A stretch of DNA of 64,000 nucleotides from a virus. This document shows positions 1 through 64,000 of the stretch, one piece after another. The position numbers and the translations under genes were made by a program. Location: the IMG/VR virus record IMGVR_UViG_3300021168_000002, positions 1 through 64,000 of that record; one strand, 5' to 3'. How positions within the stretch are numbered: position 1 is the stretch's first letter; every line of letters starts with the position of its first letter. The notes under the pieces are model-generated. The model worked only from the letters and a program-made list of their open reading frames with translations, was not told the DNA's origin and did not search any database.

Positions 1-361
1 CAAAGCGTAAATCACTGATTCGACAGCACTTAGCCTCGATCTCGCCGTTTGTCAGTTAATAGCGCATTAACTGCCAAGCGTGCAACGATGCAACGATTCG
101 ACCGCGCGCGGCGCGCAGGTCCAATCCGGACTTCCTTAGCGCCATTGAAAACAAACGACTTAGCATTTAGCGGCGACATTGGCATCGCATTTGCTCCCCC
201 AGCAATTCGGAGACCGGGCGGACTACCGGACACGCAAACGCCCCAAAGCCCCTTTCGACGGTCGCCCGCGTATTCGTGGCAACCGCTTCTCTACCTGGGG
301 GATGTCACATACCCGCCCCGGCAGCTACCCGGGGGCAGTCTCCACCTACCCGTCTTTCTAC
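1..361. other. Left-end non-coding stretch with palindromes
   Basis: I see no ORF with a good ribosome binding site or recognisable product here. An 8-bp inverted repeat (CAGTTAAT-5 nt-ATTAACTG) lies at 53-73, and there are short GC-rich palindromes around 105-140 and 325-345. Genes start rightward just after this stretch, while the far end of the window is transcribed leftward. If the molecule is circular or terminally redundant, this would be a divergent control or origin region; that is inference. Confidence 0.4.
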
Positions 362-390
362 TTGACGCGGCTGCAGCAGTGTGGTACAGT
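362..390 (+). promoter_or_regulatory. Sigma70-type promoter for the HNH gene
   Basis: The -35 box TTGACG (362-367) is separated by 17 bp from the -10 box TACAGT (385-390). Transcription would start near 397, about 85 nt before the HNH start codon, leaving room for two hairpins. Confidence 0.65.
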
Positions 391-434
391 TTTTAAGTCT
401 AGGAACGTCTCGGGTCATTCCTGGGGCGCATGTC

Positions 435-475
435 GGACGAGGGCCTCGAACCCGCGTCCGTCTCCTTTCGAGGAG
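435..475 (+). promoter_or_regulatory. Two leader hairpins, second hiding the SD
   Basis: The first hairpin pairs GGACG (435-439) with CGTCC (455-459), with GGG/CCC inside. The second pairs CTCCT (462-466) with AGGAG (471-475) across a TTCG loop. AGGAG belongs to the SD of the gene at 481, so the hairpin should limit translation. The same design precedes other endonuclease genes in this window. Confidence 0.5.
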
Positions 476-480
476 GAGTC

Positions 481-888
481 ATGAGGGTTTGCCCGCATTG
501 CAGGAAAGAGTTCACCGGTATCCCAACGCAGATTTATTGCAAGTTCCGGTGTGCCCAAAATGCTGGAAAGAAGCGTTACACCAAGCAGCATGGGAAGAGT
601 GCTGGTCGACGCGCTAAAGAAAAGCGCGCCTACGCGGCGCGCAAAATAAGAAACCGAGAATACGTCTATCGAGATAAGTTGAAAGGCTGTAGCAGATGCC
701 CAGAGCGCAGGCCGAACTGTTTAGATTATCATCACTTAGATAAAATCGCAAAACGCGGCGCGATTAGCCGCATAGCCAACGAAGGCCGCACACTTCAAAT
801 TTTGGTAGATGAAATCGCAAAGTGCATTCTACTCTGTGCCAATTGTCACCGAGTCGAAGAACACGGCGATGGCTACCGTTGTTTTTAG
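481..888 (+). CDS. HNH homing-type endonuclease
   Basis: 135-residue HNH-family protein. An N-terminal zinc ribbon (CPHC near residue 4, then CKFRC) is followed by a second Cys pair (CSRC), the His pair of DYHHLDK and a C-terminal CANCHR. This spacing is typical of phage free-standing HNH nucleases, which cut DNA to spread into uninfected alleles. The ATG at 481 is chosen because GAGGAGGAG lies just upstream; an in-frame ATG at 430 has no SD and would run through the leader hairpins. It has its own promoter at 362. The target site cannot be told from the sequence. Confidence 0.8.
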   Translation: MRVCPHCRKEFTGIPTQIYCKFRCAQNAGKKRYTKQHGKSAGRRAKEKRAYAARKIRNREYVYRDKLKGCSRCPERRPNCLDYHHLDKIAKRGAISRIANEGRTLQILVDEIAKCILLCANCHRVEEHGDGYRCF

Positions 889-898
889 TTTCACAATC

Positions 899-915
899 CC
901 CGGCCCCGTGCCGGG
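899..915 (+). terminator. GC hairpin after the HNH gene
   Basis: CCCGGC and GCCGGG form a 6-bp stem with a 5-nt loop directly after the HNH stop and before the SD AGGACG of the next gene. There is no T-run behind it, so it may be a weak terminator or an intercistronic stabiliser. Confidence 0.35.
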
Positions 916-929
916 ATAGGACGTACCCA

Positions 930-1631
930 ATGACCCAAACGGTTGAGCAGTTCCTCGTTGAGCAACTAGAGAAGTTCGCTCCAGGAAGATACACCCTCGC
1001 CGGTGTGCTCCAGCTATTCAAGGCTAGACTCCGGTTCGCCTGCTCCCATCTCAAGGGTGGCGGTCGCCGCACCTCGATCTCTGGACCTGGGAAGGATTAC
1101 AATCTCAGCATCTTCACGTTCCCGACTGGCGTCACCGAGATCAAGTGCCTTTATAACTGTGGTTTAAAGATTCGCTCCGACGAGACGGCGCTGACCAGCG
1201 CGTTCAACGAGTTGTACGACTTTCCCAGCACCAACCACCCAGCCAGAGCCGAAGAACACTTTCTTGTAAAGGGCGGGTCGCGCGTCCCAATTGACCCGGG
1301 ACCTGTACCAGAGTACTCAGACGCATACCGTCAACGCATTAGAGAATCGACGGACATGTTTTGGAAGAGCATTCAGCAAGGGGTGGAGAATGGGCGCATC
1401 AAGCCCAATGACCCAATCCTCGGCGCGGTCCTTCCTCACCCGGACCCAATCGAGGCCCCGGACTCGATAGTCGAGCGCGGCATAGCCGAAGCTTATCAGC
1501 GAGCGAAGAGCAATCCGCCTCATCACGTATTGAAAGCGGTGGTAACAGCGCACGATGCCGTTCCCGCACTAGAACCTGTGAAGAGCAAGATTCGAAAGAG
1601 AAAGACCCAATCCCGCAAACGCGGAAAGTAA
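930..1631 (+). CDS. Unrecognised protein, 233 aa
   Basis: Starts at ATG 930 behind AGGACG; the longer in-frame extension to 822 overlaps the preceding HNH gene and is unlikely. The N-terminal third looks like a compact alpha/beta domain (residues about 1-90), the middle is Pro-rich, and the last 25 residues are a Lys/Arg-rich tail suggesting nucleic-acid or capsid contact. I recognise no family. It opens a rightward run of small genes with short gaps or overlaps, so it is probably part of one transcript. Confidence 0.65.
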   Translation: MTQTVEQFLVEQLEKFAPGRYTLAGVLQLFKARLRFACSHLKGGGRRTSISGPGKDYNLSIFTFPTGVTEIKCLYNCGLKIRSDETALTSAFNELYDFPSTNHPARAEEHFLVKGGSRVPIDPGPVPEYSDAYRQRIRESTDMFWKSIQQGVENGRIKPNDPILGAVLPHPDPIEAPDSIVERGIAEAYQRAKSNPPHHVLKAVVTAHDAVPALEPVKSKIRKRKTQSRKRGK

Positions 1632-1643
1632 AGGAAGGACCCA

Positions 1644-2468
1644 ATGTCAACTGTAAACAGCAAACTCGCTGCATTGATCGCGAAGCTTCAAGATCGACTG
1701 AACCGCGTCGGGCTGCAATCTGGCCAGACCGCTGCCGCTGTACTGACGCTCCGCGACGAGACCCGCCTCCGCACCGGAACTCTAGCGGAAGACGTCGTTA
1801 AGCTAAAGACGCTGGCCGACGATACGGTCACGATTATCAAGACGCGCGAGCAGGTCGCTGACAAGCGCGAGGCCGCGCAGACCCTTCGCGACCAGAACAA
1901 CGTTCAGGCCATCATAAATTTCCGCGATTCAACCGCGAAGGCATTCGCCCAGGTTTCCGACGATGTTGCCAAGCTTGACCGCGCAGACCACAAGCTGTCC
2001 GACCGCGTCACCGAGGTCGAGAAGTTTACAAGTGATTTAGTGGAGCGAGCGAAGAATCTTGTTCGCATGCCTGCACCCGCGCCGCCATCTCTTCCGTCCG
2101 ACCACGTTTGGGTCAACAAGAAGTTGACCGGCGTTTACGACACGACAACCAATTTGGAGGAGCGTCTTGCTAAATTGGAGTCATTCATCGCCCGACTGCT
2201 AACAAATGGAAATCCCGCGCCAAGCGCGAAGCCTCGCGCGTCTGTTAACTATTGCGGATTCGCGGTTCGCTTCCGAGGCAACAAACTGTTGTTAGAAGAC
2301 GAGAAGGAGTTTGATATCTTCACTGTCTCGGAGCCTTATACCGAGATTGCCAATGTGGAACAGAAAAGTTTCGGTCTAGAGATCACCATGAAGCGTGGCG
2401 ACCGGTTCGTCCTCTCGGGCGGCCCAAATCTTGGGTCAATGTATTTGTACCTCGCTGTGAAGGCATGA
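1644..2468 (+). CDS. Coiled-coil protein with C-terminal beta domain
   Basis: 274 residues, SD AAGGAAGGA 8 nt before the ATG. Residues 5-150 are rich in Leu, Ala, Lys and Asp with heptad spacing and should form long helices or a coiled coil. A short Pro-rich hinge (about 143-152) leads to more helix and then a roughly 75-residue beta-rich C-terminal domain starting near VNYCGFAVRF. The overall plan resembles phage fibre or tether proteins, but no family is recognised. The stop overlaps the next start by 4 nt. Confidence 0.65.
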   Translation: MSTVNSKLAALIAKLQDRLNRVGLQSGQTAAAVLTLRDETRLRTGTLAEDVVKLKTLADDTVTIIKTREQVADKREAAQTLRDQNNVQAIINFRDSTAKAFAQVSDDVAKLDRADHKLSDRVTEVEKFTSDLVERAKNLVRMPAPAPPSLPSDHVWVNKKLTGVYDTTTNLEERLAKLESFIARLLTNGNPAPSAKPRASVNYCGFAVRFRGNKLLLEDEKEFDIFTVSEPYTEIANVEQKSFGLEITMKRGDRFVLSGGPNLGSMYLYLAVKA

Positions 2469-2803
2469 ACCGCCGAAAGTTTTTCCGATGGTTGGGACTC
2501 GGCACTGCCGTAGCGGCAGCCGCCCCAAGCACCCTTCTCGCAATGGGACCCGCTTGCGTGGAAACGTGTTGCTCCTGCAGCGGACGTAGCTTCTGGGAAG
2601 GCGCTTGCGATTACTGTCATGAGAACGTTATGGAGTGCGGCTGCAATCGAACCAAGGGCTGCACCTGCAAAGTTCTCGATTACCGTGACTACGCAAGTTT
2701 CAGCATGGTCTCAGTGAATGAGTCGATAGACAGGATGGTCTCAGACGCCGCAGCAGAGTTAAGCCGACAGGCCGGACTCAGTATTCGAGAGTTGGCCGTA
2801 TGA
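2465..2803 (+). CDS. Tat-signal Cys-rich exported protein
   Basis: 112 residues. The N-terminus MNRRKFFRWLGLG followed by an Ala-rich hydrophobic run and a plausible cleavage site near LLAMG looks like a twin-arginine signal peptide. The mature part starts with a dense Cys segment (CVETCCSCSG, then CDYC, CGC, CTC; about 11 Cys within 40 residues) that could bind metal or hold a cofactor, which would fit Tat export of a folded protein. The C-terminal 40 residues are helical. The start overlaps the upstream stop (ATGA), showing translational coupling. Function unknown. Confidence 0.65.
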   Translation: MNRRKFFRWLGLGTAVAAAAPSTLLAMGPACVETCCSCSGRSFWEGACDYCHENVMECGCNRTKGCTCKVLDYRDYASFSMVSVNESIDRMVSDAAAELSRQAGLSIRELAV

Positions 2804-3045
2804 GAGAAGAATACGAACACCTCGGTCTCAATATCGCCTCCTATCAAGATTCACTCGATCACGCTGTCTGGTATAACTTCGAGAACAAAGGCATCAGGCT
2901 AGCGAAGATCAAATACGGCGACCGGACTGCATACTTGGAACCGGGCGAGAAGATTACGATCAAGGTTAGCAACTACGATCTTTCGATGAACCGAAATTCG
3001 TTACCGAGTGTCACGATGATTAACCGGGGCAACCCCGATGCCTAA
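2800..3045 (+). CDS. Small beta-rich protein
   Basis: 81 residues, coupled to its upstream neighbour by a 4-nt overlap. The centre (WYNFENKGIRLAKIKYGD, then YLEPGEKITIKV) alternates hydrophobic and polar residues as in a beta sandwich. The next gene shows the same layout (FHNLSKHEVEV then YIIPAGIRFTFKS), so the two may be diverged paralogues. No family is recognised. Confidence 0.6.
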   Translation: MREEYEHLGLNIASYQDSLDHAVWYNFENKGIRLAKIKYGDRTAYLEPGEKITIKVSNYDLSMNRNSLPSVTMINRGNPDA

Positions 3046-3289
3046 CTACGTCAGCGACGAGTTAAATCGCGTATGCACCGAGGCAGGCATTCAGTGCTGT
3101 GTCACGATGGACCCAGGCGACTTCAAGAAGACTTTCGAGTTTCACAATCTCAGCAAGCATGAAGTGGAAGTCAGCACGGGTAAGCAGACGTACATCATAC
3201 CCGCTGGCATCAGATTCACATTCAAGTCATGGGATGGCGAGGAACCGAAGATCACCCGGTGGTTCGTGTTCTATCAGAGTCCGTTATGA
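3038..3289 (+). CDS. Small beta-rich protein, possible paralogue of its neighbour
   Basis: 83 residues, overlapping the previous gene by 8 nt. It has three Cys in the first third (CTEAGIQCC) and a central strand-turn-strand unit resembling the preceding protein. No signal peptide or membrane segment. Function unknown; position suggests a shared transcript and perhaps a shared complex with the gene before it. Confidence 0.6.
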   Translation: MPNYVSDELNRVCTEAGIQCCVTMDPGDFKKTFEFHNLSKHEVEVSTGKQTYIIPAGIRFTFKSWDGEEPKITRWFVFYQSPL

Positions 3290-3477
3290 ATGTTTGCCCA
3301 GAACACGGTATCACACATTATATGGGCGACCCCGGGCCGCATGTGCACAACGAGGGTAAACCGTGCCGCGCGTGTTTCGCGGAGTACATCGAACGCAATC
3401 ACGGTCTGCCGCATAGTCCAATGGATTTACCCAATGCAGAAGAGCGAATCGCTATCGAAAGAGGACACGTCGAGTAG
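3286..3477 (+). CDS. Small Cys/His protein
   Basis: 63 residues from ATG 3286, which overlaps the previous stop by 4 nt; that coupling decides the start over an upstream in-frame ATG at 3229. CPEHG near the N-terminus plus His residues and CRAC make a plausible single zinc site. The C-terminal half is acidic. Not recognised. Confidence 0.55.
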   Translation: MNVCPEHGITHYMGDPGPHVHNEGKPCRACFAEYIERNHGLPHSPMDLPNAEERIAIERGHVE

Positions 3478-3742
3478 ATGCTGTGGTCAGTATTCCGTTT
3501 GCCGAGGTTGCCCTATCGCGGCGGCGAAGCGCGCAATGCTCCGAAGGTTAGAAGATATGAGCAAGAAGAACATCGTCGACAAACAGAAGATCGACAACAA
3601 CACCGTCCGAGTAACCTTTGAGAATCCGGATGGTCAACGAGTTTACGAATTCAAGGGAAGTTCCATGCGCGCGGTAATGCGCGGAAAGGACCCGGCAGGA
3701 TTGACAGGCGGAAGATTAATGGAGCACAAGAAGAATTCATGA
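3434..3742 (+). CDS. Protein with CC-x(5)-C-x2-C cluster
   Basis: 102 residues if the ATG at 3434 is used, overlapping the previous gene by 44 nt; a shorter start (MSKKN, about 3557) would drop the Cys cluster RCCGQYSVCRGCP. Similar clusters occur in small phage proteins and look metal-binding, so I prefer the longer form. The C-terminal half (VRVTFENPDGQRVYEF) is beta-rich, ending in a basic tail. Start uncertain, function unknown. Confidence 0.5.
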   Translation: MQKSESLSKEDTSSRCCGQYSVCRGCPIAAAKRAMLRRLEDMSKKNIVDKQKIDNNTVRVTFENPDGQRVYEFKGSSMRAVMRGKDPAGLTGGRLMEHKKNS

Positions 3743-3927
3743 TGGACGATCAGAACGTATACATACCGAATATGCCGACACAGACGGCCCCGCTTCCGAC
3801 GCAGTACACGGTTCCGGGTTATCCACCGGCTCCGCTGACAGTTTGCCCCGGATGCGGACGCTGTCGCTATTGCGGACAGCCTGCAGTATTTCAGCCAGTA
3901 GTGGTGGCAAGTGGGTACAATTCATGA
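3739..3927 (+). CDS. Pro-rich protein with four-Cys zinc motif
   Basis: 62 residues, or 61 from the second ATG at 3742. The first half is Pro/Thr-rich and probably disordered (PTQTAPLPTQYTVPGYPPAP). CPGCGRCRYCG follows at about residues 36-46 and should bind zinc. The start overlaps the previous stop and the stop overlaps the next ATG, so it sits in the coupled gene chain. Confidence 0.55.
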   Translation: MMDDQNVYIPNMPTQTAPLPTQYTVPGYPPAPLTVCPGCGRCRYCGQPAVFQPVVVASGYNS

Positions 3928-4292
3928 GCGACGCAACTAGCAAGAGCATAGCACCGGGAGCCAGCGATACCTTCGAACATGGTGCGGACGGCGACCCCAA
4001 GGATTACAAGCCGACATACTACGGCGACGACAAGGTGGCAAAGTACAGCCCATCGTATGCTATCTATCATCGAACTCCGACCGAGGCCGCAGCAGGCGGG
4101 TCCGGCGAGAACCAGAAGGAAGTAGGCGGGCAGAGTTACCCGGGACGCGCGACGCCTCCGGTCCAGCAAGTTACGGAAGCGAAGTCAGAACTCAACACCA
4201 CGATTCGCCAGCAGCAGAAGCAGACCGGGTTGAACCGTCACCCGATCAACGAGCACGAAGAAAAGCACAAGACACACGGTCCAAACAATTAA
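3924..4292 (+). CDS. Disordered His/Gln-rich protein with YPGRATP motif
   Basis: 122 residues from ATG 3924 (4-nt overlap with the previous stop). Mostly polar and low in hydrophobics, so probably disordered. It carries SYPGRATPPVQQVTEA, which recurs as KYPGRATPAAEKVSEA in the gene at 4662, marking the two as relatives. The His/Lys-rich end (HEEKHKTHG) resembles small phage proteins of unknown role found near structural modules. Confidence 0.6.
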   Translation: MSDATSKSIAPGASDTFEHGADGDPKDYKPTYYGDDKVAKYSPSYAIYHRTPTEAAAGGSGENQKEVGGQSYPGRATPPVQQVTEAKSELNTTIRQQQKQTGLNRHPINEHEEKHKTHGPNN

Positions 4293-4301
4293 GGAGATTC
4301 C

Positions 4302-4475
4302 ATGTTTCACTTTCTCATTGCAGTCGCAATGCTCGCGGGAGGCTTCGGCCTGGGCCGCGTAAAGCATCCGGCAAACTTGAAGCTTAGTGCTGTCAAGACC
4401 GAGATCGCGAAGATTGAAGCAGAGGTGGTAGCTGACGCAAAGGCAGTCGTTGCCCGCGTGAAGGCGCTTCTGTAA
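4302..4475 (+). CDS. Small membrane-anchored helical protein
   Basis: 57 residues behind a strong SD (AAGGAG). The first 18 residues (FLIAVAMLAGGFGLG) form a hydrophobic anchor or signal; the rest is a Lys/Ala/Glu amphipathic helix with heptad character (AVKTEIAKIEAEVVADAKAV). Size and plan resemble small phage inner-membrane proteins; no function assigned. It is the last gene before the tRNA promoter. Confidence 0.6.
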   Translation: MFHFLIAVAMLAGGFGLGRVKHPANLKLSAVKTEIAKIEAEVVADAKAVVARVKALL

Positions 4476-4482
4476 AAAGTTC

Positions 4483-4511
4483 TTGACAACACTCGGCTTC
4501 CGTGGTATAGT
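4483..4511 (+). promoter_or_regulatory. Strong sigma70-type promoter at head of tRNA array
   Basis: TTGACA, 17-bp spacer, TATAGT. Both boxes are at or near consensus. The start would fall at about 4518, a few nt before tRNA-His, so the tRNA is nearly at the 5' end of the transcript. Confidence 0.75.
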
Positions 4512-4523
4512 TTTTGTCACGGT

Positions 4524-4597
4524 GTGCCAATAGTGTCAAAGTAGCACGTCGCCTTGTGACGGCGCAGGTCCTCGTGCAAGTCGAGGTCGGCACCCCA
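4524..4597 (+). tRNA. tRNA-His(GTG)
   Basis: The 7-nt anticodon loop is TTGTGAC. The T-arm is CCTCG/CGAGG, the discriminator is C as expected for His, and CCA is encoded. The acceptor GTGCCAA/TCGGCAC has one mismatch, and the D-loop lacks the usual GG. Confidence 0.75.
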
Positions 4598-4661
4598 AAA
4601 TTTTACGTATGAAGGGCATGGCTCAGTCCCGAAAGGGTGAGATAGCCCGAGGAATGAGAAA

Positions 4662-4949
4662 ATGTCAGGAGCAAACACCACAGCAGCATCTATGGCCCAC
4701 GCGCCAGAGAAGCCCTGCGATCACGATCAGCCTCACGCACACAAGTACCCAGGCCGCGCGACACCGGCAGCCGAGAAGGTCTCGGAAGCATCTCATGACG
4801 CGGCGGCATTGAAGGCCGGACGTTCGAACTCGATGGGCGTAAGCGCCAACGGTTCGCATAAGGGTCTCCCGACGAGTATGGAAGAGGTTGGCCGCCACAC
4901 AACGCAGCCTGCCGCTCCCAAGTTCGCCCACGAATACCCGGGCGTCTAA
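4662..4949 (+). CDS. Disordered YPGRATP protein, paralogue of gene at 3924
   Basis: 95 residues, SD GAGGAATGAG upstream. Ala/His/Pro-rich with no hydrophobic core. KYPGRATPAAEKVSEA in the middle and EYPGV at the end repeat a motif of the 3924 gene. The GRSNSMGVSANGSHK segment is also seen in loosely similar form (FMGVKAD) in the gene at 16972, so a small family of unstructured proteins may be scattered in this genome. Role unknown. Confidence 0.55.
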   Translation: MSGANTTAASMAHAPEKPCDHDQPHAHKYPGRATPAAEKVSEASHDAAALKAGRSNSMGVSANGSHKGLPTSMEEVGRHTTQPAAPKFAHEYPGV

Positions 4950-4951
4950 TC

Positions 4952-5170
4952 TTGAAGGTCGTCGAGACTGAAATCTGGATTCCGGCAAAGAATGGCGTCG
5001 GCATCCCGCCAAAGTTTCTCGAATGCAATGAGTGCGGTGGTACAATGCGTCCTCGCCCCGGCCACCGTTATGTGTGCATTTCTTGCGGTACCGTGACCAC
5101 CTTGGACATGAAGCCGCTGGAGCACAGAAAAAAGTTGAAAATAGTTCTTGACAAAGATCGGGAAGTGTGA
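4952..5170 (+). CDS. Zinc-ribbon protein
   Basis: 72 residues starting at TTG 4952, 2 nt after the preceding stop. CNECGG (about residue 25) and CISCG (about 43) form a classic four-Cys zinc ribbon. The C-terminus is Lys-rich. Such ribbons bind nucleic acid or protein; no specific role can be given. The promoter at 5148 lies within its last codons. Confidence 0.6.
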   Translation: MKVVETEIWIPAKNGVGIPPKFLECNECGGTMRPRPGHRYVCISCGTVTTLDMKPLEHRKKLKIVLDKDREV

Positions 5171-5176
5171 TAGGAT
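5148..5176 (+). promoter_or_regulatory. Second sigma70-type promoter in tRNA array
   Basis: TTGACA, 17-bp spacer, TAGGAT. The start would be near 5183, 3 nt before a 10-codon ORF (5186-5218, MKRLQVEISD) that may be a leaderless micro-ORF or chance. It reads into non-coding units and tRNA-Pro genes. Confidence 0.65.
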
Positions 5177-5218
5177 GGTATCACGATGAAGAGACTTCAA
5201 GTTGAGATTTCAGATTAA

Positions 5219-5315
5219 CGACTCTGGTTGTCGGTGATTAAAACCGTCCGATCTCACCGTCGCGCCGCAGGGCGAATGGATGAGCGTGGGTGCCGCGACC
5301 GCGAGGTAGGCACAC
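5219..5315 (+). ncRNA. Structured non-coding unit in tRNA array
   Basis: About 97 nt without an ORF. CGGTGA pairs with TCACCG early on, and GTGCC pairs with GGCAC near the 3' end. It is followed by the A/T linker AAATTTTTT (5316-5324), like the tRNA genes around it, which suggests it is cut out as a separate stable RNA. It does not fold as a tRNA. Function unknown. Confidence 0.35.
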
Positions 5316-5324
5316 AAATTTTTT

Positions 5325-5392
5325 GGCCCAGCGACGGGTCAGCACCGTGCAGATAGTCCACCTAGCCGAAAGGCGACGTCGAGGAAAGCGCG
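5325..5392 (+). ncRNA. 68-nt structured non-coding unit
   Basis: tRNA-sized unit between two AAATTTT-type linkers. CGACG pairs with CGTCG, enclosing a GCC-GAAA-GGC hairpin, and it ends with a GAGGAA motif also found in other non-coding units of this array. No T-arm or CCA, so not a tRNA. Confidence 0.35.
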
Positions 5393-5403
5393 AAATTTTC
5401 TGT

Positions 5404-5477
5404 CGAGGGTTCTGATAGTGGTAGTCTCCGGGCGTCGGAAGCCTGTGGCGTGTGTTCGATTCACACATCTTCGACCA
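5404..5477 (+). tRNA. tRNA-Pro(CGG)
   Basis: Acceptor CGAGGGT/ATCTTCG pairs fully with G-U pairs. The anticodon arm CGGGC-GTCGGAA-GCCTG gives CGG. The T-arm GTGTG/CACAC carries loop TTCGATT. CCA is encoded. Confidence 0.85.
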
Positions 5478-5485
5478 TCTTTAAT

Positions 5486-5575
5486 CGGGGTGTAGGTCCG
5501 TAATCTGGCAGCGGTCCTGCTTTGGAAGCAGGTGGACAAACTCCCTTGGAGGTTCAATTCCTCTCGCCCCGACCA
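5486..5575 (+). tRNA. tRNA-Pro(TGG), long variable region
   Basis: Acceptor CGGGGTG/CGCCCCG, anticodon arm CCTGC-TTTGGAA-GCAGG (TGG), T-arm GGAGG/CCTCT, CCA encoded. The variable region is about 15 nt and five nt separate acceptor and D-stem. At 90 nt it is unusually long for tRNA-Pro. Confidence 0.75.
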
Positions 5576-5576
5576 A

Positions 5577-5640
5577 ATTTCTCGGACCAACATCCGAGGA
5601 GTAGTGAAAAGTTCTCGGACTTAAACCGAGTGGCTGGTGC
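5577..5640 (+). repeat. Twin hairpins with identical CTCGG/CCGAG stems
   Basis: Two successive hairpins, each CTCGG-loop-CCGAG (loops of 8 and 7 nt), lie between tRNA-Pro and the HNH leader. The shared stem suggests a duplicated RNA or protein-binding element. Confidence 0.45.
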
Positions 5641-5679
5641 AGCATCGGATTCGGGCTTACCCTAAAAAGGGAGGTTCGA

Positions 5680-6060
5680 ATGGATAATAAGCAGCAGCAA
5701 CTAGGAGTCCCGTTTGGGACGGCCTGCCATCAACTCAGAAAGGAAATTCTTTTCGAGTTGATAAGAGAAGTGAAAAAGGATTCCTGTTTTCGATGCGGTA
5801 AGCAGATTGAGTCTAGTCGAGATTTCTCGATAGATCATAAGGAGCCGTGGTTGCACAGCAGTGAACCGAAAGTATTGTTCTTCTCTTTGACGAACATTTC
5901 TTTCAGTCACAGATCATGCAATACAAACGCCCGTCGAATTACAAGGAAGTATTCGCCCGAAGAAGCGATACAAGTTCGGAGAGCACAAACAGCCGCGTAT
6001 ATGAGAAGGACATACACGGAAAGAAAGCGCCGAAGGAAATATCAAATAACCGGGCACTGA
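5680..6060 (+). CDS. HNH endonuclease, paralogue of gene at 7662
   Basis: 126 residues. CFRCGK near residue 38, the SIDHKEPW block and SHRSCN form an HNH zinc-finger core. The region from LGVPFGTA through SHRSCN matches the 7662 protein (LGMPQGTA to SHLDCN), so they arose by duplication. The start is fixed by GGGAGG 6 nt upstream; that SD sits in a small CCCT/AGGG hairpin. The stop is 7 nt before tRNA-Asn, mirroring its paralogue, which ends 7 nt before tRNA-Val. Probably a homing endonuclease living in the tRNA array. Confidence 0.75.
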   Translation: MDNKQQQLGVPFGTACHQLRKEILFELIREVKKDSCFRCGKQIESSRDFSIDHKEPWLHSSEPKVLFFSLTNISFSHRSCNTNARRITRKYSPEEAIQVRRAQTAAYMRRTYTERKRRRKYQITGH

Positions 6061-6067
6061 GTTCAGT

Positions 6068-6143
6068 TCCATTCTGGTCCAATTGGTAGGACACCTCACT
6101 GTTAATGAGGAGGGTCTCCGTTCGAGTCGGAGGGATGGAGCCA
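6068..6143 (+). tRNA. tRNA-Asn(GTT)
   Basis: Acceptor TCCATTC/GGATGGA, D-stem GTCC/GGAC, anticodon arm CCTCA-CTGTTAA-TGAGG, T-loop TTCGAGT, discriminator G, CCA encoded. Confidence 0.92.
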
Positions 6144-6151
6144 ATTTCTGC

Positions 6152-6226
6152 AGAGATAGGGTCAGTTGGTAACGACGTTTCCCTGTCACGGAAAAAGTAC
6201 GGGTCCGATTCCCGTTATCTCTGCCA
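6152..6226 (+). tRNA. tRNA-Asp(GTC)
   Basis: Acceptor AGAGATA/TATCTCT, anticodon arm TTTCC-CTGTCAC-GGAAA, discriminator G (Asp identity), CCA encoded. Confidence 0.9.
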
Positions 6227-6456
6227 AAACTTTCCTCGAACGGCACCACTGTGTTAGCTGGCCTCAACTAAGAGGCTAAGCAACGGAGGCAGGCAGGGGA
6301 ACGATGTTGTACAACAGAGAGTCAAACACAGCCGGGTAGCTCCCGCGCGCGTGGCCTCGTCGACTGGTAAGGGGCATGCACTCTCGGTCTCTGTAAACAG
6401 GGACCCAAAGCGCGTCCGGGGGCCGCGCGTTGATAAGTAGCTCCTCGGATTTCTAT
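6227..6456 (+). ncRNA. 230-nt structured gap in tRNA array
   Basis: No ORF or intact tRNA. Visible helices: TTAG...CTAA around CCTC/GAGG (6254-6280 region), GGTCTCTG-TAAA-CAGGGACC (8 bp) and a long closing helix in which CGCGCGTGGCC faces GGCCGCGCG. The last part has a weak tRNA look (loop CTGTAAA) but no T-arm or CCA. Either a decayed tRNA plus spacer or a separate stable RNA. Confidence 0.35.
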
Positions 6457-6541
6457 TGCCTCTTGGCGGAACGAATACGCACTTGTCTTAGAAACAAGCG
6501 CCCGGAAGGGATTGAGAGTTCAAGTCTCTCAGGGGCAACCA
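6457..6541 (+). tRNA. tRNA-Leu(TAG)
   Basis: Acceptor TGCCTCT/AGGGGCA, anticodon arm CTTGT-CTTAGAA-ACAAG, class II variable arm, T-arm GAGAG/CTCTC, CCA encoded. Confidence 0.92.
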
Positions 6542-6548
6542 ATTTTGT

Positions 6549-6623
6549 GGGCCTGTCGTTCAATGCACAGGACGTCGCACTTCTAAGGCGACTATGGGAG
6601 TTGAATTCTCCCCGGGCCTTCCA
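6549..6623 (+). tRNA. tRNA-Arg(TCT)
   Basis: Acceptor GGGCCTG/CGGGCCT, D-stem GTTC/GGAC, loop CTTCTAA, T-arm GGGAG/CTCCC, CCA encoded. The next 85 nt (6624-6708) hold two hairpins and no gene. Confidence 0.88.
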
Positions 6624-6708
6624 ATTTTTTCCGTGCCGTGGGCGCAACGTCGGCACTTAAAGGTTGCGAGACGCGTTGTTCCGCGCAACGGGGAATTCAA
6701 TTTTCAGA

Positions 6709-6783
6709 GGGCTGCTAGTCCATCGTACACGACGGGACGCTACGAACGTCCAGAGCGGAGTTAGACTCTCCGGTGGCCTTCCA
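6709..6783 (+). tRNA. tRNA-Arg(ACG)
   Basis: Acceptor GGGCTGC/GTGGCCT with G-U pairs, anticodon arm GGACG-CTACGAA-CGTCC, T-arm CGGAG/CTCCG, CCA encoded. A34 would need host TadA to become inosine. Confidence 0.88.
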
Positions 6784-6824
6784 AATTTAATCCTCGTGCC
6801 ATATTTACAGCACGAGTAAATATT

Positions 6825-6911
6825 CGCTTGCTGGCGGAACCGGCAGACGCAGCGGATTCAAAACCCGCCGCCCGAAAGGGCGTCAGAGTTCGACTCTCTG
6901 GTGAGCGACCA
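6825..6911 (+). tRNA. tRNA-Leu(CAA)
   Basis: Acceptor CGCTTGC/GTGAGCG, loop TTCAAAA, class II arm with CCC-GAAA-GGG, T-loop TTCGACT, CCA encoded. A 7-bp CTCGTGC/GCACGAG hairpin lies just upstream (6793-6816). Confidence 0.9.
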
Positions 6912-6946
6912 GTTTTGTCAAGGTTAAGACCTTGATTGTCAAGTTT

Positions 6947-7020
6947 GCGCGAATCGACAAGTGGTAAGTTAGGTGTCTGCAAAACACCCATCGTGTGTTC
7001 GATTCACACTTCGCGCTCCA
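6947..7020 (+). tRNA. tRNA-Cys(GCA)
   Basis: Perfect acceptor GCGCGAA/TTCGCGC, anticodon arm GGTGT-CTGCAAA-ACACC, discriminator T as required for Cys, CCA encoded. Confidence 0.93.
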
Positions 7021-7459
7021 AGTTTGTCGGCCCTATTCACGAGGTCTCGCCCAGCGCGCGGCAATCGAAGTAGACAAGTCGAATCGTTTTGGCGCGGCGC
7101 GGTTAACGAAAAACTATGCCGAAGATTTTGGTAGCGTAGACGAACGCGGCGGTAAGCCCTCGGTGAAATACTCCAAGGCGCGTCGAGGAAATTCAGGACA
7201 CGTCTCAACAGAGTGCCGTGGAAGATGCGGGGCGCGTAAGCGTTCGGGTAAGGGCTGGTGCCCTTGAGAGCACACTAACTCAGTTAAGGTGCCTTTAAGA
7301 GCCATTCGAGTCAGCGAACTCCACACTCGTGCAAGCGCAAATAGGCTCTGACCGCTTGTTGAGCGGGATGACGAGCGGGTAGCGTGCTTCGCGAAAGCGA
7401 CTTGAGAGGAATGTTCGTCCTCGACAGAATCCTGATTATAGCGTCACCAAAACTACAGT
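7021..7459 (+). ncRNA. About 430-nt non-coding structured region
   Basis: The longest gene-free interval of the tRNA array. No ORF here has an SD or plausible composition. Many local helices are visible: AAGGGC-TGGT-GCCCTT (about 7249-7264), GCAC...TAAC-TCA-GTTA...GTGC (about 7271-7293), CCGCT/AGCGG (about 7351-7365), GAGGA/TCCTC (about 7406-7422). Large ornate RNAs such as GOLLD and ROOL are known beside phage tRNA clusters, but I cannot match this one to them and it is shorter. It could also be several smaller RNAs. Confidence 0.4.
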
Positions 7460-7534
7460 GGACCCGAGGTGTTACGGTTGCATACTCGGCTCTTAACCGA
7501 TTTGGTGTGGGTTCGAATCCCACCGAGTCCACCA
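7460..7534 (+). tRNA. tRNA-Lys(CTT)
   Basis: Acceptor GGACCCG/CGAGTCC (one mismatch), loop CTCTTAA, T-arm GTGGG/CCCAC with TTCGAAT, CCA encoded. Confidence 0.88.
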
Positions 7535-7544
7535 AATTTTCTGT

Positions 7545-7620
7545 GCATTGCGGACGCGAGCGGCAGCGTACTCGCCTTTTAAGCGACGGAGTTCCAGTTC
7601 GAGCCTGGAGCGATGCACCA
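7545..7620 (+). tRNA. tRNA-Lys(TTT)
   Basis: Acceptor GCATTGC/GCGATGC, D-stem ACGC/GCGT, loop CTTTTAA, T-arm TCCAG/CTGGA, CCA encoded. Confidence 0.9.
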
Positions 7621-7661
7621 ATTTTACAAACACATAAATCTACAGCCAGAGGCTAACGACT

Positions 7662-8081
7662 ATGTCAAACGCAAGAACACAGAGAGTCATCGAGACTCTC
7701 GGGATGCCACAAGGCACCGCGATGAATAGACTTCGTAAGATGGTTCTATTCAGGCAATTGAAAAAGTACCGAGACAATATATGTGCTCGATGTGAAAAAG
7801 AAATCGAGACGGTGGATGAACTGAGCATAGAGCACGTCAGACCGTGGGAAGGTCGCTCTGCCGAGTTGTTCTGGGATATGGACAACGTCGCATTCTCTCA
7901 TTTGGATTGCAACCGTCAGCATATTTATCATGGTGGGGTATCTAAAAGAAAAATTGCGCCAGAAGGCATGTCATGGTGTGTCGGTCACAAAAAGTTTGAA
8001 CCAATCGGAAACTTCAATGTCGACAAAGGACGTTGGACTGGACTACAGCATTATTGCAAAGAACTCCGATTGGATAGGTAG
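7662..8081 (+). CDS. HNH endonuclease, paralogue of gene at 5680
   Basis: 139 residues with CARCEK (about residue 42), SIEHVRPWEG and SHLDCN forming the HNH core, plus a C-terminal extension with a further Cys pair (WCVGH...HYC). It aligns with the 5680 protein over most of its length. It ends 7 nt before tRNA-Val and follows tRNA-Lys by 41 nt, so it is embedded in the array like its paralogue. The SD is poor (AGAGG about 10 nt upstream). Probably a homing endonuclease targeting a tRNA-linked site. Confidence 0.72.
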   Translation: MSNARTQRVIETLGMPQGTAMNRLRKMVLFRQLKKYRDNICARCEKEIETVDELSIEHVRPWEGRSAELFWDMDNVAFSHLDCNRQHIYHGGVSKRKIAPEGMSWCVGHKKFEPIGNFNVDKGRWTGLQHYCKELRLDR

Positions 8082-8088
8082 GTTCAAT

Positions 8089-8164
8089 ACGAGGCTGGCA
8101 GATAGGCACTATGCACCAGTCCTACACACTGGCTAGAGAGGTTCGATTCCTCTGCTTCGTACCA
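8089..8164 (+). tRNA. tRNA-Val(TAC) with C33
   Basis: Acceptor ACGAGGC/GCTTCGT, anticodon arm CCAGT-CCTACAC-ACTGG, T-loop TTCGATT, CCA encoded. Position 33 is C in place of the near-universal T. Confidence 0.8.
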
Positions 8165-8173
8165 ATTTTCAGT

Positions 8174-8248
8174 TCCTCGTTCGTCTAATGGCGAAGGCCC
8201 GATTCTTATAAAGTCGAGACGATGGTCCGATTCCATCACGAGGCACCA
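8174..8248 (+). tRNA. tRNA-Ile(TAT)
   Basis: Acceptor TCCTCGT/ACGAGGC with a terminal mismatch, loop CTTATAA, T-loop TCCGATT, CCA encoded. Reads AUA. Confidence 0.85.
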
Positions 8249-8253
8249 TCTTT

Positions 8254-8339
8254 GCGCGTGTGGCGGAATGGCATACGCAGGGGACTTAAAACCCCCGGCC
8301 CGAAAGGGATTGTGGGTCCGACTCCCACCTAGCGCACCA
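8254..8339 (+). tRNA. tRNA-Leu(TAA)
   Basis: Anticodon arm GGGGA-CTTAAAA-CCCCC, class II arm with CCC-GAAA-GGG, T-arm GTGGG/CCCAC, CCA encoded. The acceptor has two mismatches. Confidence 0.85.
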
Positions 8340-8342
8340 AAC

Positions 8343-8470
8343 TTCCGATCACGGGCATCTACCGTGTGAGACGTCCACTAAGGGCGAGGCGTGCTGAGTA
8401 TCGCGCGTGAGAAAGGCACGAGGCTAGCCCTCGGGCGATTCGGCTGGGACGCGCCGATGAGGAAGACCGA
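8343..8470 (+). ncRNA. Structured non-coding unit between tRNA-Leu and tRNA-Glu
   Basis: About 130 nt without an ORF. CACGG/CCGTG forms a hairpin at its 5' end, GAGG-CTA-CCTC-type pairing lies in the middle, and a GAGGAA motif near the 3' end recurs in other units of the array. No T-arm or CCA. Confidence 0.35.
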
Positions 8471-8477
8471 TTTCTGT

Positions 8478-8553
8478 GGCGATGTCATCTAGTGTTCTAG
8501 GATTCCTGATTCTCAATCAGGCCACACGGGTTAGAATCCCGTCGACGCTACCA
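8478..8553 (+). tRNA. tRNA-Glu(CTC)
   Basis: Anticodon arm CCTGA-TTCTCAA-TCAGG, T-arm ACGGG/CCCGT with TTAGAAT, CCA encoded; acceptor GGCGATG/CGACGCT has one mismatch. Confidence 0.85.
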
Positions 8554-8603
8554 AAGTTCGAAGCACCGTAGAATAATATGCTCGTTGAGCAACGGAGAAC
8601 ATT

Positions 8604-8807
8604 ATGATCGCAAATCACTGTATCGAGATTGAAGAACAAGGAGACGGCACGTATGTCTATCCGGTTCTAAATTATAAGAGAGCGCGCGGTTGGCACTTGT
8701 ATGTTTACAAGGATGGCTCCGCTGATCTCTTCATGAAAGTAGGACCACACGGGGCGCTGTTGGGGAAGCCATTCAGACTTCCGGCACCGATAGTGATTGT
8801 GCAATAG
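8604..8807 (+). CDS. Small unrecognised protein, 67 aa
   Basis: SD GGAGAAC precedes the ATG. Short beta-strand pattern (YVYPVLNY, WHLYVYKDG, FRLPAPIVIV), no membrane segment or Cys cluster. First CDS after a run of tRNAs; probably on the same transcript. Function unknown. Confidence 0.6.
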   Translation: MIANHCIEIEEQGDGTYVYPVLNYKRARGWHLYVYKDGSADLFMKVGPHGALLGKPFRLPAPIVIVQ

Positions 8808-8815
8808 GAATAGAG

Positions 8816-8902
8816 ATGACAGTCATATTTGAGATCATCGGAGGCACACTGTTTGTGCTTCTGCTCGCTGCTTGGTTCTTCAAGGCACCGAAGGGCGAAT
8901 AA
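8816..8902 (+). CDS. 28-aa single-span membrane microprotein
   Basis: ATG at 8816 with AGGAATAGAG upstream. MTVIFEIIGG then FVLLLAAWFF forms one membrane helix, ending KAPKGE. The clear SD, codon integrity and tight packing (8 nt after the previous stop, 9 nt before tRNA-Glu) support a real gene. Could be a holin-like or membrane-modulating peptide; unproven. Confidence 0.5.
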   Translation: MTVIFEIIGGTLFVLLLAAWFFKAPKGE

Positions 8903-8911
8903 ATTTTCAGT

Positions 8912-8986
8912 GGCGCAGTCTGCTATGGGTTAGGCATCGTGCCTTTCAAGCACGAAGACAGAGTTCGAGTCTCTGCTACGCTACCA
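8912..8986 (+). tRNA. tRNA-Glu(TTC)
   Basis: Anticodon arm CGTGC-CTTTCAA-GCACG, T-arm CAGAG/CTCTG, CCA encoded; acceptor GGCGCAG/CTACGCT has one mismatch. Confidence 0.88.
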
Positions 8987-8992
8987 CTTTAT

Positions 8993-9065
8993 GGGCTGAG
9001 AGTAGGACGGGTATACGTCTCGCTTGCACCGAGAAAAAGGGGTTCGACTCCCCATCGGTCCACCA
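8993..9065 (+). tRNA. tRNA-Ala(TGC)
   Basis: Acceptor GGGCTGA/TCGGTCC, anticodon arm TCTCG-CTTGCAC-CGAGA, T-arm GGGG/CCCC with TTCGACT, CCA encoded. A 5-codon ORF with a good SD follows at 9082-9099. Confidence 0.86.
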
Positions 9066-9115
9066 ATTTTAAGGAGATAACATGACATGTATTAGGTAAA
9101 CCTACGGAGGTTTCA

Positions 9116-9430
9116 ATGTCAAAAAGTTATCGCAAGCCGTACTCTGCCATCACAGGCGTGAGATCAGCGGCGCACGACAAGATGGTTGCTCGCCGCTGCT
9201 GGCGTCGGGCGCAAGAGCAGGCAATCAGGGATTGCAAAGATTGGGAAGAACTAGTCATCCCGAAACGCCTGGAAGCAAGTTTCAACGATGTGTGGTCTTG
9301 GGGTCGCGACGGGAAGCAGACGTTGCAGTTCCCCCCGACACTCGAAAAGTTTTGGCCTTGGAGTTTCTGCACCGCTGAAGAAGACTATCAACATCAGCTT
9401 CTTTGGTACGCAAGACTTCAACGTAAATAA
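9116..9430 (+). CDS. Basic Trp-rich protein, 104 aa
   Basis: SD GGAGG 6 nt before the ATG. The N-terminal half is very basic (RRCWRRAQEQAIRD), and the C-terminal half has four Trp and acidic residues. No recognised motif. The basic start suggests nucleic-acid contact. A five-codon ORF with a strong SD just upstream might act as a leader. Lies between tRNA-Ala and tRNA-Ile. Confidence 0.58.
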   Translation: MSKSYRKPYSAITGVRSAAHDKMVARRCWRRAQEQAIRDCKDWEELVIPKRLEASFNDVWSWGRDGKQTLQFPPTLEKFWPWSFCTAEEDYQHQLLWYARLQRK

Positions 9431-9438
9431 GTTTCAAT

Positions 9439-9514
9439 TTCCCGGTAGCTCAGTGGCTAGAGCACTCGCCTGATAAGCAAGGGGTCGTTGGTCCGAATCC
9501 AACCTGGGGAACCA
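9439..9514 (+). tRNA. tRNA-Ile(GAT)
   Basis: Acceptor TTCCCGG/CTGGGGA, D-stem GCTC/GAGC, loop CTGATAA, T-arm GTTGG/CCAAC, CCA encoded. Confidence 0.9.
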
Positions 9515-9536
9515 TTTTCGTCCTGATCGGTGATCT

Positions 9537-9779
9537 ATGACGATAGCAGACGCAGCCTCGGTTGCAGCACTGGCGGTCGACTTAGTAGCCTTATACTTTC
9601 TAATCAGCATCTGGAAAGATGATCGTGCGATGCGAGTCGCAGCGGAGGAGAGTCTGAAGGCTCAACTCGAATATTTGGGATTGCGACGAAAGTGGTATGA
9701 CGGTCGCAACAAGAAAAAGGACGAAAAGAATGTCGCTCAGCTTAGATCAGAAAATGGCGCTGACGCGAACAGTCTGTAA
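9537..9779 (+). CDS. Single-span membrane protein with charged helix
   Basis: 80 residues. One N-terminal membrane helix (about 8-26, VAALAVDLVALYFLISIW) followed by a strongly charged helix to the end. This N-in anchor plus helix plan is shared by spanin subunits and small phage membrane proteins. Its 3' end overlaps another small membrane gene in a different frame (9730-9834), an arrangement typical of holin/antiholin or Rz/Rz1 pairs, though no lipobox is present. Confidence 0.55.
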   Translation: MTIADAASVAALAVDLVALYFLISIWKDDRAMRVAAEESLKAQLEYLGLRRKWYDGRNKKKDEKNVAQLRSENGADANSL

Positions 9780-9834
9780 CGTTCTGGGCGTCATCATCTC
9801 AGTCGTGTATGTGATCTGGGTGATGAGCAAATAA
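9730..9834 (+). CDS. 34-aa membrane microprotein nested over the previous gene
   Basis: ATG 9730 with AAGGACG about 10 nt upstream, overlapping the previous CDS by 50 nt in another frame. A single hydrophobic span (VLGVIISVVYVIWVM) occupies the C-terminal half. Size and overlap suggest a lysis-type partner of the 9537 protein; function unproven. Confidence 0.45.
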   Translation: MSLSLDQKMALTRTVCNVLGVIISVVYVIWVMSK

Positions 9835-9843
9835 AGTTTCAGT

Positions 9844-9930
9844 TGTAGGGTCGACTAGTGGCCGATGTCGCGGGTCTCATAAGCCCGATGCGAAAGCACA
9901 CCGCCAGTTCGAATCTGGCCCCTGCAACCA
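9844..9930 (+). tRNA. tRNA with CAT anticodon and long variable arm
   Basis: Acceptor TGTAGGG/CCCTGCA, D-stem GAC/GTC, anticodon arm CGGGT-CTCATAA-GCCCG (CAT), a 15-nt variable arm with a TGC-GAAA-GCA hairpin, T-arm GCCAG/CTGGC, discriminator A, CCA encoded. Normal Met and Ile2 tRNAs have short variable loops; charging identity is uncertain. Confidence 0.8.
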
Positions 9931-9938
9931 ATTTCTGA

Positions 9939-10012
9939 GCGAGCTTGGCATATAGGTTGTGCCCTGGTCTTCCAAGCCGGAGAAGCGAGTTCGAGTCTCG
10001 CAGTTCGCTCCA
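9939..10012 (+). tRNA. tRNA-Gly(TCC)
   Basis: Acceptor GCGAGCT/AGTTCGC, loop CTTCCAA, T-arm GCGAG/CTCGC, discriminator T, CCA encoded. Confidence 0.9.
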
Positions 10013-10027
10013 TTTTTAGGAGAATTA

Positions 10028-10375
10028 ATGTTCACACCTCCAGTAGGCACATGGACAGCAGGACAGACGGTTCTCTTGGCTGCACTAAGTTTTACAAGTC
10101 TCGTCGCGGTGTTGGGTGATGCTTACACCACCATGATCGGTCTGCAGCACGGCTTTGTGGAAGGCAACCCGGTCATGAAGTTTCTTTTTGCAAAGATTGG
10201 CCAGTCGTTGAGCGCGTTCCTTAGCGCGGTAGCGGTCCTGGGCGTCGGAGCGGTAATCGCGGCTCATAACCTCGGCGCAGGATATGCATTCCTAGCTGGC
10301 GTCTCCGTTGTCGAAGGCATTCAGGTTATCAGAAATTTTCTGAAGCTGAAGGCATCAAAGATTTCTTTGAAGTAA
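10028..10375 (+). CDS. Multi-span membrane protein, DUF5658-like
   Basis: 115 residues from ATG 10028 (SD AGGAGAAT); the longer in-fr­ame form to 9959 would overlap tRNA-Gly. Three hydrophobic segments (about 14-32, 58-80, 84-103) separated by a polar loop with GDAYTTMIGLQHG and EGNPVMKF. The D-x-x-T/T and E-x-NP pattern recalls DUF5658 membrane proteins, which occur in phages and bacteria without known function. Ends 9 nt before tRNA-Thr. Confidence 0.6.
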   Translation: MFTPPVGTWTAGQTVLLAALSFTSLVAVLGDAYTTMIGLQHGFVEGNPVMKFLFAKIGQSLSAFLSAVAVLGVGAVIAAHNLGAGYAFLAGVSVVEGIQVIRNFLKLKASKISLK

Positions 10376-10384
10376 AAGTTTTGA

Positions 10385-10458
10385 GCCTAGATAGTCTAGT
10401 GGCAGAATTCCTCCTTGGTAAGGAGGAGGCCGTGGTCCGATTCCACGTCTTGGCTCCA
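10385..10458 (+). tRNA. tRNA-Thr(GGT)
   Basis: Anticodon arm CCTCC-TTGGTAA-GGAGG, T-loop TCCGATT, discriminator T, CCA encoded. Only 2 nt separate it from the next tRNA. Confidence 0.88.
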
Positions 10459-10460
10459 GA

Positions 10461-10536
10461 GCATGGTTCATACAGCGGCCTAGTATGCGAAGCTTGTACC
10501 TTCGACACGGTGGTTCGAATCCATCACTTTGCTCCA
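10461..10536 (+). tRNA. tRNA-Thr(TGT)
   Basis: Anticodon arm CGAAG-CTTGTAC-CTTCG, T-arm GGTGG/CCATC, CCA encoded; acceptor GCATGGT/ACTTTGC has one mismatch. Confidence 0.88.
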
Positions 10537-10543
10537 ATTTTAA

Positions 10544-10618
10544 GCGGGATTCGTATAGTGGTTTGTACGAGACCTTGCCAAGGTTTAGGCACCAGTTCGA
10601 TTCTGGTATCTCGCTCCA
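10544..10618 (+). tRNA. tRNA-Gly(GCC)
   Basis: Acceptor GCGGGAT/ATCTCGC, loop TTGCCAA, T-arm ACCAG/CTGGT, discriminator T, CCA encoded. Confidence 0.9.
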
Positions 10619-10634
10619 ACTTTTAGGAGAACGC

Positions 10635-10874
10635 ATGGCAACAACGCCAGTAGTGCCAGTACCAGACGGTAGCCAGAGCAATCCGTTTCCCGCAGGCTCA
10701 TTCAAGTACGGCGACAAAGCCGTGAATGGTCCGATCTATTACGACGACGGCAGCGTGCTTATGCCTTCCTACAACGGAATGCTCAACACGCCAATTGCAA
10801 AGCAGAAGCCGCCGCAGCCGCCCTCATGGTGGCCAGCGCGTCTAGCAGCATGGTTTCGCGCGCACGTAAAGTAA
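10635..10874 (+). CDS. Pro/Gly-rich small protein, 79 aa
   Basis: ATG 10635 behind AGGAGAACGC. Rich in Pro, Gly, Tyr and Asp in the first 55 residues (probably extended), with a short amphipathic Trp/Arg helix at the end (WWPARLAAWFRAHVK) that could touch a membrane. Flanked by tRNA-Gly and tRNA-Thr. No family recognised. Confidence 0.58.
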   Translation: MATTPVVPVPDGSQSNPFPAGSFKYGDKAVNGPIYYDDGSVLMPSYNGMLNTPIAKQKPPQPPSWWPARLAAWFRAHVK

Positions 10875-10882
10875 AGTTTTGA

Positions 10883-10956
10883 GCACTGCTGGTCCAGTGG
10901 CAGGACACTTCCTTCGTAAGGCAGAGGCAACTGTTCGATTCAGTTGTGGTGCTCCA
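10883..10956 (+). tRNA. tRNA-Thr(CGT)
   Basis: Acceptor GCACTGC/GTGGTGC, D-stem GTCC/GGAC, loop TTCGTAA, T-arm AACTG/CAGTT, CCA encoded. Confidence 0.9.
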
Positions 10957-10964
10957 AGTTTCAT

Positions 10965-11052
10965 GGATGGTTCGCATAGCGGCAATTGCTCGTGTCTGTA
11001 AAACACGCGCCCCATGTGGGCTTCGAACGTTCGAGTCGTTCACTATCCACCA
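10965..11052 (+). tRNA. tRNA-Tyr(GTA)
   Basis: Acceptor GGATGGT/ACTATCC, anticodon arm CGTGT-CTGTAAA-ACACG, class II variable arm, T-arm GAACG/CGTTC, discriminator A, CCA encoded. Confidence 0.93.
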
Positions 11053-11060
11053 GTTTCAGC

Positions 11061-11135
11061 GGGTCGCAAGTGTTAGTGGCAGCATCTTCGGCTCCAACCC
11101 GAAGGGTGGCGGTTCGAGTCCGTCGCTTCCCGCCA
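11061..11135 (+). tRNA. tRNA-Trp(CCA)
   Basis: Anticodon arm TTCGG-CTCCAAC-CCGAA, discriminator G (Trp identity), T-loop TTCGAGT, CCA encoded; two mismatches in the acceptor. Confidence 0.87.
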
Positions 11136-11146
11136 AAATTTTGTAC

Positions 11147-11194
11147 ATCTATAAGTTGACAAACGAGAGTTATTTGTCAATCTATAAGTTGACA
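11147..11194 (+). repeat. 15-bp direct repeat with internal inverted repeat
   Basis: ATCTATAAGTTGACA occurs at 11147-11161 and 11180-11194. TTGACAAA (11156-11163) and TTTGTCAA (11173-11180) form an 8-bp inverted repeat between them. TTGACA resembles a -35 box, but no -10 box is spaced correctly. Possible regulator site, processing element or scar of an insertion. Confidence 0.5.
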
Positions 11195-11195
11195 T

Positions 11196-11281
11196 GGAAC
11201 GGTGCCGAAACGGTAGCCGGACAAGTTTGCTAAACTTGCGACCGAGAGGTCGTGAAGGTTCGACTCCTTCTCGTTCCGCCA
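11196..11281 (+). tRNA. tRNA-Ser(GCT)
   Basis: Acceptor GGAACGG/TCGTTCC, anticodon arm CAAGT-TTGCTAA-ACTTG, class II arm GACC-GAGA-GGTC, discriminator G, CCA encoded. Confidence 0.93.
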
Positions 11282-11417
11282 ATTTAATCTTGATGTTGTT
11301 CCATCGCGTGGTGCTGCCGGACTAGAAGGACGTTACCCGGGCGACGCGATCATGCCTCGGACCCGTGGGAGCTTAGGGTGATGACCTTCACGAGGAGGAC
11401 TCATCTGTAACGGGCAA
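11282..11417 (+). ncRNA. 136-nt structured non-coding unit
   Basis: Sits between tRNA-Ser genes and is followed by the AAATTTT linker. ATCGCGT pairs with ACGCGAT to close a first domain containing CCGG/CCGG; CCTCG pairs with CGAGG to close a second, followed by GGAGGAC. No ORF, T-arm or CCA. The linker and helices argue for a separate stable RNA. Confidence 0.4.
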
Positions 11418-11424
11418 ATTTTAC

Positions 11425-11511
11425 GGAGGGCAGCTAGCAACGGTGCTTAACTGTCTTGAAAACAGAGACACGCTCACGCGTGACAGGGTTCGACTCCTTG
11501 GCTCTCCGCCA
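11425..11511 (+). tRNA. tRNA-Ser(TGA)
   Basis: Acceptor GGAGGGC/GCTCTCC, loop CTTGAAA, class II arm CACGC/GCGTG, T-arm CAGGG/CCTTG, discriminator G, CCA encoded. Confidence 0.9.
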
Positions 11512-11526
11512 TTTGAAGGAACAACA

Positions 11527-11712
11527 ATGACTCAAGAGCAGGCAGATAAAATCGACGTCTCATTGATTCGAGAACTGAAACAACAATTCATTTCTCATAA
11601 CTTGCTGCCTCATGAGTTTACGTTCACACAGTTTGATTTGGGAAAACTGAAAGTCACCTGTAAGTATGGTGAGTTCTCAAACCCACACGCATTTACTATT
11701 GAACTTATTTAA
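11527..11712 (+). CDS. Small unrecognised protein, 61 aa
   Basis: ATG 11527 with GAAGGAAC upstream; a longer in-frame ORF runs back into tRNA-Ser and is rejected. A helical first half (SLIRELKQQFISHNLL) is followed by beta strands (HEFTFTQFDLGKLKVTC). Ends just before tRNA-Phe. Function unknown. Confidence 0.55.
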   Translation: MTQEQADKIDVSLIRELKQQFISHNLLPHEFTFTQFDLGKLKVTCKYGEFSNPHAFTIELI

Positions 11713-11713
11713 T

Positions 11714-11787
11714 CCCCTGCAGGTGTAAGGGTTGCACCCTCCGCTGAAGACGGAGAAGACACCGCTCGACTCGGTGGCTCGGGACCA
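11714..11787 (+). tRNA. tRNA-Phe(GAA)
   Basis: Anticodon arm CTCCG-CTGAAGA-CGGAG, D-stem GTGT/GCAC, T-arm CACCG/CGGTG (loop CTCGACT), CCA encoded; two acceptor mismatches. Confidence 0.83.
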
Positions 11788-11795
11788 GTTTCTAT

Positions 11796-11870
11796 TGCTC
11801 TCTCGTCTAATTGGGAGGACCTCGGACTTTGAATCCGAAGATGAAGGTTCGAGTCCTTCATGAGCAACCA
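11796..11870 (+). tRNA. tRNA-Gln(TTG)
   Basis: Anticodon arm TCGGA-CTTTGAA-TCCGA, T-arm GAAGG/CCTTC, CCA encoded; two mismatches at the inner end of the acceptor. Confidence 0.87.
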
Positions 11871-11875
11871 ATCTC

Positions 11876-11953
11876 GGGTCGTCGGTCTGGTACTTTGAGG
11901 AAGCAGCGCGATGTGACCTCGGAGGAAAAGGACCCCATCGCCTTAGTAGGGAC
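11876..11953 (+). ncRNA. 78-nt closed non-coding unit before tRNA-Gln(CTG)
   Basis: GTCGTC and GACGAC close the unit, GCGATG/CATCGC forms an inner helix around GGAGGAAAAGG, and TTTTATTT follows directly. This could be a small stable RNA or a terminator-like element. No tRNA features. Confidence 0.42.
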
Positions 11954-11968
11954 GACTTTTATTTCAAT

Positions 11969-12043
11969 TGCCAGATAGTGCAACCGGTAGCACGCCGCTC
12001 TCTGAAAGCGGAAGTTTTGGTCCGAATCCAAATCAGGCAACCA
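11969..12043 (+). tRNA. tRNA-Gln(CTG)
   Basis: Anticodon arm CCGCT-CTCTGAA-AGCGG, T-loop TCCGAAT, CCA encoded; one acceptor mismatch. Last tRNA of the array. Confidence 0.88.
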
Positions 12044-12064
12044 TTTTAGTAATATGGAGACAAC

Positions 12065-12448
12065 ATGGCCGCAGCAACAACCACAGCATTGATCGCAGCG
12101 CAGCCCGGAGCATCGGTTGCTACCGCGTTCCCTCAAGTTACGCCTAATGGCGTTGCTAGCCAGAATCTTGATTTGATTCAGATTGTGTCGGATGGTTTAA
12201 TTGTACTCAACGTCGATAGCGCGGGCGCAGTTCATAATCCAGCCGTTAATGCTACAACGTTTGACGGCGGCGCAGGTGCTACAAGAATCGCTCAATATGA
12301 GACACATCTTTCCTCAGGTGATACCACAGCGCATTACTTCGCTGACGCATTCGCGAATCCCTCCAGTCTTGACATTCTCCAAGTTATCAACCTCGGTGGC
12401 AACGCTTCCTACTGGCTAGACTTTTTGGGAGTAGCTCACGGCAGTTAA
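12065..12448 (+). CDS. Probable structural/decoration protein, 127 aa
   Basis: SD TGGAGA 7 nt before the ATG. Ala/Thr/Val/Gly-rich composition with few charges, typical of phage capsid decoration or tail-surface proteins. No domain recognised. It opens a run of four beta-rich small proteins (12065-13947) upstream of the terminase. Confidence 0.55.
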   Translation: MAAATTTALIAAQPGASVATAFPQVTPNGVASQNLDLIQIVSDGLIVLNVDSAGAVHNPAVNATTFDGGAGATRIAQYETHLSSGDTTAHYFADAFANPSSLDILQVINLGGNASYWLDFLGVAHGS

Positions 12449-12467
12449 TTAGCTGCACGGAGGTTTC

Positions 12468-12563
12468 GTGTGGACGCGTCTTTGTGCTGTTTGTAAACTC
12501 CTACTTCGAAAGAATTCGGGAGAGATAAAAGTTTGTCCAGCATGTGGCTGGGTGTGGAGATAA
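12468..12563 (+). CDS. 31-aa zinc-ribbon microprotein
   Basis: GTG start at 12468 with an ACGGAGG SD 5 nt upstream. CAVC near the N-terminus and CPAC near the C-terminus are 15 residues apart and would bind one zinc. It ends 2 nt before the next ATG. Its SD, zinc spacing and packing make a real gene likely despite the length. Confidence 0.5.
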   Translation: MWTRLCAVCKLLLRKNSGEIKVCPACGWVWR

Positions 12564-12565
12564 GA

Positions 12566-12859
12566 ATGGCAAGTACGATTACTGGTAACGTCGGCGGCGC
12601 AGCTTTCTCCGCTGCACAAGTACAGTGTCTGAATGTTCTCACCAACGTAATCATCTTTGCTACGGTCGATGGTTCCGGCAATTACTCGTTCGCGAGTCTT
12701 GTGGCAGGTACCTACATCATAAGAGCAACGATTTCTGCCTCCGTTTATTATCATCTGGTTCAAGTCATCGCAGACGGCTCTTCCACATATGCAAATATTA
12801 ATCTGAATCCAACAGCGCTGAACGCATCGAATGTCGTTCCTCAGGCAGGTAACTTCTAA
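12566..12859 (+). CDS. Ig/transthyretin-like beta protein
   Basis: 97 residues from ATG 12566. ITGNVGG, then GSGNYSFASLVAGTYIIRA, then NINL follow the pattern of carboxypeptidase-regulatory-like (CarboxypepD_reg/Cna-B) beta sandwiches, which phages use as decoration or adhesin modules. No signal peptide. Its stop overlaps the next start (TAATG). Confidence 0.58.
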   Translation: MASTITGNVGGAAFSAAQVQCLNVLTNVIIFATVDGSGNYSFASLVAGTYIIRATISASVYYHLVQVIADGSSTYANINLNPTALNASNVVPQAGNF

Positions 12860-13242
12860 TGGCGATTTCAATAGTAAATATACCGTCTCCAGCAAATGAG
12901 ATCGTATATACGTCTACCGCGATGGGGTCCACTGTAGAGGGCATCAAGGCTTCATCTGCAAAAGTTTTTTCCATCATCATCGATAACTCAGCGAACGGCG
13001 GCGCAGCGACCTATGTCAAGTTGTTCAACTTGGCTTCCGGCTCAGTTGTGCTTGGCACCACAGTGCCAGATGAGGTCATCTATGTTCCGGCAGGCGTTGT
13101 TGTGACGCACGTTCTTTATACCGGAGCAGGCTTGGGTAAGACTTTCGGCACCGCGCTTAGCGCAGCCGCAGTTACCACAGGTGGAACAGCGGGCGTAACA
13201 GCACCGTCGAGTTCAACCGTGGTTACAATCAACTTCGTTTAA
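12859..13242 (+). CDS. Beta-rich structural protein, 127 aa
   Basis: Translationally coupled to the previous gene. Val/Thr/Ala/Gly-rich with alternating strands and almost no charges. Composition fits a virion surface protein; the family is not recognised. Confidence 0.55.
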   Translation: MAISIVNIPSPANEIVYTSTAMGSTVEGIKASSAKVFSIIIDNSANGGAATYVKLFNLASGSVVLGTTVPDEVIYVPAGVVVTHVLYTGAGLGKTFGTALSAAAVTTGGTAGVTAPSSSTVVTINFV

Positions 13243-13338
13243 AAATTTTGGCAATCCGTCTCAGTAAGGGCGGTTCCCATAACAGCGTCTTCATGGCGGT
13301 GCTCCCGTCGCGTTGGCGTACACTAAAAGGAAAACACA

Positions 13339-13947
13339 ATGAGCAACGTATTGGATTTTGGAGTAAACGGGCAATTCGGGTCTAAGGTAGGAGGTCTTGG
13401 CACAACTGTCAAGTATTTCCCCCGCCCACTTGGTCCGTCCATCGGAGTAGCACCGTCAACACCGTCTGCAACTAGCGCGGTTGGCGCTCTGTTTCTTCCG
13501 GCGCAGAACGTATTCAACGGTCAGGACTTTACCATTATCGCGGCTGGTTCTCTAGGCAGCGACAGCGGCGACCCGTCAGGTACCATAACAGTTCAAGTGT
13601 ATGCTGTGACTGGCTCTTTGACCAGTCCGGTCTACACCTCGATTGCAACCACCCCGGCGATTGTTCCGTTCTTCACAGTCGAGCCTTGGTCGCTTGAAGT
13701 TGATCTAGTAGGTGCTTCAATCGCTGGCGCAAATGGATTGTTGGTTGGTTCTTACAAGTCACAGACTCGTATTGGACTTAACTCTACCCCAGCCGTATTG
13801 AGTGCCATCACATCTGGTTTGGACTTCAACGCGGGCAACCCCTTGCTTCAACAGGGCGCGGTTCTCGGCTTCGTCGTTGGCGTAACGTTCGGAACCACGG
13901 ACGCAACGAACAAGGCGCAGTTGAACGAGTTCACCATCGAGTCGTAA
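13339..13947 (+). CDS. Structural protein, 202 aa
   Basis: SD AAAGGA upstream. A Gly/Pro/Ser-rich N-terminal 60 residues precedes a beta-rich domain (FTIIAAGSLG, TITVQVYAVTG, WSLEVDLVGASI) resembling jelly-roll or decoration proteins. No family recognised. A strong terminator follows, ending this block. Confidence 0.55.
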   Translation: MSNVLDFGVNGQFGSKVGGLGTTVKYFPRPLGPSIGVAPSTPSATSAVGALFLPAQNVFNGQDFTIIAAGSLGSDSGDPSGTITVQVYAVTGSLTSPVYTSIATTPAIVPFFTVEPWSLEVDLVGASIAGANGLLVGSYKSQTRIGLNSTPAVLSAITSGLDFNAGNPLLQQGAVLGFVVGVTFGTTDATNKAQLNEFTIES

Positions 13948-13954
13948 AAACTTA

Positions 13955-13982
13955 GGGGGTGATGAAATCGCCCCCTTCTTTT
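13955..13982 (+). terminator. Rho-independent terminator
   Basis: GGGGGTGAT (13955-13963) and ATCGCCCCC (13967-13975) form a 9-bp stem with a GAA loop, followed by TTCTTTT. Confidence 0.75.
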
Positions 13983-14074
13983 CCCCGCTTGGCTGGGACG
14001 CAAACACAAACGCGACCACCACGGGCACCCGGGTGAAATCCCCAACACGTCGAGTCATAGTCCCGACAAATTTT

Positions 14075-14305
14075 ATGACTGATGATAACGCAGAAGTATT
14101 GAGAGCGATCACAGAACTGACCAAGGTTGTGGAAACATACCACGGTGATTTTCGAGAGTTTCGCGGCGTGATAAAAACCAAGGTTAAATCCTTGGAAGAT
14201 GACGCGAAGAGTACTCGCCTTTGGCAGAAGATTCAAGCCATCTGCGTCCTTCCGGTTGTAGGTGGCATTCATCAGGTCGCGCAGTATTTTCACTGGATTA
14301 AATAA
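14075..14305 (+). CDS. Holin-like (XhlA-type) membrane protein
   Basis: 76 residues. An amphipathic helix covers residues 1-50 (EVLRAITELTKVVETYHGDF, then KVKSLEDDAK), followed by one membrane span (IQAICVLPVVGG). Short proteins with an N-terminal coiled coil and C-terminal span match the hemolysin XhlA/holin-like group used in phage lysis. The SD is weak (upstream ACAAATTTT), so the exact start is uncertain. Overlaps the next ATG by one base. Confidence 0.5.
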   Translation: MTDDNAEVLRAITELTKVVETYHGDFREFRGVIKTKVKSLEDDAKSTRLWQKIQAICVLPVVGGIHQVAQYFHWIK

Positions 14306-14508
14306 TGCCAGCCGAATCAAAAGCACAGCGTATCGCGATGGCAATTGCGGAGCACCATCCCGAAGACCTGAACGAGAAGAACAAGGGCCTCGCGGACATG
14401 ACGCACAAACAACTCCACGATTTTGCTTCGACTCCCGAGAAGGGTTTACCGGAGCATGTTAAAAAGTCATCATATACGCACGCTCGCGAGGCGAGAAAGA
14501 ATGAGTAA
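14305..14508 (+). CDS. Small protein with DFAsTPEKGLP motif (DUF3008-like)
   Basis: 67 residues. MPAESKAQRIA at the start and LADMTHKQLHDFASTPEKGL in the middle match a widespread family of tiny phage proteins (DUF3008-like) of unknown function often found near virion genes. Basic C-terminus. Its stop overlaps the next gene's ATG by 8 nt. Confidence 0.55.
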   Translation: MPAESKAQRIAMAIAEHHPEDLNEKNKGLADMTHKQLHDFASTPEKGLPEHVKKSSYTHAREARKNE

Positions 14509-15415
14509 GGACTGGCCGTCGATCATAGACGGACTCCGGGCTTTGATTGCTAAGGTCGGCCCGATGTGGCCGGACAGCACTAAACTAGCGGGGTTTGCCT
14601 CTAACGGTCCATACTCCTGCGCCAATTGTGAGTATCTGAATCAGACCGGTAACCGCTGTAATCAGGAAGTCATGATGGCGGACCCAGAAGTCCAGCACGA
14701 CGAGAAGGGCCTCGCGATCATCACCGACGCACCGCATCAGTGCTGTGAGTTCGTAGAGCCATTGAAGAAGCTAACACAGATCGAACCGCAAGGCGATAAA
14801 TTGCTCGCGCTCTTTGTGCGCCACGGCCAGACGGAAGCAAATAAAGAAAAACTCTTCCGTGGGCCTATGAATTTTCCTTTGGATAGCGTTGGCCGTCAAC
14901 AAGGTTTGGACGTCCGCCGATTTCTTGCAGGCTATTTGGGTGACAAACCCCTCGGTGCTTCTTACAGAAGTTCGAAGAATCGCACTGGCGAGATGGCCGA
15001 TATAACTATCGGACCCGGCAAGACGAAGGTCATCAAAAATTTCGATGCCTTAAATGTCGGCAACTACGCAGGGCAGCACAAGACGCCTGAGAACATGAAA
15101 GCAATTATGCACTATCAGAAGAACCCGGATGAAAAGATTCCGGGCGGTGAGCGCATCAACGATTTTAGAGCCAGAACGAACCCCGAGATCAAGATGGTGA
15201 TCTCAGAGGGCGAGAAGACTGGCCGTCCCACAATCTCATTCGTTCATAGCTCTACAATTCATCAAGTTAGTCACCTGCTTCACGGAGACCACAACTTAGT
15301 TAAGGTTACACCGGGCGGCGTCGTCGGGGTATTCAAGCGTCCCAGCGGAAGTCTTTACGCGAAGGCGCTTCTCCACGAGAGCAGCAATCAGGCTGACAAG
15401 CATATGATGAGTTAA
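14501..15415 (+). CDS. Histidine-phosphatase-fold protein with Cys-cluster N-domain
   Basis: 304 residues from ATG 14501, favoured by overlap with the upstream stop. Residues about 1-90 contain CANC, a further Cys, and CCEF, a plausible metal site. From about residue 105, LFVRHGQTEANKEKLFRG is the RHG signature of histidine phosphatases; YRSSKNRTG supplies the second Arg, GGERINDFR the acid region, and VHSSTIHQV stands where the second catalytic His usually is, so the active site looks intact though VHSS replaces the usual HGG. Substrate unknown; such enzymes hydrolyse phosphate esters and are unusual next to phage structural genes. Confidence 0.72.
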   Translation: MSKDWPSIIDGLRALIAKVGPMWPDSTKLAGFASNGPYSCANCEYLNQTGNRCNQEVMMADPEVQHDEKGLAIITDAPHQCCEFVEPLKKLTQIEPQGDKLLALFVRHGQTEANKEKLFRGPMNFPLDSVGRQQGLDVRRFLAGYLGDKPLGASYRSSKNRTGEMADITIGPGKTKVIKNFDALNVGNYAGQHKTPENMKAIMHYQKNPDEKIPGGERINDFRARTNPEIKMVISEGEKTGRPTISFVHSSTIHQVSHLLHGDHNLVKVTPGGVVGVFKRPSGSLYAKALLHESSNQADKHMMS

Positions 15416-15430
15416 AATTTGTAGCTACAA

Positions 15431-15460
15431 GGGGCGGCGCTGCAACGCCGTCCCATTTTT
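15431..15460 (+). terminator. Rho-independent terminator
   Basis: GGGGCGGCG and CGCCGTCCC form a 9-bp stem with loop CTGCAA, followed by ATTTTT. It lies directly before an endonuclease leader whose SD (AGGA) can pair with TCCT at 15460-15463. Confidence 0.7.
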
Positions 15461-15477
15461 CCTTTGCAGAGGATACT

Positions 15478-16059
15478 ATGATTAAAAGTTTGCGTGAACG
15501 CAACAACGAAGCGGCTCAGAAGTATCGAAAGAGGCATCCCGAGAAACGGCGTTTTATACAAGCCCCTCGACGTGGAACGACCAAAGTGGTAGTCGATGCA
15601 CGTCTTATCGAGCAAGACAACAGATGTGCTATCTGTTCGGAGGTCTTTAAGAAGACCCCGCACATAGACCACGACCACGTCACAAACAAGTTTCGGGGAT
15701 TGTTATGCAGACCTTGCAATCACATGCTGGGAAATGCAAAAGATAACATCTCCACCTTAGAAAGCGCCATACGATATTTGAAGAAATACGGAGCAAATAT
15801 GAAGAAGCACAAGTTTTCTCACACGCATGTGGAGCACCACAAAGATGGCAGCCACACCGTACACCATGTGCATGAAGACGGTCCACATAAGGATGTGAAG
15901 GGTGCAGTAGGTTCGCACGACGAACTCATGGACCATATGATGGACCACACATCACAGATGAATCCAGGCGAGGGCAACGATGTAGCCAACCAGCCGATGG
16001 CTGGCGCGGCAGCGGTACCACCTCCGGGCGCGGCGGGCGCACCGCCAGCGGCGGCTTAA
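15478..16059 (+). CDS. Endonuclease VII-like domain fused to His-rich phage protein
   Basis: 193-residue ORF in two parts. Residues 1-107: a basic N-terminus, CAICSE (about 50), HIDHDHVT (62-69) and GLLCRPCNHMLG (74-85), the recombination endonuclease VII/HNH signature, ending with the usual helix. Residues 108-193: KKHKFSHTHVEHHKDGSH and a His/Asp-rich stretch, then a Pro/Ala tail, which resembles a stand-alone phage protein. An ATG at 15799 with GGAG 5 nt upstream marks the joint. I infer that an endonuclease gene inserted in frame before a native gene. Confidence 0.7.
   Translation: MIKSLRERNNEAAQKYRKRHPEKRRFIQAPRRGTTKVVVDARLIEQDNRCAICSEVFKKTPHIDHDHVTNKFRGLLCRPCNHMLGNAKDNISTLESAIRYLKKYGANMKKHKFSHTHVEHHKDGSHTVHHVHEDGPHKDVKGAVGSHDELMDHMMDHTSQMNPGEGNDVANQPMAGAAAVPPPGAAGAPPAAA
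15799..16059 (+). CDS. His-rich phage protein, internal start of the fusion ORF
   Basis: 86 residues if translated from the internal ATG, which has GGAG at ideal spacing. His-rich segments (HTHVEHHKDGSHTVHHVHED) suggest metal binding; HDELMDHMMDHT follows, then a Pro/Ala-rich end. Proteins of this make-up occur alone in phage virion modules. Whether the fused, the short, or both forms are made cannot be seen. Confidence 0.5.
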   Translation: MKKHKFSHTHVEHHKDGSHTVHHVHEDGPHKDVKGAVGSHDELMDHMMDHTSQMNPGEGNDVANQPMAGAAAVPPPGAAGAPPAAA

Positions 16060-16060
16060 C

Positions 16061-16249
16061 ATGGCGAAGAATCCCTCGCTATATCGCGCAATGCACCACC
16101 TTCGCAAAGGTGGTCTTCATCGCGCTCTAGGTGTTCCTGAGGATGAGAACATCCCGGCTGAGAAAATGGAAGCCGCGAAGAACTCAAAGAATGAGCATGT
16201 TCGCCACATGGCAAACTTTGCTCATACGATGGGCAAGTTCAAACATTAA
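16061..16249 (+). CDS. Small helical basic protein of phage virion modules
   Basis: 62 residues, 1 nt after the previous stop. The pattern KGGLHRALGVPEDENIP followed by a K/A/N/H-rich helix resembles a common small phage protein (LH-x-LGVP-x2-x-IP...). Role unknown, possibly head assembly. Confidence 0.55.
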   Translation: MAKNPSLYRAMHHLRKGGLHRALGVPEDENIPAEKMEAAKNSKNEHVRHMANFAHTMGKFKH

Positions 16250-16258
16250 GAAGGTCCC

Positions 16259-16477
16259 GTGAACCTCGATAAAATACTTACAAATATTAAAGACTATCAT
16301 CTTCCTGTGTGTATCGGGGTGTTTGGCATCGGCACTATCCTCCAATATCTTCATCACATGGATTCAACCTTCGTTGCATTTACGGGGACAGTGTTGGGCG
16401 CAATCACAGGACACGCTTTTAGTCCGGCATCAAAAGATTCATCTGCAGCACCAAGTGTAGACCCTCCAAAGGTTTAA
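16259..16477 (+). CDS. Membrane protein, holin-like
   Basis: 72 residues from GTG 16259 behind AAGAAGG. Two hydrophobic segments (LPVCIGVFGIGTILQYL; FVAFTGTVLGAITGHAF) and a polar Ser/Pro tail. Two-span proteins this small are candidate class II holins, but a structural or superinfection role is also possible. Confidence 0.5.
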   Translation: MNLDKILTNIKDYHLPVCIGVFGIGTILQYLHHMDSTFVAFTGTVLGAITGHAFSPASKDSSAAPSVDPPKV

Positions 16478-16487
16478 GGAAGTTACC

Positions 16488-16970
16488 ATGAGTCTCAAAT
16501 TCGTTCGCGTAGGAATCGCCGCACTAGTTCTCGCATTCGCCGGATGCGCGCTTGCTCAAGACAAGACAGTTGGCTATGACATTGGCGCTTGTTCTCCAGA
16601 AGAATTCGTGGGTGCCCACGTCGAGATCGGTAAGGACGTCGCTGTCATTTCGGTGGCACCGGGTCCCGAACGCGTTGTGAAGTTGGAAGAGCCAATCGTC
16701 TATAAATTTGTTAGCGCCGACAAAGACGGGAAACACTACGTCCAAGAGAACGGGCTGGAACTAGTTATCATAAAGCAAGATGATAAAGCCATTGTCGGAA
16801 AAATTGTGGACGACGGCAAGACGGTCGCCGTAGTCTTTGGCGTCCCAGGCGACGGTAGCAAACTTTCGGATAATGCGAAAGCAGAATACGAGACTTGCAA
16901 GGATATTCGCTCGAAGGTAGAGAAGCCAGAATCGAATATAGACCCACTTGATGGCGTCTCAAGGACATAA
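16488..16970 (+). CDS. Exported (lipo)protein, 160 aa
   Basis: N-terminal Lys/Arg, a hydrophobic core (VGIAALVLAFAGC) and a lipobox-like FAGC; cleavage at ALA-QD is also possible. The mature part is beta-rich and acidic with two Cys. Exported phage proteins may affect the envelope or exclude competing phages; nothing more specific is supported. Its stop is 1 nt before the next ATG. Confidence 0.55.
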   Translation: MSLKFVRVGIAALVLAFAGCALAQDKTVGYDIGACSPEEFVGAHVEIGKDVAVISVAPGPERVVKLEEPIVYKFVSADKDGKHYVQENGLELVIIKQDDKAIVGKIVDDGKTVAVVFGVPGDGSKLSDNAKAEYETCKDIRSKVEKPESNIDPLDGVSRT

Positions 16971-16971
16971 C

Positions 16972-17241
16972 ATGGGTTCAGACTTCATAACAAACGCGCT
17001 CGCGAGCGCACACAAGACTCTCGACGACGTCGGCAAATCAAGCATCGGTACGAAGTCAGGTCATACCAATTTTGGACCGAAGCCAGCCGGAAAGCCAGCG
17101 GCAGCGTCATCAGATTACTCTCACGCACGCGCCGCACGATCAGAAGGCGATAGTTTCATGGGCGTGAAGGCAGACCAGGGCGCAGAATTAAAAGGTGCCG
17201 AAGCAAATCGAGAAGCCGCCAAAAAAGTATTGAACCAATAA
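16972..17241 (+). CDS. Disordered small protein before terminase
   Basis: 89 residues from ATG 16972 (SD AAGGAC); an upstream in-frame ATG overlaps the preceding gene. Ala/Gly/Ser/Lys-rich with SHARAARSEGDSFMGVK, echoing motifs in the 4662 and 14305 proteins. The position directly before the large terminase is where a small terminase might be, but there is no helix-turn-helix. Confidence 0.5.
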   Translation: MGSDFITNALASAHKTLDDVGKSSIGTKSGHTNFGPKPAGKPAAASSDYSHARAARSEGDSFMGVKADQGAELKGAEANREAAKKVLNQ

Positions 17242-17269
17242 AGCAGTATAAGAATTACGGAGTCACCCA

Positions 17270-19570
17270 ATGTCCGAGGAACTTGAACCGGTAGAGAAGA
17301 AGTCGAAGTCCACCAGCACCGAACGCATGAGAGCGCTTCGCGCCCGCGAGAAGGCTGCGAAGGTCTCAGAGCAAGATAAGGCTGAGAGGGAATCGGCAGT
17401 TCAAAGACTCCTCGACGAAGTTGCCCATCTCGACAGAGATGGTGTAAGATTTAAGAGCGAGGCTCGCAGCTACACCAAGTTGGTGCGTCTGTATTTTGGT
17501 CAGCCCGAAAACGGCGACGCAGATGACGAGGGCAGCAAGAAGAAATCAAAGGGTCCGACGCGCCCCAATCCGTCCGAGACCAAGATTCAGATTCGAAATT
17601 CCGAGGGCGACCCAACGCAACGAGTGAAGGGTCAGCGTCGCAGAAGCATCGAAGACATAACATACGAGGTCGATGATATCGTCGGCTTCTGGCGCTGGCT
17701 CGAACTGAGAGACCGCGCACGAAAGGACTTGTTCTGGCTTTGCCGTCTACTCGGCATGGGTGTGTATCGCACGGTGCATCAAGTCACATGCGATCAGTTC
17801 CTACAAAAGAATTTCGGTGGCCCGTGGTTGAAGTCTGATGGCACCGTGGACGAAAGCCGCCCGACTGTTCCTTCAATGTATTTCGAAGGTTACACGCTGG
17901 ACGACTTTCATGACATGATAGATGACCAAGAGCGTTATGACTCACAGGGTCGTCCCACAAAAGAAATGATGTTGCTTGACAGTCGCGGCTATTACAAGTC
18001 GACGATTGACGGCGCAGATTCAGTACAGATTTTGCTTAACTGTCCTGATGCCCGCATTCTCATTGTCACTGGTGAGTACAAGCTGGCACTTTCATTCTTG
18101 CTAGAAATCAAAGGCTATTTTTCTCTCGCGGAAGGTCAGGACCCAACAGCGTTTCACTTGCTGTTTCCTGAGTACGTCTTAATCGGTGTCGACGGAACAT
18201 CGAAGGAACCACTGATCTCTCCAGCGCGCATGCTACCGCAGCGCCAGGGTTCGATCTGGGTCAATTCGATTGTTGCAAACATATCGGGTTGGCATTGCGA
18301 TTTCAAGAAGGGTGATGACGTTGTCACCAATGCGAATTCAAACACAGAAGAGACAAGAGCCAAGATAAAGAAAGATTACGATGGCACCGATGATTTGCTC
18401 GACCCGTATGGGTTTAGCGATCATATTGGAACCCGCTACTTTACCGATGATTGGTACGGTACGCGTCTTACGCCGCCAGAGGGCGAGAAAGAGATAGCAC
18501 CTATCAGGTATCACTGTCGTGGTGCATGGGATGTAAAACCGGAATACGTAGAAGTTCCGATCATGCAGCTTACCGAAGATATGGTAACGCTGAACTTTCC
18601 CCAGAAGTGGACGTTCAACAAACTTCATCGCTTGCTCTTAAAGAAGGGCGAGCGTGAGTTTAGAAATCAGCAACTTAATCAGCCGACCGATGCCGCCGAA
18701 GATAGCGGCTTCAAGATCAGTTTTACTGAGGCCGACCTTCGCTCTCATATGTACCAGCGCGAAGCCGCACCGAAAGTGGGCGACATCTACGTCGTCTGGG
18801 ATTGGGCGCTGTCAGATAAAAAGACGTCAGACTATTCAGTCGGCGTCGTCGCGCGTCTCTACAAGAACGATGCTAATGAGTGGGCTTTCGTCATCCTTGA
18901 GATCGTCTACGACAAGTGGAAGTACACGGAATTGGCTTATCAGATCGTAGCGCTGTCAAAGCGTTACGGCCCGAAAGTCACGATGATCGAAGCGTCCAAC
19001 GCGTACGACCAACTACGAGACGAGATTGAGCGCGTGGGCGCACGTCAAAGTTTCCAACCGTACATTTACTGGAAGCAGCCGTCGCGAGAAGAGAACGCAA
19101 AGCGCAATCGAATCAAGAGCATAGAAATCTTGCTGTCGGCGCACCGTCTTCACTTCGTGCTCGGACCCTGGATTGATGAGACGTTCAAACAGTTCATTCA
19201 GTACACAGGCGAGAAGAAGAACAAGGGGCGTAAGGACGATATCCCCGACGCTATCGCGTATCTCCTGTACATCCTCCCCCAAGATGCACGACCGGCAATC
19301 GATACTGTTGACCCGGAAGAAGAGAAAAGACTCGCGGAAGAACAAGACAAATATTATCGCAAGGCGCGTCACTACGAAGCGTATTTCGGTCAACGATATG
19401 GCGGGACCCTAATGAATCCCGGTCAACCAAGCGTGCAAGCACCGACGTGGAAGCAGTGGGTGCGTGGAGAAACGGGTGAAGTGAAACCACCCGAACCGGA
19501 GCCAGAACCACCGCGCCCTCTCGACCCACGCATGCGCATATTTGGTAATAAGGGTCCCTGGCGTCTTTAG
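17270..19570 (+). CDS. terL: Terminase large subunit
   Basis: 766 residues, longer than the usual 450-650. A charged, Lys-rich N-terminal extension of about 130 residues precedes the ATPase domain. DSRGYYKSTIDG (about 236-247) is the Walker A-like loop, and ARILIVTGEYK follows as in TerL ATPases. The C-terminal RNase H-like nuclease shows acidic VVWDWALSDKKTSD (about 507-520), VTMIEAS (about 570) and KGRKDDIPDAIAY (about 653-665). A Pro/Glu-rich tail ends the protein. It translocates DNA into the prohead and cuts it. No small subunit was recognised. Confidence 0.88.
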   Translation: MSEELEPVEKKSKSTSTERMRALRAREKAAKVSEQDKAERESAVQRLLDEVAHLDRDGVRFKSEARSYTKLVRLYFGQPENGDADDEGSKKKSKGPTRPNPSETKIQIRNSEGDPTQRVKGQRRRSIEDITYEVDDIVGFWRWLELRDRARKDLFWLCRLLGMGVYRTVHQVTCDQFLQKNFGGPWLKSDGTVDESRPTVPSMYFEGYTLDDFHDMIDDQERYDSQGRPTKEMMLLDSRGYYKSTIDGADSVQILLNCPDARILIVTGEYKLALSFLLEIKGYFSLAEGQDPTAFHLLFPEYVLIGVDGTSKEPLISPARMLPQRQGSIWVNSIVANISGWHCDFKKGDDVVTNANSNTEETRAKIKKDYDGTDDLLDPYGFSDHIGTRYFTDDWYGTRLTPPEGEKEIAPIRYHCRGAWDVKPEYVEVPIMQLTEDMVTLNFPQKWTFNKLHRLLLKKGEREFRNQQLNQPTDAAEDSGFKISFTEADLRSHMYQREAAPKVGDIYVVWDWALSDKKTSDYSVGVVARLYKNDANEWAFVILEIVYDKWKYTELAYQIVALSKRYGPKVTMIEASNAYDQLRDEIERVGARQSFQPYIYWKQPSREENAKRNRIKSIEILLSAHRLHFVLGPWIDETFKQFIQYTGEKKNKGRKDDIPDAIAYLLYILPQDARPAIDTVDPEEEKRLAEEQDKYYRKARHYEAYFGQRYGGTLMNPGQPSVQAPTWKQWVRGETGEVKPPEPEPEPPRPLDPRMRIFGNKGPWRL

Positions 19571-19640
19571 CTCTTTCGCAAGGCAGGATAGTTTCTTAGC
19601 AGGGTAGTATCTTTAGCGAAGTAGCGGCCAAACAAACTTC

Positions 19641-19669
19641 TTGACATGAGTTGCAACTTGTGTTAAGAT
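19641..19669 (+). promoter_or_regulatory. Sigma70-type promoter with GTTGCAAC in the spacer
   Basis: TTGACA, 17-bp spacer, TAAGAT. The spacer contains the palindrome GTTGCAAC at the same position as in the promoter at 25708, a candidate repressor site. Confidence 0.7.
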
Positions 19670-19677
19670 TTAAGATT

Positions 19678-19728
19678 GGGAGGATTGTGCCAGTAACACA
19701 GTTCTCCTGATCGCTCTTTACTGGAGAG
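19678..19728 (+). promoter_or_regulatory. Conserved two-hairpin leader of HNH gene
   Basis: An 11-bp hairpin starting GGAG (about 19679) and ending CTCC (about 19707) with loop CCAGTAA is followed by CTCT (19714-19717) pairing with AGAG (19725-19728), which contains part of the SD. The leader at 25741 has the same order, loop and spacing with compensating base changes. Confidence 0.6.
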
Positions 19729-19732
19729 TTTT

Positions 19733-20305
19733 ATGAATGACAAAGAAAAAGCTAGATGCTTACATAACCATCTTCGCCAATATTGTAGGGAATGCAAACT
19801 CCTCAGTATCGGCGGTTCTTCAATTTGCGAACACGACCACGTTCGTGCAGTATGTAAAGATTGTAAAATTTTGGGAATCGGCGGCGGCAGTATTTGTGAA
19901 CACGATAAGCCGCGCCACTATTGTGAGAAGTGCGGCGGCATCGGAGTATGTGACCACGGCAAGCGAAGAAATAATTGCAAAAGATGTGGTGGTTTTACTC
20001 GTCTTGCTACTTCGATGTATCAGAGCGCTAGAAGGCGGGCGTTAAAGAAAGACCTACCTTTTGATTTGTCTAAGAATGATATTTTGGAATTAATCGGGGA
20101 CGGGCACTGCCCGGTTTTTAATACACCGTTCGAAATGCTCCCAGGACTTACAGGCGCGTCAGCGTCTTTGGACAGATTCGTTCCTAAACTTGGATATGTG
20201 AAAGGAAATTGTTTTGTGATTTCCTATCTAGCCAATACAATAAAACAAAACGCAACGGCTGAACAAATACAGCTTGTTGCTGACTGGATGAGAAGGCAAC
20301 AATAG
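19733..20305 (+). CDS. HNH endonuclease with four zinc repeats
   Basis: 190 residues. Residues 9-87 contain four repeats of C-x-H-x-x-x-R-x-x-C-x-x-C type (CLHNHLRQYCREC, CEHDHVRAVCKDC, CEHDKPRHYCEKC, CDHGKRRNNCKRC), likely DNA-binding zinc modules. The C-terminal half matches the HNH subtype with CPVFNTPFE, ASLDRFVPKLGYVKGNCFVI and SYLANTIKQNAT. Probably a homing endonuclease between terminase and portal. Its own promoter and a structured leader sit just upstream. Confidence 0.8.
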   Translation: MNDKEKARCLHNHLRQYCRECKLLSIGGSSICEHDHVRAVCKDCKILGIGGGSICEHDKPRHYCEKCGGIGVCDHGKRRNNCKRCGGFTRLATSMYQSARRRALKKDLPFDLSKNDILELIGDGHCPVFNTPFEMLPGLTGASASLDRFVPKLGYVKGNCFVISYLANTIKQNATAEQIQLVADWMRRQQ

Positions 20306-20321
20306 AGAGGCCGCGCCTCTC
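20305..20321 (+). promoter_or_regulatory. Hairpin upstream of portal gene
   Basis: GAGAGGC-CGC-GCCTCTC, a perfect 7-bp stem overlapping the HNH stop codon and ending about 11 nt before the portal ATG. No T-run follows, so it is more likely a stabiliser or translation modulator than a terminator. Confidence 0.45.
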
Positions 20322-20332
20322 ATAGAGGCGCA

Positions 20333-22435
20333 ATGAGCGATATCGACCAGCAGATAGCGGGATTGGAAACGGAGAAGGCCGCCGAGATCACCACAGAAAA
20401 TACGTACATCGACTCGGAGACCGGAACCATACAGTTCAACGACACGGCTGCGATCAACCTCGTTCTCAACAACACAGAACTGGCAGACAATTTCATCAAC
20501 ATCAATCAGTGGGCCAGCGGTTGGACGATGTCCGACTTGCTTTATCAGTCGCCCATTTCCACCAATGATATTGGTGGCGGCACCGACGTAGCGAACTCGG
20601 CAGTGCCGAAGTTCATGGTTTCGAATCACATTAGCTCCATCGTTCCGAAGATCATGGGCGGCATCTTTTATGAAGACCCGTGTTTCCTTCTACGACCAAG
20701 TCCGGGTACCACGCCGGAAGTCATCCAGGCAAAGACTGCGATGTTCAATTTCCAACTCAAGGCCATGCGCTTCGAGGAAGAGATAGAACGCGGGCTTGAG
20801 CAGATGGCTCTGCTTGGCACCGGTATTTGGAAGTGGGGCTATACTGAGTACCAGAAGACCGAAAAGAAATACAAGCGCTACGCGCCGAAGGTTCACGCAC
20901 CGTCTGGTATTGAGACCGCACCGATTGATACGCCGGACTCAGACGACTTCGAGATCGAGTTCTACAAGAAGACTGTTTCCCATCCGTGGCTTAAGTTCTG
21001 CGATATCCGCACAGTCCTTGTGGACCCAGGCTGCCGCTGCGGTGATATCCGTACGGCGAAGTGGGTTGTTTACCGCGACTATGCGACGTACCAAGATTTG
21101 GACCGTCTGCGCGGCGTAGAGGGTTACAACATTCCGGAAGAAGATGTCCTTCGTCGTATGTTCGAGAAGGCAACGTCACCGGGACCAGACAATATTTCTA
21201 TGACCATCCCGGAAGGGATGATGGGCTACTTGCAGCATTCGAAGCCCCGCAGCTACAAGACTTCGGCGGACCCGAACAGAGCGCCGCTGGAAATCTTAGA
21301 GCATTGGGATGATGAGAAAGTCATAGTGGTCTTGATCTTCAACGGCCATAATATTTTGATTCGCAATGAAGTCAACCCGTACAGCAAGATTCCGTTCTAC
21401 TCGGCCAACTGGCGCAACATCCCAGACAGTTTCTACGGTCAGGGACTCGGACTGCTAATCGGCAGCGAGCAGATTGTGGAGCAGGGTGTAACCAACCTTG
21501 CGCTCGACTTGCTAGCTTACTGCTTGCAACCTGTGGCGCTACGCAAGAGAGGTTTTAACGCACCGACACAGAACACACGCTGGGAGCAAGGCGGCATCAT
21601 AGACGTCGAAGAAGACGTTGAGAAGGCTTTCAAGTTCCTACAAATGCCGACCCCTCCTCAAGAGGCATTTGCGTTCATCCAGCAATCTCAGTCCGCTGGC
21701 GCAGCAACATCGGGCGCTAACGAGCAGGTAGTGCAGGGCGCTGGTCATGCAGGCATCAGTACGACGGGTATGAGATCAGGCACGGGCGCGGCGGCGGTTG
21801 TCGCGGCGAACGCGTCTCGTCTAGATGGCCCGACCGGACGATTCGTCCGTCAGGTCTTTGAACCTTGGCTCTTTCAGATGGACGATCTCGACAACGATTT
21901 GTTGCCGACATCGGTCATTAAGGATATCTTGGGCGAGAAGATCGGTAACGATTTCAAAGTCGATCATATCGCATACCGCAATGCGAAGGTCGAGTATGAA
22001 GTTCTCGCAGGAGCAAACCTCGGGGCCAAGAAAGAAATGGCACAAGCACTTCCAGTGATGATACAACTTCTCAATAACCCAACGTTCACGGCAAACGCCA
22101 ACGATGCTGGGTACCAGTTCGACGCAGTCGCTATCTTCCAAGCATTCACTGATGCAGCAGGCTGGAAGTTCAGCCAAGCCTTCCTACGTGAGATGACGGA
22201 AGTAGAGAAGCAGAAGCACGACGCGAACAGTCCAGCGGCTATGCAGGCGGCGCAGATGAAGAACGCGCAAGACATGCAGCAGCAGAAGTTCGAACAAGAA
22301 CAGGTGATGGAGAATCAGAAGCAACTTGGAAAGGCAGGCAACGAAGCCTTCCGTTCTTCAATCGAGAAATCAACAGCACCCGGTTTGGGTGCCCCAGATA
22401 ACACACAAGGCTTCGGCGCAACCACCGCACTTTAA
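20333..22435 (+). CDS. Portal protein
   Basis: 700 residues, start behind GAGGCG. Location after terminase and before scaffold and capsid, plus motifs of podovirus-type portals (MALLGTGIWKWGYTEY about 160; DPGCRCGDIRTAKWVVYRDY; NIPDSFYGQGLGLLIGSEQI about 365; a Gln/Met-rich C-terminal helix about 620-670), support the call. The portal forms the ring through which DNA enters and the tail attaches. The Gln-rich tail probably forms the barrel. No interruption is seen. Confidence 0.8.
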   Translation: MSDIDQQIAGLETEKAAEITTENTYIDSETGTIQFNDTAAINLVLNNTELADNFININQWASGWTMSDLLYQSPISTNDIGGGTDVANSAVPKFMVSNHISSIVPKIMGGIFYEDPCFLLRPSPGTTPEVIQAKTAMFNFQLKAMRFEEEIERGLEQMALLGTGIWKWGYTEYQKTEKKYKRYAPKVHAPSGIETAPIDTPDSDDFEIEFYKKTVSHPWLKFCDIRTVLVDPGCRCGDIRTAKWVVYRDYATYQDLDRLRGVEGYNIPEEDVLRRMFEKATSPGPDNISMTIPEGMMGYLQHSKPRSYKTSADPNRAPLEILEHWDDEKVIVVLIFNGHNILIRNEVNPYSKIPFYSANWRNIPDSFYGQGLGLLIGSEQIVEQGVTNLALDLLAYCLQPVALRKRGFNAPTQNTRWEQGGIIDVEEDVEKAFKFLQMPTPPQEAFAFIQQSQSAGAATSGANEQVVQGAGHAGISTTGMRSGTGAAAVVAANASRLDGPTGRFVRQVFEPWLFQMDDLDNDLLPTSVIKDILGEKIGNDFKVDHIAYRNAKVEYEVLAGANLGAKKEMAQALPVMIQLLNNPTFTANANDAGYQFDAVAIFQAFTDAAGWKFSQAFLREMTEVEKQKHDANSPAAMQAAQMKNAQDMQQQKFEQEQVMENQKQLGKAGNEAFRSSIEKSTAPGLGAPDNTQGFGATTAL

Positions 22436-22442
22436 CTAACAG

Positions 22443-22462
22443 GGGGCATCGAAAGGTGCCCC
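22443..22462 (+). promoter_or_regulatory. Intercistronic hairpin after portal
   Basis: GGGGCA-8 nt-TGCCCC. A second small CCCT/AGGG hairpin follows and contains part of the SD region of the gene at 22494. No T-run. Confidence 0.45.
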
Positions 22463-22493
22463 GTCACAATCCCTGAAAGGGGTGGAGTATACA

Positions 22494-22862
22494 ATGTCCG
22501 ATGAAGGCCGTAAGGTGTTGGGTGAGAACCTAACATTCGAAGAGCGCATCTCGCTCGCACAACTCGTGAATCAACCGGGATGGAAAGTCTTAGTTCGATT
22601 GATGGCGGAATCTTGTCGCACAGCAACTGAGGCAGTCATCAAACTGAATCCGAGTATCGAACGTTACCCAGAACAGTTAATGGGATTGCAGACGACGGCT
22701 CGCGCGATGAACAAGTTCTCCGCAGAAGTGCTTGACTCTGTCAAGTTGCACCAACGCACCGCAGTAGCAGAAGCACAGCAGAGGGAAAATCCGGAATTGG
22801 TGGCAACACCAAAACCGCGTTTCCAAATGCCGATAAAATCTCCCGAACAGGGAACGAAGTAG
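22494..22862 (+). CDS. Unrecognised protein between portal and scaffold
   Basis: 122 residues; ATG 22494 preferred to GTG 22482 because GGGGTGGAG sits upstream. Mostly helical (FEERISLAQLVNQPGWKVLV; MNKFSAEVLDSVKLHQRTAV) with a Pro/Lys tail. Small helical proteins often lie here in podovirus-like genomes, and a head-assembly role is plausible but not shown. Confidence 0.6.
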   Translation: MSDEGRKVLGENLTFEERISLAQLVNQPGWKVLVRLMAESCRTATEAVIKLNPSIERYPEQLMGLQTTARAMNKFSAEVLDSVKLHQRTAVAEAQQRENPELVATPKPRFQMPIKSPEQGTK

Positions 22863-22881
22863 AATCGAATAAGGATACCAC

Positions 22882-24204
22882 ATGAGTGCAATCACTCGCG
22901 AAGTTGTGCTGCAGATGGATTTGAAGTCCATTCTAGCAGCCGTGAAAGACCCAACCACGTCCAAGGATATGCAGTCACTCCTTCGAGATCGTGTGGTTGC
23001 ATCTCGTGTATCTGAGTTGATGTTGGAGGCCCAGAACCGAGAAGAGGCAGTTGATGCGCAGTTGAATCGTGTGATTCCCCCATCAACAGAAGAACTCGCA
23101 GCAGAGGCCGCAAAGATGGCAGCGGCAACAGCAGAAGCGATAGCGATGAATGCGCCACTGCCCGCTGATATGCCAACTGACGATATTCCGAAAGCAGTTC
23201 CGGTAGTCAACAATCACGAAGCGGAAGATGCAGAGTGGTTGGCCGCAGGCGTAACAATCGTTCGTGACGCGCAAGGCAAAGCGACCCGTTACATTGAAGA
23301 ATACCAAGTTACCGGAGAAGATGGTAAAAACATCGGTCGTCCGACGCACTTGGAAGCGCGCACGTTGGTTGAACTCGCAGCGAAGAAGCGAGAAGTCCAC
23401 GTCCAGGCGACCCGCGCATTTCATCGCTTGAAACAGCAGAAGTTGTCATTCAAGCAAGAGAAAACAATTTTGTCCCCAGAGGCAATCGCGGAAGCAGCGC
23501 GCGTTGCTTTGGAAGAAAAGGATTCATCAAAGATCACCGATGTGATTCACGCCACCATCGAGAGCAGTTATCAGAAGCGTGAAACTGAACTGAAGAACAA
23601 AGAAGCCTACGAAACGGGCCGCGCCATTTCAAACCAGTGGATGCGTCATCACTTGCATGACTATAACCCGTGCGATGCCAATAAGAAGGCAATGAATGAT
23701 TATTTTGTAGAGAACAATCTTGAACTTACCCATGATAACCTTGAGGCCGCGTTTCAGGACCTTTTGGAACAGGGTGACAAACTTGCCAAGGTGGAAACCG
23801 TGGCAACGAGACAAGCTGTTGTGGTCCCTAATCCGGTCCCAGCAGCCACTGCAGCAACGCCCGCTCCCCCGGTAATCCCGGTCGCGGAAACGCCAATTGC
23901 AGTGCCAGTACCTATAGTAGCAGCCCAGCCAGCAGTGCCTAGTCAGCCTGTGGTTGAAGCAACGGTAGCGACGTCTGCGGCGGCACCTAATGTGCCAGTA
24001 CCCGCCCGTCGTCCGGGAGTGAATGGAGGCTTGCCTCCGGGTTCGTTGAGCGCACAACGACCGGGAACGCCAGACCCAGCACTCGCGAGGAAGGAATTCC
24101 TAAAGACCGTAAAGGATATGGACCCGAAAGTAATGAGAGCTAAGTTGAAGACGGACCCTCAATTCGTCAAACAACTTCAAGCCTACGGTATCCAGATTCG
24201 ATAA
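22882..24204 (+). CDS. Probable scaffolding/internal capsid protein
   Basis: 440 residues between portal and capsid, the usual place of the scaffold. Helical Ala/Glu/Lys-rich segments (about 1-120 and 190-300) flank a small beta region (WLAAGVTIVRDAQGKATRYI), then a Pro/Val/Ala-rich disordered linker (about 310-390) leads to a basic helical end (KEFLKTVKDMDPKVMRAK) that could bind the capsid. The call rests on composition and position, not on a family match. Confidence 0.6.
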   Translation: MSAITREVVLQMDLKSILAAVKDPTTSKDMQSLLRDRVVASRVSELMLEAQNREEAVDAQLNRVIPPSTEELAAEAAKMAAATAEAIAMNAPLPADMPTDDIPKAVPVVNNHEAEDAEWLAAGVTIVRDAQGKATRYIEEYQVTGEDGKNIGRPTHLEARTLVELAAKKREVHVQATRAFHRLKQQKLSFKQEKTILSPEAIAEAARVALEEKDSSKITDVIHATIESSYQKRETELKNKEAYETGRAISNQWMRHHLHDYNPCDANKKAMNDYFVENNLELTHDNLEAAFQDLLEQGDKLAKVETVATRQAVVVPNPVPAATAATPAPPVIPVAETPIAVPVPIVAAQPAVPSQPVVEATVATSAAAPNVPVPARRPGVNGGLPPGSLSAQRPGTPDPALARKEFLKTVKDMDPKVMRAKLKTDPQFVKQLQAYGIQIR

Positions 24205-24247
24205 GGTCGACCAGCGCGTCGCGCTGATCTTGTGACTGAGAACTACC

Positions 24248-25485
24248 ATGAGTGGTCCGAACCCATCAGGGTCAAACGTAGCAAACGTATTAACCGCGCA
24301 AGCGATCATCTTCGATAAGGAACTCATCCCGAACTTGAAGGGCAACACCAACGCATTCGTTGGCGCTGCTGAACGTCGCGTGCAGGGTCTCCACATGGGC
24401 GTGAACCGTACGTTTTTCCAGTACAACACGCTATCTGGTGACATCATCCAGAATTCTGACGGCACCGTGGGCAACCCGGAAGTCATCAGCCAGCTTAGCT
24501 CACCGGCTCAGATCGGTGAGTGGAACAACTATGCCAACTTTTCTTCGTTCGCGATTGCAGCGGCGATTGACGAGTTGGTCGGCAACAGCGCAGTCGAACT
24601 CGGCTACCAAGCTGGGCAATCGATCAGCGAACTGTACAGCGCAGTTGCTGACAGCGCGTCCGGCGTGGACTCACAGGTTAACCAGAGCAGCTTGCTGGCG
24701 TCACCTTTCACGCTTGACCTTGGCACCATCCGTGAATTGAAGCAGCAGCTTGTTTCAAAGAACGTGTTGCCTTGCAAGCGCGGTATGTTCCTAGGCGCAA
24801 TCAGCCCCAACGTGTTGGGCGACATCTACAACGCCACGACTGTGAACAACAGCATCGCGGATTTGTGGAAGTACGAGAACATGGAGAAGTTTGATGCGAT
24901 GGCAGGCAGCGACCAGAACAAGGTCATTGTTCTACCGGGCACCAACATCGGCTTCATGCAGACTCCGTTCGTCACAACCACCGCTAACTACAGCGGCACC
25001 GGCAAGATCGGCTACCGCACATACGTCTTCGGCAATTACGCGATGATCGGTGTGTGGCTTCAGGTCCCGGGCGACACAGACCTCGATGACGGCGATTGGA
25101 AGACAATCGATTGTCGAGTGGTCACAGACGCACCGGCATCGAGCTTCGACCCCGTATCTACCATCGGTGGCTTAACAGCATAGGCCACAGTAAATTTTCT
25201 CTGATTGACTCGAAACCTGAAACGGCAACGAGGCGGAAGCCGAAAGGCACCGTGAACGACTAAGCGAGAAAACGACCTTCTGACAATAGGTCGATGCAAT
25301 AGTCTGAACATACGGGAAACAAACCGTATGAACCGAACAGAAATGATTCGGTACACGAAAGTGTTAACAAGATTGGGTGCAGTTACAAGTTTCACCAAAC
25401 CGTGACTTTGCCGCCCGCAACTGGCGTCAACACGCAGCGTATTCGTTACATTGATAGCGTTCAATATGGACTCCTAGCAGCGTAA
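24248..25485 (+). CDS. Major capsid protein, gene split by a group I intron
   Basis: Exon 1 runs from ATG 24248 to about 25172 (or 25168); exon 2 runs from about 25376 (or 25372) to the stop at 25485. Either junction pair keeps the frame and gives 344 residues: 925+110 or 921+114 nt, both 345 codons. Exon 1 alone would stop at 25183 within intron sequence. Features fit an HK97-type capsid (NRTFFQYNTLSGDIIQ early; MQTPFVTTTANYSGTGKIGY; MIGVWLQVPGDTDLDD); exon 2 supplies the final strands (FHQTVTLPPATG, RIRYIDSVQYGLLAA). A GC hairpin precedes the start. Functional identification is by position, size and composition. Confidence 0.75.
25173..25375 (+). ncRNA. Group I intron 1 in capsid gene (about 203 nt)
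   Basis: The core GGCGGAAGCCGAAAGGC, GAACGACTAAGCGAG and GATGCAATAGTCTG is that of group I introns: GACTA/TAGTC is P7 and GACC/GGTC is P8. Three 3' hairpins follow (CATACGG/CCGTATG, ACCGAA/TTCGGT, CAC-GAAA-GTG). P1 can form between exon TGGCT and AGGCCA with the conserved U-G pair, and P10 between GCAT and GTGC. Boundaries 25169-25371 are the alternative. It contains no ORF. Confidence 0.8.
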
Positions 25486-25671
25486 TCTGCTAGTAGATAA
25501 TTTGCTCTGATTGACTTGGAAGCTGAAATGCTAACAAGGCGGAAGCCGAAAGGCACCGTGAACGACTAAGCGAGCGAACGCCCTTCGGGGCGATGCGATA
25601 GTCTGCTCTTACAGGAAACAAAACTGTAAGAGGTCGGCAGAAATGACCGGCCCCGCGAAAGCGGTAACAAG
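25474..25671 (+). ncRNA. Group I intron 2, second copy at capsid 3' end
   Basis: Shares the core of intron 1 (CTCTGATTGACT, GGCGGAAGCCGAAAGGC, GAACGACTAAGCGAG, GATGCGATAGTCTG, ending GGTAACAAG). P8 and the 3' hairpins differ with compensating changes (TCTTACAG/CTGTAAGA; CCGC-GAAA-GCGG). A CTAGCAG/CTGCTAG hairpin covering the capsid stop codon may be its P1, but the splice-site pair would be C-G instead of U-G, so the 5' boundary is uncertain. Confidence 0.68.
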
Positions 25672-25707
25672 TGGCCTGCTATTCAGTAACGAGTGAAAAC
25701 TTTTCCC

Positions 25708-25736
25708 TTGACAAGCGTTGCAACGCGCGTTAAGGT
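25708..25736 (+). promoter_or_regulatory. Sigma70-type promoter for GIY-YIG gene
   Basis: TTGACA, 17-bp spacer with GTTGCAAC, TAAGGT. Near-copy of the promoter at 19641 in sequence and in distance to the gene. Confidence 0.68.
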
Positions 25737-25740
25737 TAAG

Positions 25741-25792
25741 ATTGATGGGGTGTGCCATGAACACACCCCTCAATCACTCTTTCATGGAGAGT
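25741..25792 (+). promoter_or_regulatory. Conserved two-hairpin leader of GIY-YIG gene
   Basis: GGGGTGTG (25747-25754) pairs with CACACCCC (25762-25769) across loop CCATGAA. ACTCT (25776-25780) then pairs with AGAGT (25788-25792), covering part of the SD. It is homologous to the leader at 19678 although the downstream enzymes are unrelated. Confidence 0.6.
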
Positions 25793-25794
25793 AA

Positions 25795-26391
25795 ATGATA
25801 GTCTATTTGATTACAAACAAGAAGAACGGCAAGAAATACGTTGGACAACACGCCGGTATAGATTTGGAGTCCTATTGGCGCAGGAATGTTTGGTTAGCCG
25901 AAACGGGCTATCAAGGTAAGCGCCTTCTCTATCGCGCGATTCGAAAGTACGGCGCTGACGGATTTGAGGTGAAGCCTCTTGTTATTGTCGGAACAAAGCA
26001 AGAGATGGACCTGTACGAAATTGGCTTGATTAAATCATGGGACACCACGGACCCCAAGAAGGGGTATAACATTACGCACGGCGGGAACGGCTCTCTGGGA
26101 GTTAAGATGAGCAAAGAAACCCGCGCCAAGATGTCCGCGTCTCGTATCGGACTGGTGATGCCAGAGAGCCATCGACAGAAGTTATCTCAGCGTAGCATGG
26201 GTAACAAATACGCTCTCGGTAGGAAGATGTCCGAAGACAATTTTCAGAAACTGATGGCCGTTCATGTCGGCGCAAAACGTACTGACGAAGCGCGCCAGCG
26301 AATGTCCGATTCCCACAAAGGCAAGAAGGCATCAGAAGAAACGAAGCAGAAGATGAGAGCATCACAGCAGCGTCGTCGAGCAGCACAATAA
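25795..26391 (+). CDS. GIY-YIG homing endonuclease with NUMOD3 repeats
   Basis: 198 residues. MIVYLITNKKNGKKYVGQ is the GIY-YIG strand pair, YWRRN and LLYRAIRKYGADGF follow, and the E in DLYEIGLIKSW is the likely metal ligand. From about residue 98 four to five NUMOD3 motifs (GVKMSKETRAKMSASR; ALGRKMSEDNFQKL; GAKRTDEARQRMSDSH; GKKASEETKQKMRAS) give DNA specificity. Placed directly after the second intron, it probably drives homing of one or both introns or of its own segment. It has its own promoter and an SD-sequestering leader. Confidence 0.85.
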   Translation: MIVYLITNKKNGKKYVGQHAGIDLESYWRRNVWLAETGYQGKRLLYRAIRKYGADGFEVKPLVIVGTKQEMDLYEIGLIKSWDTTDPKKGYNITHGGNGSLGVKMSKETRAKMSASRIGLVMPESHRQKLSQRSMGNKYALGRKMSEDNFQKLMAVHVGAKRTDEARQRMSDSHKGKKASEETKQKMRASQQRRRAAQ

Positions 26392-26405
26392 AAAGGACAA
26401 TACCA

Positions 26406-27092
26406 ATGACCATCCAAACTCCGGACCAGCCTTTCATCAAAGGCCCCGACGTTGAGAATCCATTCAATGAGCACCACGATGTAGATGCGACGCATCAAGC
26501 CATTCGCCAGATGTTGGCGGACGGCACTCCGAATTGGGTCAAGTGGCCCAACGACTACAAGTCGTTCGTGAAGGAATCGTTCGCCGCCGAGAAAGACATC
26601 TCGAACCGAATGGCAGCGGCCTACAAGTGGGACGATCAGGAAGACCTGACTAACAAAGCGGCCCGCCAGATCAACAAGATCAGTACCCGAAATTTCGTCG
26701 ACAAGTTGCACGCGAACGGGTTGAAGACCGTTATCACAGACGTTGGCTGGATAGGGCGCGGCGGAATCCCGACCGTTGGACTATGGTGTTCTCCCCCAGG
26801 TCAATCTAAGAAATTACGCGCAGTCTGTTTCATGGATGTTCCCTCAATGTGGGAGTGGAGCGTACTGAAACTAGACAGCCACGGCATTCCCGATGGGGAA
26901 GAGTCGCGCGGTTGGCGCACGGTAGCAATCCAACTTGTCGAGAAAGAGATCATCACAGAAGTACAGTGCCACAAAATTTTTGGGGTACCATCACCCAATG
27001 CAATCTCCGCAAGATATTTCCGCTCTCTTTGGGAAAAGCGTAACGGCAAATGTTACTCTAGCCTTGAAGATCAGGAAGTTCTCGGACAATAG
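26406..27092 (+). CDS. Unrecognised protein, 228 aa
   Basis: SD AAAGGAC upstream. An extended N-terminus (QPFIKGPDVENPFNEHHDVD) leads to helices (about 30-110) and a mixed C-terminal domain. Position after the capsid gene, before the intron-endonuclease insertion, would fit a head-completion role, but no family is recognised. Confidence 0.6.
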   Translation: MTIQTPDQPFIKGPDVENPFNEHHDVDATHQAIRQMLADGTPNWVKWPNDYKSFVKESFAAEKDISNRMAAAYKWDDQEDLTNKAARQINKISTRNFVDKLHANGLKTVITDVGWIGRGGIPTVGLWCSPPGQSKKLRAVCFMDVPSMWEWSVLKLDSHGIPDGEESRGWRTVAIQLVEKEIITEVQCHKIFGVPSPNAISARYFRSLWEKRNGKCYSSLEDQEVLGQ

Positions 27093-27093
27093 A

Positions 27094-27123
27094 TGTCAAG
27101 TTTTTTAGCAATAAAACTTGACA
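27094..27123 (+). repeat. 11-bp perfect inverted repeat
   Basis: TGTCAAGTTTT (27094-27104) and AAAACTTGACA (27113-27123) surround an 8-nt loop just after the stop codon of the 26406 gene. It could be an operator or an A/T-rich terminator. The TTGACA inside it has no suitably spaced -10 box. Confidence 0.55.
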
Positions 27124-27189
27124 CAATCTGCCTGACCCCGGGCCTGTACAGGGCGGTTGAAGATGTTTTGCCAACCTCAAAGGTGTAAA

Positions 27190-27753
27190 ATGACAGACGT
27201 AAAGAAAACAGAAGTTGATGTAAACGCAGTTCTGCGCGAGGCCCAGGCAACCGGGAATCTTTCCGAGTCGAAGTTCATGGCCTTGCTCAGCATCATGATG
27301 GCGAAGGAAGCCCGCATCGCGGAGAAGGAAGCCGCGTTGGAAGTGGCGCTCCAGGCTCGCGACAAGCAACGTCGCGTAGAGTCGGAGAACTACACCATCG
27401 CGAAGATCGAGAATCAAAAGAATTGCAAGCATTTGAAAGGCGGTAAGGGACGCACGCGAGGCCAGCAACGCGACCCGTCAGTTTATCCCCACACCTTTAC
27501 AGATGGTAAGATCGTCATCAAGTGTACGTTATGTGGCGCGCGTTGGCTCCCAGGCGACACCGACGAATATTTGACCCGTAACGGAAGCAAGATTCCGAAC
27601 TGGACCGGCATCGGCTGGCGCAGAGCGCAAGAGATGGCCGAAGACTCCAGCAACAAGGCATCGTCATCAGAGCGTTTCGGTGGCGCGCACATATCAGCAG
27701 AGAGCACTAAGACTGGTAAGGCATTGGCCGAGACCCCGAATCTACAGATTTAA
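27190..27753 (+). CDS. Coiled-coil protein with zinc-binding centre
   Basis: 187 residues from ATG 27190 (SD AAAGGTG). Residues 1-80 form a Lys/Glu/Ala coiled coil (AKEARIAEKEAALEVALQAR). NCKHLKGGKGRTRG, YPHTF and CTLCGARWLPGD give a Cys-His-Cys-Cys zinc site resembling small phage proteins near the capsid gene. The Ser/Thr-rich tail is probably disordered. Role unknown. Confidence 0.6.
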   Translation: MTDVKKTEVDVNAVLREAQATGNLSESKFMALLSIMMAKEARIAEKEAALEVALQARDKQRRVESENYTIAKIENQKNCKHLKGGKGRTRGQQRDPSVYPHTFTDGKIVIKCTLCGARWLPGDTDEYLTRNGSKIPNWTGIGWRRAQEMAEDSSNKASSSERFGGAHISAESTKTGKALAETPNLQI

Positions 27754-27773
27754 TCTTCGCAGGCGTGTACCGA

Positions 27774-27800
27774 GGGGCGACGGATTTCGCCCCACTTTCT
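27774..27800 (+). terminator. Rho-independent terminator
   Basis: GGGGCGA-CGGATT-TCGCCCC, a 7-bp perfect stem, followed by the T-rich ACTTTCTTTT. It ends the capsid block. Confidence 0.65.
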
Positions 27801-27813
27801 TTTCAGGAAGAGA

Positions 27814-27909
27814 ATGACGACAGTAGCTAGCTCAAAAACCTCCCAAGCATCCACCCCCGGCTGCATCCCCCCACACTTTAACGCGCCCTCTCCTGCGCGA
27901 GGATTTTAA
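27814..27909 (+). CDS. 31-aa leader-type small ORF
   Basis: ATG 27814 has a good SD (AGGAAGAG) and the stop lies 2 nt before the next ATG, so it may be a coupled leader peptide. The sequence is Ser/Pro/Thr-rich with no domain. CTTTC can pair with GGAAG around its SD, and TCCT with AGGA around the next gene's SD. Confidence 0.35.
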   Translation: MTTVASSKTSQASTPGCIPPHFNAPSPARGF

Positions 27910-27911
27910 TT

Positions 27912-29642
27912 ATGGCACCTCCTAAGAGTGGTCCTAACAGTTCGCAGCCTACGACAGCCGAGATAGTCGGCGGCGTATACAATGCTGCGGGAGAAACTCT
28001 TGTAGACGGCCAGGGTACACCCCTTCAAACAGACGCACACGGAAATCTACTTGTTAACGTTGCGGTCAACTCTGGCGGTGGCGGCGCTCCTACTAACGTC
28101 AACATTGCAGACGTGAACGGCAGCCCTCCCGCACTAAGTAATCCGCTTCCGGTTGAACTTTCAGATGGAACAAATGCGTTCGGAACGGCGGGAAATCCTC
28201 TTAGCGTTGCTATCGTGTCCGGTGAATTATCTACTGTTACGGTCGTTCAGCCAACAGGAACTAATCTTCACACCGTAGTAGATAGCGGAACAATCACCGC
28301 TGTGACTGCGATTACGAATGCTCTCCCGACTGGCGCAAATACCATCGGTAAGGTAGATATTCTCGGTAATGCCGGTGCAATTCTCGACGGTACAGCAGGA
28401 GTTCCATCTGTTGGCGTTGTAACTGTTCAAGGTGTCGGCGGCGGCACTGCGATACCCGTTAGCGGAACTGTTACAATTACGCCAAGCGGCACGCAGACCG
28501 TCGCAGGTAACAAGACAAACAACAACGCAGCCCCAGGTGCTACGAATGTTGGAACCCTTCCTGCAATAGCTAATGCTGCGGCCCCGGTATGGACGGAAGG
28601 CGACCAGGTAGCACTCTCTGTTGATCTTGCAGGCAATCAGCGCGAGAAGATGCAGTTGAACAGTTTCATATCTACTGCAAATTCTACCACTACACCGTTG
28701 GCTGGCAACGGAGTATTTACAGGAACATCCGAATCTGTACTTCCGTATCAGTCTATTTGTATTCAAATTTTTGCAAGTGGCGGTTCTGCTGCGGGTGGTG
28801 TTTCAATTCAGCAGTCCCAAGATGGTACAAATTGGGATATTGTACAAACAATTACTTATGGCGGCGGTGCATTTCAGATTACTGTTCCTGTTCTCGGAGC
28901 CTTCTATAGAATTGTTTATACGAATACCGCAGTGCTACAAACAACTTTTCGTCTTCAGTCGATTCTTCAAGTCATAGGTGGACAGTTAACCGTACAAGGA
29001 ACAGTCGCTCCCGCAGGCGCGTACTTAACTACAGCCCCCAACCCGGTAATAGTAGGAGGTAAGACTGTTGCAGGTACAGCGGCACTCGTTAACGCTCTAA
29101 CCAATTTAGGCAGCGGTATGGGCGCGAATCAAATTACTCTTTCTTCGGATGGGTTCCCCGGAGATGCAACGGCTATAAGAGGTTTTTCAGGCCCTGGTTC
29201 TAATGCTACAGGCGCTGTTGCTACTGCCCAAATGGCTGTTACAAGCGCAACACAATCAGCAACAGTTTTTATTCGAACTCCAAACATTTTCAAAACCGCT
29301 CAAGCAACTGCATCCGGCAACACAGCCGTCTGGACTCCGACATCAGGTAAGAAGTTTCGCTTGATGCGATTCATCATCGACGTAACCAGTAACTCGTCTC
29401 AGGTTTCCGGAGGAGTAATAACCTTTAACTTTCAGGATGCTTCTTCAGCGTTAGGTCTATCCTTTGATGCCTTTGTTCCAACAACTGCGGTTACAACTGT
29501 TTTAGGCGGATATACGTCCGGATGGATTGACATTGGAAATGGATTCTTAAGTGCTCTAGCCAACAACGTTCTTAACATCAATCTAAGCGCGGCCCTAGCA
29601 ACAGGAAACGTGAGAATCACGGTCTGCGGGACCGAGGAATAA
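27912..29642 (+). CDS. Tail-associated beta-rich adhesin/structural protein
   Basis: 576 residues; long Val/Thr/Gly/Ala-rich beta segments with few charges. The N-terminal 80 residues contain PTTAEIVGGVYNAAGETL and NVNIADVNGSPPALSNPLPV, repeating a strand-turn unit. The C-terminal part (FRLMRFIIDVTSNSS, ITFNFQDASSALGLSF) looks like a globular receptor-binding or capping domain. First of five consecutive surface-type proteins. No family match is claimed. Confidence 0.6.
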   Translation: MAPPKSGPNSSQPTTAEIVGGVYNAAGETLVDGQGTPLQTDAHGNLLVNVAVNSGGGGAPTNVNIADVNGSPPALSNPLPVELSDGTNAFGTAGNPLSVAIVSGELSTVTVVQPTGTNLHTVVDSGTITAVTAITNALPTGANTIGKVDILGNAGAILDGTAGVPSVGVVTVQGVGGGTAIPVSGTVTITPSGTQTVAGNKTNNNAAPGATNVGTLPAIANAAAPVWTEGDQVALSVDLAGNQREKMQLNSFISTANSTTTPLAGNGVFTGTSESVLPYQSICIQIFASGGSAAGGVSIQQSQDGTNWDIVQTITYGGGAFQITVPVLGAFYRIVYTNTAVLQTTFRLQSILQVIGGQLTVQGTVAPAGAYLTTAPNPVIVGGKTVAGTAALVNALTNLGSGMGANQITLSSDGFPGDATAIRGFSGPGSNATGAVATAQMAVTSATQSATVFIRTPNIFKTAQATASGNTAVWTPTSGKKFRLMRFIIDVTSNSSQVSGGVITFNFQDASSALGLSFDAFVPTTAVTTVLGGYTSGWIDIGNGFLSALANNVLNINLSAALATGNVRITVCGTEE

Positions 29643-29643
29643 A

Positions 29644-31149
29644 ATGTCTATACAGCAAGCAGTCCCATTGACTATCGTTCTGGTTGGTGACGGTGTATCA
29701 CTGGCCTTCACATTTCCACCGACTCGTTCGCCAGTGGACAACTTAAGCCATACCTCTTCGTTGGGCGCAAATATTATTCCGGTAGCTGCGCAACTGATTA
29801 GCCCTCCGGTTCCGGCAAGCGTATCAGTGGATACCTTCGGTAATGTTACTATAACAACGGTTTCTGCGATAGCTTCCGGCGTAGCGAAAGCATTTGAAGT
29901 GAGATTGTTACTCGGTTCATATCCGATCTTGGTATCCGACAGTGCTTTGAAAGTTACCACCATTGCCCCAGGCGCGGGCAGCGCGGACGCCTTTGGCCGT
30001 ATGCGTGTTGCGGACCCTACGACCATCTTCCAACTTTTGTATCAGTATGATACCCAACCGTTGTTTATGCAATTTGCAAACGTTGGAACGGGCAGCACTG
30101 TCAAGACTACAAATGAATCTTCTCTAACGCTTAGCACGGGTGGTACCGTAGCGAATGCGCAGGCCATCGCTCAGACTAAGGAATACTTCGCATACGAGCC
30201 GGGAAAGTCTCAATTGATTTTGATAAGCGCTGTGTTAAATTCTGCGCTAACTAATGCGAGACAGCGACTAGGCTACTTTGACGCCAACAATGGAATCTTC
30301 TTCGAGATGAGTGGTGCAACCGGAGTAGCTCTGGTTCTGCGTAGCAACGCATCCGGCTCTATCGTAGAAACAAGAGTGCCTCAGGCAAGTTGGAACATCG
30401 ATAAGGTTGATGGCACCGGCTCTTCTGGCGTTACGGTAGACTTCTCTAAGTCCCAGGTATTCGTCATCGACTTTCAGTGGCTTGGTGCAGGAAGGGTAAG
30501 ATTTGGTTTCTTCATAAACGGCGTGTACACGTTTATACACTCTATGCCGTTGTCAAACTCTTTGGTTGGCCCTTACATGAACACGGCCTGCCTACCGGTT
30601 CGTGCAGAGATAACAAATACCGGAGTTCCTGTGTCTGCGGATACGATGAAGGTTATCTGTATCTCAGTCGTTAGCGAAGGTGGACAAGAAAAACCTTTGC
30701 TACTAAACTTCGGCGCGTCAACAGGAGCAACAGTTACTTCGGTAACTACCCGTCGTCCCATCTTGAGTATTCGTCCGAAGTTGCTATTCGCCGGTCAGAC
30801 CAACAGAACCAGAATTTTCTTATCCGACTTGGTTATCTTGTCGAACCAGAAAGATTTGGAATACGAGTTGGTGTACAACGGTGTCTTGACCGGGTCTGCG
30901 TTTTCTTCCGTGGACTCGAACAGCGCCGTAGAAAAAGACACCAGTGCTACCTCGATAGCGGGTGGAACAATCTACAAAACAGGTTATGCATCCACCGACG
31001 AAATTGCTCAGATCAACCCGGTTTGTCGATATCCGTTTACATTGGACATCACTGGCACAGTTCAAGATATCATCAGTGTTGTTGTGACAACCGTGCCGTC
31101 TGGAGCCACTTCAGCCAGCGCAGCATTTACTTGGGAAGAACTTCGTTAA
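29644..31149 (+). CDS. Adhesin-like protein sharing N-domain with next gene
   Basis: 501 residues. The first 110 residues (IQQAVPLTIVLVGDGVSLAF...) match those of the 31159 protein (IQQVIPVSVVLQGDGVATVF...), including the NVTITTVSAIASGV / NITITLTSALGNGV block, marking a shared virion-attachment domain. Residues about 115-330 resemble a lectin- or jelly-roll-type fold (FDANNGIFFEMSGATGVALV; FQWLGAGRVRFGFFINGVYT). Likely a tail- or capsid-anchored receptor-binding protein. Starts 2 nt after the preceding stop. Confidence 0.62.
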   Translation: MSIQQAVPLTIVLVGDGVSLAFTFPPTRSPVDNLSHTSSLGANIIPVAAQLISPPVPASVSVDTFGNVTITTVSAIASGVAKAFEVRLLLGSYPILVSDSALKVTTIAPGAGSADAFGRMRVADPTTIFQLLYQYDTQPLFMQFANVGTGSTVKTTNESSLTLSTGGTVANAQAIAQTKEYFAYEPGKSQLILISAVLNSALTNARQRLGYFDANNGIFFEMSGATGVALVLRSNASGSIVETRVPQASWNIDKVDGTGSSGVTVDFSKSQVFVIDFQWLGAGRVRFGFFINGVYTFIHSMPLSNSLVGPYMNTACLPVRAEITNTGVPVSADTMKVICISVVSEGGQEKPLLLNFGASTGATVTSVTTRRPILSIRPKLLFAGQTNRTRIFLSDLVILSNQKDLEYELVYNGVLTGSAFSSVDSNSAVEKDTSATSIAGGTIYKTGYASTDEIAQINPVCRYPFTLDITGTVQDIISVVVTTVPSGATSASAAFTWEELR

Positions 31150-31158
31150 GGAATAAAA

Positions 31159-31941
31159 ATGGCAATCCAGCAAGTAATTCCTGTTTCAGTTGTTTTACAA
31201 GGTGACGGAGTTGCAACCGTCTTTACATTTGCGCTAGTCAACCTGTATCAGGTTGGCGGCAGTCCTGCAAATCCATTTGCTGCGGCAGGCGTGCCCCCTT
31301 CATCTGTTTTTGCAAACAATCCTCCGGTTCCTGTTACGTCAGCGACGGTCGACGCTAACGGAAATATCACCATAACTTTAACTTCCGCTCTTGGAAATGG
31401 CGTTTCCGGAGTCTTTCAATTCGATCTCGCGTACAACAGCGGTGCATCAATATCTGCCTCCCCCGCCCAGGCAATGGCGGTTCGAGAAGTAAAGGATTCG
31501 GGTCGTACCCAAGTCACTTTATATGTTGACTCCATTTCTGCTATTACAACGGAAGCACTGGCAACGTTGAATATTACTAAAGGAAATGTTGCACAGGCAA
31601 CTGCTACTTCCTACACGGTGACGGCAGGCAAGACTTTACGTATACAGCAACTTACTCTTGCCGGAATTCCGGCTAATAACACGCAGATTGCAACGCGTGC
31701 TAGAGTACGAGTAGCCGCCTCCGGAATAACTGTAGCCTCACCTGTTATTATCAATGCTCTTTCTCCGGGAGCAAATAATCAAAGTTTTACCGCAGAACCA
31801 GTGTGCCTGGATTTCCCGGACGGACTAGAAGTTGCTGGAGGCAATCAGATTGCGATAAGTCATATAGCGTCGTCCACAGTCGTTGGTTCTACAACCACAG
31901 GTGCGGGTGTAACCTTTTGTCTTATCGGATATGAATACTAA
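31159..31941 (+). CDS. Adhesin-like protein, paralogous N-domain
   Basis: 260 residues. The N-terminal domain of about 110 residues is paralogous to the previous gene; a separate C-terminal beta domain (SYTVTAGKTLRIQQLTLAGI, then VCLDFPDGLEVAGGNQIAIS) resembles phage head-fibre or capping domains. The stop overlaps the next ATG. SD AAGGAA. Confidence 0.6.
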   Translation: MAIQQVIPVSVVLQGDGVATVFTFALVNLYQVGGSPANPFAAAGVPPSSVFANNPPVPVTSATVDANGNITITLTSALGNGVSGVFQFDLAYNSGASISASPAQAMAVREVKDSGRTQVTLYVDSISAITTEALATLNITKGNVAQATATSYTVTAGKTLRIQQLTLAGIPANNTQIATRARVRVAASGITVASPVIINALSPGANNQSFTAEPVCLDFPDGLEVAGGNQIAISHIASSTVVGSTTTGAGVTFCLIGYEY

Positions 31942-32210
31942 TGAGCCATGTATACGTAGTAAGCAGTTCATCTTACACTCCGAATCTTCCAGGTTTCCCG
32001 GACCCATCAGTAACCGTTGTCGGAACCGTAGATGGAATTTCGGTTACGGTCACATTCTGGTTGAGCGCTATAACGGCAGCATTCAGTACTGGTGGACAAC
32101 CCGCAGTCAATAATTTGGTTGCTCCTGTTATGTTGGCTCAGTCTATCATAAATTCACCACCGCCTCCGGTTCAGCCTACGCAGTTGCCGACCGGAACATT
32201 CACGATGTAA
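31941..32210 (+). CDS. Small structural protein, 89 aa
   Basis: Coupled to the previous gene by a 1-nt overlap. Beta-rich N-terminal 55 residues and a Pro-rich end (NSPPPPVQPTQLPTG). Probably part of the adhesin cluster; no family recognised. Confidence 0.55.
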   Translation: MSHVYVVSSSSYTPNLPGFPDPSVTVVGTVDGISVTVTFWLSAITAAFSTGGQPAVNNLVAPVMLAQSIINSPPPPVQPTQLPTGTFTM

Positions 32211-32219
32211 AGGAAGCAT

Positions 32220-32924
32220 ATGTCAACTTTGGAACAGCTTCAACAGCAGATCGAAGCGCTCACTGCGCGCATCACCCAATTTGAGTCAGAGCACGCAGAA
32301 CACCGCAAGGTTCATGTCTCTCGTCGCGGCGTAGAAGGCGCGCGAGGTAAGAAGGGCGACCAGGGCGTGCGCGGCGAGACTGGTTCGCGCGGCCTCCAGG
32401 GTGATTCTATTGTCGGTCCCCCGGGCGCTCGCGGCGAGAAGGGCGAGCCAGGAGTTTCCAATATCCCAGGTCCAGTAGGCAACGCGGGGCCGCAAGGCGA
32501 GCGTGGCGCGACCGGAGAGCCGGGAGCGCAGGGCAGACAAGGCTTTCCAGGCGAACGCGGTATCCAAGGTGAGCGTGGAGAGAAGGGCGATGTAGGCGAG
32601 CGCGGCGAGAAGGGCGAGCCGTCATTCGTTCCCGGCTCCCCAGGACCCTCTGGTGCGATAGGCGAACGCGGAGAGCGCGGCGAACGAGGTTCCCAAGGAT
32701 TCCCCGGCACGAAGGGCGAACGAGGTTTTGACGGCCCCCCTGGTGCAGCAGGCGAGCGTGGCGAGAAGGGCGATGTAGGCGCTCAAGGTGCAACAGGCGA
32801 GAAGGGCGAAGCAGGTTCACCCGGCATACCCGGTCCTCGCGGCCCGGCAGGCCCTATCGAGGCAGCGGTACAGCAATCAAGAGCGGCAGTGATACAACTT
32901 TTGAAAGATCACAAATTGATCTAA
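32220..32924 (+). CDS. Collagen-like fibre protein
   Basis: 234 residues. A short coiled coil (LEQLQQQIEALTARI, about 3-30) would trimerise the chain; residues about 38-215 are nearly continuous Gly-X-Y repeats rich in charged Glu-Lys/Arg pairs (GERGEKGDV) with two short breaks. The C-terminal 20 residues form a helix. Collagen-like triple helices without hydroxyproline are known in phage tail and head fibres. The repetitive G/C-rich coding sequence is prone to length change by recombination. Confidence 0.85.
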   Translation: MSTLEQLQQQIEALTARITQFESEHAEHRKVHVSRRGVEGARGKKGDQGVRGETGSRGLQGDSIVGPPGARGEKGEPGVSNIPGPVGNAGPQGERGATGEPGAQGRQGFPGERGIQGERGEKGDVGERGEKGEPSFVPGSPGPSGAIGERGERGERGSQGFPGTKGERGFDGPPGAAGERGEKGDVGAQGATGEKGEAGSPGIPGPRGPAGPIEAAVQQSRAAVIQLLKDHKLI

Positions 32925-32931
32925 GGCGCTT

Positions 32932-34509
32932 ATGGCATACGGATTCTTTACAAGTCTTTCTACCATCACTCTTCAATATATTGCTGATACTGCGGAGACT
33001 CACGGTGATGTTGAGCCAATTTTAAATGCGGGAGGTTTCACTGAGCGTGTTGCCACTTCGGTTGCCAACACGGTGATGAATGCAATTTGTTCCACACCGT
33101 TCCCCCACAAGTGGAATGAATTTATAATCCCGCCGATCTATTCGAACAGTCTTCAGCAAGATTACGCAGTAACCAATGCGCCAGGATTAAGCGGTAACTT
33201 GACGTTGACAGGCGTCACTCAAGTCTCACCTTCACAAGGCACCGCAACTTATGCGGGGACACTGCCGGACGGCGCGTTCGGCGGATACGTCGGAGTACCC
33301 TTTGTTATCACCGGATTCACAAATGCCGGTAACAACGGAACCTTTATGTGCGTCGCGTCTTCTGCTTTCGCACTCGTGTTACAAAACGTGGGTGGAGTGG
33401 TAGAGGCTCATTCAGGTAATGCCCTCTCAGCGGGCGGCTCTCTTCTCAATATGTCGTGGCTGGAACGCGGGGTGGCTTTCGACATCAACAACACCTCTAT
33501 TCCGAAGCCATTCGTTCGCATCGAGTGCGGACGTCAACTTCCTCAGATTACCGCCAGCTACACGGGCGGCGCAGGACTAGGCGACCCAGGCTTCCGCTGC
33601 AATTGGTTTCCAAATCGCACATTGTATTACGGCACCTGGGGGCAGGCAAATATTGGTGGTCCAACGACCGGTAATAACCCGGGACCCGGCTCAGTTTATC
33701 TAGCACCTACAGGTTCCGCTGTAACTGCGGCATCGTGGTCTGCCGGTCAAGCAACTTTTACCATATCGAGTCTTCTGCCAACGATTAAAGTTGCCAGCAC
33801 TCTCGGCATCGATAGTGCATTTCCAGTTGGATATAACGGTAGTTGGGTTATCGTGAGCATCAATGATACTGTGCTGACTGCGCCGACCGTCACAGTCACA
33901 ATGGCAGTCAATCCCGGAACATATCAATCTGGCGGCGACGTAAACAGTTCAGAGAAAACAAGCCAGCCGCAAAATCCTATCACTCAGATCATAGATGCAA
34001 ACGGCAACTTCTTATTGCTCACCACATACGGTATAGAAGGAACCACGCCGCCCCTAGCAGTTCGTAATGCGGTTCCCGGCGTCACCGCGTCAGGAACAGG
34101 CGCATCGACTCAGTGGACTGTTCTAGACCCCAACGGATGGGGCTTCCGCTTCGTGCCTGTGCCAACGACAACGGGAAGTCAGTGGCAATTTAATTTGATC
34201 GCGCAGATGAAGCCAATTCGTTTCGTTAGCTTGGCTCAAACACTTGGCCCACTGCCAGATGAGTTTGAGACGTTCTTCCGCGACGGATTCATCGCGCAAC
34301 TTTACCACCGCTCTCCCGAGAAGGCCGTGTATGCAAAGTTCCCTCAAGAGTGGGCCTTGTGGAAGGCCGCGTTGAATGAACTGCGTGTGAAGGAAGATCG
34401 CGAGTTGGAAGAGAACAAATTTATTCCGTCGCGTACAGTCTTTGGCGCGGCGCGCAGCCGCAACAATTATCAGGGAGCCGCGTGGCCCTATAATTATCCG
34501 AGACCATAA
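32932..34509 (+). CDS. Tail/connector structural protein with beta insertion
   Basis: 525 residues. The N-terminal part (MAYGFFTSLSTITLQYIADT, about 1-60) and C-terminal part (FETFFRDGFIAQLYHRSPEK, about 440-525) are helical, as in head-tail adaptor proteins. Between them is a beta region with the insertion YAGTLPDGAFGG...ITGFTNAGNNGTF (about 102-160), a module recurring in the next genes. Placed before two more tail genes. Connector assignment is inference. Confidence 0.6.
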   Translation: MAYGFFTSLSTITLQYIADTAETHGDVEPILNAGGFTERVATSVANTVMNAICSTPFPHKWNEFIIPPIYSNSLQQDYAVTNAPGLSGNLTLTGVTQVSPSQGTATYAGTLPDGAFGGYVGVPFVITGFTNAGNNGTFMCVASSAFALVLQNVGGVVEAHSGNALSAGGSLLNMSWLERGVAFDINNTSIPKPFVRIECGRQLPQITASYTGGAGLGDPGFRCNWFPNRTLYYGTWGQANIGGPTTGNNPGPGSVYLAPTGSAVTAASWSAGQATFTISSLLPTIKVASTLGIDSAFPVGYNGSWVIVSINDTVLTAPTVTVTMAVNPGTYQSGGDVNSSEKTSQPQNPITQIIDANGNFLLLTTYGIEGTTPPLAVRNAVPGVTASGTGASTQWTVLDPNGWGFRFVPVPTTTGSQWQFNLIAQMKPIRFVSLAQTLGPLPDEFETFFRDGFIAQLYHRSPEKAVYAKFPQEWALWKAALNELRVKEDRELEENKFIPSRTVFGAARSRNNYQGAAWPYNYPRP

Positions 34510-34511
34510 TC

Positions 34512-35447
34512 ATGACGATGAATCTACTGAACACCACCAACTTTGTTTCACCTTTCATTCAGTACTCGCCGTTGTTCGCGGGCCTGGGTGGAGAACCTGC
34601 GGTTTCTATTGCCTCGATGATTCGCAATTCGATGTTGAATCCTCCAATCACTTGGTACTTCAATCGCGCAGAGACCACCTTCAATACCCAGATAGGCTTG
34701 CAAGATTATATACAGCCTGTTCCAGACCTTGCATTCGTTGAAAAGGTTTCTCTCACGGACGATCAGGGTGTTGTCGCTGAGATAAAAGACATATACAATA
34801 ATGCTGCTCTCAGTCTATCTGCAGCCCAGCATCGTCCGAGTGCGATGTCCGTCGAGAGTTCATCTATCATATCGGGAGCGCTGAATTTCAAATTCAGGTT
34901 TCTTGGTGTGCCGGATAAGATTTATTTGGTGACCATCGTATATCAGAAGATGGCTCCCCAATTTGGACCCTTCTTCATCAGCAGCGCAGCAAACGCAGTC
35001 GGCCCGAATACAACATATAACGGGACATTCGATATCACTTCGTTTCCTGCGGGAGCGAATGCGGTTATCACCGGCTTCGTTGCGCACGTTGCCAACAACG
35101 GCACATTCCCGGTTGTAAGTGTTACGCCAACAACATTGACCGTCGTGAATGGGGCAGGAGTCGCGGAAGTAATTCCGGCGTACGTCAGCAATTACGCGTG
35201 GGACCCAATCCCAGATCAGTACTCAGACATCTACAACAATTTGTTCTTATCGGAAGCGATGGCAATGGTGGACGACCCCCGCGCGCAACAATATCGTCAG
35301 CGTGGTGTGGCTGCATTCTTATCGAAGGCCAGCGGTTTGACCGAGATGCAGAAGAACATATTCGTTCAACAGTGGCTAGCCCGCGACGTGGAGCGGACGG
35401 CGACACTTGGAATGGCGCAACTAGGACACGCAGGACGGGCGGTATAA
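34512..35447 (+). CDS. Tail adaptor-type protein with beta insertion
   Basis: 311 residues. The N-terminal domain has FYFNRAETTFNTQIG-like strands; residues about 165-225 hold a copy of the insertion module (YNGTFDITSFPAGANAVITG, VANNGTFPVVSV). The C-terminal 80 residues are helical (LFLSEAMAMVDDPRAQQYRQ, then KNIFVQQWLARDVERT). Gene order and size suggest a gp11-like adaptor or tail completion protein. Confidence in the specific role is low. Confidence 0.58.
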   Translation: MTMNLLNTTNFVSPFIQYSPLFAGLGGEPAVSIASMIRNSMLNPPITWYFNRAETTFNTQIGLQDYIQPVPDLAFVEKVSLTDDQGVVAEIKDIYNNAALSLSAAQHRPSAMSVESSSIISGALNFKFRFLGVPDKIYLVTIVYQKMAPQFGPFFISSAANAVGPNTTYNGTFDITSFPAGANAVITGFVAHVANNGTFPVVSVTPTTLTVVNGAGVAEVIPAYVSNYAWDPIPDQYSDIYNNLFLSEAMAMVDDPRAQQYRQRGVAAFLSKASGLTEMQKNIFVQQWLARDVERTATLGMAQLGHAGRAV

Positions 35448-35456
35448 AAATAACTC

Positions 35457-35485
35457 TTGACAAATCCTAAAAAGTGTGATATACT
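35457..35485 (+). promoter_or_regulatory. Sigma70-type promoter, apparently giving a leaderless mRNA
   Basis: TTGACA, 17-bp spacer, TATACT. Only 6 nt separate the -10 box from the GIY-YIG ATG at 35492, so transcription should start at or next to the start codon. No SD is present. Confidence 0.68.
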
Positions 35486-35491
35486 GATAAG

Positions 35492-36130
35492 ATGATCGGA
35501 CACCTATACCGATATCCTCATCCACATGACCCAGCCCGGTTCATTTATGTCGGGCAGGGGGCGAAACGCGATTATCGGCATCGCCCTGGTAACTCTTCGT
35601 TTGGACGCAGATTTAAGCGTGATTTTCCTAACACAGAACTTCCGCGACCAGTTCGTGAACTTGTAGAGGTTCAAGACCAACAGGCGTTGAACGAACTTGA
35701 AACGATTTGGATGTTTCAATTCCATACTTGGTATGGATACGATGGTGGAATGAATCTTCAAATTCCCGGAGCCGAAGACTATAAAAATTTGGGTAAAATC
35801 AGCTTAGAGCGCGGTACCGGAATATTCTCTTTGACGCCCGAACACCGAAAACAAATAGGCAAAAAGTTGAAAGCGGATAAGAGAGGAATTTTTAGTCTTA
35901 CCCCTGAAAGACGATCAGAGATTGGTAGATCAGGAGGGCTGATTGGCGGGCGGGCTGGGCGCGGTGTCTCAGGAGACCGAGGTCAGTGGGGTACTCATGA
36001 GCAGAGAGTAGAAGCCGCGAAGGCGGCGAGTTTAATAGGCGTTCATAAACAGCGTCACGTTCTTCGCAATAAAATAAATCCTAGCTGCGCTTTGTGCAGT
36101 GAGCAAAATCTGATTATTGCTTACGCATAA
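35492..36130 (+). CDS. GIY-YIG endonuclease
   Basis: 212 residues. IGHLYRYPHPHDPARFIYVG is the GIY-YIG strand pair, RPGNSSFGRRFKRDF and ELETIWMFQFHTWYGYDGG follow with the conserved Glu. The C-terminal half has repeats of the NUMOD3-like kind (GIFSLTPEHRKQIGKKLKAD; GIFSLTPERRSEIGRSGG), then a basic region and a final CALC. Inserted between two tail genes with its own promoter and followed by a terminator, so it is an independent unit, probably a homing endonuclease. Confidence 0.78.
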   Translation: MIGHLYRYPHPHDPARFIYVGQGAKRDYRHRPGNSSFGRRFKRDFPNTELPRPVRELVEVQDQQALNELETIWMFQFHTWYGYDGGMNLQIPGAEDYKNLGKISLERGTGIFSLTPEHRKQIGKKLKADKRGIFSLTPERRSEIGRSGGLIGGRAGRGVSGDRGQWGTHEQRVEAAKAASLIGVHKQRHVLRNKINPSCALCSEQNLIIAYA

Positions 36131-36156
36131 TAAGAACTAAAAATTTAACTTCTTAA

Positions 36157-36183
36157 GGCGGCGATTCTTGCCGCCATTTTTAT
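36157..36183 (+). terminator. Rho-independent terminator
   Basis: GGCGGC-GATTCTT-GCCGCC followed by ATTTTTATTT, 18 nt before the next ATG. Confidence 0.78.
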
Positions 36184-36193
36184 TTGGAGAAAC

Positions 36194-39100
36194 ATGGCTG
36201 GAGCATTTGAATCGGCAGGTGTTCAAAGTAAGCGCCTAAGTGCGTGGGGTTCTCTCTTTGTCGAGACCTACTTCGAGGGCTTGAATACGAACCGTGCTCA
36301 ATTTCACCCGGGCGGAACTCAGGCAGAAAATAAGTACTACGGCGGCAGACCAGGGCAATTGCTAGGCGGCAAGAACGTTGAATTGAGTAATCTTCTCTCT
36401 TTGCAGCGCCGTTTTGGACTCTCTCCTTTTTCAACGACAACATATCCGACCGCACCTTTATATGCGTTTGCGTTCCCTCAACTTGATGGCACGATTCGTG
36501 ACGTCATCGATACCGGTTCTTCCGGCGCGCTAGCTGTATCATCTGCGGCTAACGCAAGTGGCTCGCCTAGAACGACAGTTTACACCGGTACGTTCCCGCT
36601 CGGTGGCAGCAACGCATATGTTGGCATGGTCTTCACTATCTCAGGCTTCGCTAACGCTGGAAATAATGGTTCCTTCGCAGTCACCGCCAGCACGACTACC
36701 ACATTGACTTTAGCAAATCCGAACGGCATCGCAGAGACCGTCGCTGCGTCTGCTATAACCTCGGGAGCAGTGTGGTGGGACCAGCAGAATGGGAGCAAGC
36801 AATTCTTGTTCGGTAAGACAGCGGGCGCGGGACAAACGAGTTTCGTCGCGGTTGCGGGCATTCTTTATGCGGGCGACGGCGTAGATACGTGGATTTGGAA
36901 TCCAACCAACGCGGGCGCGAACGGCCAAGTTTTTGGTTTCGGTATTCCAACGCCAACGACAGCACCTACCGTTGTAATCACAGAAAGCGGCGTCGCATCG
37001 GTATCTTGGACCGCATCGACCGAATTTTCTACGATGGGATTGATATTTGATTCCGGCACCGGAGATATGTGGCAACTTCAGTCGGTCAACGCATCGACTA
37101 CGAACACCACGCAATTCGGAATCAGCGGAAGCGGACAGCCACCGTGGAACCAGAGTCCCGGAGGAACGACGTCTGATACAACAGGCGGCGGCACTATCAC
37201 GTGGACCAACAAGGGTCCTATCGTCGCGTGGACTGCACATTCAATTTACAACAACGCCACAGTCGGCGGAACCACCGCGCAACCTTGTATCGTTTATGAC
37301 CCTGTTACTAAGGCTTGCTACGTCCAATCATCTTCTGCATCATCTGGAACCAGTGGAAGCCTTGTTCCAGCTTTTAAGAAGGCACTAGGGCAGCATACCA
37401 ACGACGGAAGCTGCGTGTGGATTTGGGTTGGCCCCGGCATCGCAAATGCCGGATTGGCTCCGTGGTTGCCGAGTACAGTGTATCCGGCAGTCGGAACGGT
37501 AACCAACAACGATGCGGCAACGGCCATTGTTGAGCTATCCGGTCTGCAGAACGGCCTTCCTCCTGCGCCTCAAATTTTGTACTTCCAAGCGTCAGGCGGC
37601 GGAACATCAGGTTCCGGCTATACGCCGTTTGGCACGGTTGCAGTGCCCGCAGGGACGTTGGTTTACGACAATGATTTGGTTTGGATGAGCCTGGGTCTTT
37701 ATACGTGGGCCGCAACAACCCAATACAACGCATGGAGTTCGAACAACACGCCGTTCTCTGCGATCTACGACCCGCTGACTCACGCTTTCTATGTATGCAC
37801 CGTGAGCGGAATTTCTAACGGCTCAGTGCCGGTATTCACCCCGGGATACGGCAAGACCACGAAGGAAACCAGTGGGCTGACTTGGACCAACGTCGGAGAC
37901 GGCGTAACGTGGGCCACCGCAACGAAGTGGTATCTTCCTGTGCAAGGCTTCTTCCCGCCCAGCGGCGCAACACCTCTCGGCGGCGCAAGTATTATCGACA
38001 ATCGGGTACCAGCCGACGTTGAGTTTGTTGTCAACAGCGGATTAAGCGGGACTGTGCAACCGACGTGGCCTCCGATAGGAAACTATACCGACGACAACGG
38101 CACCAGCTTTGTATTGAGCCAAGTAGCTGTTTCGGGAGCAACTACAACATACACCGGCACCGGTTTAAGCAACCTAGCAGGTCAACAGCTTATCGTCACC
38201 GGTTTCACGAATCCGGGAAACAACGGATACGTGGTAGCACTGACTGCAAATGCCACGACTTTCACAGTCACCACTACCTCCCAGGTAAATGAGACGCACG
38301 CTGCTGCGGCGGCGAATGGTCTGATCTGGTTTAATGAAGAGGTATTCAGCACCCAATCTTTGACGTTCACGAAGGGATATTCGTACGCGTATTCATACAA
38401 GTCTCGCTCTCTTACAGACTTTTATACGGTAAATATTTTCGGAACATCGATGCCGCCTATTCCTCCCGGCCTATCTGCGCCACTTCCGTTCCCCACGGGC
38501 AGCTTGACGGGCGATGTATCGAGCGCATCTCCCGCGACGATTACTCCAATCGGCCCAAACCCGGGCGCTGTGCTGACGATCTCCGGTCCTGTTTCTACCG
38601 ACCCGGCTGTAGACACAATTGTTATTTGGCGTTCTGCGGACGGCGGCGGCAGTTCGAACATGTTCGAGCTAACCGAAATTCCGAACCTTCCAAACGGAGG
38701 GCCGGGAACGTGGTCGTTCAGAGACTTTCTTCCCGACATCCCGTCAACAATTGCGGGCGTATCATACCCGGGGCTTAACGTATTAATTCCTGCGCCGATA
38801 AACGGGGTTAACAACCCACCTCCGTCGAACTTCCGCCCTCAAGAGTTTAACTTCGACCGCATTTGGGGAATCAGCGGAAACCAAGTTGTCTTCAGCGGAG
38901 GTCCAGACACACGAGTTGGAAATCCCAATTCTGCATTCAATGTGGCTGACGAGTTTACTTTCTTAGCGAATCCAGTTCGCGCTATCAAAATTGGGTCGGT
39001 GTTGATCGTCTTCACACCGGCAAGCATTGAAGTTATCTCAGGAGGTCCGGCAACCGGTTCCTTCTTCACTTACACGCTGGTGCGCGGCGTTGGTCTGCTT

Positions 39101-39919
39101 AGTTGGAATTTCTTAGATGCGCTTGCGGGAGAAGTATTTTTCTTAGGAGCAGATAGTGTGCTGAGAGTTCTGTCGCCAAATTTGACTCTCACGAACGCGG
39201 GCTTCCCAATCCAAGATGAGTTAGCAAATGCCGCCGTGTCCGGAGTTCAAGACGCTACATGGAATCCGTCAACAGGTTATCTTGCGATTCTGCAGAGCGG
39301 CAATGATAACATGATCGCGATTGCGGACGGCGCAACAGGCTGGTATAGACTCAACCCTCGTCAACAGAACGGCTCGATCAACGGAACAGAACCGATCTGG
39401 TCACCGTTCGCGGCCGTCACCAACGGCTGCAAGATGGTTGTGACCGTGGAAACGTCCCCGGGCATCAAAAAGCTTCTAGTGGGTGCAACAACCGGTGGTC
39501 AAGAAGTTTTGAAACGCGACACAACGGTCTACACCGATAATGGAACGCCGTATGATGCGTTCTTTATTCAAGGAACCTTAGCCCTTGCTCGTAGAGGGGA
39601 GCTATCGATTCTTCGATTCTTGGAGGCAGACTTCTCCGGAGTCGCGTATCACCCAACGGTCTCGTATTTGCTCAACGAGGCATTTAGTTCAACCAGCGTG
39701 TTCACGCCTTTCACCTTGGCACCGCAGTTTGACCCGCCAACTGTTTACGGTGCGACTCTGTCTCCAACAAGTTACAGTCCAAACAGATACTACTTTGCAG
39801 GAGTCGGTTCTCTAGCGCGCTGCATATTCTTGACGTTGAAGGTAGACTTTGGGACAACAGCAAATGCCGACACGATTTACAATTTGTCCGTGAATGGTGC
39901 AATCATCAAGGGACAATAA
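36194..39919 (+). CDS. Large tail protein, nozzle/tubular-B-like
   Basis: 1,241 residues, SD TGGAGA. Residues about 1-100 (MAGAFESAGVQSKRLSAWGS, LLSLQRRFGLSPF) and 900-1,130 (FTFLANPVRAIKIGSVLIVF, VRGVGLLSWNFLDALAGEVF, WNPSTGYLAILQSGNDNM) have the beta-propeller-like pattern of podovirus tail tubular protein B. The middle is expanded by repeated beta domains, including two copies (about 128-185 and 650-705) of the GNNG insertion module. It would form the tail tip through which DNA exits. The role is inferred from plan and place. Confidence 0.62.
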   Translation: MAGAFESAGVQSKRLSAWGSLFVETYFEGLNTNRAQFHPGGTQAENKYYGGRPGQLLGGKNVELSNLLSLQRRFGLSPFSTTTYPTAPLYAFAFPQLDGTIRDVIDTGSSGALAVSSAANASGSPRTTVYTGTFPLGGSNAYVGMVFTISGFANAGNNGSFAVTASTTTTLTLANPNGIAETVAASAITSGAVWWDQQNGSKQFLFGKTAGAGQTSFVAVAGILYAGDGVDTWIWNPTNAGANGQVFGFGIPTPTTAPTVVITESGVASVSWTASTEFSTMGLIFDSGTGDMWQLQSVNASTTNTTQFGISGSGQPPWNQSPGGTTSDTTGGGTITWTNKGPIVAWTAHSIYNNATVGGTTAQPCIVYDPVTKACYVQSSSASSGTSGSLVPAFKKALGQHTNDGSCVWIWVGPGIANAGLAPWLPSTVYPAVGTVTNNDAATAIVELSGLQNGLPPAPQILYFQASGGGTSGSGYTPFGTVAVPAGTLVYDNDLVWMSLGLYTWAATTQYNAWSSNNTPFSAIYDPLTHAFYVCTVSGISNGSVPVFTPGYGKTTKETSGLTWTNVGDGVTWATATKWYLPVQGFFPPSGATPLGGASIIDNRVPADVEFVVNSGLSGTVQPTWPPIGNYTDDNGTSFVLSQVAVSGATTTYTGTGLSNLAGQQLIVTGFTNPGNNGYVVALTANATTFTVTTTSQVNETHAAAAANGLIWFNEEVFSTQSLTFTKGYSYAYSYKSRSLTDFYTVNIFGTSMPPIPPGLSAPLPFPTGSLTGDVSSASPATITPIGPNPGAVLTISGPVSTDPAVDTIVIWRSADGGGSSNMFELTEIPNLPNGGPGTWSFRDFLPDIPSTIAGVSYPGLNVLIPAPINGVNNPPPSNFRPQEFNFDRIWGISGNQVVFSGGPDTRVGNPNSAFNVADEFTFLANPVRAIKIGSVLIVFTPASIEVISGGPATGSFFTYTLVRGVGLLSWNFLDALAGEVFFLGADSVLRVLSPNLTLTNAGFPIQDELANAAVSGVQDATWNPSTGYLAILQSGNDNMIAIADGATGWYRLNPRQQNGSINGTEPIWSPFAAVTNGCKMVVTVETSPGIKKLLVGATTGGQEVLKRDTTVYTDNGTPYDAFFIQGTLALARRGELSILRFLEADFSGVAYHPTVSYLLNEAFSSTSVFTPFTLAPQFDPPTVYGATLSPTSYSPNRYYFAGVGSLARCIFLTLKVDFGTTANADTIYNLSVNGAIIKGQ

Positions 39920-41904
39920 TGGCAAATAAAGACCACATTACAAACGAGAAAGACTTCACCATACCGGAAGGTTGGTCAGAAGTCACAAGACCTCCGATTG
40001 AAAGTGGAGGAGGTGCGCAAGTGCCTCCGGTTGCCGCAGATCGATTCGCGTCCGGCGCGATCTCTACGATGACACTTGGTCTGAATACGGATATCGCGAA
40101 TAGCCAGATGGGCGGAAACGTCCCCAATTTCAGGGTTCAGCCGCCTCAGCCTTCTGCTATCGCGGATGTAAACGCTGCTGTACAGAGTTTCCAAAAACTG
40201 GTACCTCCGTCAACTGCGGCCAGCGCTACCACCGATGATGACACGCCTATCATCAACGAGAATGTGCAGACAGGAACGTCTTACCTAGTTACATTGGCCG
40301 ACCGAGATACGCTGATCTCGATGACCAACAACGCTGGCGGTTTTGTCACGCTCCCCGGGTCGGCTAGTTCTTTTGGTTATGTTCAAACAGCAAAGGGTGG
40401 TGGAGCAGGAAATTCCGCTCTCGCTACTTTTTCAAGCGATAATCGTCTCGGTAATTTTTTGATCGCTACAGCATCGAGTTCACAAACGGTTGGGCCAACC
40501 AATACCATAGGAGACAGTGCCGGAAATACTTGGGTTCCTATCGCAACTATCAGCAATTCTGGCAAGACATCACAGTGGTATGCAGCAAACTGTAAAGCCG
40601 GACCCAACGCCGTTATAGCTTTTCAACCCGGACCAATGGGGTCTTTTCAGAGTCTCGTTGTAGATGAATTTTCCGGCATCAGTCTTACCGGGGGACTAGA
40701 TCAATTTGCCACGGGTGTGGGCAGCGCCTCGATAGTTCCTACTGTTACAAATACTTTCGCGTTCGTAGCAGCTAGATACGGTCTCAGCACAACTGGAGTT
40801 CAACCGACTGCGGGTGCAGGATATACCCAGATTCCGTGGACTGCCATACAATGGTCTGGCCCTCCGTCAGCTAATGAGTTTGTCGTTGGCTTGGATGAAT
40901 ATCTGGTGAATCCTGCGGTGGGAGCAACGCTCGTCGGTTCCGGAACCGGAGCAGGCATAGGTTCCTTCGAATTCATAATGGCGAACTTTCGCCTGCAAGC
41001 TGTGACGAATGCAGTTTTCCCTGTCGGCTGGTACACTTATGTAGAAAACACTGGCACCGGAACGTTCTTTGTCCAGTCGAGCGCGAATATTGACGGCAAA
41101 AATCAGCAAATTAAGCTGCTTCCAAACACTGGAGTTCTGATAGTTTCTGACGGCTTTGGGTACTGGACAGAACGTGGTGTGGCACCGGTAGTTACATTTG
41201 AAACAAACAGCGTGCTGAACTCATCGCAAACTGTTTTGAACTTGATCGCTGGTAACAACATGACGATCACGGATTTGGGCGCGGGTGGGATTAGATTCGC
41301 GTCTACCGGAGGCGGCGGCGGCGGTACGTCTCAGTCAATTTTGAGTCTTCCGAAGTTCTTTTCTGCGCCCGCAAATATAAATCCTATAAATGCGCAGAGT
41401 TTTAGTTTTACTGCAAATTCAGTGAAGTTTTTGTATATGCATATAGATGCTCCTATCACTGTCGGGAACTTCACATTCAACGTAACTACTTCGGACACGA
41501 ATCATTATGATTGGGGAATGTACACGACAGCCGGAGTTTTAGTTTGGAATCTAGGGCCGCAAGTGTTCAACTCAGTTGCCGTAGTAACTAAGCCATTTGT
41601 CCAAGGTACCATTACTATTCAAGCAGGTAATTACTGGTTAGCATTCACCGGTGACGGCACCGGTCTAACTTTTAGTGGAGCAACCCCAAGTCAGCAGGTA
41701 GAATACTTCTACTTTGCTAATGCCCCGGCTCAATCGGGAACAGGTCCTACATGGTGGACGAGCGTTACCTCTTCAACCGGAGGTTCATTAACAGGTCTTG
41801 GTCCTACCGTTCCGGCTGCTCCTACAACGGCAGCTAACTTAACGAGCAACTTTACCACAGGCGTGACCGCAGCATTCTGGCCAATCATAACTCTGTCTAC
41901 ATAA
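39919..41904 (+). CDS. Tail fibre/receptor-binding type protein
   Basis: 661 residues, overlapping the previous stop by 1 nt. The N-terminal 100 residues are polar and probably attach to the tail. LITFALGN-type strands, a C-terminal jelly-roll-like region (FLYMHIDAPITVGNFTFNVT; NYWLAFTGDGTGLTFSG) and a Gly-rich linker (GGGGGTSQS) suggest a fibre with a carbohydrate-binding end. No enzyme motif is visible. Host-recognition role is inferred. Confidence 0.58.
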   Translation: MANKDHITNEKDFTIPEGWSEVTRPPIESGGGAQVPPVAADRFASGAISTMTLGLNTDIANSQMGGNVPNFRVQPPQPSAIADVNAAVQSFQKLVPPSTAASATTDDDTPIINENVQTGTSYLVTLADRDTLISMTNNAGGFVTLPGSASSFGYVQTAKGGGAGNSALATFSSDNRLGNFLIATASSSQTVGPTNTIGDSAGNTWVPIATISNSGKTSQWYAANCKAGPNAVIAFQPGPMGSFQSLVVDEFSGISLTGGLDQFATGVGSASIVPTVTNTFAFVAARYGLSTTGVQPTAGAGYTQIPWTAIQWSGPPSANEFVVGLDEYLVNPAVGATLVGSGTGAGIGSFEFIMANFRLQAVTNAVFPVGWYTYVENTGTGTFFVQSSANIDGKNQQIKLLPNTGVLIVSDGFGYWTERGVAPVVTFETNSVLNSSQTVLNLIAGNNMTITDLGAGGIRFASTGGGGGGTSQSILSLPKFFSAPANINPINAQSFSFTANSVKFLYMHIDAPITVGNFTFNVTTSDTNHYDWGMYTTAGVLVWNLGPQVFNSVAVVTKPFVQGTITIQAGNYWLAFTGDGTGLTFSGATPSQQVEYFYFANAPAQSGTGPTWWTSVTSSTGGSLTGLGPTVPAAPTTAANLTSNFTTGVTAAFWPIITLST

Positions 41905-41914
41905 AGGAATTAGG

Positions 41915-42328
41915 ATGATAAATTTCTCTGAGTCGACCTCAGCGGATGTGAAACAGATCACCGAGTGGACCTCTCGTGATCTTTATCACTCTGAAGAATA
42001 TCCGGAATGGTGGTTGACTGGAAATGGACTACTCGCCTTCTGCCTGATGGATGAGCGCGGCCCCCTGGCCTACGTTCGTTTGAACGCGGAAGGTGAATAT
42101 GTTCGCATCCACACGCAGTTTGCTCCCGAGTCAGTCGTTTCGAAACGCAGATTGGTGGTCGGGATGATCGCGTGTGTGAAGAAGCTGATCGAGATTTACA
42201 AAGCAGATGAGAAGAAAGGTTTGATCTTCGGTTCCATCAGTCCCACTTTGGTGGCCTTCATGGACAAGCATCTGGGGTTTAAGCCGGTAGGCATCAGCGA
42301 CCGTCGGTTGGATTTTGAGAGGGAATAA
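41915..42328 (+). CDS. GNAT-like acetyltransferase
   Basis: 137 residues. The order of strands and helices (LLAFCLMDERGPLAYVRLNA; VGMIACVKKLIEIYKADEKK; SPTLVAFMDKHLGFKPVG) matches the GNAT fold, with the terminal LGFKPVG typical. The acetyl-CoA loop is degenerate, so activity is uncertain. GNAT-like genes are often found between tail and internal virion genes in podovirus-like genomes, where the role is unknown. Confidence 0.62.
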   Translation: MINFSESTSADVKQITEWTSRDLYHSEEYPEWWLTGNGLLAFCLMDERGPLAYVRLNAEGEYVRIHTQFAPESVVSKRRLVVGMIACVKKLIEIYKADEKKGLIFGSISPTLVAFMDKHLGFKPVGISDRRLDFERE

Positions 42329-42330
42329 AT

Positions 42331-43062
42331 ATGGGTGGGATAATTGCACCGATAATTGGCGCGGCGACCGGTAACTGCGGGCCAAGTAAAGCAGAAAAAG
42401 ATCAGGCAGCGGCAAGCGCCAGTTTTTCGAAGACACTGCAGTCGAATTATGCCACTCGATTTGGTCAACAGTCAGATGTATTGAGTGCGATTAACCGTGC
42501 TATGTCGCCTATCTTGGCGGCTGGTCCAAGTCAGCGGGGCTTCTCTGCGGAAGAGAGAGCCGCTCTCAACACTGCGGCTATTAACAACGCGGGCGCGGCA
42601 AGCCGCAACGCTCAGCAAGCGGCGGCTAACTTTGGCGCAGGCCAAGGTGGCGGCGGAACCGGAATTATAAGCGGCGTGCAGAGACAGATCGAAGGCTCGA
42701 TTGCATCTTCGGCGGCTAATCAACTTGCGGGTGCGGAGAATCAGATTACCCAAGCGGATTACGCGCAAGGCAATCAGAACTATTGGAAGGCGCAGGGCGG
42801 CATGGAACAGTTGTCGCAAGGCTACAGCCCGAACGCGGCGATGAGCGGTTCAATTGAGCAAGGTAAAGAAGCCTTCGGTCAAGCGAAAGATGTTTACGCG
42901 CAACAGCAGCAAGAAGATCAAGCAATTGCTGGCGGCATCACCAGTTTGGCATCGATGGCAGCGGGCGGCATCGGCGGCGGTATATCAGGGGTAGCAAATT
43001 CGGCTGCAGGAGCAAGTCAGCCAGCGGCCTTTGCACAAGGCTTTTTTAATGGCTTAGGGTAA
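42331..43062 (+). CDS. Internal virion / DNA-ejection protein, gp14-like
   Basis: 243 residues. Helical and Ala/Gln/Gly-rich (LNTAAINNAGAASRNAQQAA) with GFSAEERAALNT, a pattern common to podovirus internal virion proteins, and a Gly/Ala-rich hydrophobic end (IAGGITSLASMAAGGIGGGI) suited to membrane insertion. Starts 2 nt after the preceding stop. It is followed by two larger proteins in the places of gp15 and gp16. Assignment is by composition and order. Confidence 0.62.
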   Translation: MGGIIAPIIGAATGNCGPSKAEKDQAAASASFSKTLQSNYATRFGQQSDVLSAINRAMSPILAAGPSQRGFSAEERAALNTAAINNAGAASRNAQQAAANFGAGQGGGGTGIISGVQRQIEGSIASSAANQLAGAENQITQADYAQGNQNYWKAQGGMEQLSQGYSPNAAMSGSIEQGKEAFGQAKDVYAQQQQEDQAIAGGITSLASMAAGGIGGGISGVANSAAGASQPAAFAQGFFNGLG

Positions 43063-43077
43063 GTAGAGGATAATAAG

Positions 43078-45324
43078 ATGACTGAATTTGACGATCAGAA
43101 GCAAGCACCCGACAGCAGCCAATCTGCGGGACAGGTCGCGTCAAGCGCCGCTCCAGTTCTTGCGGCTTTGGGACCGGTAGCCCAAGGTACGACTCCCGGA
43201 ACCCCGGCCCCAACGGGTATAGGCGGAATTTTAGCCGGAACTGGATTGGACGGCATCGTCGCGGGCTATCTAAAACACATTACTGACGTACAAAAGAACT
43301 CGCCGTTGGCTGTGAAGACAGCAGCAGTCGAGAGTCAGAAGAAGGCCCAGGCTGCAGCACCTGCAGTCGACCGTCCGGTTCCCGAAGCTGCGCCGTCGAC
43401 AGGAAGTTTCGGAGATAAATTATCCGGCGCATTAGGCGACGCGTCTCACGCCTCTGACACGAAGGGCGGCTGGCTGACCGGTGTAACGAACACGCTGAAC
43501 GCGCGCAACAAGCGCCTCGCTGAGGCCAAGAAAGAAGACGCACTTTTGGCGAAAACCCAGGCGGAAACGGTTGCTCTGCACCGCAACATTTATCAGCAAG
43601 ATCAAGGTATTCGCCAAGCCGCGTACAAGGGCAATCAGGAATTTTCTGACGCCTATAAAGAAAATCACGACATCGAAAGTGGTATCAATCACGCCGAGAT
43701 GGCGAGACGCTTTCAAACTGACAAGGATTTTGCGACTAAGTACTTCGTTCGCGCCACAGGTGAAGAGCCGGTTCTTAATGCGCAAGGAGAGCCGAAGAAG
43801 GATAAGGACGGAGATGTAATCACCTCTCCGACTTACGACATCATCACCCGCGCAACCAAGAGCGGAGAAAAAGACGACAAGATTGTACCTGCTCAAATGA
43901 GCACGGACTTTCAAAAGTACGGTGTTGCGCAGTATCCTCCAAACACGAAACTAACCAGCAACCAATTTGCTGCGTCGAATGGCGCGTTGAATCTGGCCCG
44001 CAATGCGGTTGGCATTTTGAACAATTCACGAGAGAAGCCGGTCAGCGATGAAGAGTTGAAGACACTAAGCCCTTACTTGACCGACCCGACTATTCAAGCT
44101 GCGATCTCTCACATTCCGGGTTCTGCGTACGCGGGACTTCTGCAGTATCAACAGAATGCGGACTTGCATATCCAAGACTTGCAGGCACAAGCTGATATAG
44201 CGAAGACCCAAAAGAATCAGCAGGGACTCGACGCGGCTAACTCACAGATCGCGGACCTGACTGCAGAGAAGCAGAAGGTCGCGACATTCACGTCTCAAGC
44301 AATCACCGAGAAGCAGGTCGAGGCATACAAGAAGGATTCAGAAGAGGGCATCAAGTGGGTCGATAAGATTCTCCACGACCCGACGTCGCTATCCGGCGAC
44401 AAGGCTTCCGGTGTTATACCTCAACTTCAAGAGGCATTGAAGACCGAGACTGACCCGGGAAACAAGGCAAAGTTGACCTCAGCTATCGACGCCGCAAAGT
44501 TGGCTCGCGATAACTACTTCGACGACATGCAGCGTAAGGCAACGGCTGACCAAGTTGCAAAGCAAGGTGACCCGGTAACTGCAGGTCGCATGCTTGCAAG
44601 AGGTGACTTAACTCTGGCCGACCTTCGCACGCGTCAAACAACAACGGACTTCATCGAGAAGGCGACAACCGAGGCTCAGAAGATTGACAAGAATTACAAC
44701 CCGGCTGACGAAGTGAACTTCGAGCACATCGCGAAGTCACCAACAACAGCCACATTCTTCGGCTCTGCTCGTTCGCTTATGTCTAAGGGCGGCACGATGG
44801 ACCAGCTTACAGAGATGGCAAAGCAGATTCCAGATAACTCTTTCCCGACTTTGAACACGGCAGAAGATTGGCTGAAGTTGAAGGAAGGTAAGGGTCCACT
44901 GTCAGGATACGCGGCCTTGGTACTTGGTGTGGCCGACGACTACGGTAAGGTTATGGGCGGCGGTACCGCATCTGATACTGCGCGCAATGCTGCACTTGCC
45001 TTGTTTGGTGCGGCTCAAACCGCAGAACAGCGCAGATACGCGATTGCATCGACGCTGGGTGCCGTAGGCTCTCAGTTTGATGGACGCGTTGGAAACAACA
45101 GATTCTTGGCGCGAGAGTATGGCGATTTCGCTCGTTCGCCGCTTTCACCGCCAACAGAAAATCCAGTACAGCAGCAGATCACGGCAGGTAAGACTCCCGC
45201 AACAGCCGCCACAGCGGCTCCAAAGGGTGGAACACATCCGATGACATCGGAAGACGGTAAGACGAACATTTGGCTACTTAACAATCAGTGGGTAACAGCA
45301 GACGGGAAACCGTACAAGCCGTAA
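43078..45324 (+). CDS. Internal virion protein, gp15-like
   Basis: 748 residues. A disordered Ala/Pro-rich start (about 1-120) leads to a long helical, Lys/Gln/Ala/Asp-rich body (ADIAKTQKNQQGLDAANSQI) and a short basic C-terminus. The lack of membrane spans and the place between two ejection-type genes support a second ejection protein that forms part of the trans-envelope channel. No motif proves it. Confidence 0.58.
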   Translation: MTEFDDQKQAPDSSQSAGQVASSAAPVLAALGPVAQGTTPGTPAPTGIGGILAGTGLDGIVAGYLKHITDVQKNSPLAVKTAAVESQKKAQAAAPAVDRPVPEAAPSTGSFGDKLSGALGDASHASDTKGGWLTGVTNTLNARNKRLAEAKKEDALLAKTQAETVALHRNIYQQDQGIRQAAYKGNQEFSDAYKENHDIESGINHAEMARRFQTDKDFATKYFVRATGEEPVLNAQGEPKKDKDGDVITSPTYDIITRATKSGEKDDKIVPAQMSTDFQKYGVAQYPPNTKLTSNQFAASNGALNLARNAVGILNNSREKPVSDEELKTLSPYLTDPTIQAAISHIPGSAYAGLLQYQQNADLHIQDLQAQADIAKTQKNQQGLDAANSQIADLTAEKQKVATFTSQAITEKQVEAYKKDSEEGIKWVDKILHDPTSLSGDKASGVIPQLQEALKTETDPGNKAKLTSAIDAAKLARDNYFDDMQRKATADQVAKQGDPVTAGRMLARGDLTLADLRTRQTTTDFIEKATTEAQKIDKNYNPADEVNFEHIAKSPTTATFFGSARSLMSKGGTMDQLTEMAKQIPDNSFPTLNTAEDWLKLKEGKGPLSGYAALVLGVADDYGKVMGGGTASDTARNAALALFGAAQTAEQRRYAIASTLGAVGSQFDGRVGNNRFLAREYGDFARSPLSPPTENPVQQQITAGKTPATAATAAPKGGTHPMTSEDGKTNIWLLNNQWVTADGKPYKP

Positions 45325-45331
45325 GGATAAC

Positions 45332-48300
45332 ATGGCCGACCAGTCAACTGATCTATCAACAACAAATCAGCCAGCAGGAACCACGAGTATAGATAACGGT
45401 ATTGCCTACGATGTCGCAGGCAAACCGCTTGGACCTGCGAATGTGGGCGATGAACAAGCTGCGCCACCGCCGCCTCCGGGATTTAAGCCGGTAACGGTAA
45501 ACGCACAGGTTGCGCCACCTCCTCCCCCAGGATTCCGGCCAGTCGTGGAAGCGCAAGTCGCGCCGCCACCGGGATTCAAGCCAGCCGAAACCAAAGTTCA
45601 ACCGTCCGGTGTACTCAATCTCACTCCTCCTGCGGGCAAGACGTCTATTAGTCCTCGCGAAGGCGGGTTTGAATCTTGGCTGCAGGACGTGCAGACCGAT
45701 GTGAAGAACGGGAGTGCCTCCACTTGGGTCGGAGCTATGCTCAAGAAGATGGGTGCGACAGGTACCCATTCGGGAGTCTCGGAAAAAGCAGGAGAGTTTT
45801 TTGCAGGCCCAGCCGAGGGACTTCCCAAGGCTTTGGAGGGCAGCGTTGCCCTTCACAAGCAGGTATATGAAGGTCTCGTCAACAGCGGCATGGATTTGGA
45901 TAAATCTGCAGCCGCCGCCAACAAGATTGTCGAGGGTCTATTTCAATCTGCGGGGCCTGTTGGTGCGGTAGCAGCACCGGGCGGGGAGGCACTTGCGGTT
46001 GTCCTGCCTGCGATGGTTGCGCAAACAAACGCGCAGAAGGCTGCGGAGTATATGGGCGCGTCTCCGGACGTAGCTGAGTTGGTAGGCAACGTCACCGGAG
46101 TTGTCGCTGGCGGACTTGTTCACGAGAAACTTAATCCAGTACTAGACCGTTTCGGTGTCGCAGTAAATACGCACACCGCTGCGGAGCAAGAGTACACAAA
46201 TCGCTCACGTAATTTGGAAACCGCGAGAGCGCAGGCAGCGGAAGTACAGCAGCGCGCCTTGGATGCAGCCCAGAAAGAAACTGCGGGACAAGGCACCCCG
46301 GCAGCTACCGACGCGGCGAGACAGTTAGCAAACGAGGCCGCAAAGAACGTAGCCGATGCGCAAAAGGCATTCGATCAAGCCGCTCAGCGTCGCGCCGCCG
46401 CGAAGATCGCGGTGGAGAAGTTAGGCCGTCAGATCACAAAGGCTGCGGATAAGAACAAGGCCGATGAGTACGAATCGAAGGCGTCGGAGCAGAAGAAGGC
46501 CAGCGATCTATTCCAGAAGGCCGTGCCGTCTCGCGGTGCAAACAGATACACTCCGGAAGACGAAGAAATCGCCCGCGCTCACATGGAGGCTGCGAAGGCA
46601 GGCGGCGCGAAGATCAACGATCTCCCGTCTGCGTACGAGGCCGTAGAAGGCGGGCGTCAGGGCATCGAAGACAAGATCAAGCCTTACGTTGAGAAGTATG
46701 CCGACGAACCAGTCACCACTAAGCCGGAAGACAGCCCGAAGATCAAGGTCGCCCAGAAGTTGGAAGAGATGGCGAAGCTGGATGGAAACTTCTCGAACGC
46801 GATGGACGCTTTGTCGGAGTTTAATCTTACCGACCCGACCATGAGCGAGGCCCAAGACACGCTCACCAAGTTGAACAATTACAACCGCGCTTCCATGAAG
46901 GGCGCGAATAATTGGGATATCTACAACATGATCGAGACGAACCCAGACTTTGCGGCTCGCTTCTTCATGGCAGACGAACTGCGCAACGCGATCTACAACA
47001 ATCTGGAAGGTCACGGAGTGGAGGGAATTCGCGCAGCTAGAGGGGAGACTGCATCTCTTATCAATGTGCGCGATGCAATCGGCGCTCAAATTCGTGCGAA
47101 CCGTGGCGGCACAACCGTTCGCGGTAGCGGCAATGCCAGCGCGATGCGCGGCCTACTTGGTCGATTGACCGGGAAGGCTATCAAGGGCATGGGTATCGCG
47201 GCTGGGGCGGAAGCGGGGGGAATCCCGGGCGCTATCGCGGGCGGCGCAATCGGAGAGGCCGTTGGACAGCCTATCGAAGACTTCATCGCACCTCGCGACA
47301 TGACGCGCGACGAACACATCGAGAAGTCGATGAAGTTCAAGGGCACTAACCGCAAGCCAGTCGAGATCAAGGGAACTGGAACACCGCCAGTAATTCCAAC
47401 CGAAGCAATTCCACCGGCTGTGAAGAATGGACCTAGCTCCGTTGAGTTGACACCTAGGGAGAACACCGACCTGCACGCAGAACTTGCGGCGCACTACGGT
47501 GAATCAAATCTAGAAGATTCCTCATACAAGGAACTGGAACAGAACCTTCGCGATGATGTTGCGGCGAAGAACCGCAGCGGCGTAGAACTAGACCCTGCAG
47601 AGAAGACGCTGCTCACGAAGATTTTGAAGGCCGACACAGCCGACCGCGCTGCCGCCCAGGCTGCAGGCAAGCCAAACGCGGAAGTCAAGATCGAGCCTGT
47701 CAAGGAAAAGGAATTGCTCGCGGAGGCCGACAAGCGCGCCAACGAAGGCGAGCCGACTAAGTTGAATCCGACGCTCGTCTCACTAGGACGCGGCGACGAG
47801 TCTGCGCTGGTATCGCATTCACCTGCGATGAAGGCTCACGCGCCTGCTGCAGTTATCCCAGGTTTGCCGGAAGGCGTATCAATGGAAGATGCTCACCTAC
47901 ACGAGTGGGCACATATGGCAATTGGAGCCGTCGATGGCTTAGAGCCTGTCGAGATTCGCTCTGACATTCACCCGAAGAGTGAGAAGGGCGCAGGTGCTAC
48001 ATCCGTATTCAACGGCGCTAGTATCCGCGATGCTGCAGGTAATATCGACCCGGAAGCTTTAGCCAATCAGGAAGTACAGTGGCTGACCCAGAAGATGGCA
48101 GGACCGGCATCCCACGAAGTTTTCAAGGGCATGACGAGAGACGAAGTTAAGGCATCCCCGGCAACAAGGGGAGACTTCCGTCAGTCACGCGCCATCATAA
48201 GAGAGCTTCACCCAGACTTCACCGCGTCTCAAGTGGAACAAGTGGTTGATCTCGCTTACGACCGCGCTCATGAATTTTTGACCAAGCCACACATCGCAGA

Positions 48301-51250
48301 CCGCATCCGTGCGAATGCTGCGGTGAGAGAAGAAGGACTGTCACAGACGCTCCATGCAAGTCATGGGCGCGTATCTCAATTTGCAGAGGATATCAGAAAT
48401 GCCCATAATGAATACACAGGAACTGAGCCTGGGCCAGATGGCGCAGGGGCTGGGGAAGGCGGCGAGAAAGCTGAGAAGGGAGAAGCCGCTGGGAAGAAGA
48501 CCCCAGGAGAAGGTGAAGACAGACGCGGCACAGGAACACCAAAGTCTGCTAGGGAAGCTGCAGCAGCCCGTGGGGTCGCTGAAAGCCAAGTAGGTAAGAT
48601 TCCTGTCCCGAAGGAAACCACCACCGGCAAGCCGGAAATCGATGAGGCTATCCGCGCAGGTGGGGGCATCCCGGGCGGCGTGCAGAAGGGCTTCGAGTAC
48701 GTGGACAAGGCGACCGGCGAGACCCGCCAGTATCCCGACACCGCGTACGTCCACGAGCCGACCACCGGCACATCGTTGAACTTCCCCGTAGAGTCGATCA
48801 CACCGGAGTTGGTGAAGGAACGACTCGCTGCGAAGCGCGCCGAATATGCTGCGGCTGAGAAGGGCAAGCCGGAAGAGAGCGCGGTTACAGCGGTAGAGAA
48901 ACTAGAGAAGCACCCGAATGAAGATTTTCATCCGGTTAAATATTCGTACAATTCTGACTTCTCTAACAAGACTGCGCCGGGAATGGTTCTTCCTGACGGA
49001 CGAATCATCAATGCGAAGAACGCTCACTCGGATATAGCCGAGGCTGCGGGATATCGTACGCCTACGGGAGAAACAATTGAGGGCGCTGTAAACAAATTTG
49101 AGAAGAACACAGGCGCTGCTCGTATTGTCTATCCAGAAGGCGGCGACGGAAATATCGGTATTGAAATGCATACCGCTCCCACAGAAGATCAGAGAGCCAT
49201 TATCGCCCACAATTTGAGAACAGCCGCGAAGAGTGGAGTAGGCGACGGCACGCTGACATGGGATTTGATGGGCAAGGGTGGAGAGAAAGGAAGAGGACTT
49301 TCAGGATACGGTTCTATCGGTGATTTTCTACGGGCCGTGGATGATTGGAATAAGGTTCCTGAAAAAGTCACGCCTACGGGCATTGCGGAATCGAAGATTG
49401 AAAAGACACCGGAAGTCGCGAAGGGCGCAGATGAGTATAACAAAGAACGCGGCCTTCCTGCGATAGACGCTATACCGAAGCCGCATAATGTTGAGTTTGC
49501 GAAGCGTGTGGCGGATGCCTTTGATGCTATGAAGCACGAGCCGAACAATCCGGAAGTTCAAAAAGCATACCAGTCGATGGCAGACGAGGTGCGCAAGCAG
49601 TGGGATTACGCGACTCAGAAGATGGGTATGAAGTTTGAACCGTGGACGAAGGAAGGACAGCCGTATGCTAACTCTGCGGAGATGGCAGATGACGTCCGTA
49701 ACAACAATCACCTTTACTTCTTCCAAGGTGGTGATATTAAGCCAGAGAGTCCAATGGCGAAGGTAGACCCGGAGACAGGTCTAACTTCAAACGATATGTT
49801 CCGCGCTGTTCATGATCTATTCGGGCATGCCGCGCATGGATTTGAGTTTGGGCCTAAGGGCGAAGAGAATGCATACTTAGTTCACCGTCAGATGTTTCCA
49901 CCGGAAGCTATTCCCGCATTGACATCGGAAACTCGTGGACAGAATTCTTGGGTGAACTTCGGAAAACATCTGCGCGATGAAGTTGGAAATATTCCTAAGA
50001 AGGGCGAGTCTGGATACGTTCCTCCCGCAGAGCGTCCATATGCAGAGAATAAGGTTGGCCTTCTTCCATCTGATCTACAAGAGAGTCAAGTCGCAAAGTC
50101 TCCGAAAGGTTCTTCGGTTCCGCTGATGAAGAATCCGTTGGAAGTGGAAGGCACCGGAGAGAAGGGACGCATCTCGAATATCGACGTGGCCCAAGCTTTG
50201 AATGAATACAGCAAGGAAAAGAATCCCGTGTTGGAACCTGGGACGGAAGGCGGGAAGATGACAGCCCGCGCCCAAAGGTTAGCCGAGGACGAGGCAAAGT
50301 ATCAGCTAGCGCAAGGCAAGACCGGCACCGAGTGGTACACCACAGAGATGAAGGACCACGACAATTCTTTGCAAGGCATGAGACCGGAGTTGGTGGGCGG
50401 GGAAACGCTCGACTCAGTTCCAGGCCATCCTGTAAAGTTGTCGCTCTTCAAGGCTGCGGAAGCTGTGCTATCATCTGGACAGAAGCCTTACGGCAACTTC
50501 AAGGCCGCTGTGAAGGCTTGGGATGCGTATAACGAGACTGGTCAGTTCCCTCCTATGAACCCGGCGACCGGAAAGTCGTGGGGGCCTCGCGGAGTGGCTG
50601 CGTACGGCAACGCGCTGGAGATGATTAACAAGCTGGTCGCTGGGAAGGGCGAGAAGGGCGCAGCCGATTGGCTGATGGCCGATCACCCGGTTTCGGAGTT
50701 GAAGGAATACAACAGCGGCGTGAAGGGCAAGAAGACCGACATGCGTCCGGGCGCTATGATTTTGGGCGAGAAGCGCGGGCCTTTCATGCAGAATCTCCAC
50801 GGGGTTGAGTCTGCGTTCACCGCCGATATGTGGGTGTCGCGCACTTGGAACCGTTGGATGGGGACGATGGAGTTCGGTAAGAATTCGTTTGGTGACGATG
50901 CGATTCTCTCTGACTCGCCGCGCAATGGCGCGGAGCGCGGATTGATGAAGGAGTCGTTCGAGAAGACCGCGAATAAGCTGGGTCTCACCACCTCTAGTCT
51001 GCAGGCTGTGCTTTGGTATTATGAGCAGGCTTTGTATCGTGCTCACGGCATCCCGAAGGAGTCTTGGTCATTCAAGGACGCCGCCGCGCGTGCTGCCAAG
51101 GAAGAGGGCGAGACGCCGGAAGCGGAGCAGACCGGATTCAACTACGGGGCCAACCAGGGCAAGACAGCGGGCGGTATAGAGAATCTAGGCGCGCCGAAGA
51201 AGGCCGGACAGGTCGGTGCCGCACAGTTTCTGAATGCCTTCAAAAAGTAA
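45332..51250 (+). CDS. Giant multidomain internal virion / polyvalent-type protein
   Basis: 1,972 residues. Order: N-terminal repeats of PPPPPGFKPV (about 45-90), an Ala-rich hydrophobic patch (about 205-260), a coiled coil (about 285-400), a Gly/Ala segment (about 605-650), a zinc-peptidase-like HLHEWAHMAI (HExxH, near 856), a region with HDLFGHAAHGFEFG (near 1492; two His pairs), and a C-terminal domain with PRGVAAYGNALEMI, WVSRTWNRWMGTMEFG and QAVLWYYEQALYR. The last blocks resemble the associated domains of phage polyvalent proteins, which are injected with DNA. The third ejection protein by position. Confidence 0.65.
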   Translation: MADQSTDLSTTNQPAGTTSIDNGIAYDVAGKPLGPANVGDEQAAPPPPPGFKPVTVNAQVAPPPPPGFRPVVEAQVAPPPGFKPAETKVQPSGVLNLTPPAGKTSISPREGGFESWLQDVQTDVKNGSASTWVGAMLKKMGATGTHSGVSEKAGEFFAGPAEGLPKALEGSVALHKQVYEGLVNSGMDLDKSAAAANKIVEGLFQSAGPVGAVAAPGGEALAVVLPAMVAQTNAQKAAEYMGASPDVAELVGNVTGVVAGGLVHEKLNPVLDRFGVAVNTHTAAEQEYTNRSRNLETARAQAAEVQQRALDAAQKETAGQGTPAATDAARQLANEAAKNVADAQKAFDQAAQRRAAAKIAVEKLGRQITKAADKNKADEYESKASEQKKASDLFQKAVPSRGANRYTPEDEEIARAHMEAAKAGGAKINDLPSAYEAVEGGRQGIEDKIKPYVEKYADEPVTTKPEDSPKIKVAQKLEEMAKLDGNFSNAMDALSEFNLTDPTMSEAQDTLTKLNNYNRASMKGANNWDIYNMIETNPDFAARFFMADELRNAIYNNLEGHGVEGIRAARGETASLINVRDAIGAQIRANRGGTTVRGSGNASAMRGLLGRLTGKAIKGMGIAAGAEAGGIPGAIAGGAIGEAVGQPIEDFIAPRDMTRDEHIEKSMKFKGTNRKPVEIKGTGTPPVIPTEAIPPAVKNGPSSVELTPRENTDLHAELAAHYGESNLEDSSYKELEQNLRDDVAAKNRSGVELDPAEKTLLTKILKADTADRAAAQAAGKPNAEVKIEPVKEKELLAEADKRANEGEPTKLNPTLVSLGRGDESALVSHSPAMKAHAPAAVIPGLPEGVSMEDAHLHEWAHMAIGAVDGLEPVEIRSDIHPKSEKGAGATSVFNGASIRDAAGNIDPEALANQEVQWLTQKMAGPASHEVFKGMTRDEVKASPATRGDFRQSRAIIRELHPDFTASQVEQVVDLAYDRAHEFLTKPHIADRIRANAAVREEGLSQTLHASHGRVSQFAEDIRNAHNEYTGTEPGPDGAGAGEGGEKAEKGEAAGKKTPGEGEDRRGTGTPKSAREAAAARGVAESQVGKIPVPKETTTGKPEIDEAIRAGGGIPGGVQKGFEYVDKATGETRQYPDTAYVHEPTTGTSLNFPVESITPELVKERLAAKRAEYAAAEKGKPEESAVTAVEKLEKHPNEDFHPVKYSYNSDFSNKTAPGMVLPDGRIINAKNAHSDIAEAAGYRTPTGETIEGAVNKFEKNTGAARIVYPEGGDGNIGIEMHTAPTEDQRAIIAHNLRTAAKSGVGDGTLTWDLMGKGGEKGRGLSGYGSIGDFLRAVDDWNKVPEKVTPTGIAESKIEKTPEVAKGADEYNKERGLPAIDAIPKPHNVEFAKRVADAFDAMKHEPNNPEVQKAYQSMADEVRKQWDYATQKMGMKFEPWTKEGQPYANSAEMADDVRNNNHLYFFQGGDIKPESPMAKVDPETGLTSNDMFRAVHDLFGHAAHGFEFGPKGEENAYLVHRQMFPPEAIPALTSETRGQNSWVNFGKHLRDEVGNIPKKGESGYVPPAERPYAENKVGLLPSDLQESQVAKSPKGSSVPLMKNPLEVEGTGEKGRISNIDVAQALNEYSKEKNPVLEPGTEGGKMTARAQRLAEDEAKYQLAQGKTGTEWYTTEMKDHDNSLQGMRPELVGGETLDSVPGHPVKLSLFKAAEAVLSSGQKPYGNFKAAVKAWDAYNETGQFPPMNPATGKSWGPRGVAAYGNALEMINKLVAGKGEKGAADWLMADHPVSELKEYNSGVKGKKTDMRPGAMILGEKRGPFMQNLHGVESAFTADMWVSRTWNRWMGTMEFGKNSFGDDAILSDSPRNGAERGLMKESFEKTANKLGLTTSSLQAVLWYYEQALYRAHGIPKESWSFKDAAARAAKEEGETPEAEQTGFNYGANQGKTAGGIENLGAPKKAGQVGAAQFLNAFKK

Positions 51251-51260
51251 GAAATAACGC

Positions 51261-51289
51261 TTGACAAGGGCACATCCTTGTGATACACT
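51261..51289 (+). promoter_or_regulatory. Sigma70-type promoter
   Basis: TTGACA, 17-bp spacer, TACACT. Start near 51296, 10 nt before the ATG at 51306; serves the small gene and the overlapping HNH gene. Confidence 0.72.
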
Positions 51290-51305
51290 GGTTTAGAGGA
51301 TTAAT

Positions 51306-51488
51306 ATGAGCGAGAAAGAGAAGAAATACGGACCCTCAGACTTCCAAGCGGAAGTAGAGCGTTTGCACGCTGCGGGCAAGCTGCCCCAGCTTCACGAGCT
51401 ACTCGGCGCGGTTGCCGAGAGTAGAGCCGAATTCGCAGATAAGATTTTGGCCGCAAGGAAGAAAGGCACAGACGCAGAAAATGAATAA
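51306..51488 (+). CDS. Small helical protein, 60 aa
   Basis: SD AGAGGA. Charged helices (SDFQAEVERLHAAGKLPQLH; AESRAEFADKILAARKK). Its stop overlaps the following HNH start by 8 nt, so the two are co-translated. Unknown; it could be a native gene hitch-hiking with the endonuclease. Confidence 0.55.
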   Translation: MSEKEKKYGPSDFQAEVERLHAAGKLPQLHELLGAVAESRAEFADKILAARKKGTDAENE

Positions 51489-52068
51489 TCGTCAAATAAC
51501 AAGAATGAAAGCCCGTGCCACAGATAGCATCGGGAAACTACGAGGAACGCGCATTCGGCTTAATGGAGGCTTGCACGCGGTCTACACGGGGCGAGCGGTT
51601 AAATGCTGGGATAACTCTCAAAAGAATTGGGTTCCTGTATTAAGATGCGAGGCGAACGGTCACGAATTTATAGCTCCGCATTATACACATGGTCGTCAAC
51701 ACCCGGTGAATTGCGCTCAGTGTGTTAAAGAGAATGGTGGACCTAGGGGATGGAAGCGATTGCTTCTTCAAGTTTCAAGATTCGGCTTATCCATAGATCG
51801 TCTTTTGTCAATGAGAAAACGTCAAACCAACTCTGACGGGGAAGTTGTTTGCGCCATCTGTAAGAAACCGGAAACTATTGAGCGTCTTTGTGTCGACCAC
51901 GACCATACATGCTGTAACAATGGAGACGAATCTTGTGGCTCATGCGTTCGATGCCTACTTTGTCGAGCCTGTAATCAAGTAGTTGGCTTGATTGAATCGG
52001 GAAAACTTTGTAAGACGTTTGCACCTAAGCACGGAGAATATATAGAAAAGGAGAAAATCAAATGCTGA
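51481..52068 (+). CDS. Endonuclease VII/HNH-type endonuclease
   Basis: 195 residues from ATG 51481. An N-terminal domain of about 110 residues with CEANGHEF and CAQC is followed by CAICKKPE, RLCVDHDHTCC and RCLLCRACNQVVG, the recombination endonuclease VII signature with an insertion (NNGDESCGSC). The longer reading to 51412 overlaps the upstream gene more heavily and lacks an SD. A homing role is inferred from its isolated, promoter-linked position. Confidence 0.75.
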   Translation: MNNRQITRMKARATDSIGKLRGTRIRLNGGLHAVYTGRAVKCWDNSQKNWVPVLRCEANGHEFIAPHYTHGRQHPVNCAQCVKENGGPRGWKRLLLQVSRFGLSIDRLLSMRKRQTNSDGEVVCAICKKPETIERLCVDHDHTCCNNGDESCGSCVRCLLCRACNQVVGLIESGKLCKTFAPKHGEYIEKEKIKC

Positions 52069-52250
52069 ATAATATTGGTGGTGGCGATGCTTTAGCTCGT
52101 GGCTCAATACGAGCGCAGTTCACAGCGAACATCAGCGTACCGGATAAGAAGTGGGATGCAGCGTTCGACGACTTTGACCCACAGAAGTTTCAGAAAGAAG
52201 GGATGCCGAAGGTCGAGGGCGGACAGAAAGAATTAAGCCGATCTCGGTAA
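52062..52250 (+). CDS. Small protein, 62 aa
   Basis: SD AAAGGAG within the end of the HNH gene, overlapping it by 7 nt. GGGDALARGSIRAQFTANI then charged residues (DAAFDDFDPQKFQKEG). Not recognised; composition suggests an unstructured virion or accessory protein. Two A/T-rich inverted repeats (CGATGA/TCATCG and ATGAA/TTCAT) follow at about 52258-52328. Confidence 0.5.
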   Translation: MLNNIGGGDALARGSIRAQFTANISVPDKKWDAAFDDFDPQKFQKEGMPKVEGGQKELSRSR

Positions 52251-52338
52251 AACTTTGTCGATGATGTTTTTATGTCATCGGCGTTCATAAATGAGGTTTT
52301 TCTGGTTTCGATGAAGAATTTGTTTCATGAAGCAATGA

Positions 52339-52386
52339 GCCGGGAGCGCCTGAATCGCTTCCGGCCTCTTTCTATTCAGGAGAAAG
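52339..52386 (+). promoter_or_regulatory. GC hairpin plus SD-hiding hairpin before HNH
   Basis: GCCGGGAGCG pairs with CGCTTCCGGC (52339-52365) and is followed by CTCTTTCT, so it may terminate upstream transcripts. CTTTCT (52368-52373) can pair with AGAAAG (52381-52386), enclosing the GGAG of the SD. This repeats the leader design of other endonucleases here. Confidence 0.5.
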
Positions 52387-52389
52387 AAA

Positions 52390-52851
52390 ATGGAATGCTT
52401 AAGATGCAGAAAATCAATCAGAAGAAGTTATCACAACACTAAGAAATATTGTGATGACTGTGTCCTTTATCGCAGCAGAAGATATGGCCGTTTGCGCATG
52501 CGAGATCGCAGAAAAAATCCCCAATACAGAAAAATTATAAATAGATCAGTGCGAGAAGCTGCGTCGCGATTGCGTCGAGATGTGCTTACATACTATAGTA
52601 AAGGTAAATTGAAATGCATGTGCCTAGGGTGCCGAACAATTTATTTTGGCTTTCTACAACTAGATCACATCAAAGGCAATGGTTATAAACATCTGGGAAA
52701 GAACGGCAGAAGAATTTCTAGCTGTGCTCTCTTAAATTTTCTCAGAAAAAACAGATATCCCAAAGGGTATCAAGTTCTTTGTAATAACTGTAATGGCCCC
52801 GGTGGTAAAAGTAACAAGAAAAAATGCCCGATGTCCGGGAGGCCACATTGA
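52390..52851 (+). CDS. HNH endonuclease
   Basis: 153 residues. CLRCRKSIRRSYHN and YCDDC form an N-terminal zinc finger; after a basic helix, CMCLGC, LQLDHIKGNGYKH and QVLCNNCN make the HNH nuclease core. The stop overlaps the TTG start of the glycosyltransferase. A homing role is inferred; the SD is in a hairpin. Confidence 0.78.
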   Translation: MECLRCRKSIRRSYHNTKKYCDDCVLYRSRRYGRLRMRDRRKNPQYRKIINRSVREAASRLRRDVLTYYSKGKLKCMCLGCRTIYFGFLQLDHIKGNGYKHLGKNGRRISSCALLNFLRKNRYPKGYQVLCNNCNGPGGKSNKKKCPMSGRPH

Positions 52852-53651
52852 GCGAGATTATTGTAATACCAACTTTTGCGCGGCCCGAGTTATTAGCACT
52901 GTGTCTTGAAAAACTTGAACAAGCTATCAATGCCCCTGACGACGTCCGAATCTTTCTAGATACGTCTCCTGAGATGCGGGTGGCCGAGGTAGAATATGTC
53001 CGAGACAAGTATCTTCCTAGAGCGCAGATTTTTCACGCCAAGCCCCACACTAAAGTCGCCTCCGGTACCTACAACATTTTGATGTCTCTAAAAGCCGGAT
53101 ACGAAACCGGAGCCGAGCGTTGCTGGCTGATTGAAGAAGATGTACTCGTGTATCCTCAGACATTTTTTACGTGGCATCGGTCAGCCATTAAAGGTTGTAT
53201 TGGGCCAGAGCAATCTAATAAGGTTGCAGCTTCTTGTGGCCGCAAACATCCCGATCTCCGTTGGCAATACAGAGACCTTTATTGTAACCCGGGTTCTTGT
53301 CTTCGCAGACCTCTCCTCGATGCCCTGGTCCCACACATCAACTCTGAATATTTCCAAGACACAAAGGCATACTGCGACAAACACTTCCCGCCGTGGGAGG
53401 TTTCAACGCTGGACGATTGGCTGATTAGACGGGTGATGAAGCAGGAGGGGATGTCTTGCGTGTATCCGGAGACGCCGGTATGCGCGCATGTAGGATTTCG
53501 AGGATACGGCAGCTTGGACATCTACCAGAACAACGAGGCGGACCTGGGGAAGAGAATTGAGCGCGCCCGCTACTTGCTAGCGACGGTGAAGCCTACCGAT
53601 CAGTACGCGAGAGACTTCGAACCTTACCAATTTTCTTCATCGAAACTATAA
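52848..53651 (+). CDS. Glycosyltransferase-like (GT-A fold) protein
   Basis: 267 residues from TTG 52848, chosen because GGGAGG lies 5 nt upstream and the start overlaps the HNH stop; an ATG at 52824 would also be in frame. IIVIPTFARPELLALCLEKL is the nucleotide-sugar binding start of GT-A enzymes, CWLIEEDVLVYPQTF stands at the metal-binding DXD position with EED, and YCNPGSCLRRPLLDAL follows. It could glycosylate a virion protein, host surface or DNA; the substrate is unknown. Last rightward gene. Confidence 0.68.
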   Translation: MSEIIVIPTFARPELLALCLEKLEQAINAPDDVRIFLDTSPEMRVAEVEYVRDKYLPRAQIFHAKPHTKVASGTYNILMSLKAGYETGAERCWLIEEDVLVYPQTFFTWHRSAIKGCIGPEQSNKVAASCGRKHPDLRWQYRDLYCNPGSCLRRPLLDALVPHINSEYFQDTKAYCDKHFPPWEVSTLDDWLIRRVMKQEGMSCVYPETPVCAHVGFRGYGSLDIYQNNEADLGKRIERARYLLATVKPTDQYARDFEPYQFSSSKL

Positions 53652-53689
53652 AAATCTCATTTATTGGTACTGATGATATAGAAACGTCA

Positions 53690-53818
53690 TCACCAGCCGT
53701 TGTAATCGTCCTCGAAAGTGGCAATGCAGGCTAGGATGAAGACGCCCAAGATCACAAAGGCGCCCAAGATCACAAAGGCGCACAGTCCTGAGAGAGCGAG
53801 AATCTGGAGGAGTGTCAT
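53690..53818 (-). CDS. 42-aa membrane protein with repeated FVILGA
   Basis: A leftward ORF with GGTGGAG upstream, start overlapping the previous stop (ATGA). Most of it is one membrane helix, lengthened by a perfect 18-bp tandem duplication that encodes AFVILG twice. The end is acidic (FEDDYNGW). Possibly a membrane modulator; unknown. Confidence 0.55.
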   Translation of the reverse strand: MTLLQILALSGLCAFVILGAFVILGVFILACIATFEDDYNGW

Positions 53819-54045
53819 ACTCCACCCAGGTTATCGTAAGCCGCCTGGGCGTCTTTCAGTTCCTGTTTTGCTGCGCCCTCTTGCTCTTCCTGGAGCCAAG
53901 GAGGAAAACTCGCCACCTGCCTTGCGCGGTATTGCGCAGAGGCCAACCGATCTTCCATCAGTTTGAAGTCCTTTAACGCTGCGATCATCATGTTGTAGAT
54001 AACTTGCTCCGTCCTTGTCTGAAAAGATATAGTCTTCACGCTCAT
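53815..54045 (-). CDS. Helical protein, 76 aa
   Basis: Start at 54045 behind GAGGAGG, overlapping the upstream stop by 4 nt; a longer frame to 54102 lacks an SD. Amphipathic helices (YNMMIAALKDFKLMEDRLAS; EEQEGAAKQELKDAQAAYDN). No family recognised. Confidence 0.6.
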   Translation of the reverse strand: MSVKTISFQTRTEQVIYNMMIAALKDFKLMEDRLASAQYRARQVASFPPWLQEEQEGAAKQELKDAQAAYDNLGGV

Positions 54046-54428
54046 ACAGCCTCCTCGTCGTCCGGCTTCCTGTATCCCATCTTCGTCGCGATCTTGCGGC
54101 ACCGCGCCGCCGTGTCCAATAAAGCCTCTTCAATCTCGTACGCGCCGGGATGAAATGCGCGGAAGAAATACCCGAAGTTGGAATCCTCCACGATGAAGAG
54201 ACCCGCACCGGCATTCGTTTTAATCGCGTTGACGTAAATCTCGTCTTCCTCTCTGTCTTGCATGTTGTCGACTATGGCTATCGCTGCCTTCCTATCCGCG
54301 TCTGTCTCCCACTGGCAGATCACATTCCAATTTCCGTTCGCGTAATCGTAGAGGATGCCGCCGATCTCGTTCTTGTTCCACACGAGATACATTGCGGCCC
54401 ACCTGCGGAGGAAGCCGGGGAGCCTCAT
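54042..54428 (-). CDS. Unrecognised protein, 128 aa
   Basis: Start at 54428 (SD GGAGAG), 4-nt overlap with the gene upstream. Mixed alpha/beta (YLVWNKNEIGGILYDYANGN; GLFIVEDSNFGYFFRAFHPG) with a helical end. It may be a small globular cytoplasmic protein. Function unknown. Confidence 0.6.
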   Translation of the reverse strand: MRLPGFLRRWAAMYLVWNKNEIGGILYDYANGNWNVICQWETDADRKAAIAIVDNMQDREEDEIYVNAIKTNAGAGLFIVEDSNFGYFFRAFHPGAYEIEEALLDTAARCRKIATKMGYRKPDDEEAV

Positions 54429-54916
54429 AGACTCTCCGTCAACTTGCGGAATTTTTCTGCGATTTCGTTTGTCGCCATCTGATGCGCGCCGCAGAGAGAT
54501 ACGACTTTCCCGCTCTGCCACTTGCAGACGCAGGAGACGCCGAACATTTGAGCATTCATGGTCTTCTCCTGCTCGTCCTTCAAGCAGCGGCCAATCTGCT
54601 TTCCGATCTCCCTCTCGTTGTCAACTTGGAATATCAGCTTCTGAACCTCCGACTGCAGCCGCAGGTTCTCTCTCTTCAACTCGTCCATCGCCGCGTCTTT
54701 CACTTGGAAGATTTTGACTAATGCGCCCAGGTCGACCGGGCGGAAGATTCCGTCAATCCAGACGCCGAAGGAGTTCTTCTGGTTCACGACCTCGACAGTC
54801 TTGTCGAATTCGATTGGCTTCACAGGACGCCAGTTGCGACAATTCGGGGCACCTGCATTAAACGCGTGGGGTTCTCCCCAGAAGTCACAAATTCCCATCT
54901 CTCTAAGATCAGTCAT
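54425..54916 (-). CDS. Protein with central coiled coil, 163 aa
   Basis: Strong SD TAGGAGG. Head region with CDFWGEPHAF and CRNW, a coiled coil (DAAMDELKRENLRLQSEVQK) at about 75-115, then CVCKWQSGKVVSLCGAHQ, a possible zinc site. First of a four-gene coupled set ending at 53690. Unknown. Confidence 0.6.
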   Translation of the reverse strand: MTDLREMGICDFWGEPHAFNAGAPNCRNWRPVKPIEFDKTVEVVNQKNSFGVWIDGIFRPVDLGALVKIFQVKDAAMDELKRENLRLQSEVQKLIFQVDNEREIGKQIGRCLKDEQEKTMNAQMFGVSCVCKWQSGKVVSLCGAHQMATNEIAEKFRKLTESL

Positions 54917-54926
54917 GTTTCCTCCT

Positions 54927-54944
54927 AAAAAGGTATAGCTTTTT
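54927..54944 (-). terminator. A/T hairpin after integrase
   Basis: AAAAAG-6 nt-CTTTTT forms a weak stem with a T-run in either direction between the integrase stop and the next leftward gene. Confidence 0.4.
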
Positions 54945-54952
54945 GACGTTGT

Positions 54953-55852
54953 TTACGCATGAAGATCGAACCCCAAACCTGCCTTATCGGCCCATGTTTT
55001 TCTGACCATAATCTGCTCCCCAAATTTTGTGTATCTTTCAGAAACATCGCCCGCCGCGTGACCGGCCCAAAACTTCACCAGGGTCGCGGGGACGCTCGCG
55101 GCTTGCAGGTGGGTGATGCGGAAGCGGCGCATGGAGTGAAAACCTTCTAGCCCGAGTTCTTCTATGCGGCGGCGAAGAGTGCGCTCCGAGGATACAAATA
55201 TTTTTGAATCGCGAATCGCGAATACCGAATGCAGGAGGCTATTCAGTGCCGGGTCTAAGTCCACGATACGGGTCCCGGCCTTGGTCTTGGTGGAGTCTTG
55301 CAACTTGCCGTTGACCAGGGTCGCGCGTACCGCGATGGTCCCGGCTGCCGGGTCCCAATAGTTGGACACCCCGTCGTCGATCTTATGCATGGCAAGGGCC
55401 TCCCCGACCCGTAGGCCGGTCCCAGCCAGGAGGGCCACTAATCCCCCCACTTCGCCCCTTACGGCTGCCACAGCGCCTCCCAGCGCCAGGGATGTGGCAA
55501 TTGGGGTCCTCTGGGCTGATTTGTCGATCTTCGGGGCGTCGATAAAGCGGGTATTCCACGTTCTGGGATAAAGTTGATTTCCTTCGTCGTCTACCGCAGA
55601 CTTGACAACCTGCTTCACGAGACTGACTGCCAAGGTTATGGTGGCGGGACTCAGATCAGCCTCTGCGAGACGGCCAACGAGTACCTTGACAGTTCGGTTG
55701 TTGACCTCCTGCAATTCCAGCCCGCCGATGGCAGGTAGGAGACGGAAGTCGATGATGGAGCGATAGACGCGCAAAGTGTTCACTTTCGCGGGGTCACTTT
55801 TGCGAAGGGCAATTTCAGACATGAAAGTCTCAGCCTGTGATTGAAACGTCAT
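54953..55852 (-). CDS. int: Tyrosine recombinase / integrase
   Basis: 299 residues from ATG 55852 (SD GGAGAAA); the in-frame ATG ten codons upstream has no SD. The N-terminal half is a SAM-like core-binding domain (VNTLRVYRSIIDFRLLPAIG). The catalytic domain has LLAGTGLRVGEALAM (first Arg), HSMRRFRITH (His and second Arg), WAGHAAGDVSERYTKF (His and nucleophile Tyr). All catalytic residues appear present. It probably integrates or resolves the phage genome; no attachment site could be identified in the window. Confidence 0.85.
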   Translation of the reverse strand: MTFQSQAETFMSEIALRKSDPAKVNTLRVYRSIIDFRLLPAIGGLELQEVNNRTVKVLVGRLAEADLSPATITLAVSLVKQVVKSAVDDEGNQLYPRTWNTRFIDAPKIDKSAQRTPIATSLALGGAVAAVRGEVGGLVALLAGTGLRVGEALAMHKIDDGVSNYWDPAAGTIAVRATLVNGKLQDSTKTKAGTRIVDLDPALNSLLHSVFAIRDSKIFVSSERTLRRRIEELGLEGFHSMRRFRITHLQAASVPATLVKFWAGHAAGDVSERYTKFGEQIMVRKTWADKAGLGFDLHA

Positions 55853-55904
55853 CTTGTTTTCTCCATGCACCAAGTCTCTCACAGTTCGGAAAGTTTGTCA
55901 AGGA

Positions 55905-56051
55905 TTATTTTAGTCTCATCACTTGATACCGGGGTTGGTGCGTCCCATAAATCGCGTTGATGAGTCGGACGCAATACAATCCAGTCGTCAAGAATATTCC
56001 AATCGAGATTAAAGTGGCGGCGATAAAGATCAGAGCGCGGGTGTGTTTCAT
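55905..56051 (-). CDS. 48-aa single-span membrane protein
   Basis: Start at 56051 with GGGAGA upstream and a 4-nt overlap with the previous stop, which favours this frame over a longer overlapping one (55879-56172). One span (ALIFIAATLISIGIFLTTGL) with short polar ends. Unknown. Confidence 0.55.
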   Translation of the reverse strand: MKHTRALIFIAATLISIGIFLTTGLYCVRLINAIYGTHQPRYQVMRLK

Positions 56052-56230
56052 CTTGGTAAGTCTCCCTCGGGACAGAATTCTTGTTTGAAACAGCGATCTT
56101 GGCAGGCCCGGTTGCCGTGGGCGCATTGGTTGTGGCACTCATTATTTTTGCGGCGGGCGTCGAATGCAACAAGAGTTATCCATGAGAAAAGCACTATCAA
56201 AATAAAGACCTCAAGGGTGCGATTTTTCAT
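56048..56230 (-). CDS. Membrane-anchored Cys-rich protein, 60 aa
   Basis: Start at 56230 behind GGAGAAG. An N-terminal span (LEVFILIVLFSWITLVAF) followed by CHNQCAHGNRACQDRCFKQE, with five Cys within 20 residues plus one more, suggesting disulphides on the periplasmic side. Coupled both ways by 4-nt overlaps. Confidence 0.57.
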   Translation of the reverse strand: MKNRTLEVFILIVLFSWITLVAFDARRKNNECHNQCAHGNRACQDRCFKQEFCPEGDLPR

Positions 56231-56328
56231 TTTCTTCTCCACAGCCAGCGAGTCCAAATTTCTAGCGCCGCGATCATGAGGATTCCCAGAATGAGACCGG
56301 AGATGCTTAACCCGTGTCCGGCTATCAT
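56227..56328 (-). CDS. 33-aa membrane microprotein
   Basis: Start at 56328 (SD TGGAGA), overlapping its neighbours by 4 nt each. One span (GLILGILMIAALEIW) and a basic end RWLWRRK. The coupling supports a real gene. Confidence 0.5.
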   Translation of the reverse strand: MIAGHGLSISGLILGILMIAALEIWTRWLWRRK

Positions 56329-56519
56329 GCGATCTCCAGCCAGCTTATGAACGTTCGCCACTTCGGTGAATTCGTGTCCACATAATTCACGACATCCGAA
56401 TCCGGCCAACTAATATATACCACTGGCCCGATTTTGATTATCACACCTTCCTCGCCACCAGGGCCTTCCAGTCGGACCCGGGAGCCGAGAGGTAAATTGG
56501 CTAGTTGTTTGGCTGTCAT
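56325..56519 (-). CDS. Small SH3-like beta protein, 64 aa
   Basis: SD AAAGGAAA. LPLGSRVRLEGPGGEEGVII and VVYISWPDS have the pattern of small beta-barrel (SH3/KOW-like) proteins. 4-nt overlaps on both sides. Function unknown. Confidence 0.58.
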   Translation of the reverse strand: MTAKQLANLPLGSRVRLEGPGGEEGVIIKIGPVVYISWPDSDVVNYVDTNSPKWRTFISWLEIA

Positions 56520-56899
56520 GATTTTCCTTTCGGGTTGCAGCTTTGGTATTTTTTGGCCTTGAACTTCGGGTCAATCGTCACGCCACCGAGTCCAAAGCGC
56601 TTGCCTGTGATATTACAGCGCAGGCATATCGCTGTATCGTAAGCCTCGTGACCCTTGATAATCGTGACCAGATTGGTCTTGTGCCATTCGTGGGGAGCAA
56701 CGGCCACGCTGTCTGGAGATTCTTGAACACCTACATATTCTCGCGGCTCTTCGTAGGACCTCAAAGAGTCGTTGAATGCGTCTATCAGCTTGCGGCCCCA
56801 ATGGGCTGCCTCGTCCAGATTGAGAACATCTGTTCGGTTGTAATCTTCCCGCCACGTCTCTTTTTTACCTTGCTTACGAACTATAATACTAAATTTCAT
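56516..56899 (-). CDS. Unrecognised protein, 127 aa
   Basis: Start at 56899 (SD CGGAGA, 4-nt overlap); the longer frame to 57046 is a shadow of the gene upstream. ICLRCNITGKRFG suggests a partial zinc site with the late Cys, and the C-terminus is Lys-rich. Unknown. Confidence 0.58.
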   Translation of the reverse strand: MKFSIIVRKQGKKETWREDYNRTDVLNLDEAAHWGRKLIDAFNDSLRSYEEPREYVGVQESPDSVAVAPHEWHKTNLVTIIKGHEAYDTAICLRCNITGKRFGLGGVTIDPKFKAKKYQSCNPKGKS

Positions 56900-57381
56900 G
56901 GCATTGTCTCCGCGTAGTCGTCGATCAGAATCTCTCGGAAAGCGCCTTGCGCATCCAGATTCAGCATGCAACTGCGCCAATGTCGCCCGTGATCGACTTG
57001 GTCGCCGTTCCGGTCCATATCCTGCATCCAAGTCTGGACGTGGCACATTTCGTGAAGAAGGGTCTGGTCCCCGACTCGGGGCGCTAAGACGAACTTTAGA
57101 TTAAAGTGAATGATGCAACTACGGTCCACATCACAAAGGGTGCTCGCCATATTCCCGTCGTCTGACTCCAGCATGTCGATTACCGGTGTCTTGGTCAGCT
57201 TGTTTTGAAAATAACCCTCGTTGTAGACGGCGTAAGCTTGCTGTAGATGCGCTACGTCAGTTATGCCGTTGGTGGGAGAAGGAACACCGACATAGTGTTC
57301 CCTCTTACATCCGAAGAGCCAGGAGCACAGAACGGCTGCCAAAATTACCAGCAGAAATTTCTCCCGCGTGGTGAGCGTCAT
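56896..57381 (-). CDS. SprT-like zinc metalloprotease lipoprotein
   Basis: 161 residues. The N-terminus MTLTTREKFLLVILAAVLC ends in the lipobox LFGC (about 22-25), so the protein should be lipid-anchored outside the cytoplasm. LLHEMCHVQTWMQDMDRNG then DHGRHWRSCM gives HExxH plus a third His, as in SprT-like peptidases. Cytoplasmic SprT relatives act on DNA-protein crosslinks, so an exported version in a phage is unusual and may act on envelope proteins. A promoter lies at 57427-57455. Confidence 0.72.
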   Translation of the reverse strand: MTLTTREKFLLVILAAVLCSWLFGCKREHYVGVPSPTNGITDVAHLQQAYAVYNEGYFQNKLTKTPVIDMLESDDGNMASTLCDVDRSCIIHFNLKFVLAPRVGDQTLLHEMCHVQTWMQDMDRNGDQVDHGRHWRSCMLNLDAQGAFREILIDDYAETMP

Positions 57382-57677
57382 TCCTTCACCTCTTCCTCTA
57401 AATTGATAATGTCTTGATGCTCAAACAGCGTATCAGAGTTTTCCCCCGTTGTCAAGGGAAATAATTCGACCTCCGGGAGGGTCGGTTGGGACAGAAGCGG
57501 CGAGTCAACCGGCAAGACGGAGAACTTCGGCTTCACCATAATCCATTCAAAGGTCTCCGGGTCCTCCCTGTAGATAACGGCCTCCGGAACGTTGTAGCGG
57601 TTCGGGACAGTCTCGTTCGGCTGCAGCACGACGCGCGCATCCCGCACGCTGCCTCCCGGCTGGAATCCAACGATCAC
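57378..57677 (-). CDS. Unrecognised acidic protein, 99 aa
   Basis: GTG start at 57677 overlapping the upstream stop (GTGA). Strand-rich first half (YNVPEAVIYREDPETFEWIM) and an acidic end (NLEEEVKE). No family recognised. Contains the promoter for the SprT-like gene. Confidence 0.55.
   Translation of the reverse strand: MIVGFQPGGSVRDARVVLQPNETVPNRYNVPEAVIYREDPETFEWIMVKPKFSVLPVDSPLLSQPTLPEVELFPLTTGENSDTLFEHQDIINLEEEVKE
57427..57455 (-). promoter_or_regulatory. Sigma70-type promoter for SprT-like gene
   Basis: On the minus strand TTGACA (57455-57450), 17-bp spacer, TACGCT. About 46 nt before the start of the 56896-57381 gene. Confidence 0.6.
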
Positions 57678-57907
57678 TGTCTATCATCCTTGTGTAGCCG
57701 CAGGAAGTCCACGATCTCCTGGGTACAATCGACATCGAATATTGCATTGTTAAGCGTGCCCCACACATATCGCCGCCAAGTGGGGCGATACTCGATGAAG
57801 CCAAGCTGGCCCGAGCCGGTATCTGGGTCACCTGCGGGATTGACGATCAACCACCGGCAGGTCTTGTTGCCGGGATTCGGTTTTAGATCAAATCTTAGAT
57901 GACTCAT
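57674..57907 (-). CDS. Unrecognised protein, 77 aa
   Basis: Start at 57907 (ATGA overlap; SD TGGAG). Beta-rich (GQLGFIEYRPTWRRYVWGTL) and a helical end (CTQEIVDFLRLHKDD). Unknown. Confidence 0.56.
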   Translation of the reverse strand: MSHLRFDLKPNPGNKTCRWLIVNPAGDPDTGSGQLGFIEYRPTWRRYVWGTLNNAIFDVDCTQEIVDFLRLHKDDRQ

Positions 57908-58122
57908 ACGTGGCTCCATTCCCTGCAATCAGCGTTCTTCGGGTGCGGCGTTCGATGAGTCGCGCACGCTCCCAGGGGCATAGCGATATCTTCGAATACG
58001 TCTGCTAGGTATCGCTGTTTATCACCTGTCACCGGTATAGTGAGATCGTAGAAGCCGCTGCCCTCGGACTTGACGGCCTCCACGAGAACTCCGTAGATCA
58101 GGTATTGTTTCTTTTCGTTCAC
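57904..58122 (-). CDS. Unrecognised protein, 72 aa
   Basis: GTG start at 58122 chosen because it overlaps the preceding stop as GTGA with GGCGGGG upstream; an ATG at 58140 is the alternative. EKKQYLIYGVLVEAV and strands follow; the end has C-x2-H and a late Cys (ACATHRTPH, DCREW), a possible zinc site. Confidence 0.52.
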   Translation of the reverse strand: MNEKKQYLIYGVLVEAVKSEGSGFYDLTIPVTGDKQRYLADVFEDIAMPLGACATHRTPHPKNADCREWSHV

Positions 58123-58274
58123 TTCCCCGCCTTGGCCCATCGAATCAACTTCGTGCGGTTCACGCCAACGAAGCGCATACAACCGATGGAGAACGCCTGC
58201 GCGAGCATCTTGGATTGGCGCTCTGAAATTGTTGTCAAACGCTTAATCTCGACTTGATAAGGTGCGTTGCTCAT
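58119..58274 (-). CDS. Basic 51-aa protein
   Basis: Start at 58274 overlapping the nucleotidyltransferase stop by 4 nt (ATGA), SD AAAGGAT. Basic helical sequence (VEIKRLTTISERQSKMLAQA; FVGVNRTKLIRWAKAGK). May bind nucleic acid. Unknown. Confidence 0.55.
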   Translation of the reverse strand: MSNAPYQVEIKRLTTISERQSKMLAQAFSIGCMRFVGVNRTKLIRWAKAGK

Positions 58275-59203
58275 TTTATCCTTTCAATGCGACCCGATTC
58301 GACCGCTTTCAAAAATTTCTCCACGTAATCCTTATTGTACAGCAGAATGATATTGTCGTAGTTCTCCACGGCCCACTCGCGAAACCAGCCAGAGCACAGC
58401 GTGGTGCAGATTCGCATCACGGCCCACTTGTATGCGGCCAGGGGATTGGCGATCTTTTCGCCCTCGAAGAGCATCGGTATCATCGCCCGCTCCAGCGCGA
58501 TAACATATGCCTCCTCTTGCACGCAGGCGGCGCGCTCCCGATAATGCAGCGCGTAAAACTTTTCCTTGGAACACGCGACCTTGTCCGGGTCGATCTTGAT
58601 CTTCTCGAACATCGGTCGATCACCGTGCGCCATCACCTCGTGAATCTGGTCGTGGATGAAGGTGCGATTCGAGACTTTGTCATCGAAGAAGTCTACCGTG
58701 GACTTGTTTAGACTTGGGGTGCGCAGCTTTTCTCTAGCCGCGACCTCCGCGTATCGCGTCGCCGTAATCTTGGAGAACGCATCCTTGCCATTAAAGATCA
58801 CGCGAAGAGCATTGTAGTCTTTGACATGCTTCTCGAACATCCGGGGACTGTGGCGATGCGACTTCTTCAAGCTGTACAGCATCTCCAGCGGCGCGACCTC
58901 GATCTGCATCCCAAAGAACTCGGCGGTATCTAGCTTCGCCATTGTCTCGGCCCACTGATCGTACAATACGTTTGATGTCCCAGGACGCGTGTAATCAATT
59001 TCGATCATATTGCCGTGCGGCGACTTCAAAAGTGCTTTGTCTTGGCTAACCTTTACAACGGTTAGATTAGCTCCTCCAACTAGGTCTGCCAATTGGCGCT
59101 CGCCTGGACGTGCGAGAAAATCGAAGTCGGTCGGCACTCTGCCTAGAGGCAGACCGATCTTTTCCAATCCAATCTTGAGTGCTTGTGAGCCAATCAGAAT
59201 CAT
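58271..59203 (-). CDS. Nucleotidyltransferase-fold protein
   Basis: 310 residues. MILIGSQALKIGLEKIG then VPTDFDFLARP gives the GS...DxD signature of the pol-beta nucleotidyltransferase superfamily (residues about 5-31); a third acidic residue is in MIEIDYTRP (about 66). The remainder is helical with SHRHSPRMFEKHVKDYNALR. Similar proteins occur in large phages, with suggested roles in tRNA or protein nucleotidylation. The presence of a 32-tRNA array makes an RNA substrate attractive, but this is speculation. Confidence 0.65.
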   Translation of the reverse strand: MILIGSQALKIGLEKIGLPLGRVPTDFDFLARPGERQLADLVGGANLTVVKVSQDKALLKSPHGNMIEIDYTRPGTSNVLYDQWAETMAKLDTAEFFGMQIEVAPLEMLYSLKKSHRHSPRMFEKHVKDYNALRVIFNGKDAFSKITATRYAEVAAREKLRTPSLNKSTVDFFDDKVSNRTFIHDQIHEVMAHGDRPMFEKIKIDPDKVACSKEKFYALHYRERAACVQEEAYVIALERAMIPMLFEGEKIANPLAAYKWAVMRICTTLCSGWFREWAVENYDNIILLYNKDYVEKFLKAVESGRIERIK

Positions 59204-59457
59204 CAGTAGCTCGAAGAAGAACTTTCATAGACTGGCTCCACGTATGTACTTGATTCATACGAGGAAATGGAATTTTTTCTAATTTCTTGGAAGTCGGCCA
59301 ACAAGTAATCCGCTCTGAAATTGAGACCAGCCTTCGCGGCCTTGGCTTTCAGTTTGTTCAATTCGTCAACAGCCTCCTCCGGTGTGGTAACGCCAGATTC
59401 AACGGCGACGATGATGCCAAGCAAGGTTCTTTGTATTTCCGTTAATGTTTGAGCCAT
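59203..59457 (-). CDS. Small helical protein, 84 aa
   Basis: Excellent SD AAGGAGG. Helical (LTEIQRTLLGIIVAVESGVT; EEAVDELNKLKAKAAKAG) with a Ser/Tyr-rich tail (YVEPVYESSSSSY). Its stop overlaps the nucleotidyltransferase start (TGATG-type). A promoter at 59485-59513 serves it. Confidence 0.6.
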   Translation of the reverse strand: MAQTLTEIQRTLLGIIVAVESGVTTPEEAVDELNKLKAKAAKAGLNFRADYLLADFQEIRKNSISSYESSTYVEPVYESSSSSY

Positions 59458-59600
59458 TAGGCCCTCCTTTTGAACAACGATACGACTCTAGCATAATGCA
59501 TCTGACATGTCAAGTACAAAATTCCTGGGTCGCTCCCGGTGAGGAACGCGATAACGACTGCAGGAATCCCGTGTTGAGGGCAGAATAACAGTTCAAACAC
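59457..59600 (-). CDS. 47-aa small protein
   Basis: GTG start at 59600 with AAGGAATATC upstream; overlaps the previous CDS and its stop overlaps the next ATG (TAATG). CPQHG and one more Cys plus a hydrophobic middle (IPAVVIAFLTG). Packing supports a real gene, although the promoter inside it could mean the frame is chance. Confidence 0.4.
   Translation of the reverse strand: MFELLFCPQHGIPAVVIAFLTGSDPGILYLTCQMHYARVVSLFKRRA
59485..59513 (-). promoter_or_regulatory. Sigma70-type promoter
   Basis: On the minus strand TTGACA (59513-59508), 17-bp spacer, TAGAGT. Drives 59203-59457 and probably the following leftward chain. Confidence 0.68.
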
Positions 59601-59736
59601 GTTGATATTCCTTTAACTCTTGTTCCATTTCCTGACGTTCCTTCTGATATTCGCGCCATTGATCGTCGGACAACGCATTCACATCTACCTTCTTGTGAAT
59701 GCTTATCATAATCTCGATGAGGCGTTTGTTTTTCAT
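59593..59736 (-). CDS. 47-aa charged helical protein
   Basis: Start at 59736 with ATGA overlap. KNKRLIEIMISIHKKVDVN then a Glu/Gln-rich helix (WREYQKERQEMEQELKEYQ). Coupling and composition support a real small gene. Unknown. Confidence 0.52.
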   Translation of the reverse strand: MKNKRLIEIMISIHKKVDVNALSDDQWREYQKERQEMEQELKEYQRV

Positions 59737-60071
59737 CGCGGGTACGAGTGCAGTCTTCCGAAAGGATTCTCCGGGGTATTGGTGTTCTCCAACACCGTAA
59801 GTAAAATTGCTCCCGAGGCGATGCTCAACCCGGCCTGGGGCTGGGGCGGCTTACCCGCGTACTCTCTATGGACAGCCTTCTTCAATTCCTTCACGAGTTG
59901 ACCGTGGGACAATTTCGGCAACGCGCGAGCGAAAAGTTCGACGCGCTCTCGTTCCGCCTTCGCTTCCGCTTGGGCCTTCACCTTTGCGATCTGCAATGCG
60001 GCAAACTCTTCCTGCGTTAACGGCGCGGCCTGCTTCTGGGGCTGTTTCTTGTGTAGCTTTTTGTCACTCAT
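59733..60071 (-). CDS. Helical basic protein, 112 aa
   Basis: SD GGAGAC. A disordered Lys/Gln start (KKLHKKQPQKQAAPL), a long helix (ALQIAKVKAQAEAKAERERV) and a Pro-rich end. It might bind nucleic acid. Unknown. Confidence 0.58.
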   Translation of the reverse strand: MSDKKLHKKQPQKQAAPLTQEEFAALQIAKVKAQAEAKAERERVELFARALPKLSHGQLVKELKKAVHREYAGKPPQPQAGLSIASGAILLTVLENTNTPENPFGRLHSYPR

Positions 60072-60246
60072 GTAGTCTCCCGTCTAAGATGACTTCCTCG
60101 AACTTGCCCTTCTTTGTTTTCCACATCCACTGATCTGCGTCGAAAAAGAAAACCGCTCTGTGATAACAAACGTAACAGAGTTGGCAGCGGGAGCATAGCC
60201 ATATGTACTCCCCGGCCTTACCCTTTGCGAAGCAGTCGTGTCTCAC
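60064..60246 (-). CDS. Cys-rich zinc protein, 60 aa
   Basis: GTG start at 60246 overlapping the previous stop (GTGA). LCSRCQLCYVCYH provides four Cys and a His for zinc. The remainder is basic and aromatic (FFFDADQWMWKTKKGKF). Confidence 0.55.
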   Translation of the reverse strand: MRHDCFAKGKAGEYIWLCSRCQLCYVCYHRAVFFFDADQWMWKTKKGKFEEVILDGRLHE

Positions 60247-60674
60247 GGCTGGTGATTGCTAAACCAGCAAGCTGGCATAGCCAGCACATCGATCTGGTAG
60301 TGCTCCATACGGTCCAACACTTCGCCTAGTTTAAGCGACGGCGTATCGAATGCCACCGCCAGTTTCATGCTGTGGGTCCACACCGCGCGACCGGACGGCT
60401 TAATTCCTGCTAGGTAGTGAGGTGCTTCCTGCCGCGCGATTACGACGCGGTCGGAGATTGCTGTAATTTGAATCAGTTCCGGCTTTTCGTCGTCGTAAAA
60501 GGCGACGTCGCTGGCATCGTGACGCGTCATCTGTTCCGTCGCGGTCTTCACGAGATGCTGCAAATCTTCTCCTGGGTTGAACATAGTTGCCGCCTTATTG
60601 GAGACGTGCTCCACGCGATGGAATACAGCGCCGCTTCGCTCCAATTCCTTGATGTATTCCTTCGCGTTTTGCAT
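60243..60674 (-). CDS. Unrecognised protein, 143 aa
   Basis: Start 1 nt after the secreted-protein stop. Helical start (AKEYIKELERSGAVFHRVEH), beta-rich middle (KPELIQITAISDRVVIARQE) and end. Served by its own promoter at 60782-60810. Unknown. Confidence 0.58.
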   Translation of the reverse strand: MQNAKEYIKELERSGAVFHRVEHVSNKAATMFNPGEDLQHLVKTATEQMTRHDASDVAFYDDEKPELIQITAISDRVVIARQEAPHYLAGIKPSGRAVWTHSMKLAVAFDTPSLKLGEVLDRMEHYQIDVLAMPACWFSNHQP

Positions 60675-60675
60675 G

Positions 60676-61899
60676 TTACTCTCCGATCTCTGTCTGGACG
60701 GTAAGCGTCCCGTTCTGATCGTCTGCCAGCTTCAAGGTGATCTGGTTCAAACTGATCTTGTGCTGTTTCAAGTACAAGACCACTCTACCAGATTCCACCG
60801 GGCCTGTCAAGACAATTCTTGCATTATTATTTACCCCAATTGCGCCCACGGCTTCGTCTAGAATTACGTAGCAGCCGGGGTCTGGGATGCTGTTGTGAAG
60901 TTTGCAAAAGCCGATAGTCGCGATCTTGGTACTGGCCTTGCAGACCCGGGTATAGTGAACCGGAACCGCCTTGGGCTGATTGCAGTCTGGGGACGGCTGG
61001 GCTGCTATCGGGGCCAGAACGGGTTGTGGGGCTGGTACAACGATAACCTGCGGCTGAGGGGCTGCTGGGGGCTGTGGGACCACGATCTGGGGGACTGGCG
61101 GAACCACGATAGCTAGGCAATCATCCAAGGTCAGCTTGGCGCGTCTGGCAGCATCGCTGCTGCAAAGTATCCTCGCCGCTGCGGTCTTGTTGCCGAGTGC
61201 GTAGAAAACAACTGCGGTCTGTCGGGAATCGCAACCCTTGTCGGTCTTGCTCACCCCTAGACTGCCTGCGCCACCCGGGAGAGATACGCCACCTGAGAAG
61301 CCTTTCACGCACGGTGACGTGGTGAAGGCCGCGTCCGGAGCGTATGCCATCGGCGTCTGGCGGACCTGATTGTCGACGAAGCTGGTGACATTACCGGCAG
61401 AATTGTTTGATGAACTCGCGGAACCTCCCGTACCACCGTTTGCTGTGGTATTGTTTGTATTGGATGAATTCCCTGAGTTGGTCAATATGGAATTGCCACT
61501 GTTCTTCACCACCGAAGACCCGCCCGTAGCTGTCGCGGAGCCACCTGTGGATGTACTTGTCGAGTTGCCCCCCGTTACGCTGGAGGTAGATTTCGAATTC
61601 GCGCTGGAATTCGAAGTCGCATTTGAGTTTGCGGAGGAGTTCTGCGTCTGATTCTGCGATTGATTGACCGTAGGCGGTGTTGGCGGTGTTACCGGTGGTT
61701 TCGGAACTTGACATTGGTATAGTTGTCCTTTCGTTCCTTCGCTACCTGTGCCAAGGAACAGTTGGCCGTCTCCATTCCCGAAGGAACCGGACGTGCCAGA
61801 TACTACCGGGACGCGTGATGCAAGCGGGTCGCTACAATTCCACGCGAACGCGGGCGATGCAAATGCGAGAAAAACTAATGCTAGGATGGTCTTTTTCAT
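60676..61899 (-). CDS. Secreted Ser/Asn/Thr-rich protein, 407 aa
   Basis: Start at 61899 (SD AAAGAGG) followed by a clear signal peptide (KKTILALVFLAFASPAFA, cleavage before WNC). Residues about 75-175 are Ser/Asn/Thr/Gly repeats without charge, then a globular region with six or more Cys (CVKGFSGG, KGCDSRQ, LCSS, DDCLAIV), a Pro/Val/Gln linker (VVPQPPAAPQPQVIVVPAP) and a second Cys domain. Exported low-complexity proteins of this size are rare in phages. It may modify the cell surface or act at lysis. Confidence 0.62.
   Translation of the reverse strand: MKKTILALVFLAFASPAFAWNCSDPLASRVPVVSGTSGSFGNGDGQLFLGTGSEGTKGQLYQCQVPKPPVTPPTPPTVNQSQNQTQNSSANSNATSNSSANSKSTSSVTGGNSTSTSTGGSATATGGSSVVKNSGNSILTNSGNSSNTNNTTANGGTGGSASSSNNSAGNVTSFVDNQVRQTPMAYAPDAAFTTSPCVKGFSGGVSLPGGAGSLGVSKTDKGCDSRQTAVVFYALGNKTAAARILCSSDAARRAKLTLDDCLAIVVPPVPQIVVPQPPAAPQPQVIVVPAPQPVLAPIAAQPSPDCNQPKAVPVHYTRVCKASTKIATIGFCKLHNSIPDPGCYVILDEAVGAIGVNNNARIVLTGPVESGRVVLYLKQHKISLNQITLKLADDQNGTLTVQTEIGE
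60782..60810 (-). promoter_or_regulatory. Sigma70-type promoter inside secreted-protein gene
   Basis: On the minus strand TTGACA (60810-60805), 17-bp spacer, TAGAGT, about 108 nt before the 60243-60674 gene. Confidence 0.6.
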
Positions 61900-61924
61900 T
61901 GTTACCTCTTTCCGGCTTAGCCGA

Positions 61925-62146
61925 TCAATCTTTTGAACTCGAATTGGAACTTTTGAATGCGGTGCCGAAGAATACATTGAGAACGAGGGCCTTCCAAAAA
62001 CCGATCTTCGCGGCACCGAAAACGAAAGTCAGTAATTGGGCGGTGAACAGATAGTTCACAATCCACATCGTGGGATATGCCATCAACATCGATAAGCCCA
62101 GGACCATTGCAACAAGAATAACTAAAGATGCGAACAGTTTTGTCAT
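61925..62146 (-). CDS. Two-span membrane protein, 73 aa
   Basis: SD GGAGGT. Two hydrophobic segments (FASLVILVAMVLGLSMLMAY; LLTFVFGAAKIGFWKALVLN) and a Ser/Lys end. Similar two-span phage proteins of unknown role are common; a holin is possible, given the endolysin in the same operon. Confidence 0.57.
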   Translation of the reverse strand: MTKLFASLVILVAMVLGLSMLMAYPTMWIVNYLFTAQLLTFVFGAAKIGFWKALVLNVFFGTAFKSSNSSSKD

Positions 62147-62161
62147 AATACCTCCAAAAGT

Positions 62162-62190
62162 AGGCTAACAGACTTCTTCGGTTTTGTCAA
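62162..62190 (-). promoter_or_regulatory. Sigma70-like promoter, weak -10
   Basis: On the minus strand TTGACA (62190-62185), 17-bp spacer, TAGCCT. About 16 nt before the two-span membrane gene. Confidence 0.5.
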
Positions 62191-62692
62191 GCACTATTTT
62201 TTCACACCAAAGACAGGTCGGAGGGGACTGCAGTTCATAGAAATAGATGGGGGCCGCGCATACGATGCACAGCGTGGCGGGCGGCGGGGGAGGGGTAAAC
62301 GGGGAAACATACGGAGGGCGGGGCGGCAGGTCGGAGGCATCGATGTAGCCTTTCTCAGGAATCACCACCGCGTTTGCAATCTGCTCCGCTATCTTCAACT
62401 TTTTCTTCGAAGCCTTGTTGTGGCTGGCTGCCTTGGCTTTGATCTCGGCGTTCTTCTCCTCCATCGCAGCCATAGGGGTATACTGCGCCCGGGCTTCCGG
62501 GGAGATAGTGAGTAACCCGGGACGGAGGGTGCGTAACTTTGTAAGAGGTCCAGCCTTCAACGTGTGCCATATCCACCCCGGTGCCCCGTCTGTCTTGAAT
62601 CCTGCTTCTTTGACGGCGGCGAGGTCTCCTGCAAAATCACCAGAGAATTCTGCTTCGAACCGTCTCAGGAAACTATTCCAGCGAAGGTTCAC
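62165..62692 (-). CDS. Protein with C-terminal zinc finger, 175 aa
   Basis: GTG start at 62692 overlapping the upstream stop (GTGA). The N-terminal part (FEAEFSGDFAGDLAAVKEAG; GAPGWIWHTLKAGPLTKLRT) resembles a recurrent phage replication-associated module in which W/H-rich residues precede a linker. The middle is Lys/Ala helical, then Pro-rich; CIVCAAP and CLWCEK form a zinc finger. It might bind DNA. Not identified further. Confidence 0.58.
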   Translation of the reverse strand: MNLRWNSFLRRFEAEFSGDFAGDLAAVKEAGFKTDGAPGWIWHTLKAGPLTKLRTLRPGLLTISPEARAQYTPMAAMEEKNAEIKAKAASHNKASKKKLKIAEQIANAVVIPEKGYIDASDLPPRPPYVSPFTPPPPPATLCIVCAAPIYFYELQSPPTCLWCEKIVLDKTEEVC

Positions 62693-62910
62693 AGTGCCAG
62701 TGCTTCTCTCATAAGCTGTACTTTGCGACGTAGATTAGCGTTCTCTCGAAGGACGTCGTCCAGCCCCTCGTCGATGACCTGCCACTGCTCCATGACTTTC
62801 TTTGCAATTGTGGTGTCGCCGTCATTTGCTGTAATATCATTAGCAGCATTCGCCAACTCATTTCCTAGCCAACCTTGCGCGAATTGAATCGTTGATATCA
62901 AGTGCCTCAT
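62689..62910 (-). CDS. Helical protein, 73 aa
   Basis: Start overlaps the previous stop (ATGA). Coiled-coil-like (VIDEGLDDVLRENANLRRKV). Unknown. Confidence 0.56.
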   Translation of the reverse strand: MRHLISTIQFAQGWLGNELANAANDITANDGDTTIAKKVMEQWQVIDEGLDDVLRENANLRRKVQLMREALAL

Positions 62911-63302
62911 AAGCCCATCCTCCTGCGTTTCTCCGGGTTGTCGCCGGAATTTGCTTTATCCTGATCGTCTAACTCTTTGAAATAATTCCGATTCACCATC
63001 GTATAGTTCGCATACAGTGCATGGAACATGTCGTAACACAGATGACAAACTGGATGTGGCCTGCTAAGTCCCGTCCTCTGACAGTCGCAGGATGTATCTC
63101 CGCATTTAAAGACTAACTCTCGAACGGCCTTCTCGTCCCGGGTGACAACAAAGTTGCAGATTTTGCATCGTCCGGTTATGGCGCGGCGGACCCGGTCGTA
63201 CTCATAGCAGTTCATATAGATTATCTTGGGAGTAGCGGGATGCTTCAACCCAGGAATCCACGAGACCAACGCGCTCATCCAATGTCGGCCCATCGTTATC
63301 AC
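62907..63302 (-). CDS. Cys-rich zinc protein, 131 aa
   Basis: GTG start at 63302 overlapping the endolysin stop. CKICNFVV, then CGDTSCDC and CHLCYDM give up to seven Cys for two zinc sites. Unknown role. Confidence 0.58.
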   Translation of the reverse strand: MITMGRHWMSALVSWIPGLKHPATPKIIYMNCYEYDRVRRAITGRCKICNFVVTRDEKAVRELVFKCGDTSCDCQRTGLSRPHPVCHLCYDMFHALYANYTMVNRNYFKELDDQDKANSGDNPEKRRRMGL

Positions 63303-63808
63303 GAATTAATCCTACGTACCCAATTATTCGCGAACTGTGCCTTCGCCGGATTGTGGTTGATGATATTCATGCAGTGATTGATGAACGTGGTCTTGTAAGC
63401 GGGCAGCAGATTTGCGGACTGGTTCACCGCCGATAGCGTGCCGAGACCAAACTCACCATCGGTGACTAAGCTGATCTTGTTGGCCATTGTGATTTGTAGC
63501 AGCTTCACGGCCTCCCCGACGCCGAAGAGAACACCCAGGTCGAATAGTTTGTCAGCCAGCAATTGATCAGTGATCTGAGAGTAACCATCCTTCCAATAGC
63601 CTTCCCGGTAAATCTGGATGGCCTGATCTTGGGTCAGATTGAAGATGTCGAGGTTGGGGAATTCGGCGGCGCTGATACCATATTTCGTGCCCCTCAGTTC
63701 GCCCTTGCCGACCTCGCCCCCGGTCCAGTTGCCGCTGTCGCCGTGGATGTTTTGGAAACCGCCCTCGTTGATTAAAGTCTTCTGCACCGCCTGATTGAAG
63801 TCCGCCAT
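63299..63808 (-). CDS. Endolysin, glycoside hydrolase 108-type muramidase
   Basis: 169 residues. QKTLINEGGFQNIHGDSGNW with TKYGISAAEF is the GH108 signature; the Glu in NEGG is the catalytic acid. The C-terminal half (LFDLGVLFGVGEAVKLLQIT ... FGLGTLSAVNQS) matches the peptidoglycan-binding half usually found in this family. About the usual family size, no signal peptide, so it would need a holin. SD AAGGAGG. Degrades host peptidoglycan at lysis. Confidence 0.85.
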   Translation of the reverse strand: MADFNQAVQKTLINEGGFQNIHGDSGNWTGGEVGKGELRGTKYGISAAEFPNLDIFNLTQDQAIQIYREGYWKDGYSQITDQLLADKLFDLGVLFGVGEAVKLLQITMANKISLVTDGEFGLGTLSAVNQSANLLPAYKTTFINHCMNIINHNPAKAQFANNWVRRINS

Positions 63809-63816
63809 AATCCTCC

Positions 63817-63972
63817 TTATCGTTCAAATTCTCTGAGTCGATTACATACCGTGCAGCGCCAGGAATAAACAACATCATGCCAGCCGCCGTTGTCGGTAAA
63901 GAGTGTTTGTATATTTTCTGGCACATCATCGTGTTCAAAAAAGAAGCACATGATTTTATTGAGCACTGTCAT
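63817..63972 (-). CDS. 51-aa small protein with CxxC
   Basis: Leftward ORF with SD AAGGAAT, ending 9 nt before the endolysin start. KIMCFFFEHDD, two aromatic strands and RCTVCNRLREF give three Cys, two as CxxC. Unknown. Confidence 0.5.
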   Translation of the reverse strand: MTVLNKIMCFFFEHDDVPENIQTLFTDNGGWHDVVYSWRCTVCNRLREFER

Positions 63973-64000
63973 TGTTATTCCTTGTCACGAAACCCCCCGA

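Follow-up and report, generated by a model that had tools for sequence, protein, structure and literature searches.

Two small group I introns in the major capsid gene of a soil-type phage and the endonuclease gene beside it

The interrupted capsid gene

The window, the whole stretch of DNA analysed here, comprises bases 1-64000 of a virus record of 101,724 bases. Downstream of a portal protein gene (20333-22435) lies a capsid open reading frame (ORF) on the + strand at 24248-25183 that ends early at a stop codon, as the initial annotation had stated. Searches of this ORF itself against Pfam and PHROG returned no match. With the major head protein of Tunturiibacter phage Tunturi_3, which infects a soil bacterium, the capsid protein nevertheless shares 37% identity over 99% of its length, and a more distant capsid relative (L092) matches the PHROG major head protein family phrog_1357. 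The phage represented in the window is of a soil type. It also carries 26 predicted tRNA genes, almost a complete set, clustered at 5404-12043. The relatives of the capsid gene comprise 80 viral loci, for each of which a spliced-protein alignment was made; a plasmid collection searched for capsid relatives contained none. The gene and its neighbor are arranged as follows.

24248-25172, + strand: capsid exon 1, codons 1-308 and the first base of codon 309, from the spliced alignment with 80 relatives and the likeness to Tunturi_3
25173-25375, + strand: group I intron 1, 203 nt, insertion site 308.1, no internal ORF
25376-25461, + strand: capsid exon 2, 86 nt
25462-25674 (or 25461-25673), + strand: group I intron 2, 213 nt, insertion site 336/337, no internal ORF
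25675-25689, + strand: capsid exon 3, PAIQ and the true stop codon TAA, from the IDSVPAIQ* end of intronless relatives
25795-26391, + strand: gene for a freestanding GIY-YIG/NUMOD3 homing endonuclease of 198 aa, immediately after the capsid gene

Intronless relatives (91-97% identity) read ...TIGGWCSYKFHQTVTLPPATG...RIRYIDSV..., then PAIQ*, and in these relatives both junctions are uninterrupted (...TIGG|WCSYKFHQ...IDSV|PAIQ*). In the window the same protein is regained only by excising 25173-25375 together with 25462-25674, or with 25461-25673, which leaves the same protein. The spliced product is 341 aa long and up to 97% identical to intact relatives. Its true stop codon is at 25687-25689, and intron 2 lies before it.

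Comparison with intron-free homologues had been proposed at the outset as a check on the introns, and it bears them out, as the homologues read through both junctions and continue to PAIQ*. More specifically, the extent first given for intron 1 (25173-25375) agrees with the read-through in intronless relatives. The alternative boundary of 25169-25371 is disfavored, because the relatives have GGWCSYKF at this point and a 6-bp P1 forms with the first boundary. A further candidate, starting at 25173 and ending at 25371 (conserved AACAAG), was rejected because it breaks the frame seen in relatives. Removal of 25173-25375 had been expected to yield a protein of 344 residues; a frame of 344 codons does open, but its terminal QYGLLAA* is intron sequence and the protein is 341 aa. 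Intron 2 does not reach only to 25671, as first drawn, nor does it cover the stop codon, which lies in the exon 25675-25689 in keeping with the IDSVPAIQ* end of relatives.

Structure and group I identity of the introns

Both introns contain the parts of a group I ribozyme, located as follows on the + strand.

25167-25188, + strand: intron 1 P1, exon GUGGCU (25167-25172) with internal guide GGCCAC (25183-25188), 6 bp, U.G at the splice site
25195-25201 / 25266-25272, + strand: intron 1 P3, enclosing P4-P6, from covariation
25258-25262 / 25300-25304, + strand: intron 1 P7, GACTA/TAGTC, with a bulged base
25273-25277 / 25289-25293, + strand: intron 1 P8, from covariation
25459-25461 / 25469-25471, + strand: intron 2 P1, exon GUU with GAC, weak, only 3 bp
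25474-25480 / 25487-25493, + strand: intron 2 P2 hairpin, from the sequence
25501-25507 / 25572-25578, + strand: intron 2 P3, enclosing P4-P6, from covariation
25564-25568 / 25599-25603, + strand: intron 2 P7, GACTA/TAGTC, from covariation
25579-25583 / 25588-25592, + strand: intron 2 P8, from covariation

The elements named in the initial annotation, P7 (GACTA/TAGTC), P8 and capped 3' hairpins, were thus found in both copies. The claim that two related group I introns interrupt the capsid gene is upheld by the covarying core and by an exact 36-nt core common to both (25232-25267 and 25538-25573), of which 0 are expected in shuffles.

An alignment of 48 introns from capsid genes (A1), with the structure written from group I architecture and P3 crossing P7, has 97.1% of cells paired with the P3/P7 pseudoknot in place, as compared to 35-41% for control versions in which the structure was slid. 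Changes on both sides occur in 39 of 44 pairs, a value reached by 0 of 500 shuffles. The P3-P4-P5-P6-P7-P8 core with its P3/P7 pseudoknot is present, all 7 helices covary, and the nested helices of the core are also recovered by RNAalifold alone. Within P7 the bulge is at alignment position 90, the adjoining pair 89-138 is A-U in 29 introns and G-C in 19, and the pair G91-C137 is invariant (48/48). A boundary that preserves the protein and places U at the end of the exon and G at the end of the intron is possible in all 49 distinct introns, while the random control gives 10%. P1 is strong at certain sites (range 6-9 bp), with 6 bp at site 308 (intron 1), up to 9 at site 315 and up to 8 in some introns at site 29. 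In the P2-bearing subtype, which includes intron 2, exon and guide vary in step: the window has GUU/GAC, L062 has AUU/GAU and L050 has GCU/GGC.

The early stop of the ORF might be taken as a sign of a broken pseudogene or a misassembly, with inserts that are unrelated debris. The identity of up to 97% between the spliced protein and intact relatives speaks against this, as do the 49 distinct inserts, which lie on independent contigs, keep the frame and obey the U...G rule, and the covariation within the inserts, which implies function. This explanation is given almost no credence.

A search with the Rfam group I model RF00028, suggested earlier as a check, found no match in the window at the gathering threshold, at E<=1 or at E<=10, nor did it match in 17 further loci that carry such introns or match the core pattern, even though the same search scores the T4 nrdD intron, used as a positive control, at 105 bits. 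A covariance model built from the window's intron family (R1) was run unfiltered over a 3.1 kb stretch of T4; its best match was the nrdD intron (E 0.0011), in an alignment that stays in register through P3, P8, J8/7, P7 and P9. Because R1 finds the T4 intron while RF00028 misses the family, the family is of group I and far from the Rfam model; the RF00028 miss is a failure of the model and not of the introns.

Additional P7.1/P7.2 elements between P7 and P3 are a feature of T4-like group I introns. The window family shares with the T4-like introns (td, nrdD, nrdB) described by RF00028 the P3-P9 core, the P3/P7 pseudoknot and the exon U and intron G. It differs from them in its small size (about 205 nt) and mostly ORF-less state, in its residence in capsid rather than nucleotide-metabolism genes, and in having 3 nt between P7 and P3 without the extra P7.1/P7.2.

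Both introns are predicted to self-splice in a guanosine-dependent manner. Each intron transcript would fold around P3-P9, the internal guide would pair with the end of the upstream exon (P1), and excision would proceed by two guanosine-initiated steps, such that the exons 24248-25172, 25376-25461 and 25675-25689 are joined to encode the 341-aa capsid protein.

Alternative splicing with a different C-terminus had also been raised. In its most explicit form, only intron 1 would splice and intron 2 would be partly retained, giving a mixture of 341-aa (PAIQ) and 344-aa (QYGLLAA) capsid proteins; when left unspliced, intron 2 indeed continues the reading frame for 7 residues before a stop, with similar wording in L045, L052 and L062. 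Yet the sequence that spells QYGLLAA is the P1-P2 element, which is found again in introns elsewhere in the gene, where it lies in a different frame (L050, L073), and its conservation is therefore explained at the RNA level. Moreover, the core of intron 2 is as complete and covarying as that of intron 1, and relatives without an intron at that site end in PAIQ or a close variant, so that both introns must be removed for the conserved end. Since intron 2 lies before the true stop, an alternative C-terminus lacks support, and partial retention is considered quite improbable.

Distribution of the intron family

On the whole 101,724-base record R1 finds exactly two copies, both in the capsid gene, and on the records of ten relatives it finds six, all placeable ones again in the capsid gene. 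Across the 80 relatives the family occupies capsid residues 20-21, 27, 29, 286, 303, 305, 308, 310, 311, 313, 315, 325, 333 and 336; about a dozen insertion sites are thus used by one intron family in one gene. Tandem introns, which the initial annotation called unusual, are so for phage genes in general but recur in this capsid family (L045, L052, L061, L062, L073, L074, L077 and L082).

Longer inserts also occur. Introns of the same family at residues 20-30 of L027, L028, L060, L061, L067, L069 and L081 measure 769-839 nt and seem to carry an ORF upstream of P3, perhaps an endonuclease. A different insert of 934-944 nt, with its own promoter-like site, is found at capsid residue 92 of L078, L079 and L081; it is probably another group I type and was excluded from the intron alignment.

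A scan for the P7-P8 core pattern, blind to the host gene, gave at least 120 matches in IMG/VR, and the family is therefore common; 25 stretches in bacterial genome contigs also match. Most core-pattern matches were confirmed by R1. Among the matches listed, 118 loci have a strong R1 hit and 111 of these have a usable flanking exon; 43 form the cluster that holds the capsid relatives, and in the 37 of these that were scanned the only PHROG matches are major head protein families (27 match phrog_1357). A further 28 of the matches listed are P22-like coat genes (L087 matches phrog_283, E 7e-52) and 6 more are other major head proteins. The identified non-capsid hosts among the matches listed are 5 portal/connector-like genes, 2 ribonucleotide reductase genes, 1 terminase and 1 tail gene; 5 flanks are endonuclease ORFs, and the others fall in no assigned class. 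Thus, among the matches listed, the intron family resides mainly in the major-capsid genes of unrelated phages; as the core pattern was derived from capsid introns, this tally describes the lineage and not group I introns at large. In L083 (MW202674.1), a phage genome deposited in GenBank, a family intron at 2495-2711 lies under an annotated hypothetical protein, and the P22-like coat gene has been entered as two separate CDS. The ORF over this intron is spurious.

Introns in major capsid genes are known from mycobacteriophage LittleE and lactococcal phage Tuc2009, which carry a group I-type intron there; that of LittleE is spliced during late expression, as proven by RT-PCR, follows the exon U and intron G rule and carries an endonuclease-like ORF, with one intron per gene as described (PMC3706429). 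The present gene differs in having two ORF-less introns, whose splicing is predicted, and in belonging to a family with about a dozen sites across relatives. Small group I introns (~206 nt) have also been described in the Jug huge phages together with many stand-alone endonucleases, with splicing in metatranscriptomes; these introns occur in many different genes, terL and nrdD among them, and were found with published subtype models (PMC12363816). The introns described here are of similar size, whereas the present 101.7-kb record has family introns only in the capsid gene.

Mobility and the downstream endonuclease cassette

Introns 1 and 2 are 72% identical. The closest kin of intron 1 are the same-site introns of L007 and L017 (82%), and that of intron 2 is the same-site intron of L045 (88%, with capsid genes 72% identical). 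Both introns thus have their nearest kin at their own insertion site in other phages and therefore arrived independently; origin of the pair by local duplication was rejected on the same grounds and for the low identity of the two copies.

The position of the window's GIY-YIG gene is taken in relatives by a GIY-YIG gene, an EndoVII-type HNH gene (PF02945) or a gene of a third type without Pfam match, or it is empty. Of the 51 loci with an endonuclease gene downstream, 36 carry introns, as against 0 of the 15 loci that lack one (Fisher p 5.8e-7). On the capsid tree the endonuclease requires 12 changes and the introns 20. Correction for relatedness weakens the association: independent contrasts number 4-5 in the same direction and 0 in the opposite one (median p 0.0625), too few for a firm p value to be within reach. 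Intron site also tends to go with endonuclease type (HNH in 8 of 9 loci for site 311, GIY-YIG in 5 of 7 for site 315), a tendency only, in numbers too small for specificity.

In the top same-site pairs introns are 84-100% identical as compared to 69-85% for the capsid genes, and the site-20 introns of L027, L028 and L081 are 100% identical in host genes of 83-85% identity. Over all same-site pairs the mean identities of introns and genes are equal (75% and 74%), and thus only part of the pairs are recent transfers. The nearest intron sits at the same site in 32 of 47 cases. The remaining nearest pairs likely include moves between sites, for example that of intron 2 and the L050 intron at site 310, which are 84% identical.

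These patterns of association and horizontal identity make collaborative homing of the ORF-less introns by the adjacent freestanding endonuclease the most likely explanation. The endonuclease would act in trans, cutting an intronless capsid allele that is then repaired from an intron-bearing allele, and intron and endonuclease gene would travel together. Alternatively the introns may be passive, owing their distribution to vertical inheritance or reverse splicing, while the endonuclease spreads on its own account by targeting the 3' region of the capsid gene and the introns persist by breaking its cut site. Consistent with passive introns are 15 loci that have an endonuclease gene and no intron, a test for co-conversion of exon flanks in which the signal was absent or unclear, and the ectopic kinship of intron 2 and the L050 intron with its compensated guide, which suggests movement at the RNA level. 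However, introns never occur where the endonuclease gene is missing, and same-site introns reach complete identity in clearly diverged genes. Passive inheritance is judged unlikely, though it deserves serious consideration beside collaborative homing.

In collaborative homing as described earlier a freestanding endonuclease and an ORF-less intron share one target (reviewed in PMC3984707). The present arrangement is similar in that an ORF-less intron adjoins a freestanding endonuclease gene and the two co-occur, with cleavage being hypothetical here, and differs in that a single gene is associated with several intron sites and with three or more types of endonuclease. Many of the relatives' endonucleases are EndoVII-type (PF02945), as is the reported motif family of F-CphI (PMC6083498).

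The endonuclease gene of the window is preceded by two further elements.

25708-25736, + strand: promoter-like site of the endonuclease cassette, TTGACA, 17 nt with the GTTGCAAC palindrome, TAAGGT; recurs in relatives
25747-25787, + strand: leader hairpin, loop CCAUGAA (25755-25761) pairing with UUCAUGG (25781-25787) at the ribosome-binding site

A strong sigma-70-like form of the promoter (TTGACA..GTTGCAAC..TAAGAT) with the palindromic spacer stands ahead of endonuclease cassettes in the window and relatives; the palindrome is possibly an operator. The endonuclease leaders form a hairpin in which the 7-nt loop and the ribosome-binding site immediately ahead of the start codon are complementary. 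Across 40 leaders pairing is kept at 97.7% and 13 of the 15 pairs show covariation, loop helix included, the pairing count leaning towards complementarity because the leaders were selected by a search that requires it. The motif occurs exactly three times in the window, each time before an endonuclease-like gene, and never in shuffled sequence.

19690-19735: leader before the HNH gene starting at 19733
25747-25797: leader before the GIY-YIG gene starting at 25795
52349-52392: leader before the HNH-like ORF (by eye) starting at 52390

Behind the third leader is an unannotated ORF of 153 aa (52390-52851) with Cys pairs and an HNH-like LDHIKGNG..CNNCN, a candidate endonuclease. The leader pseudoknot, standing before several freestanding endonuclease families, is a candidate new RNA regulatory element. 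In T4 the ribosome-binding sites of endonuclease genes are hidden in simple hairpins (PMC2988022); a loop pseudoknot common to unrelated nuclease families was not found in the limited open-licence literature searched.

Thus, the capsid gene holds two ORF-less group I introns of a capsid-concentrated lineage that arrived independently and are likely mobilized by an endonuclease acting in trans, a reading to which a probability of about 0.92 is assigned. A more far-reaching proposal, put forward tentatively and at somewhat under even odds, is that an Rfam-invisible, capsid-specialized group I lineage has spread through the major-capsid genes of unrelated phages, switching sites by re-matching its guide and being mobilized in trans by interchangeable freestanding endonucleases (GIY-YIG, EndoVII-type HNH and the third type) that share one mobile cassette with the ribosome-binding-site pseudoknot. 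As compared with the open-licence literature, what is apparently new is that the lineage is invisible to Rfam, that it is concentrated in the capsid genes of phages not related to one another, and that it uses a dozen sites in a single gene.

Because RF00028 misses the family, capsid genes in viral metagenomes are called truncated or split, and many capsid genes in databases are probably misread as broken or too short. The family also links introns that lack an ORF with freestanding endonucleases of several kinds and, with about a dozen insertion sites in one gene, offers a natural series for studying how introns move between sites.
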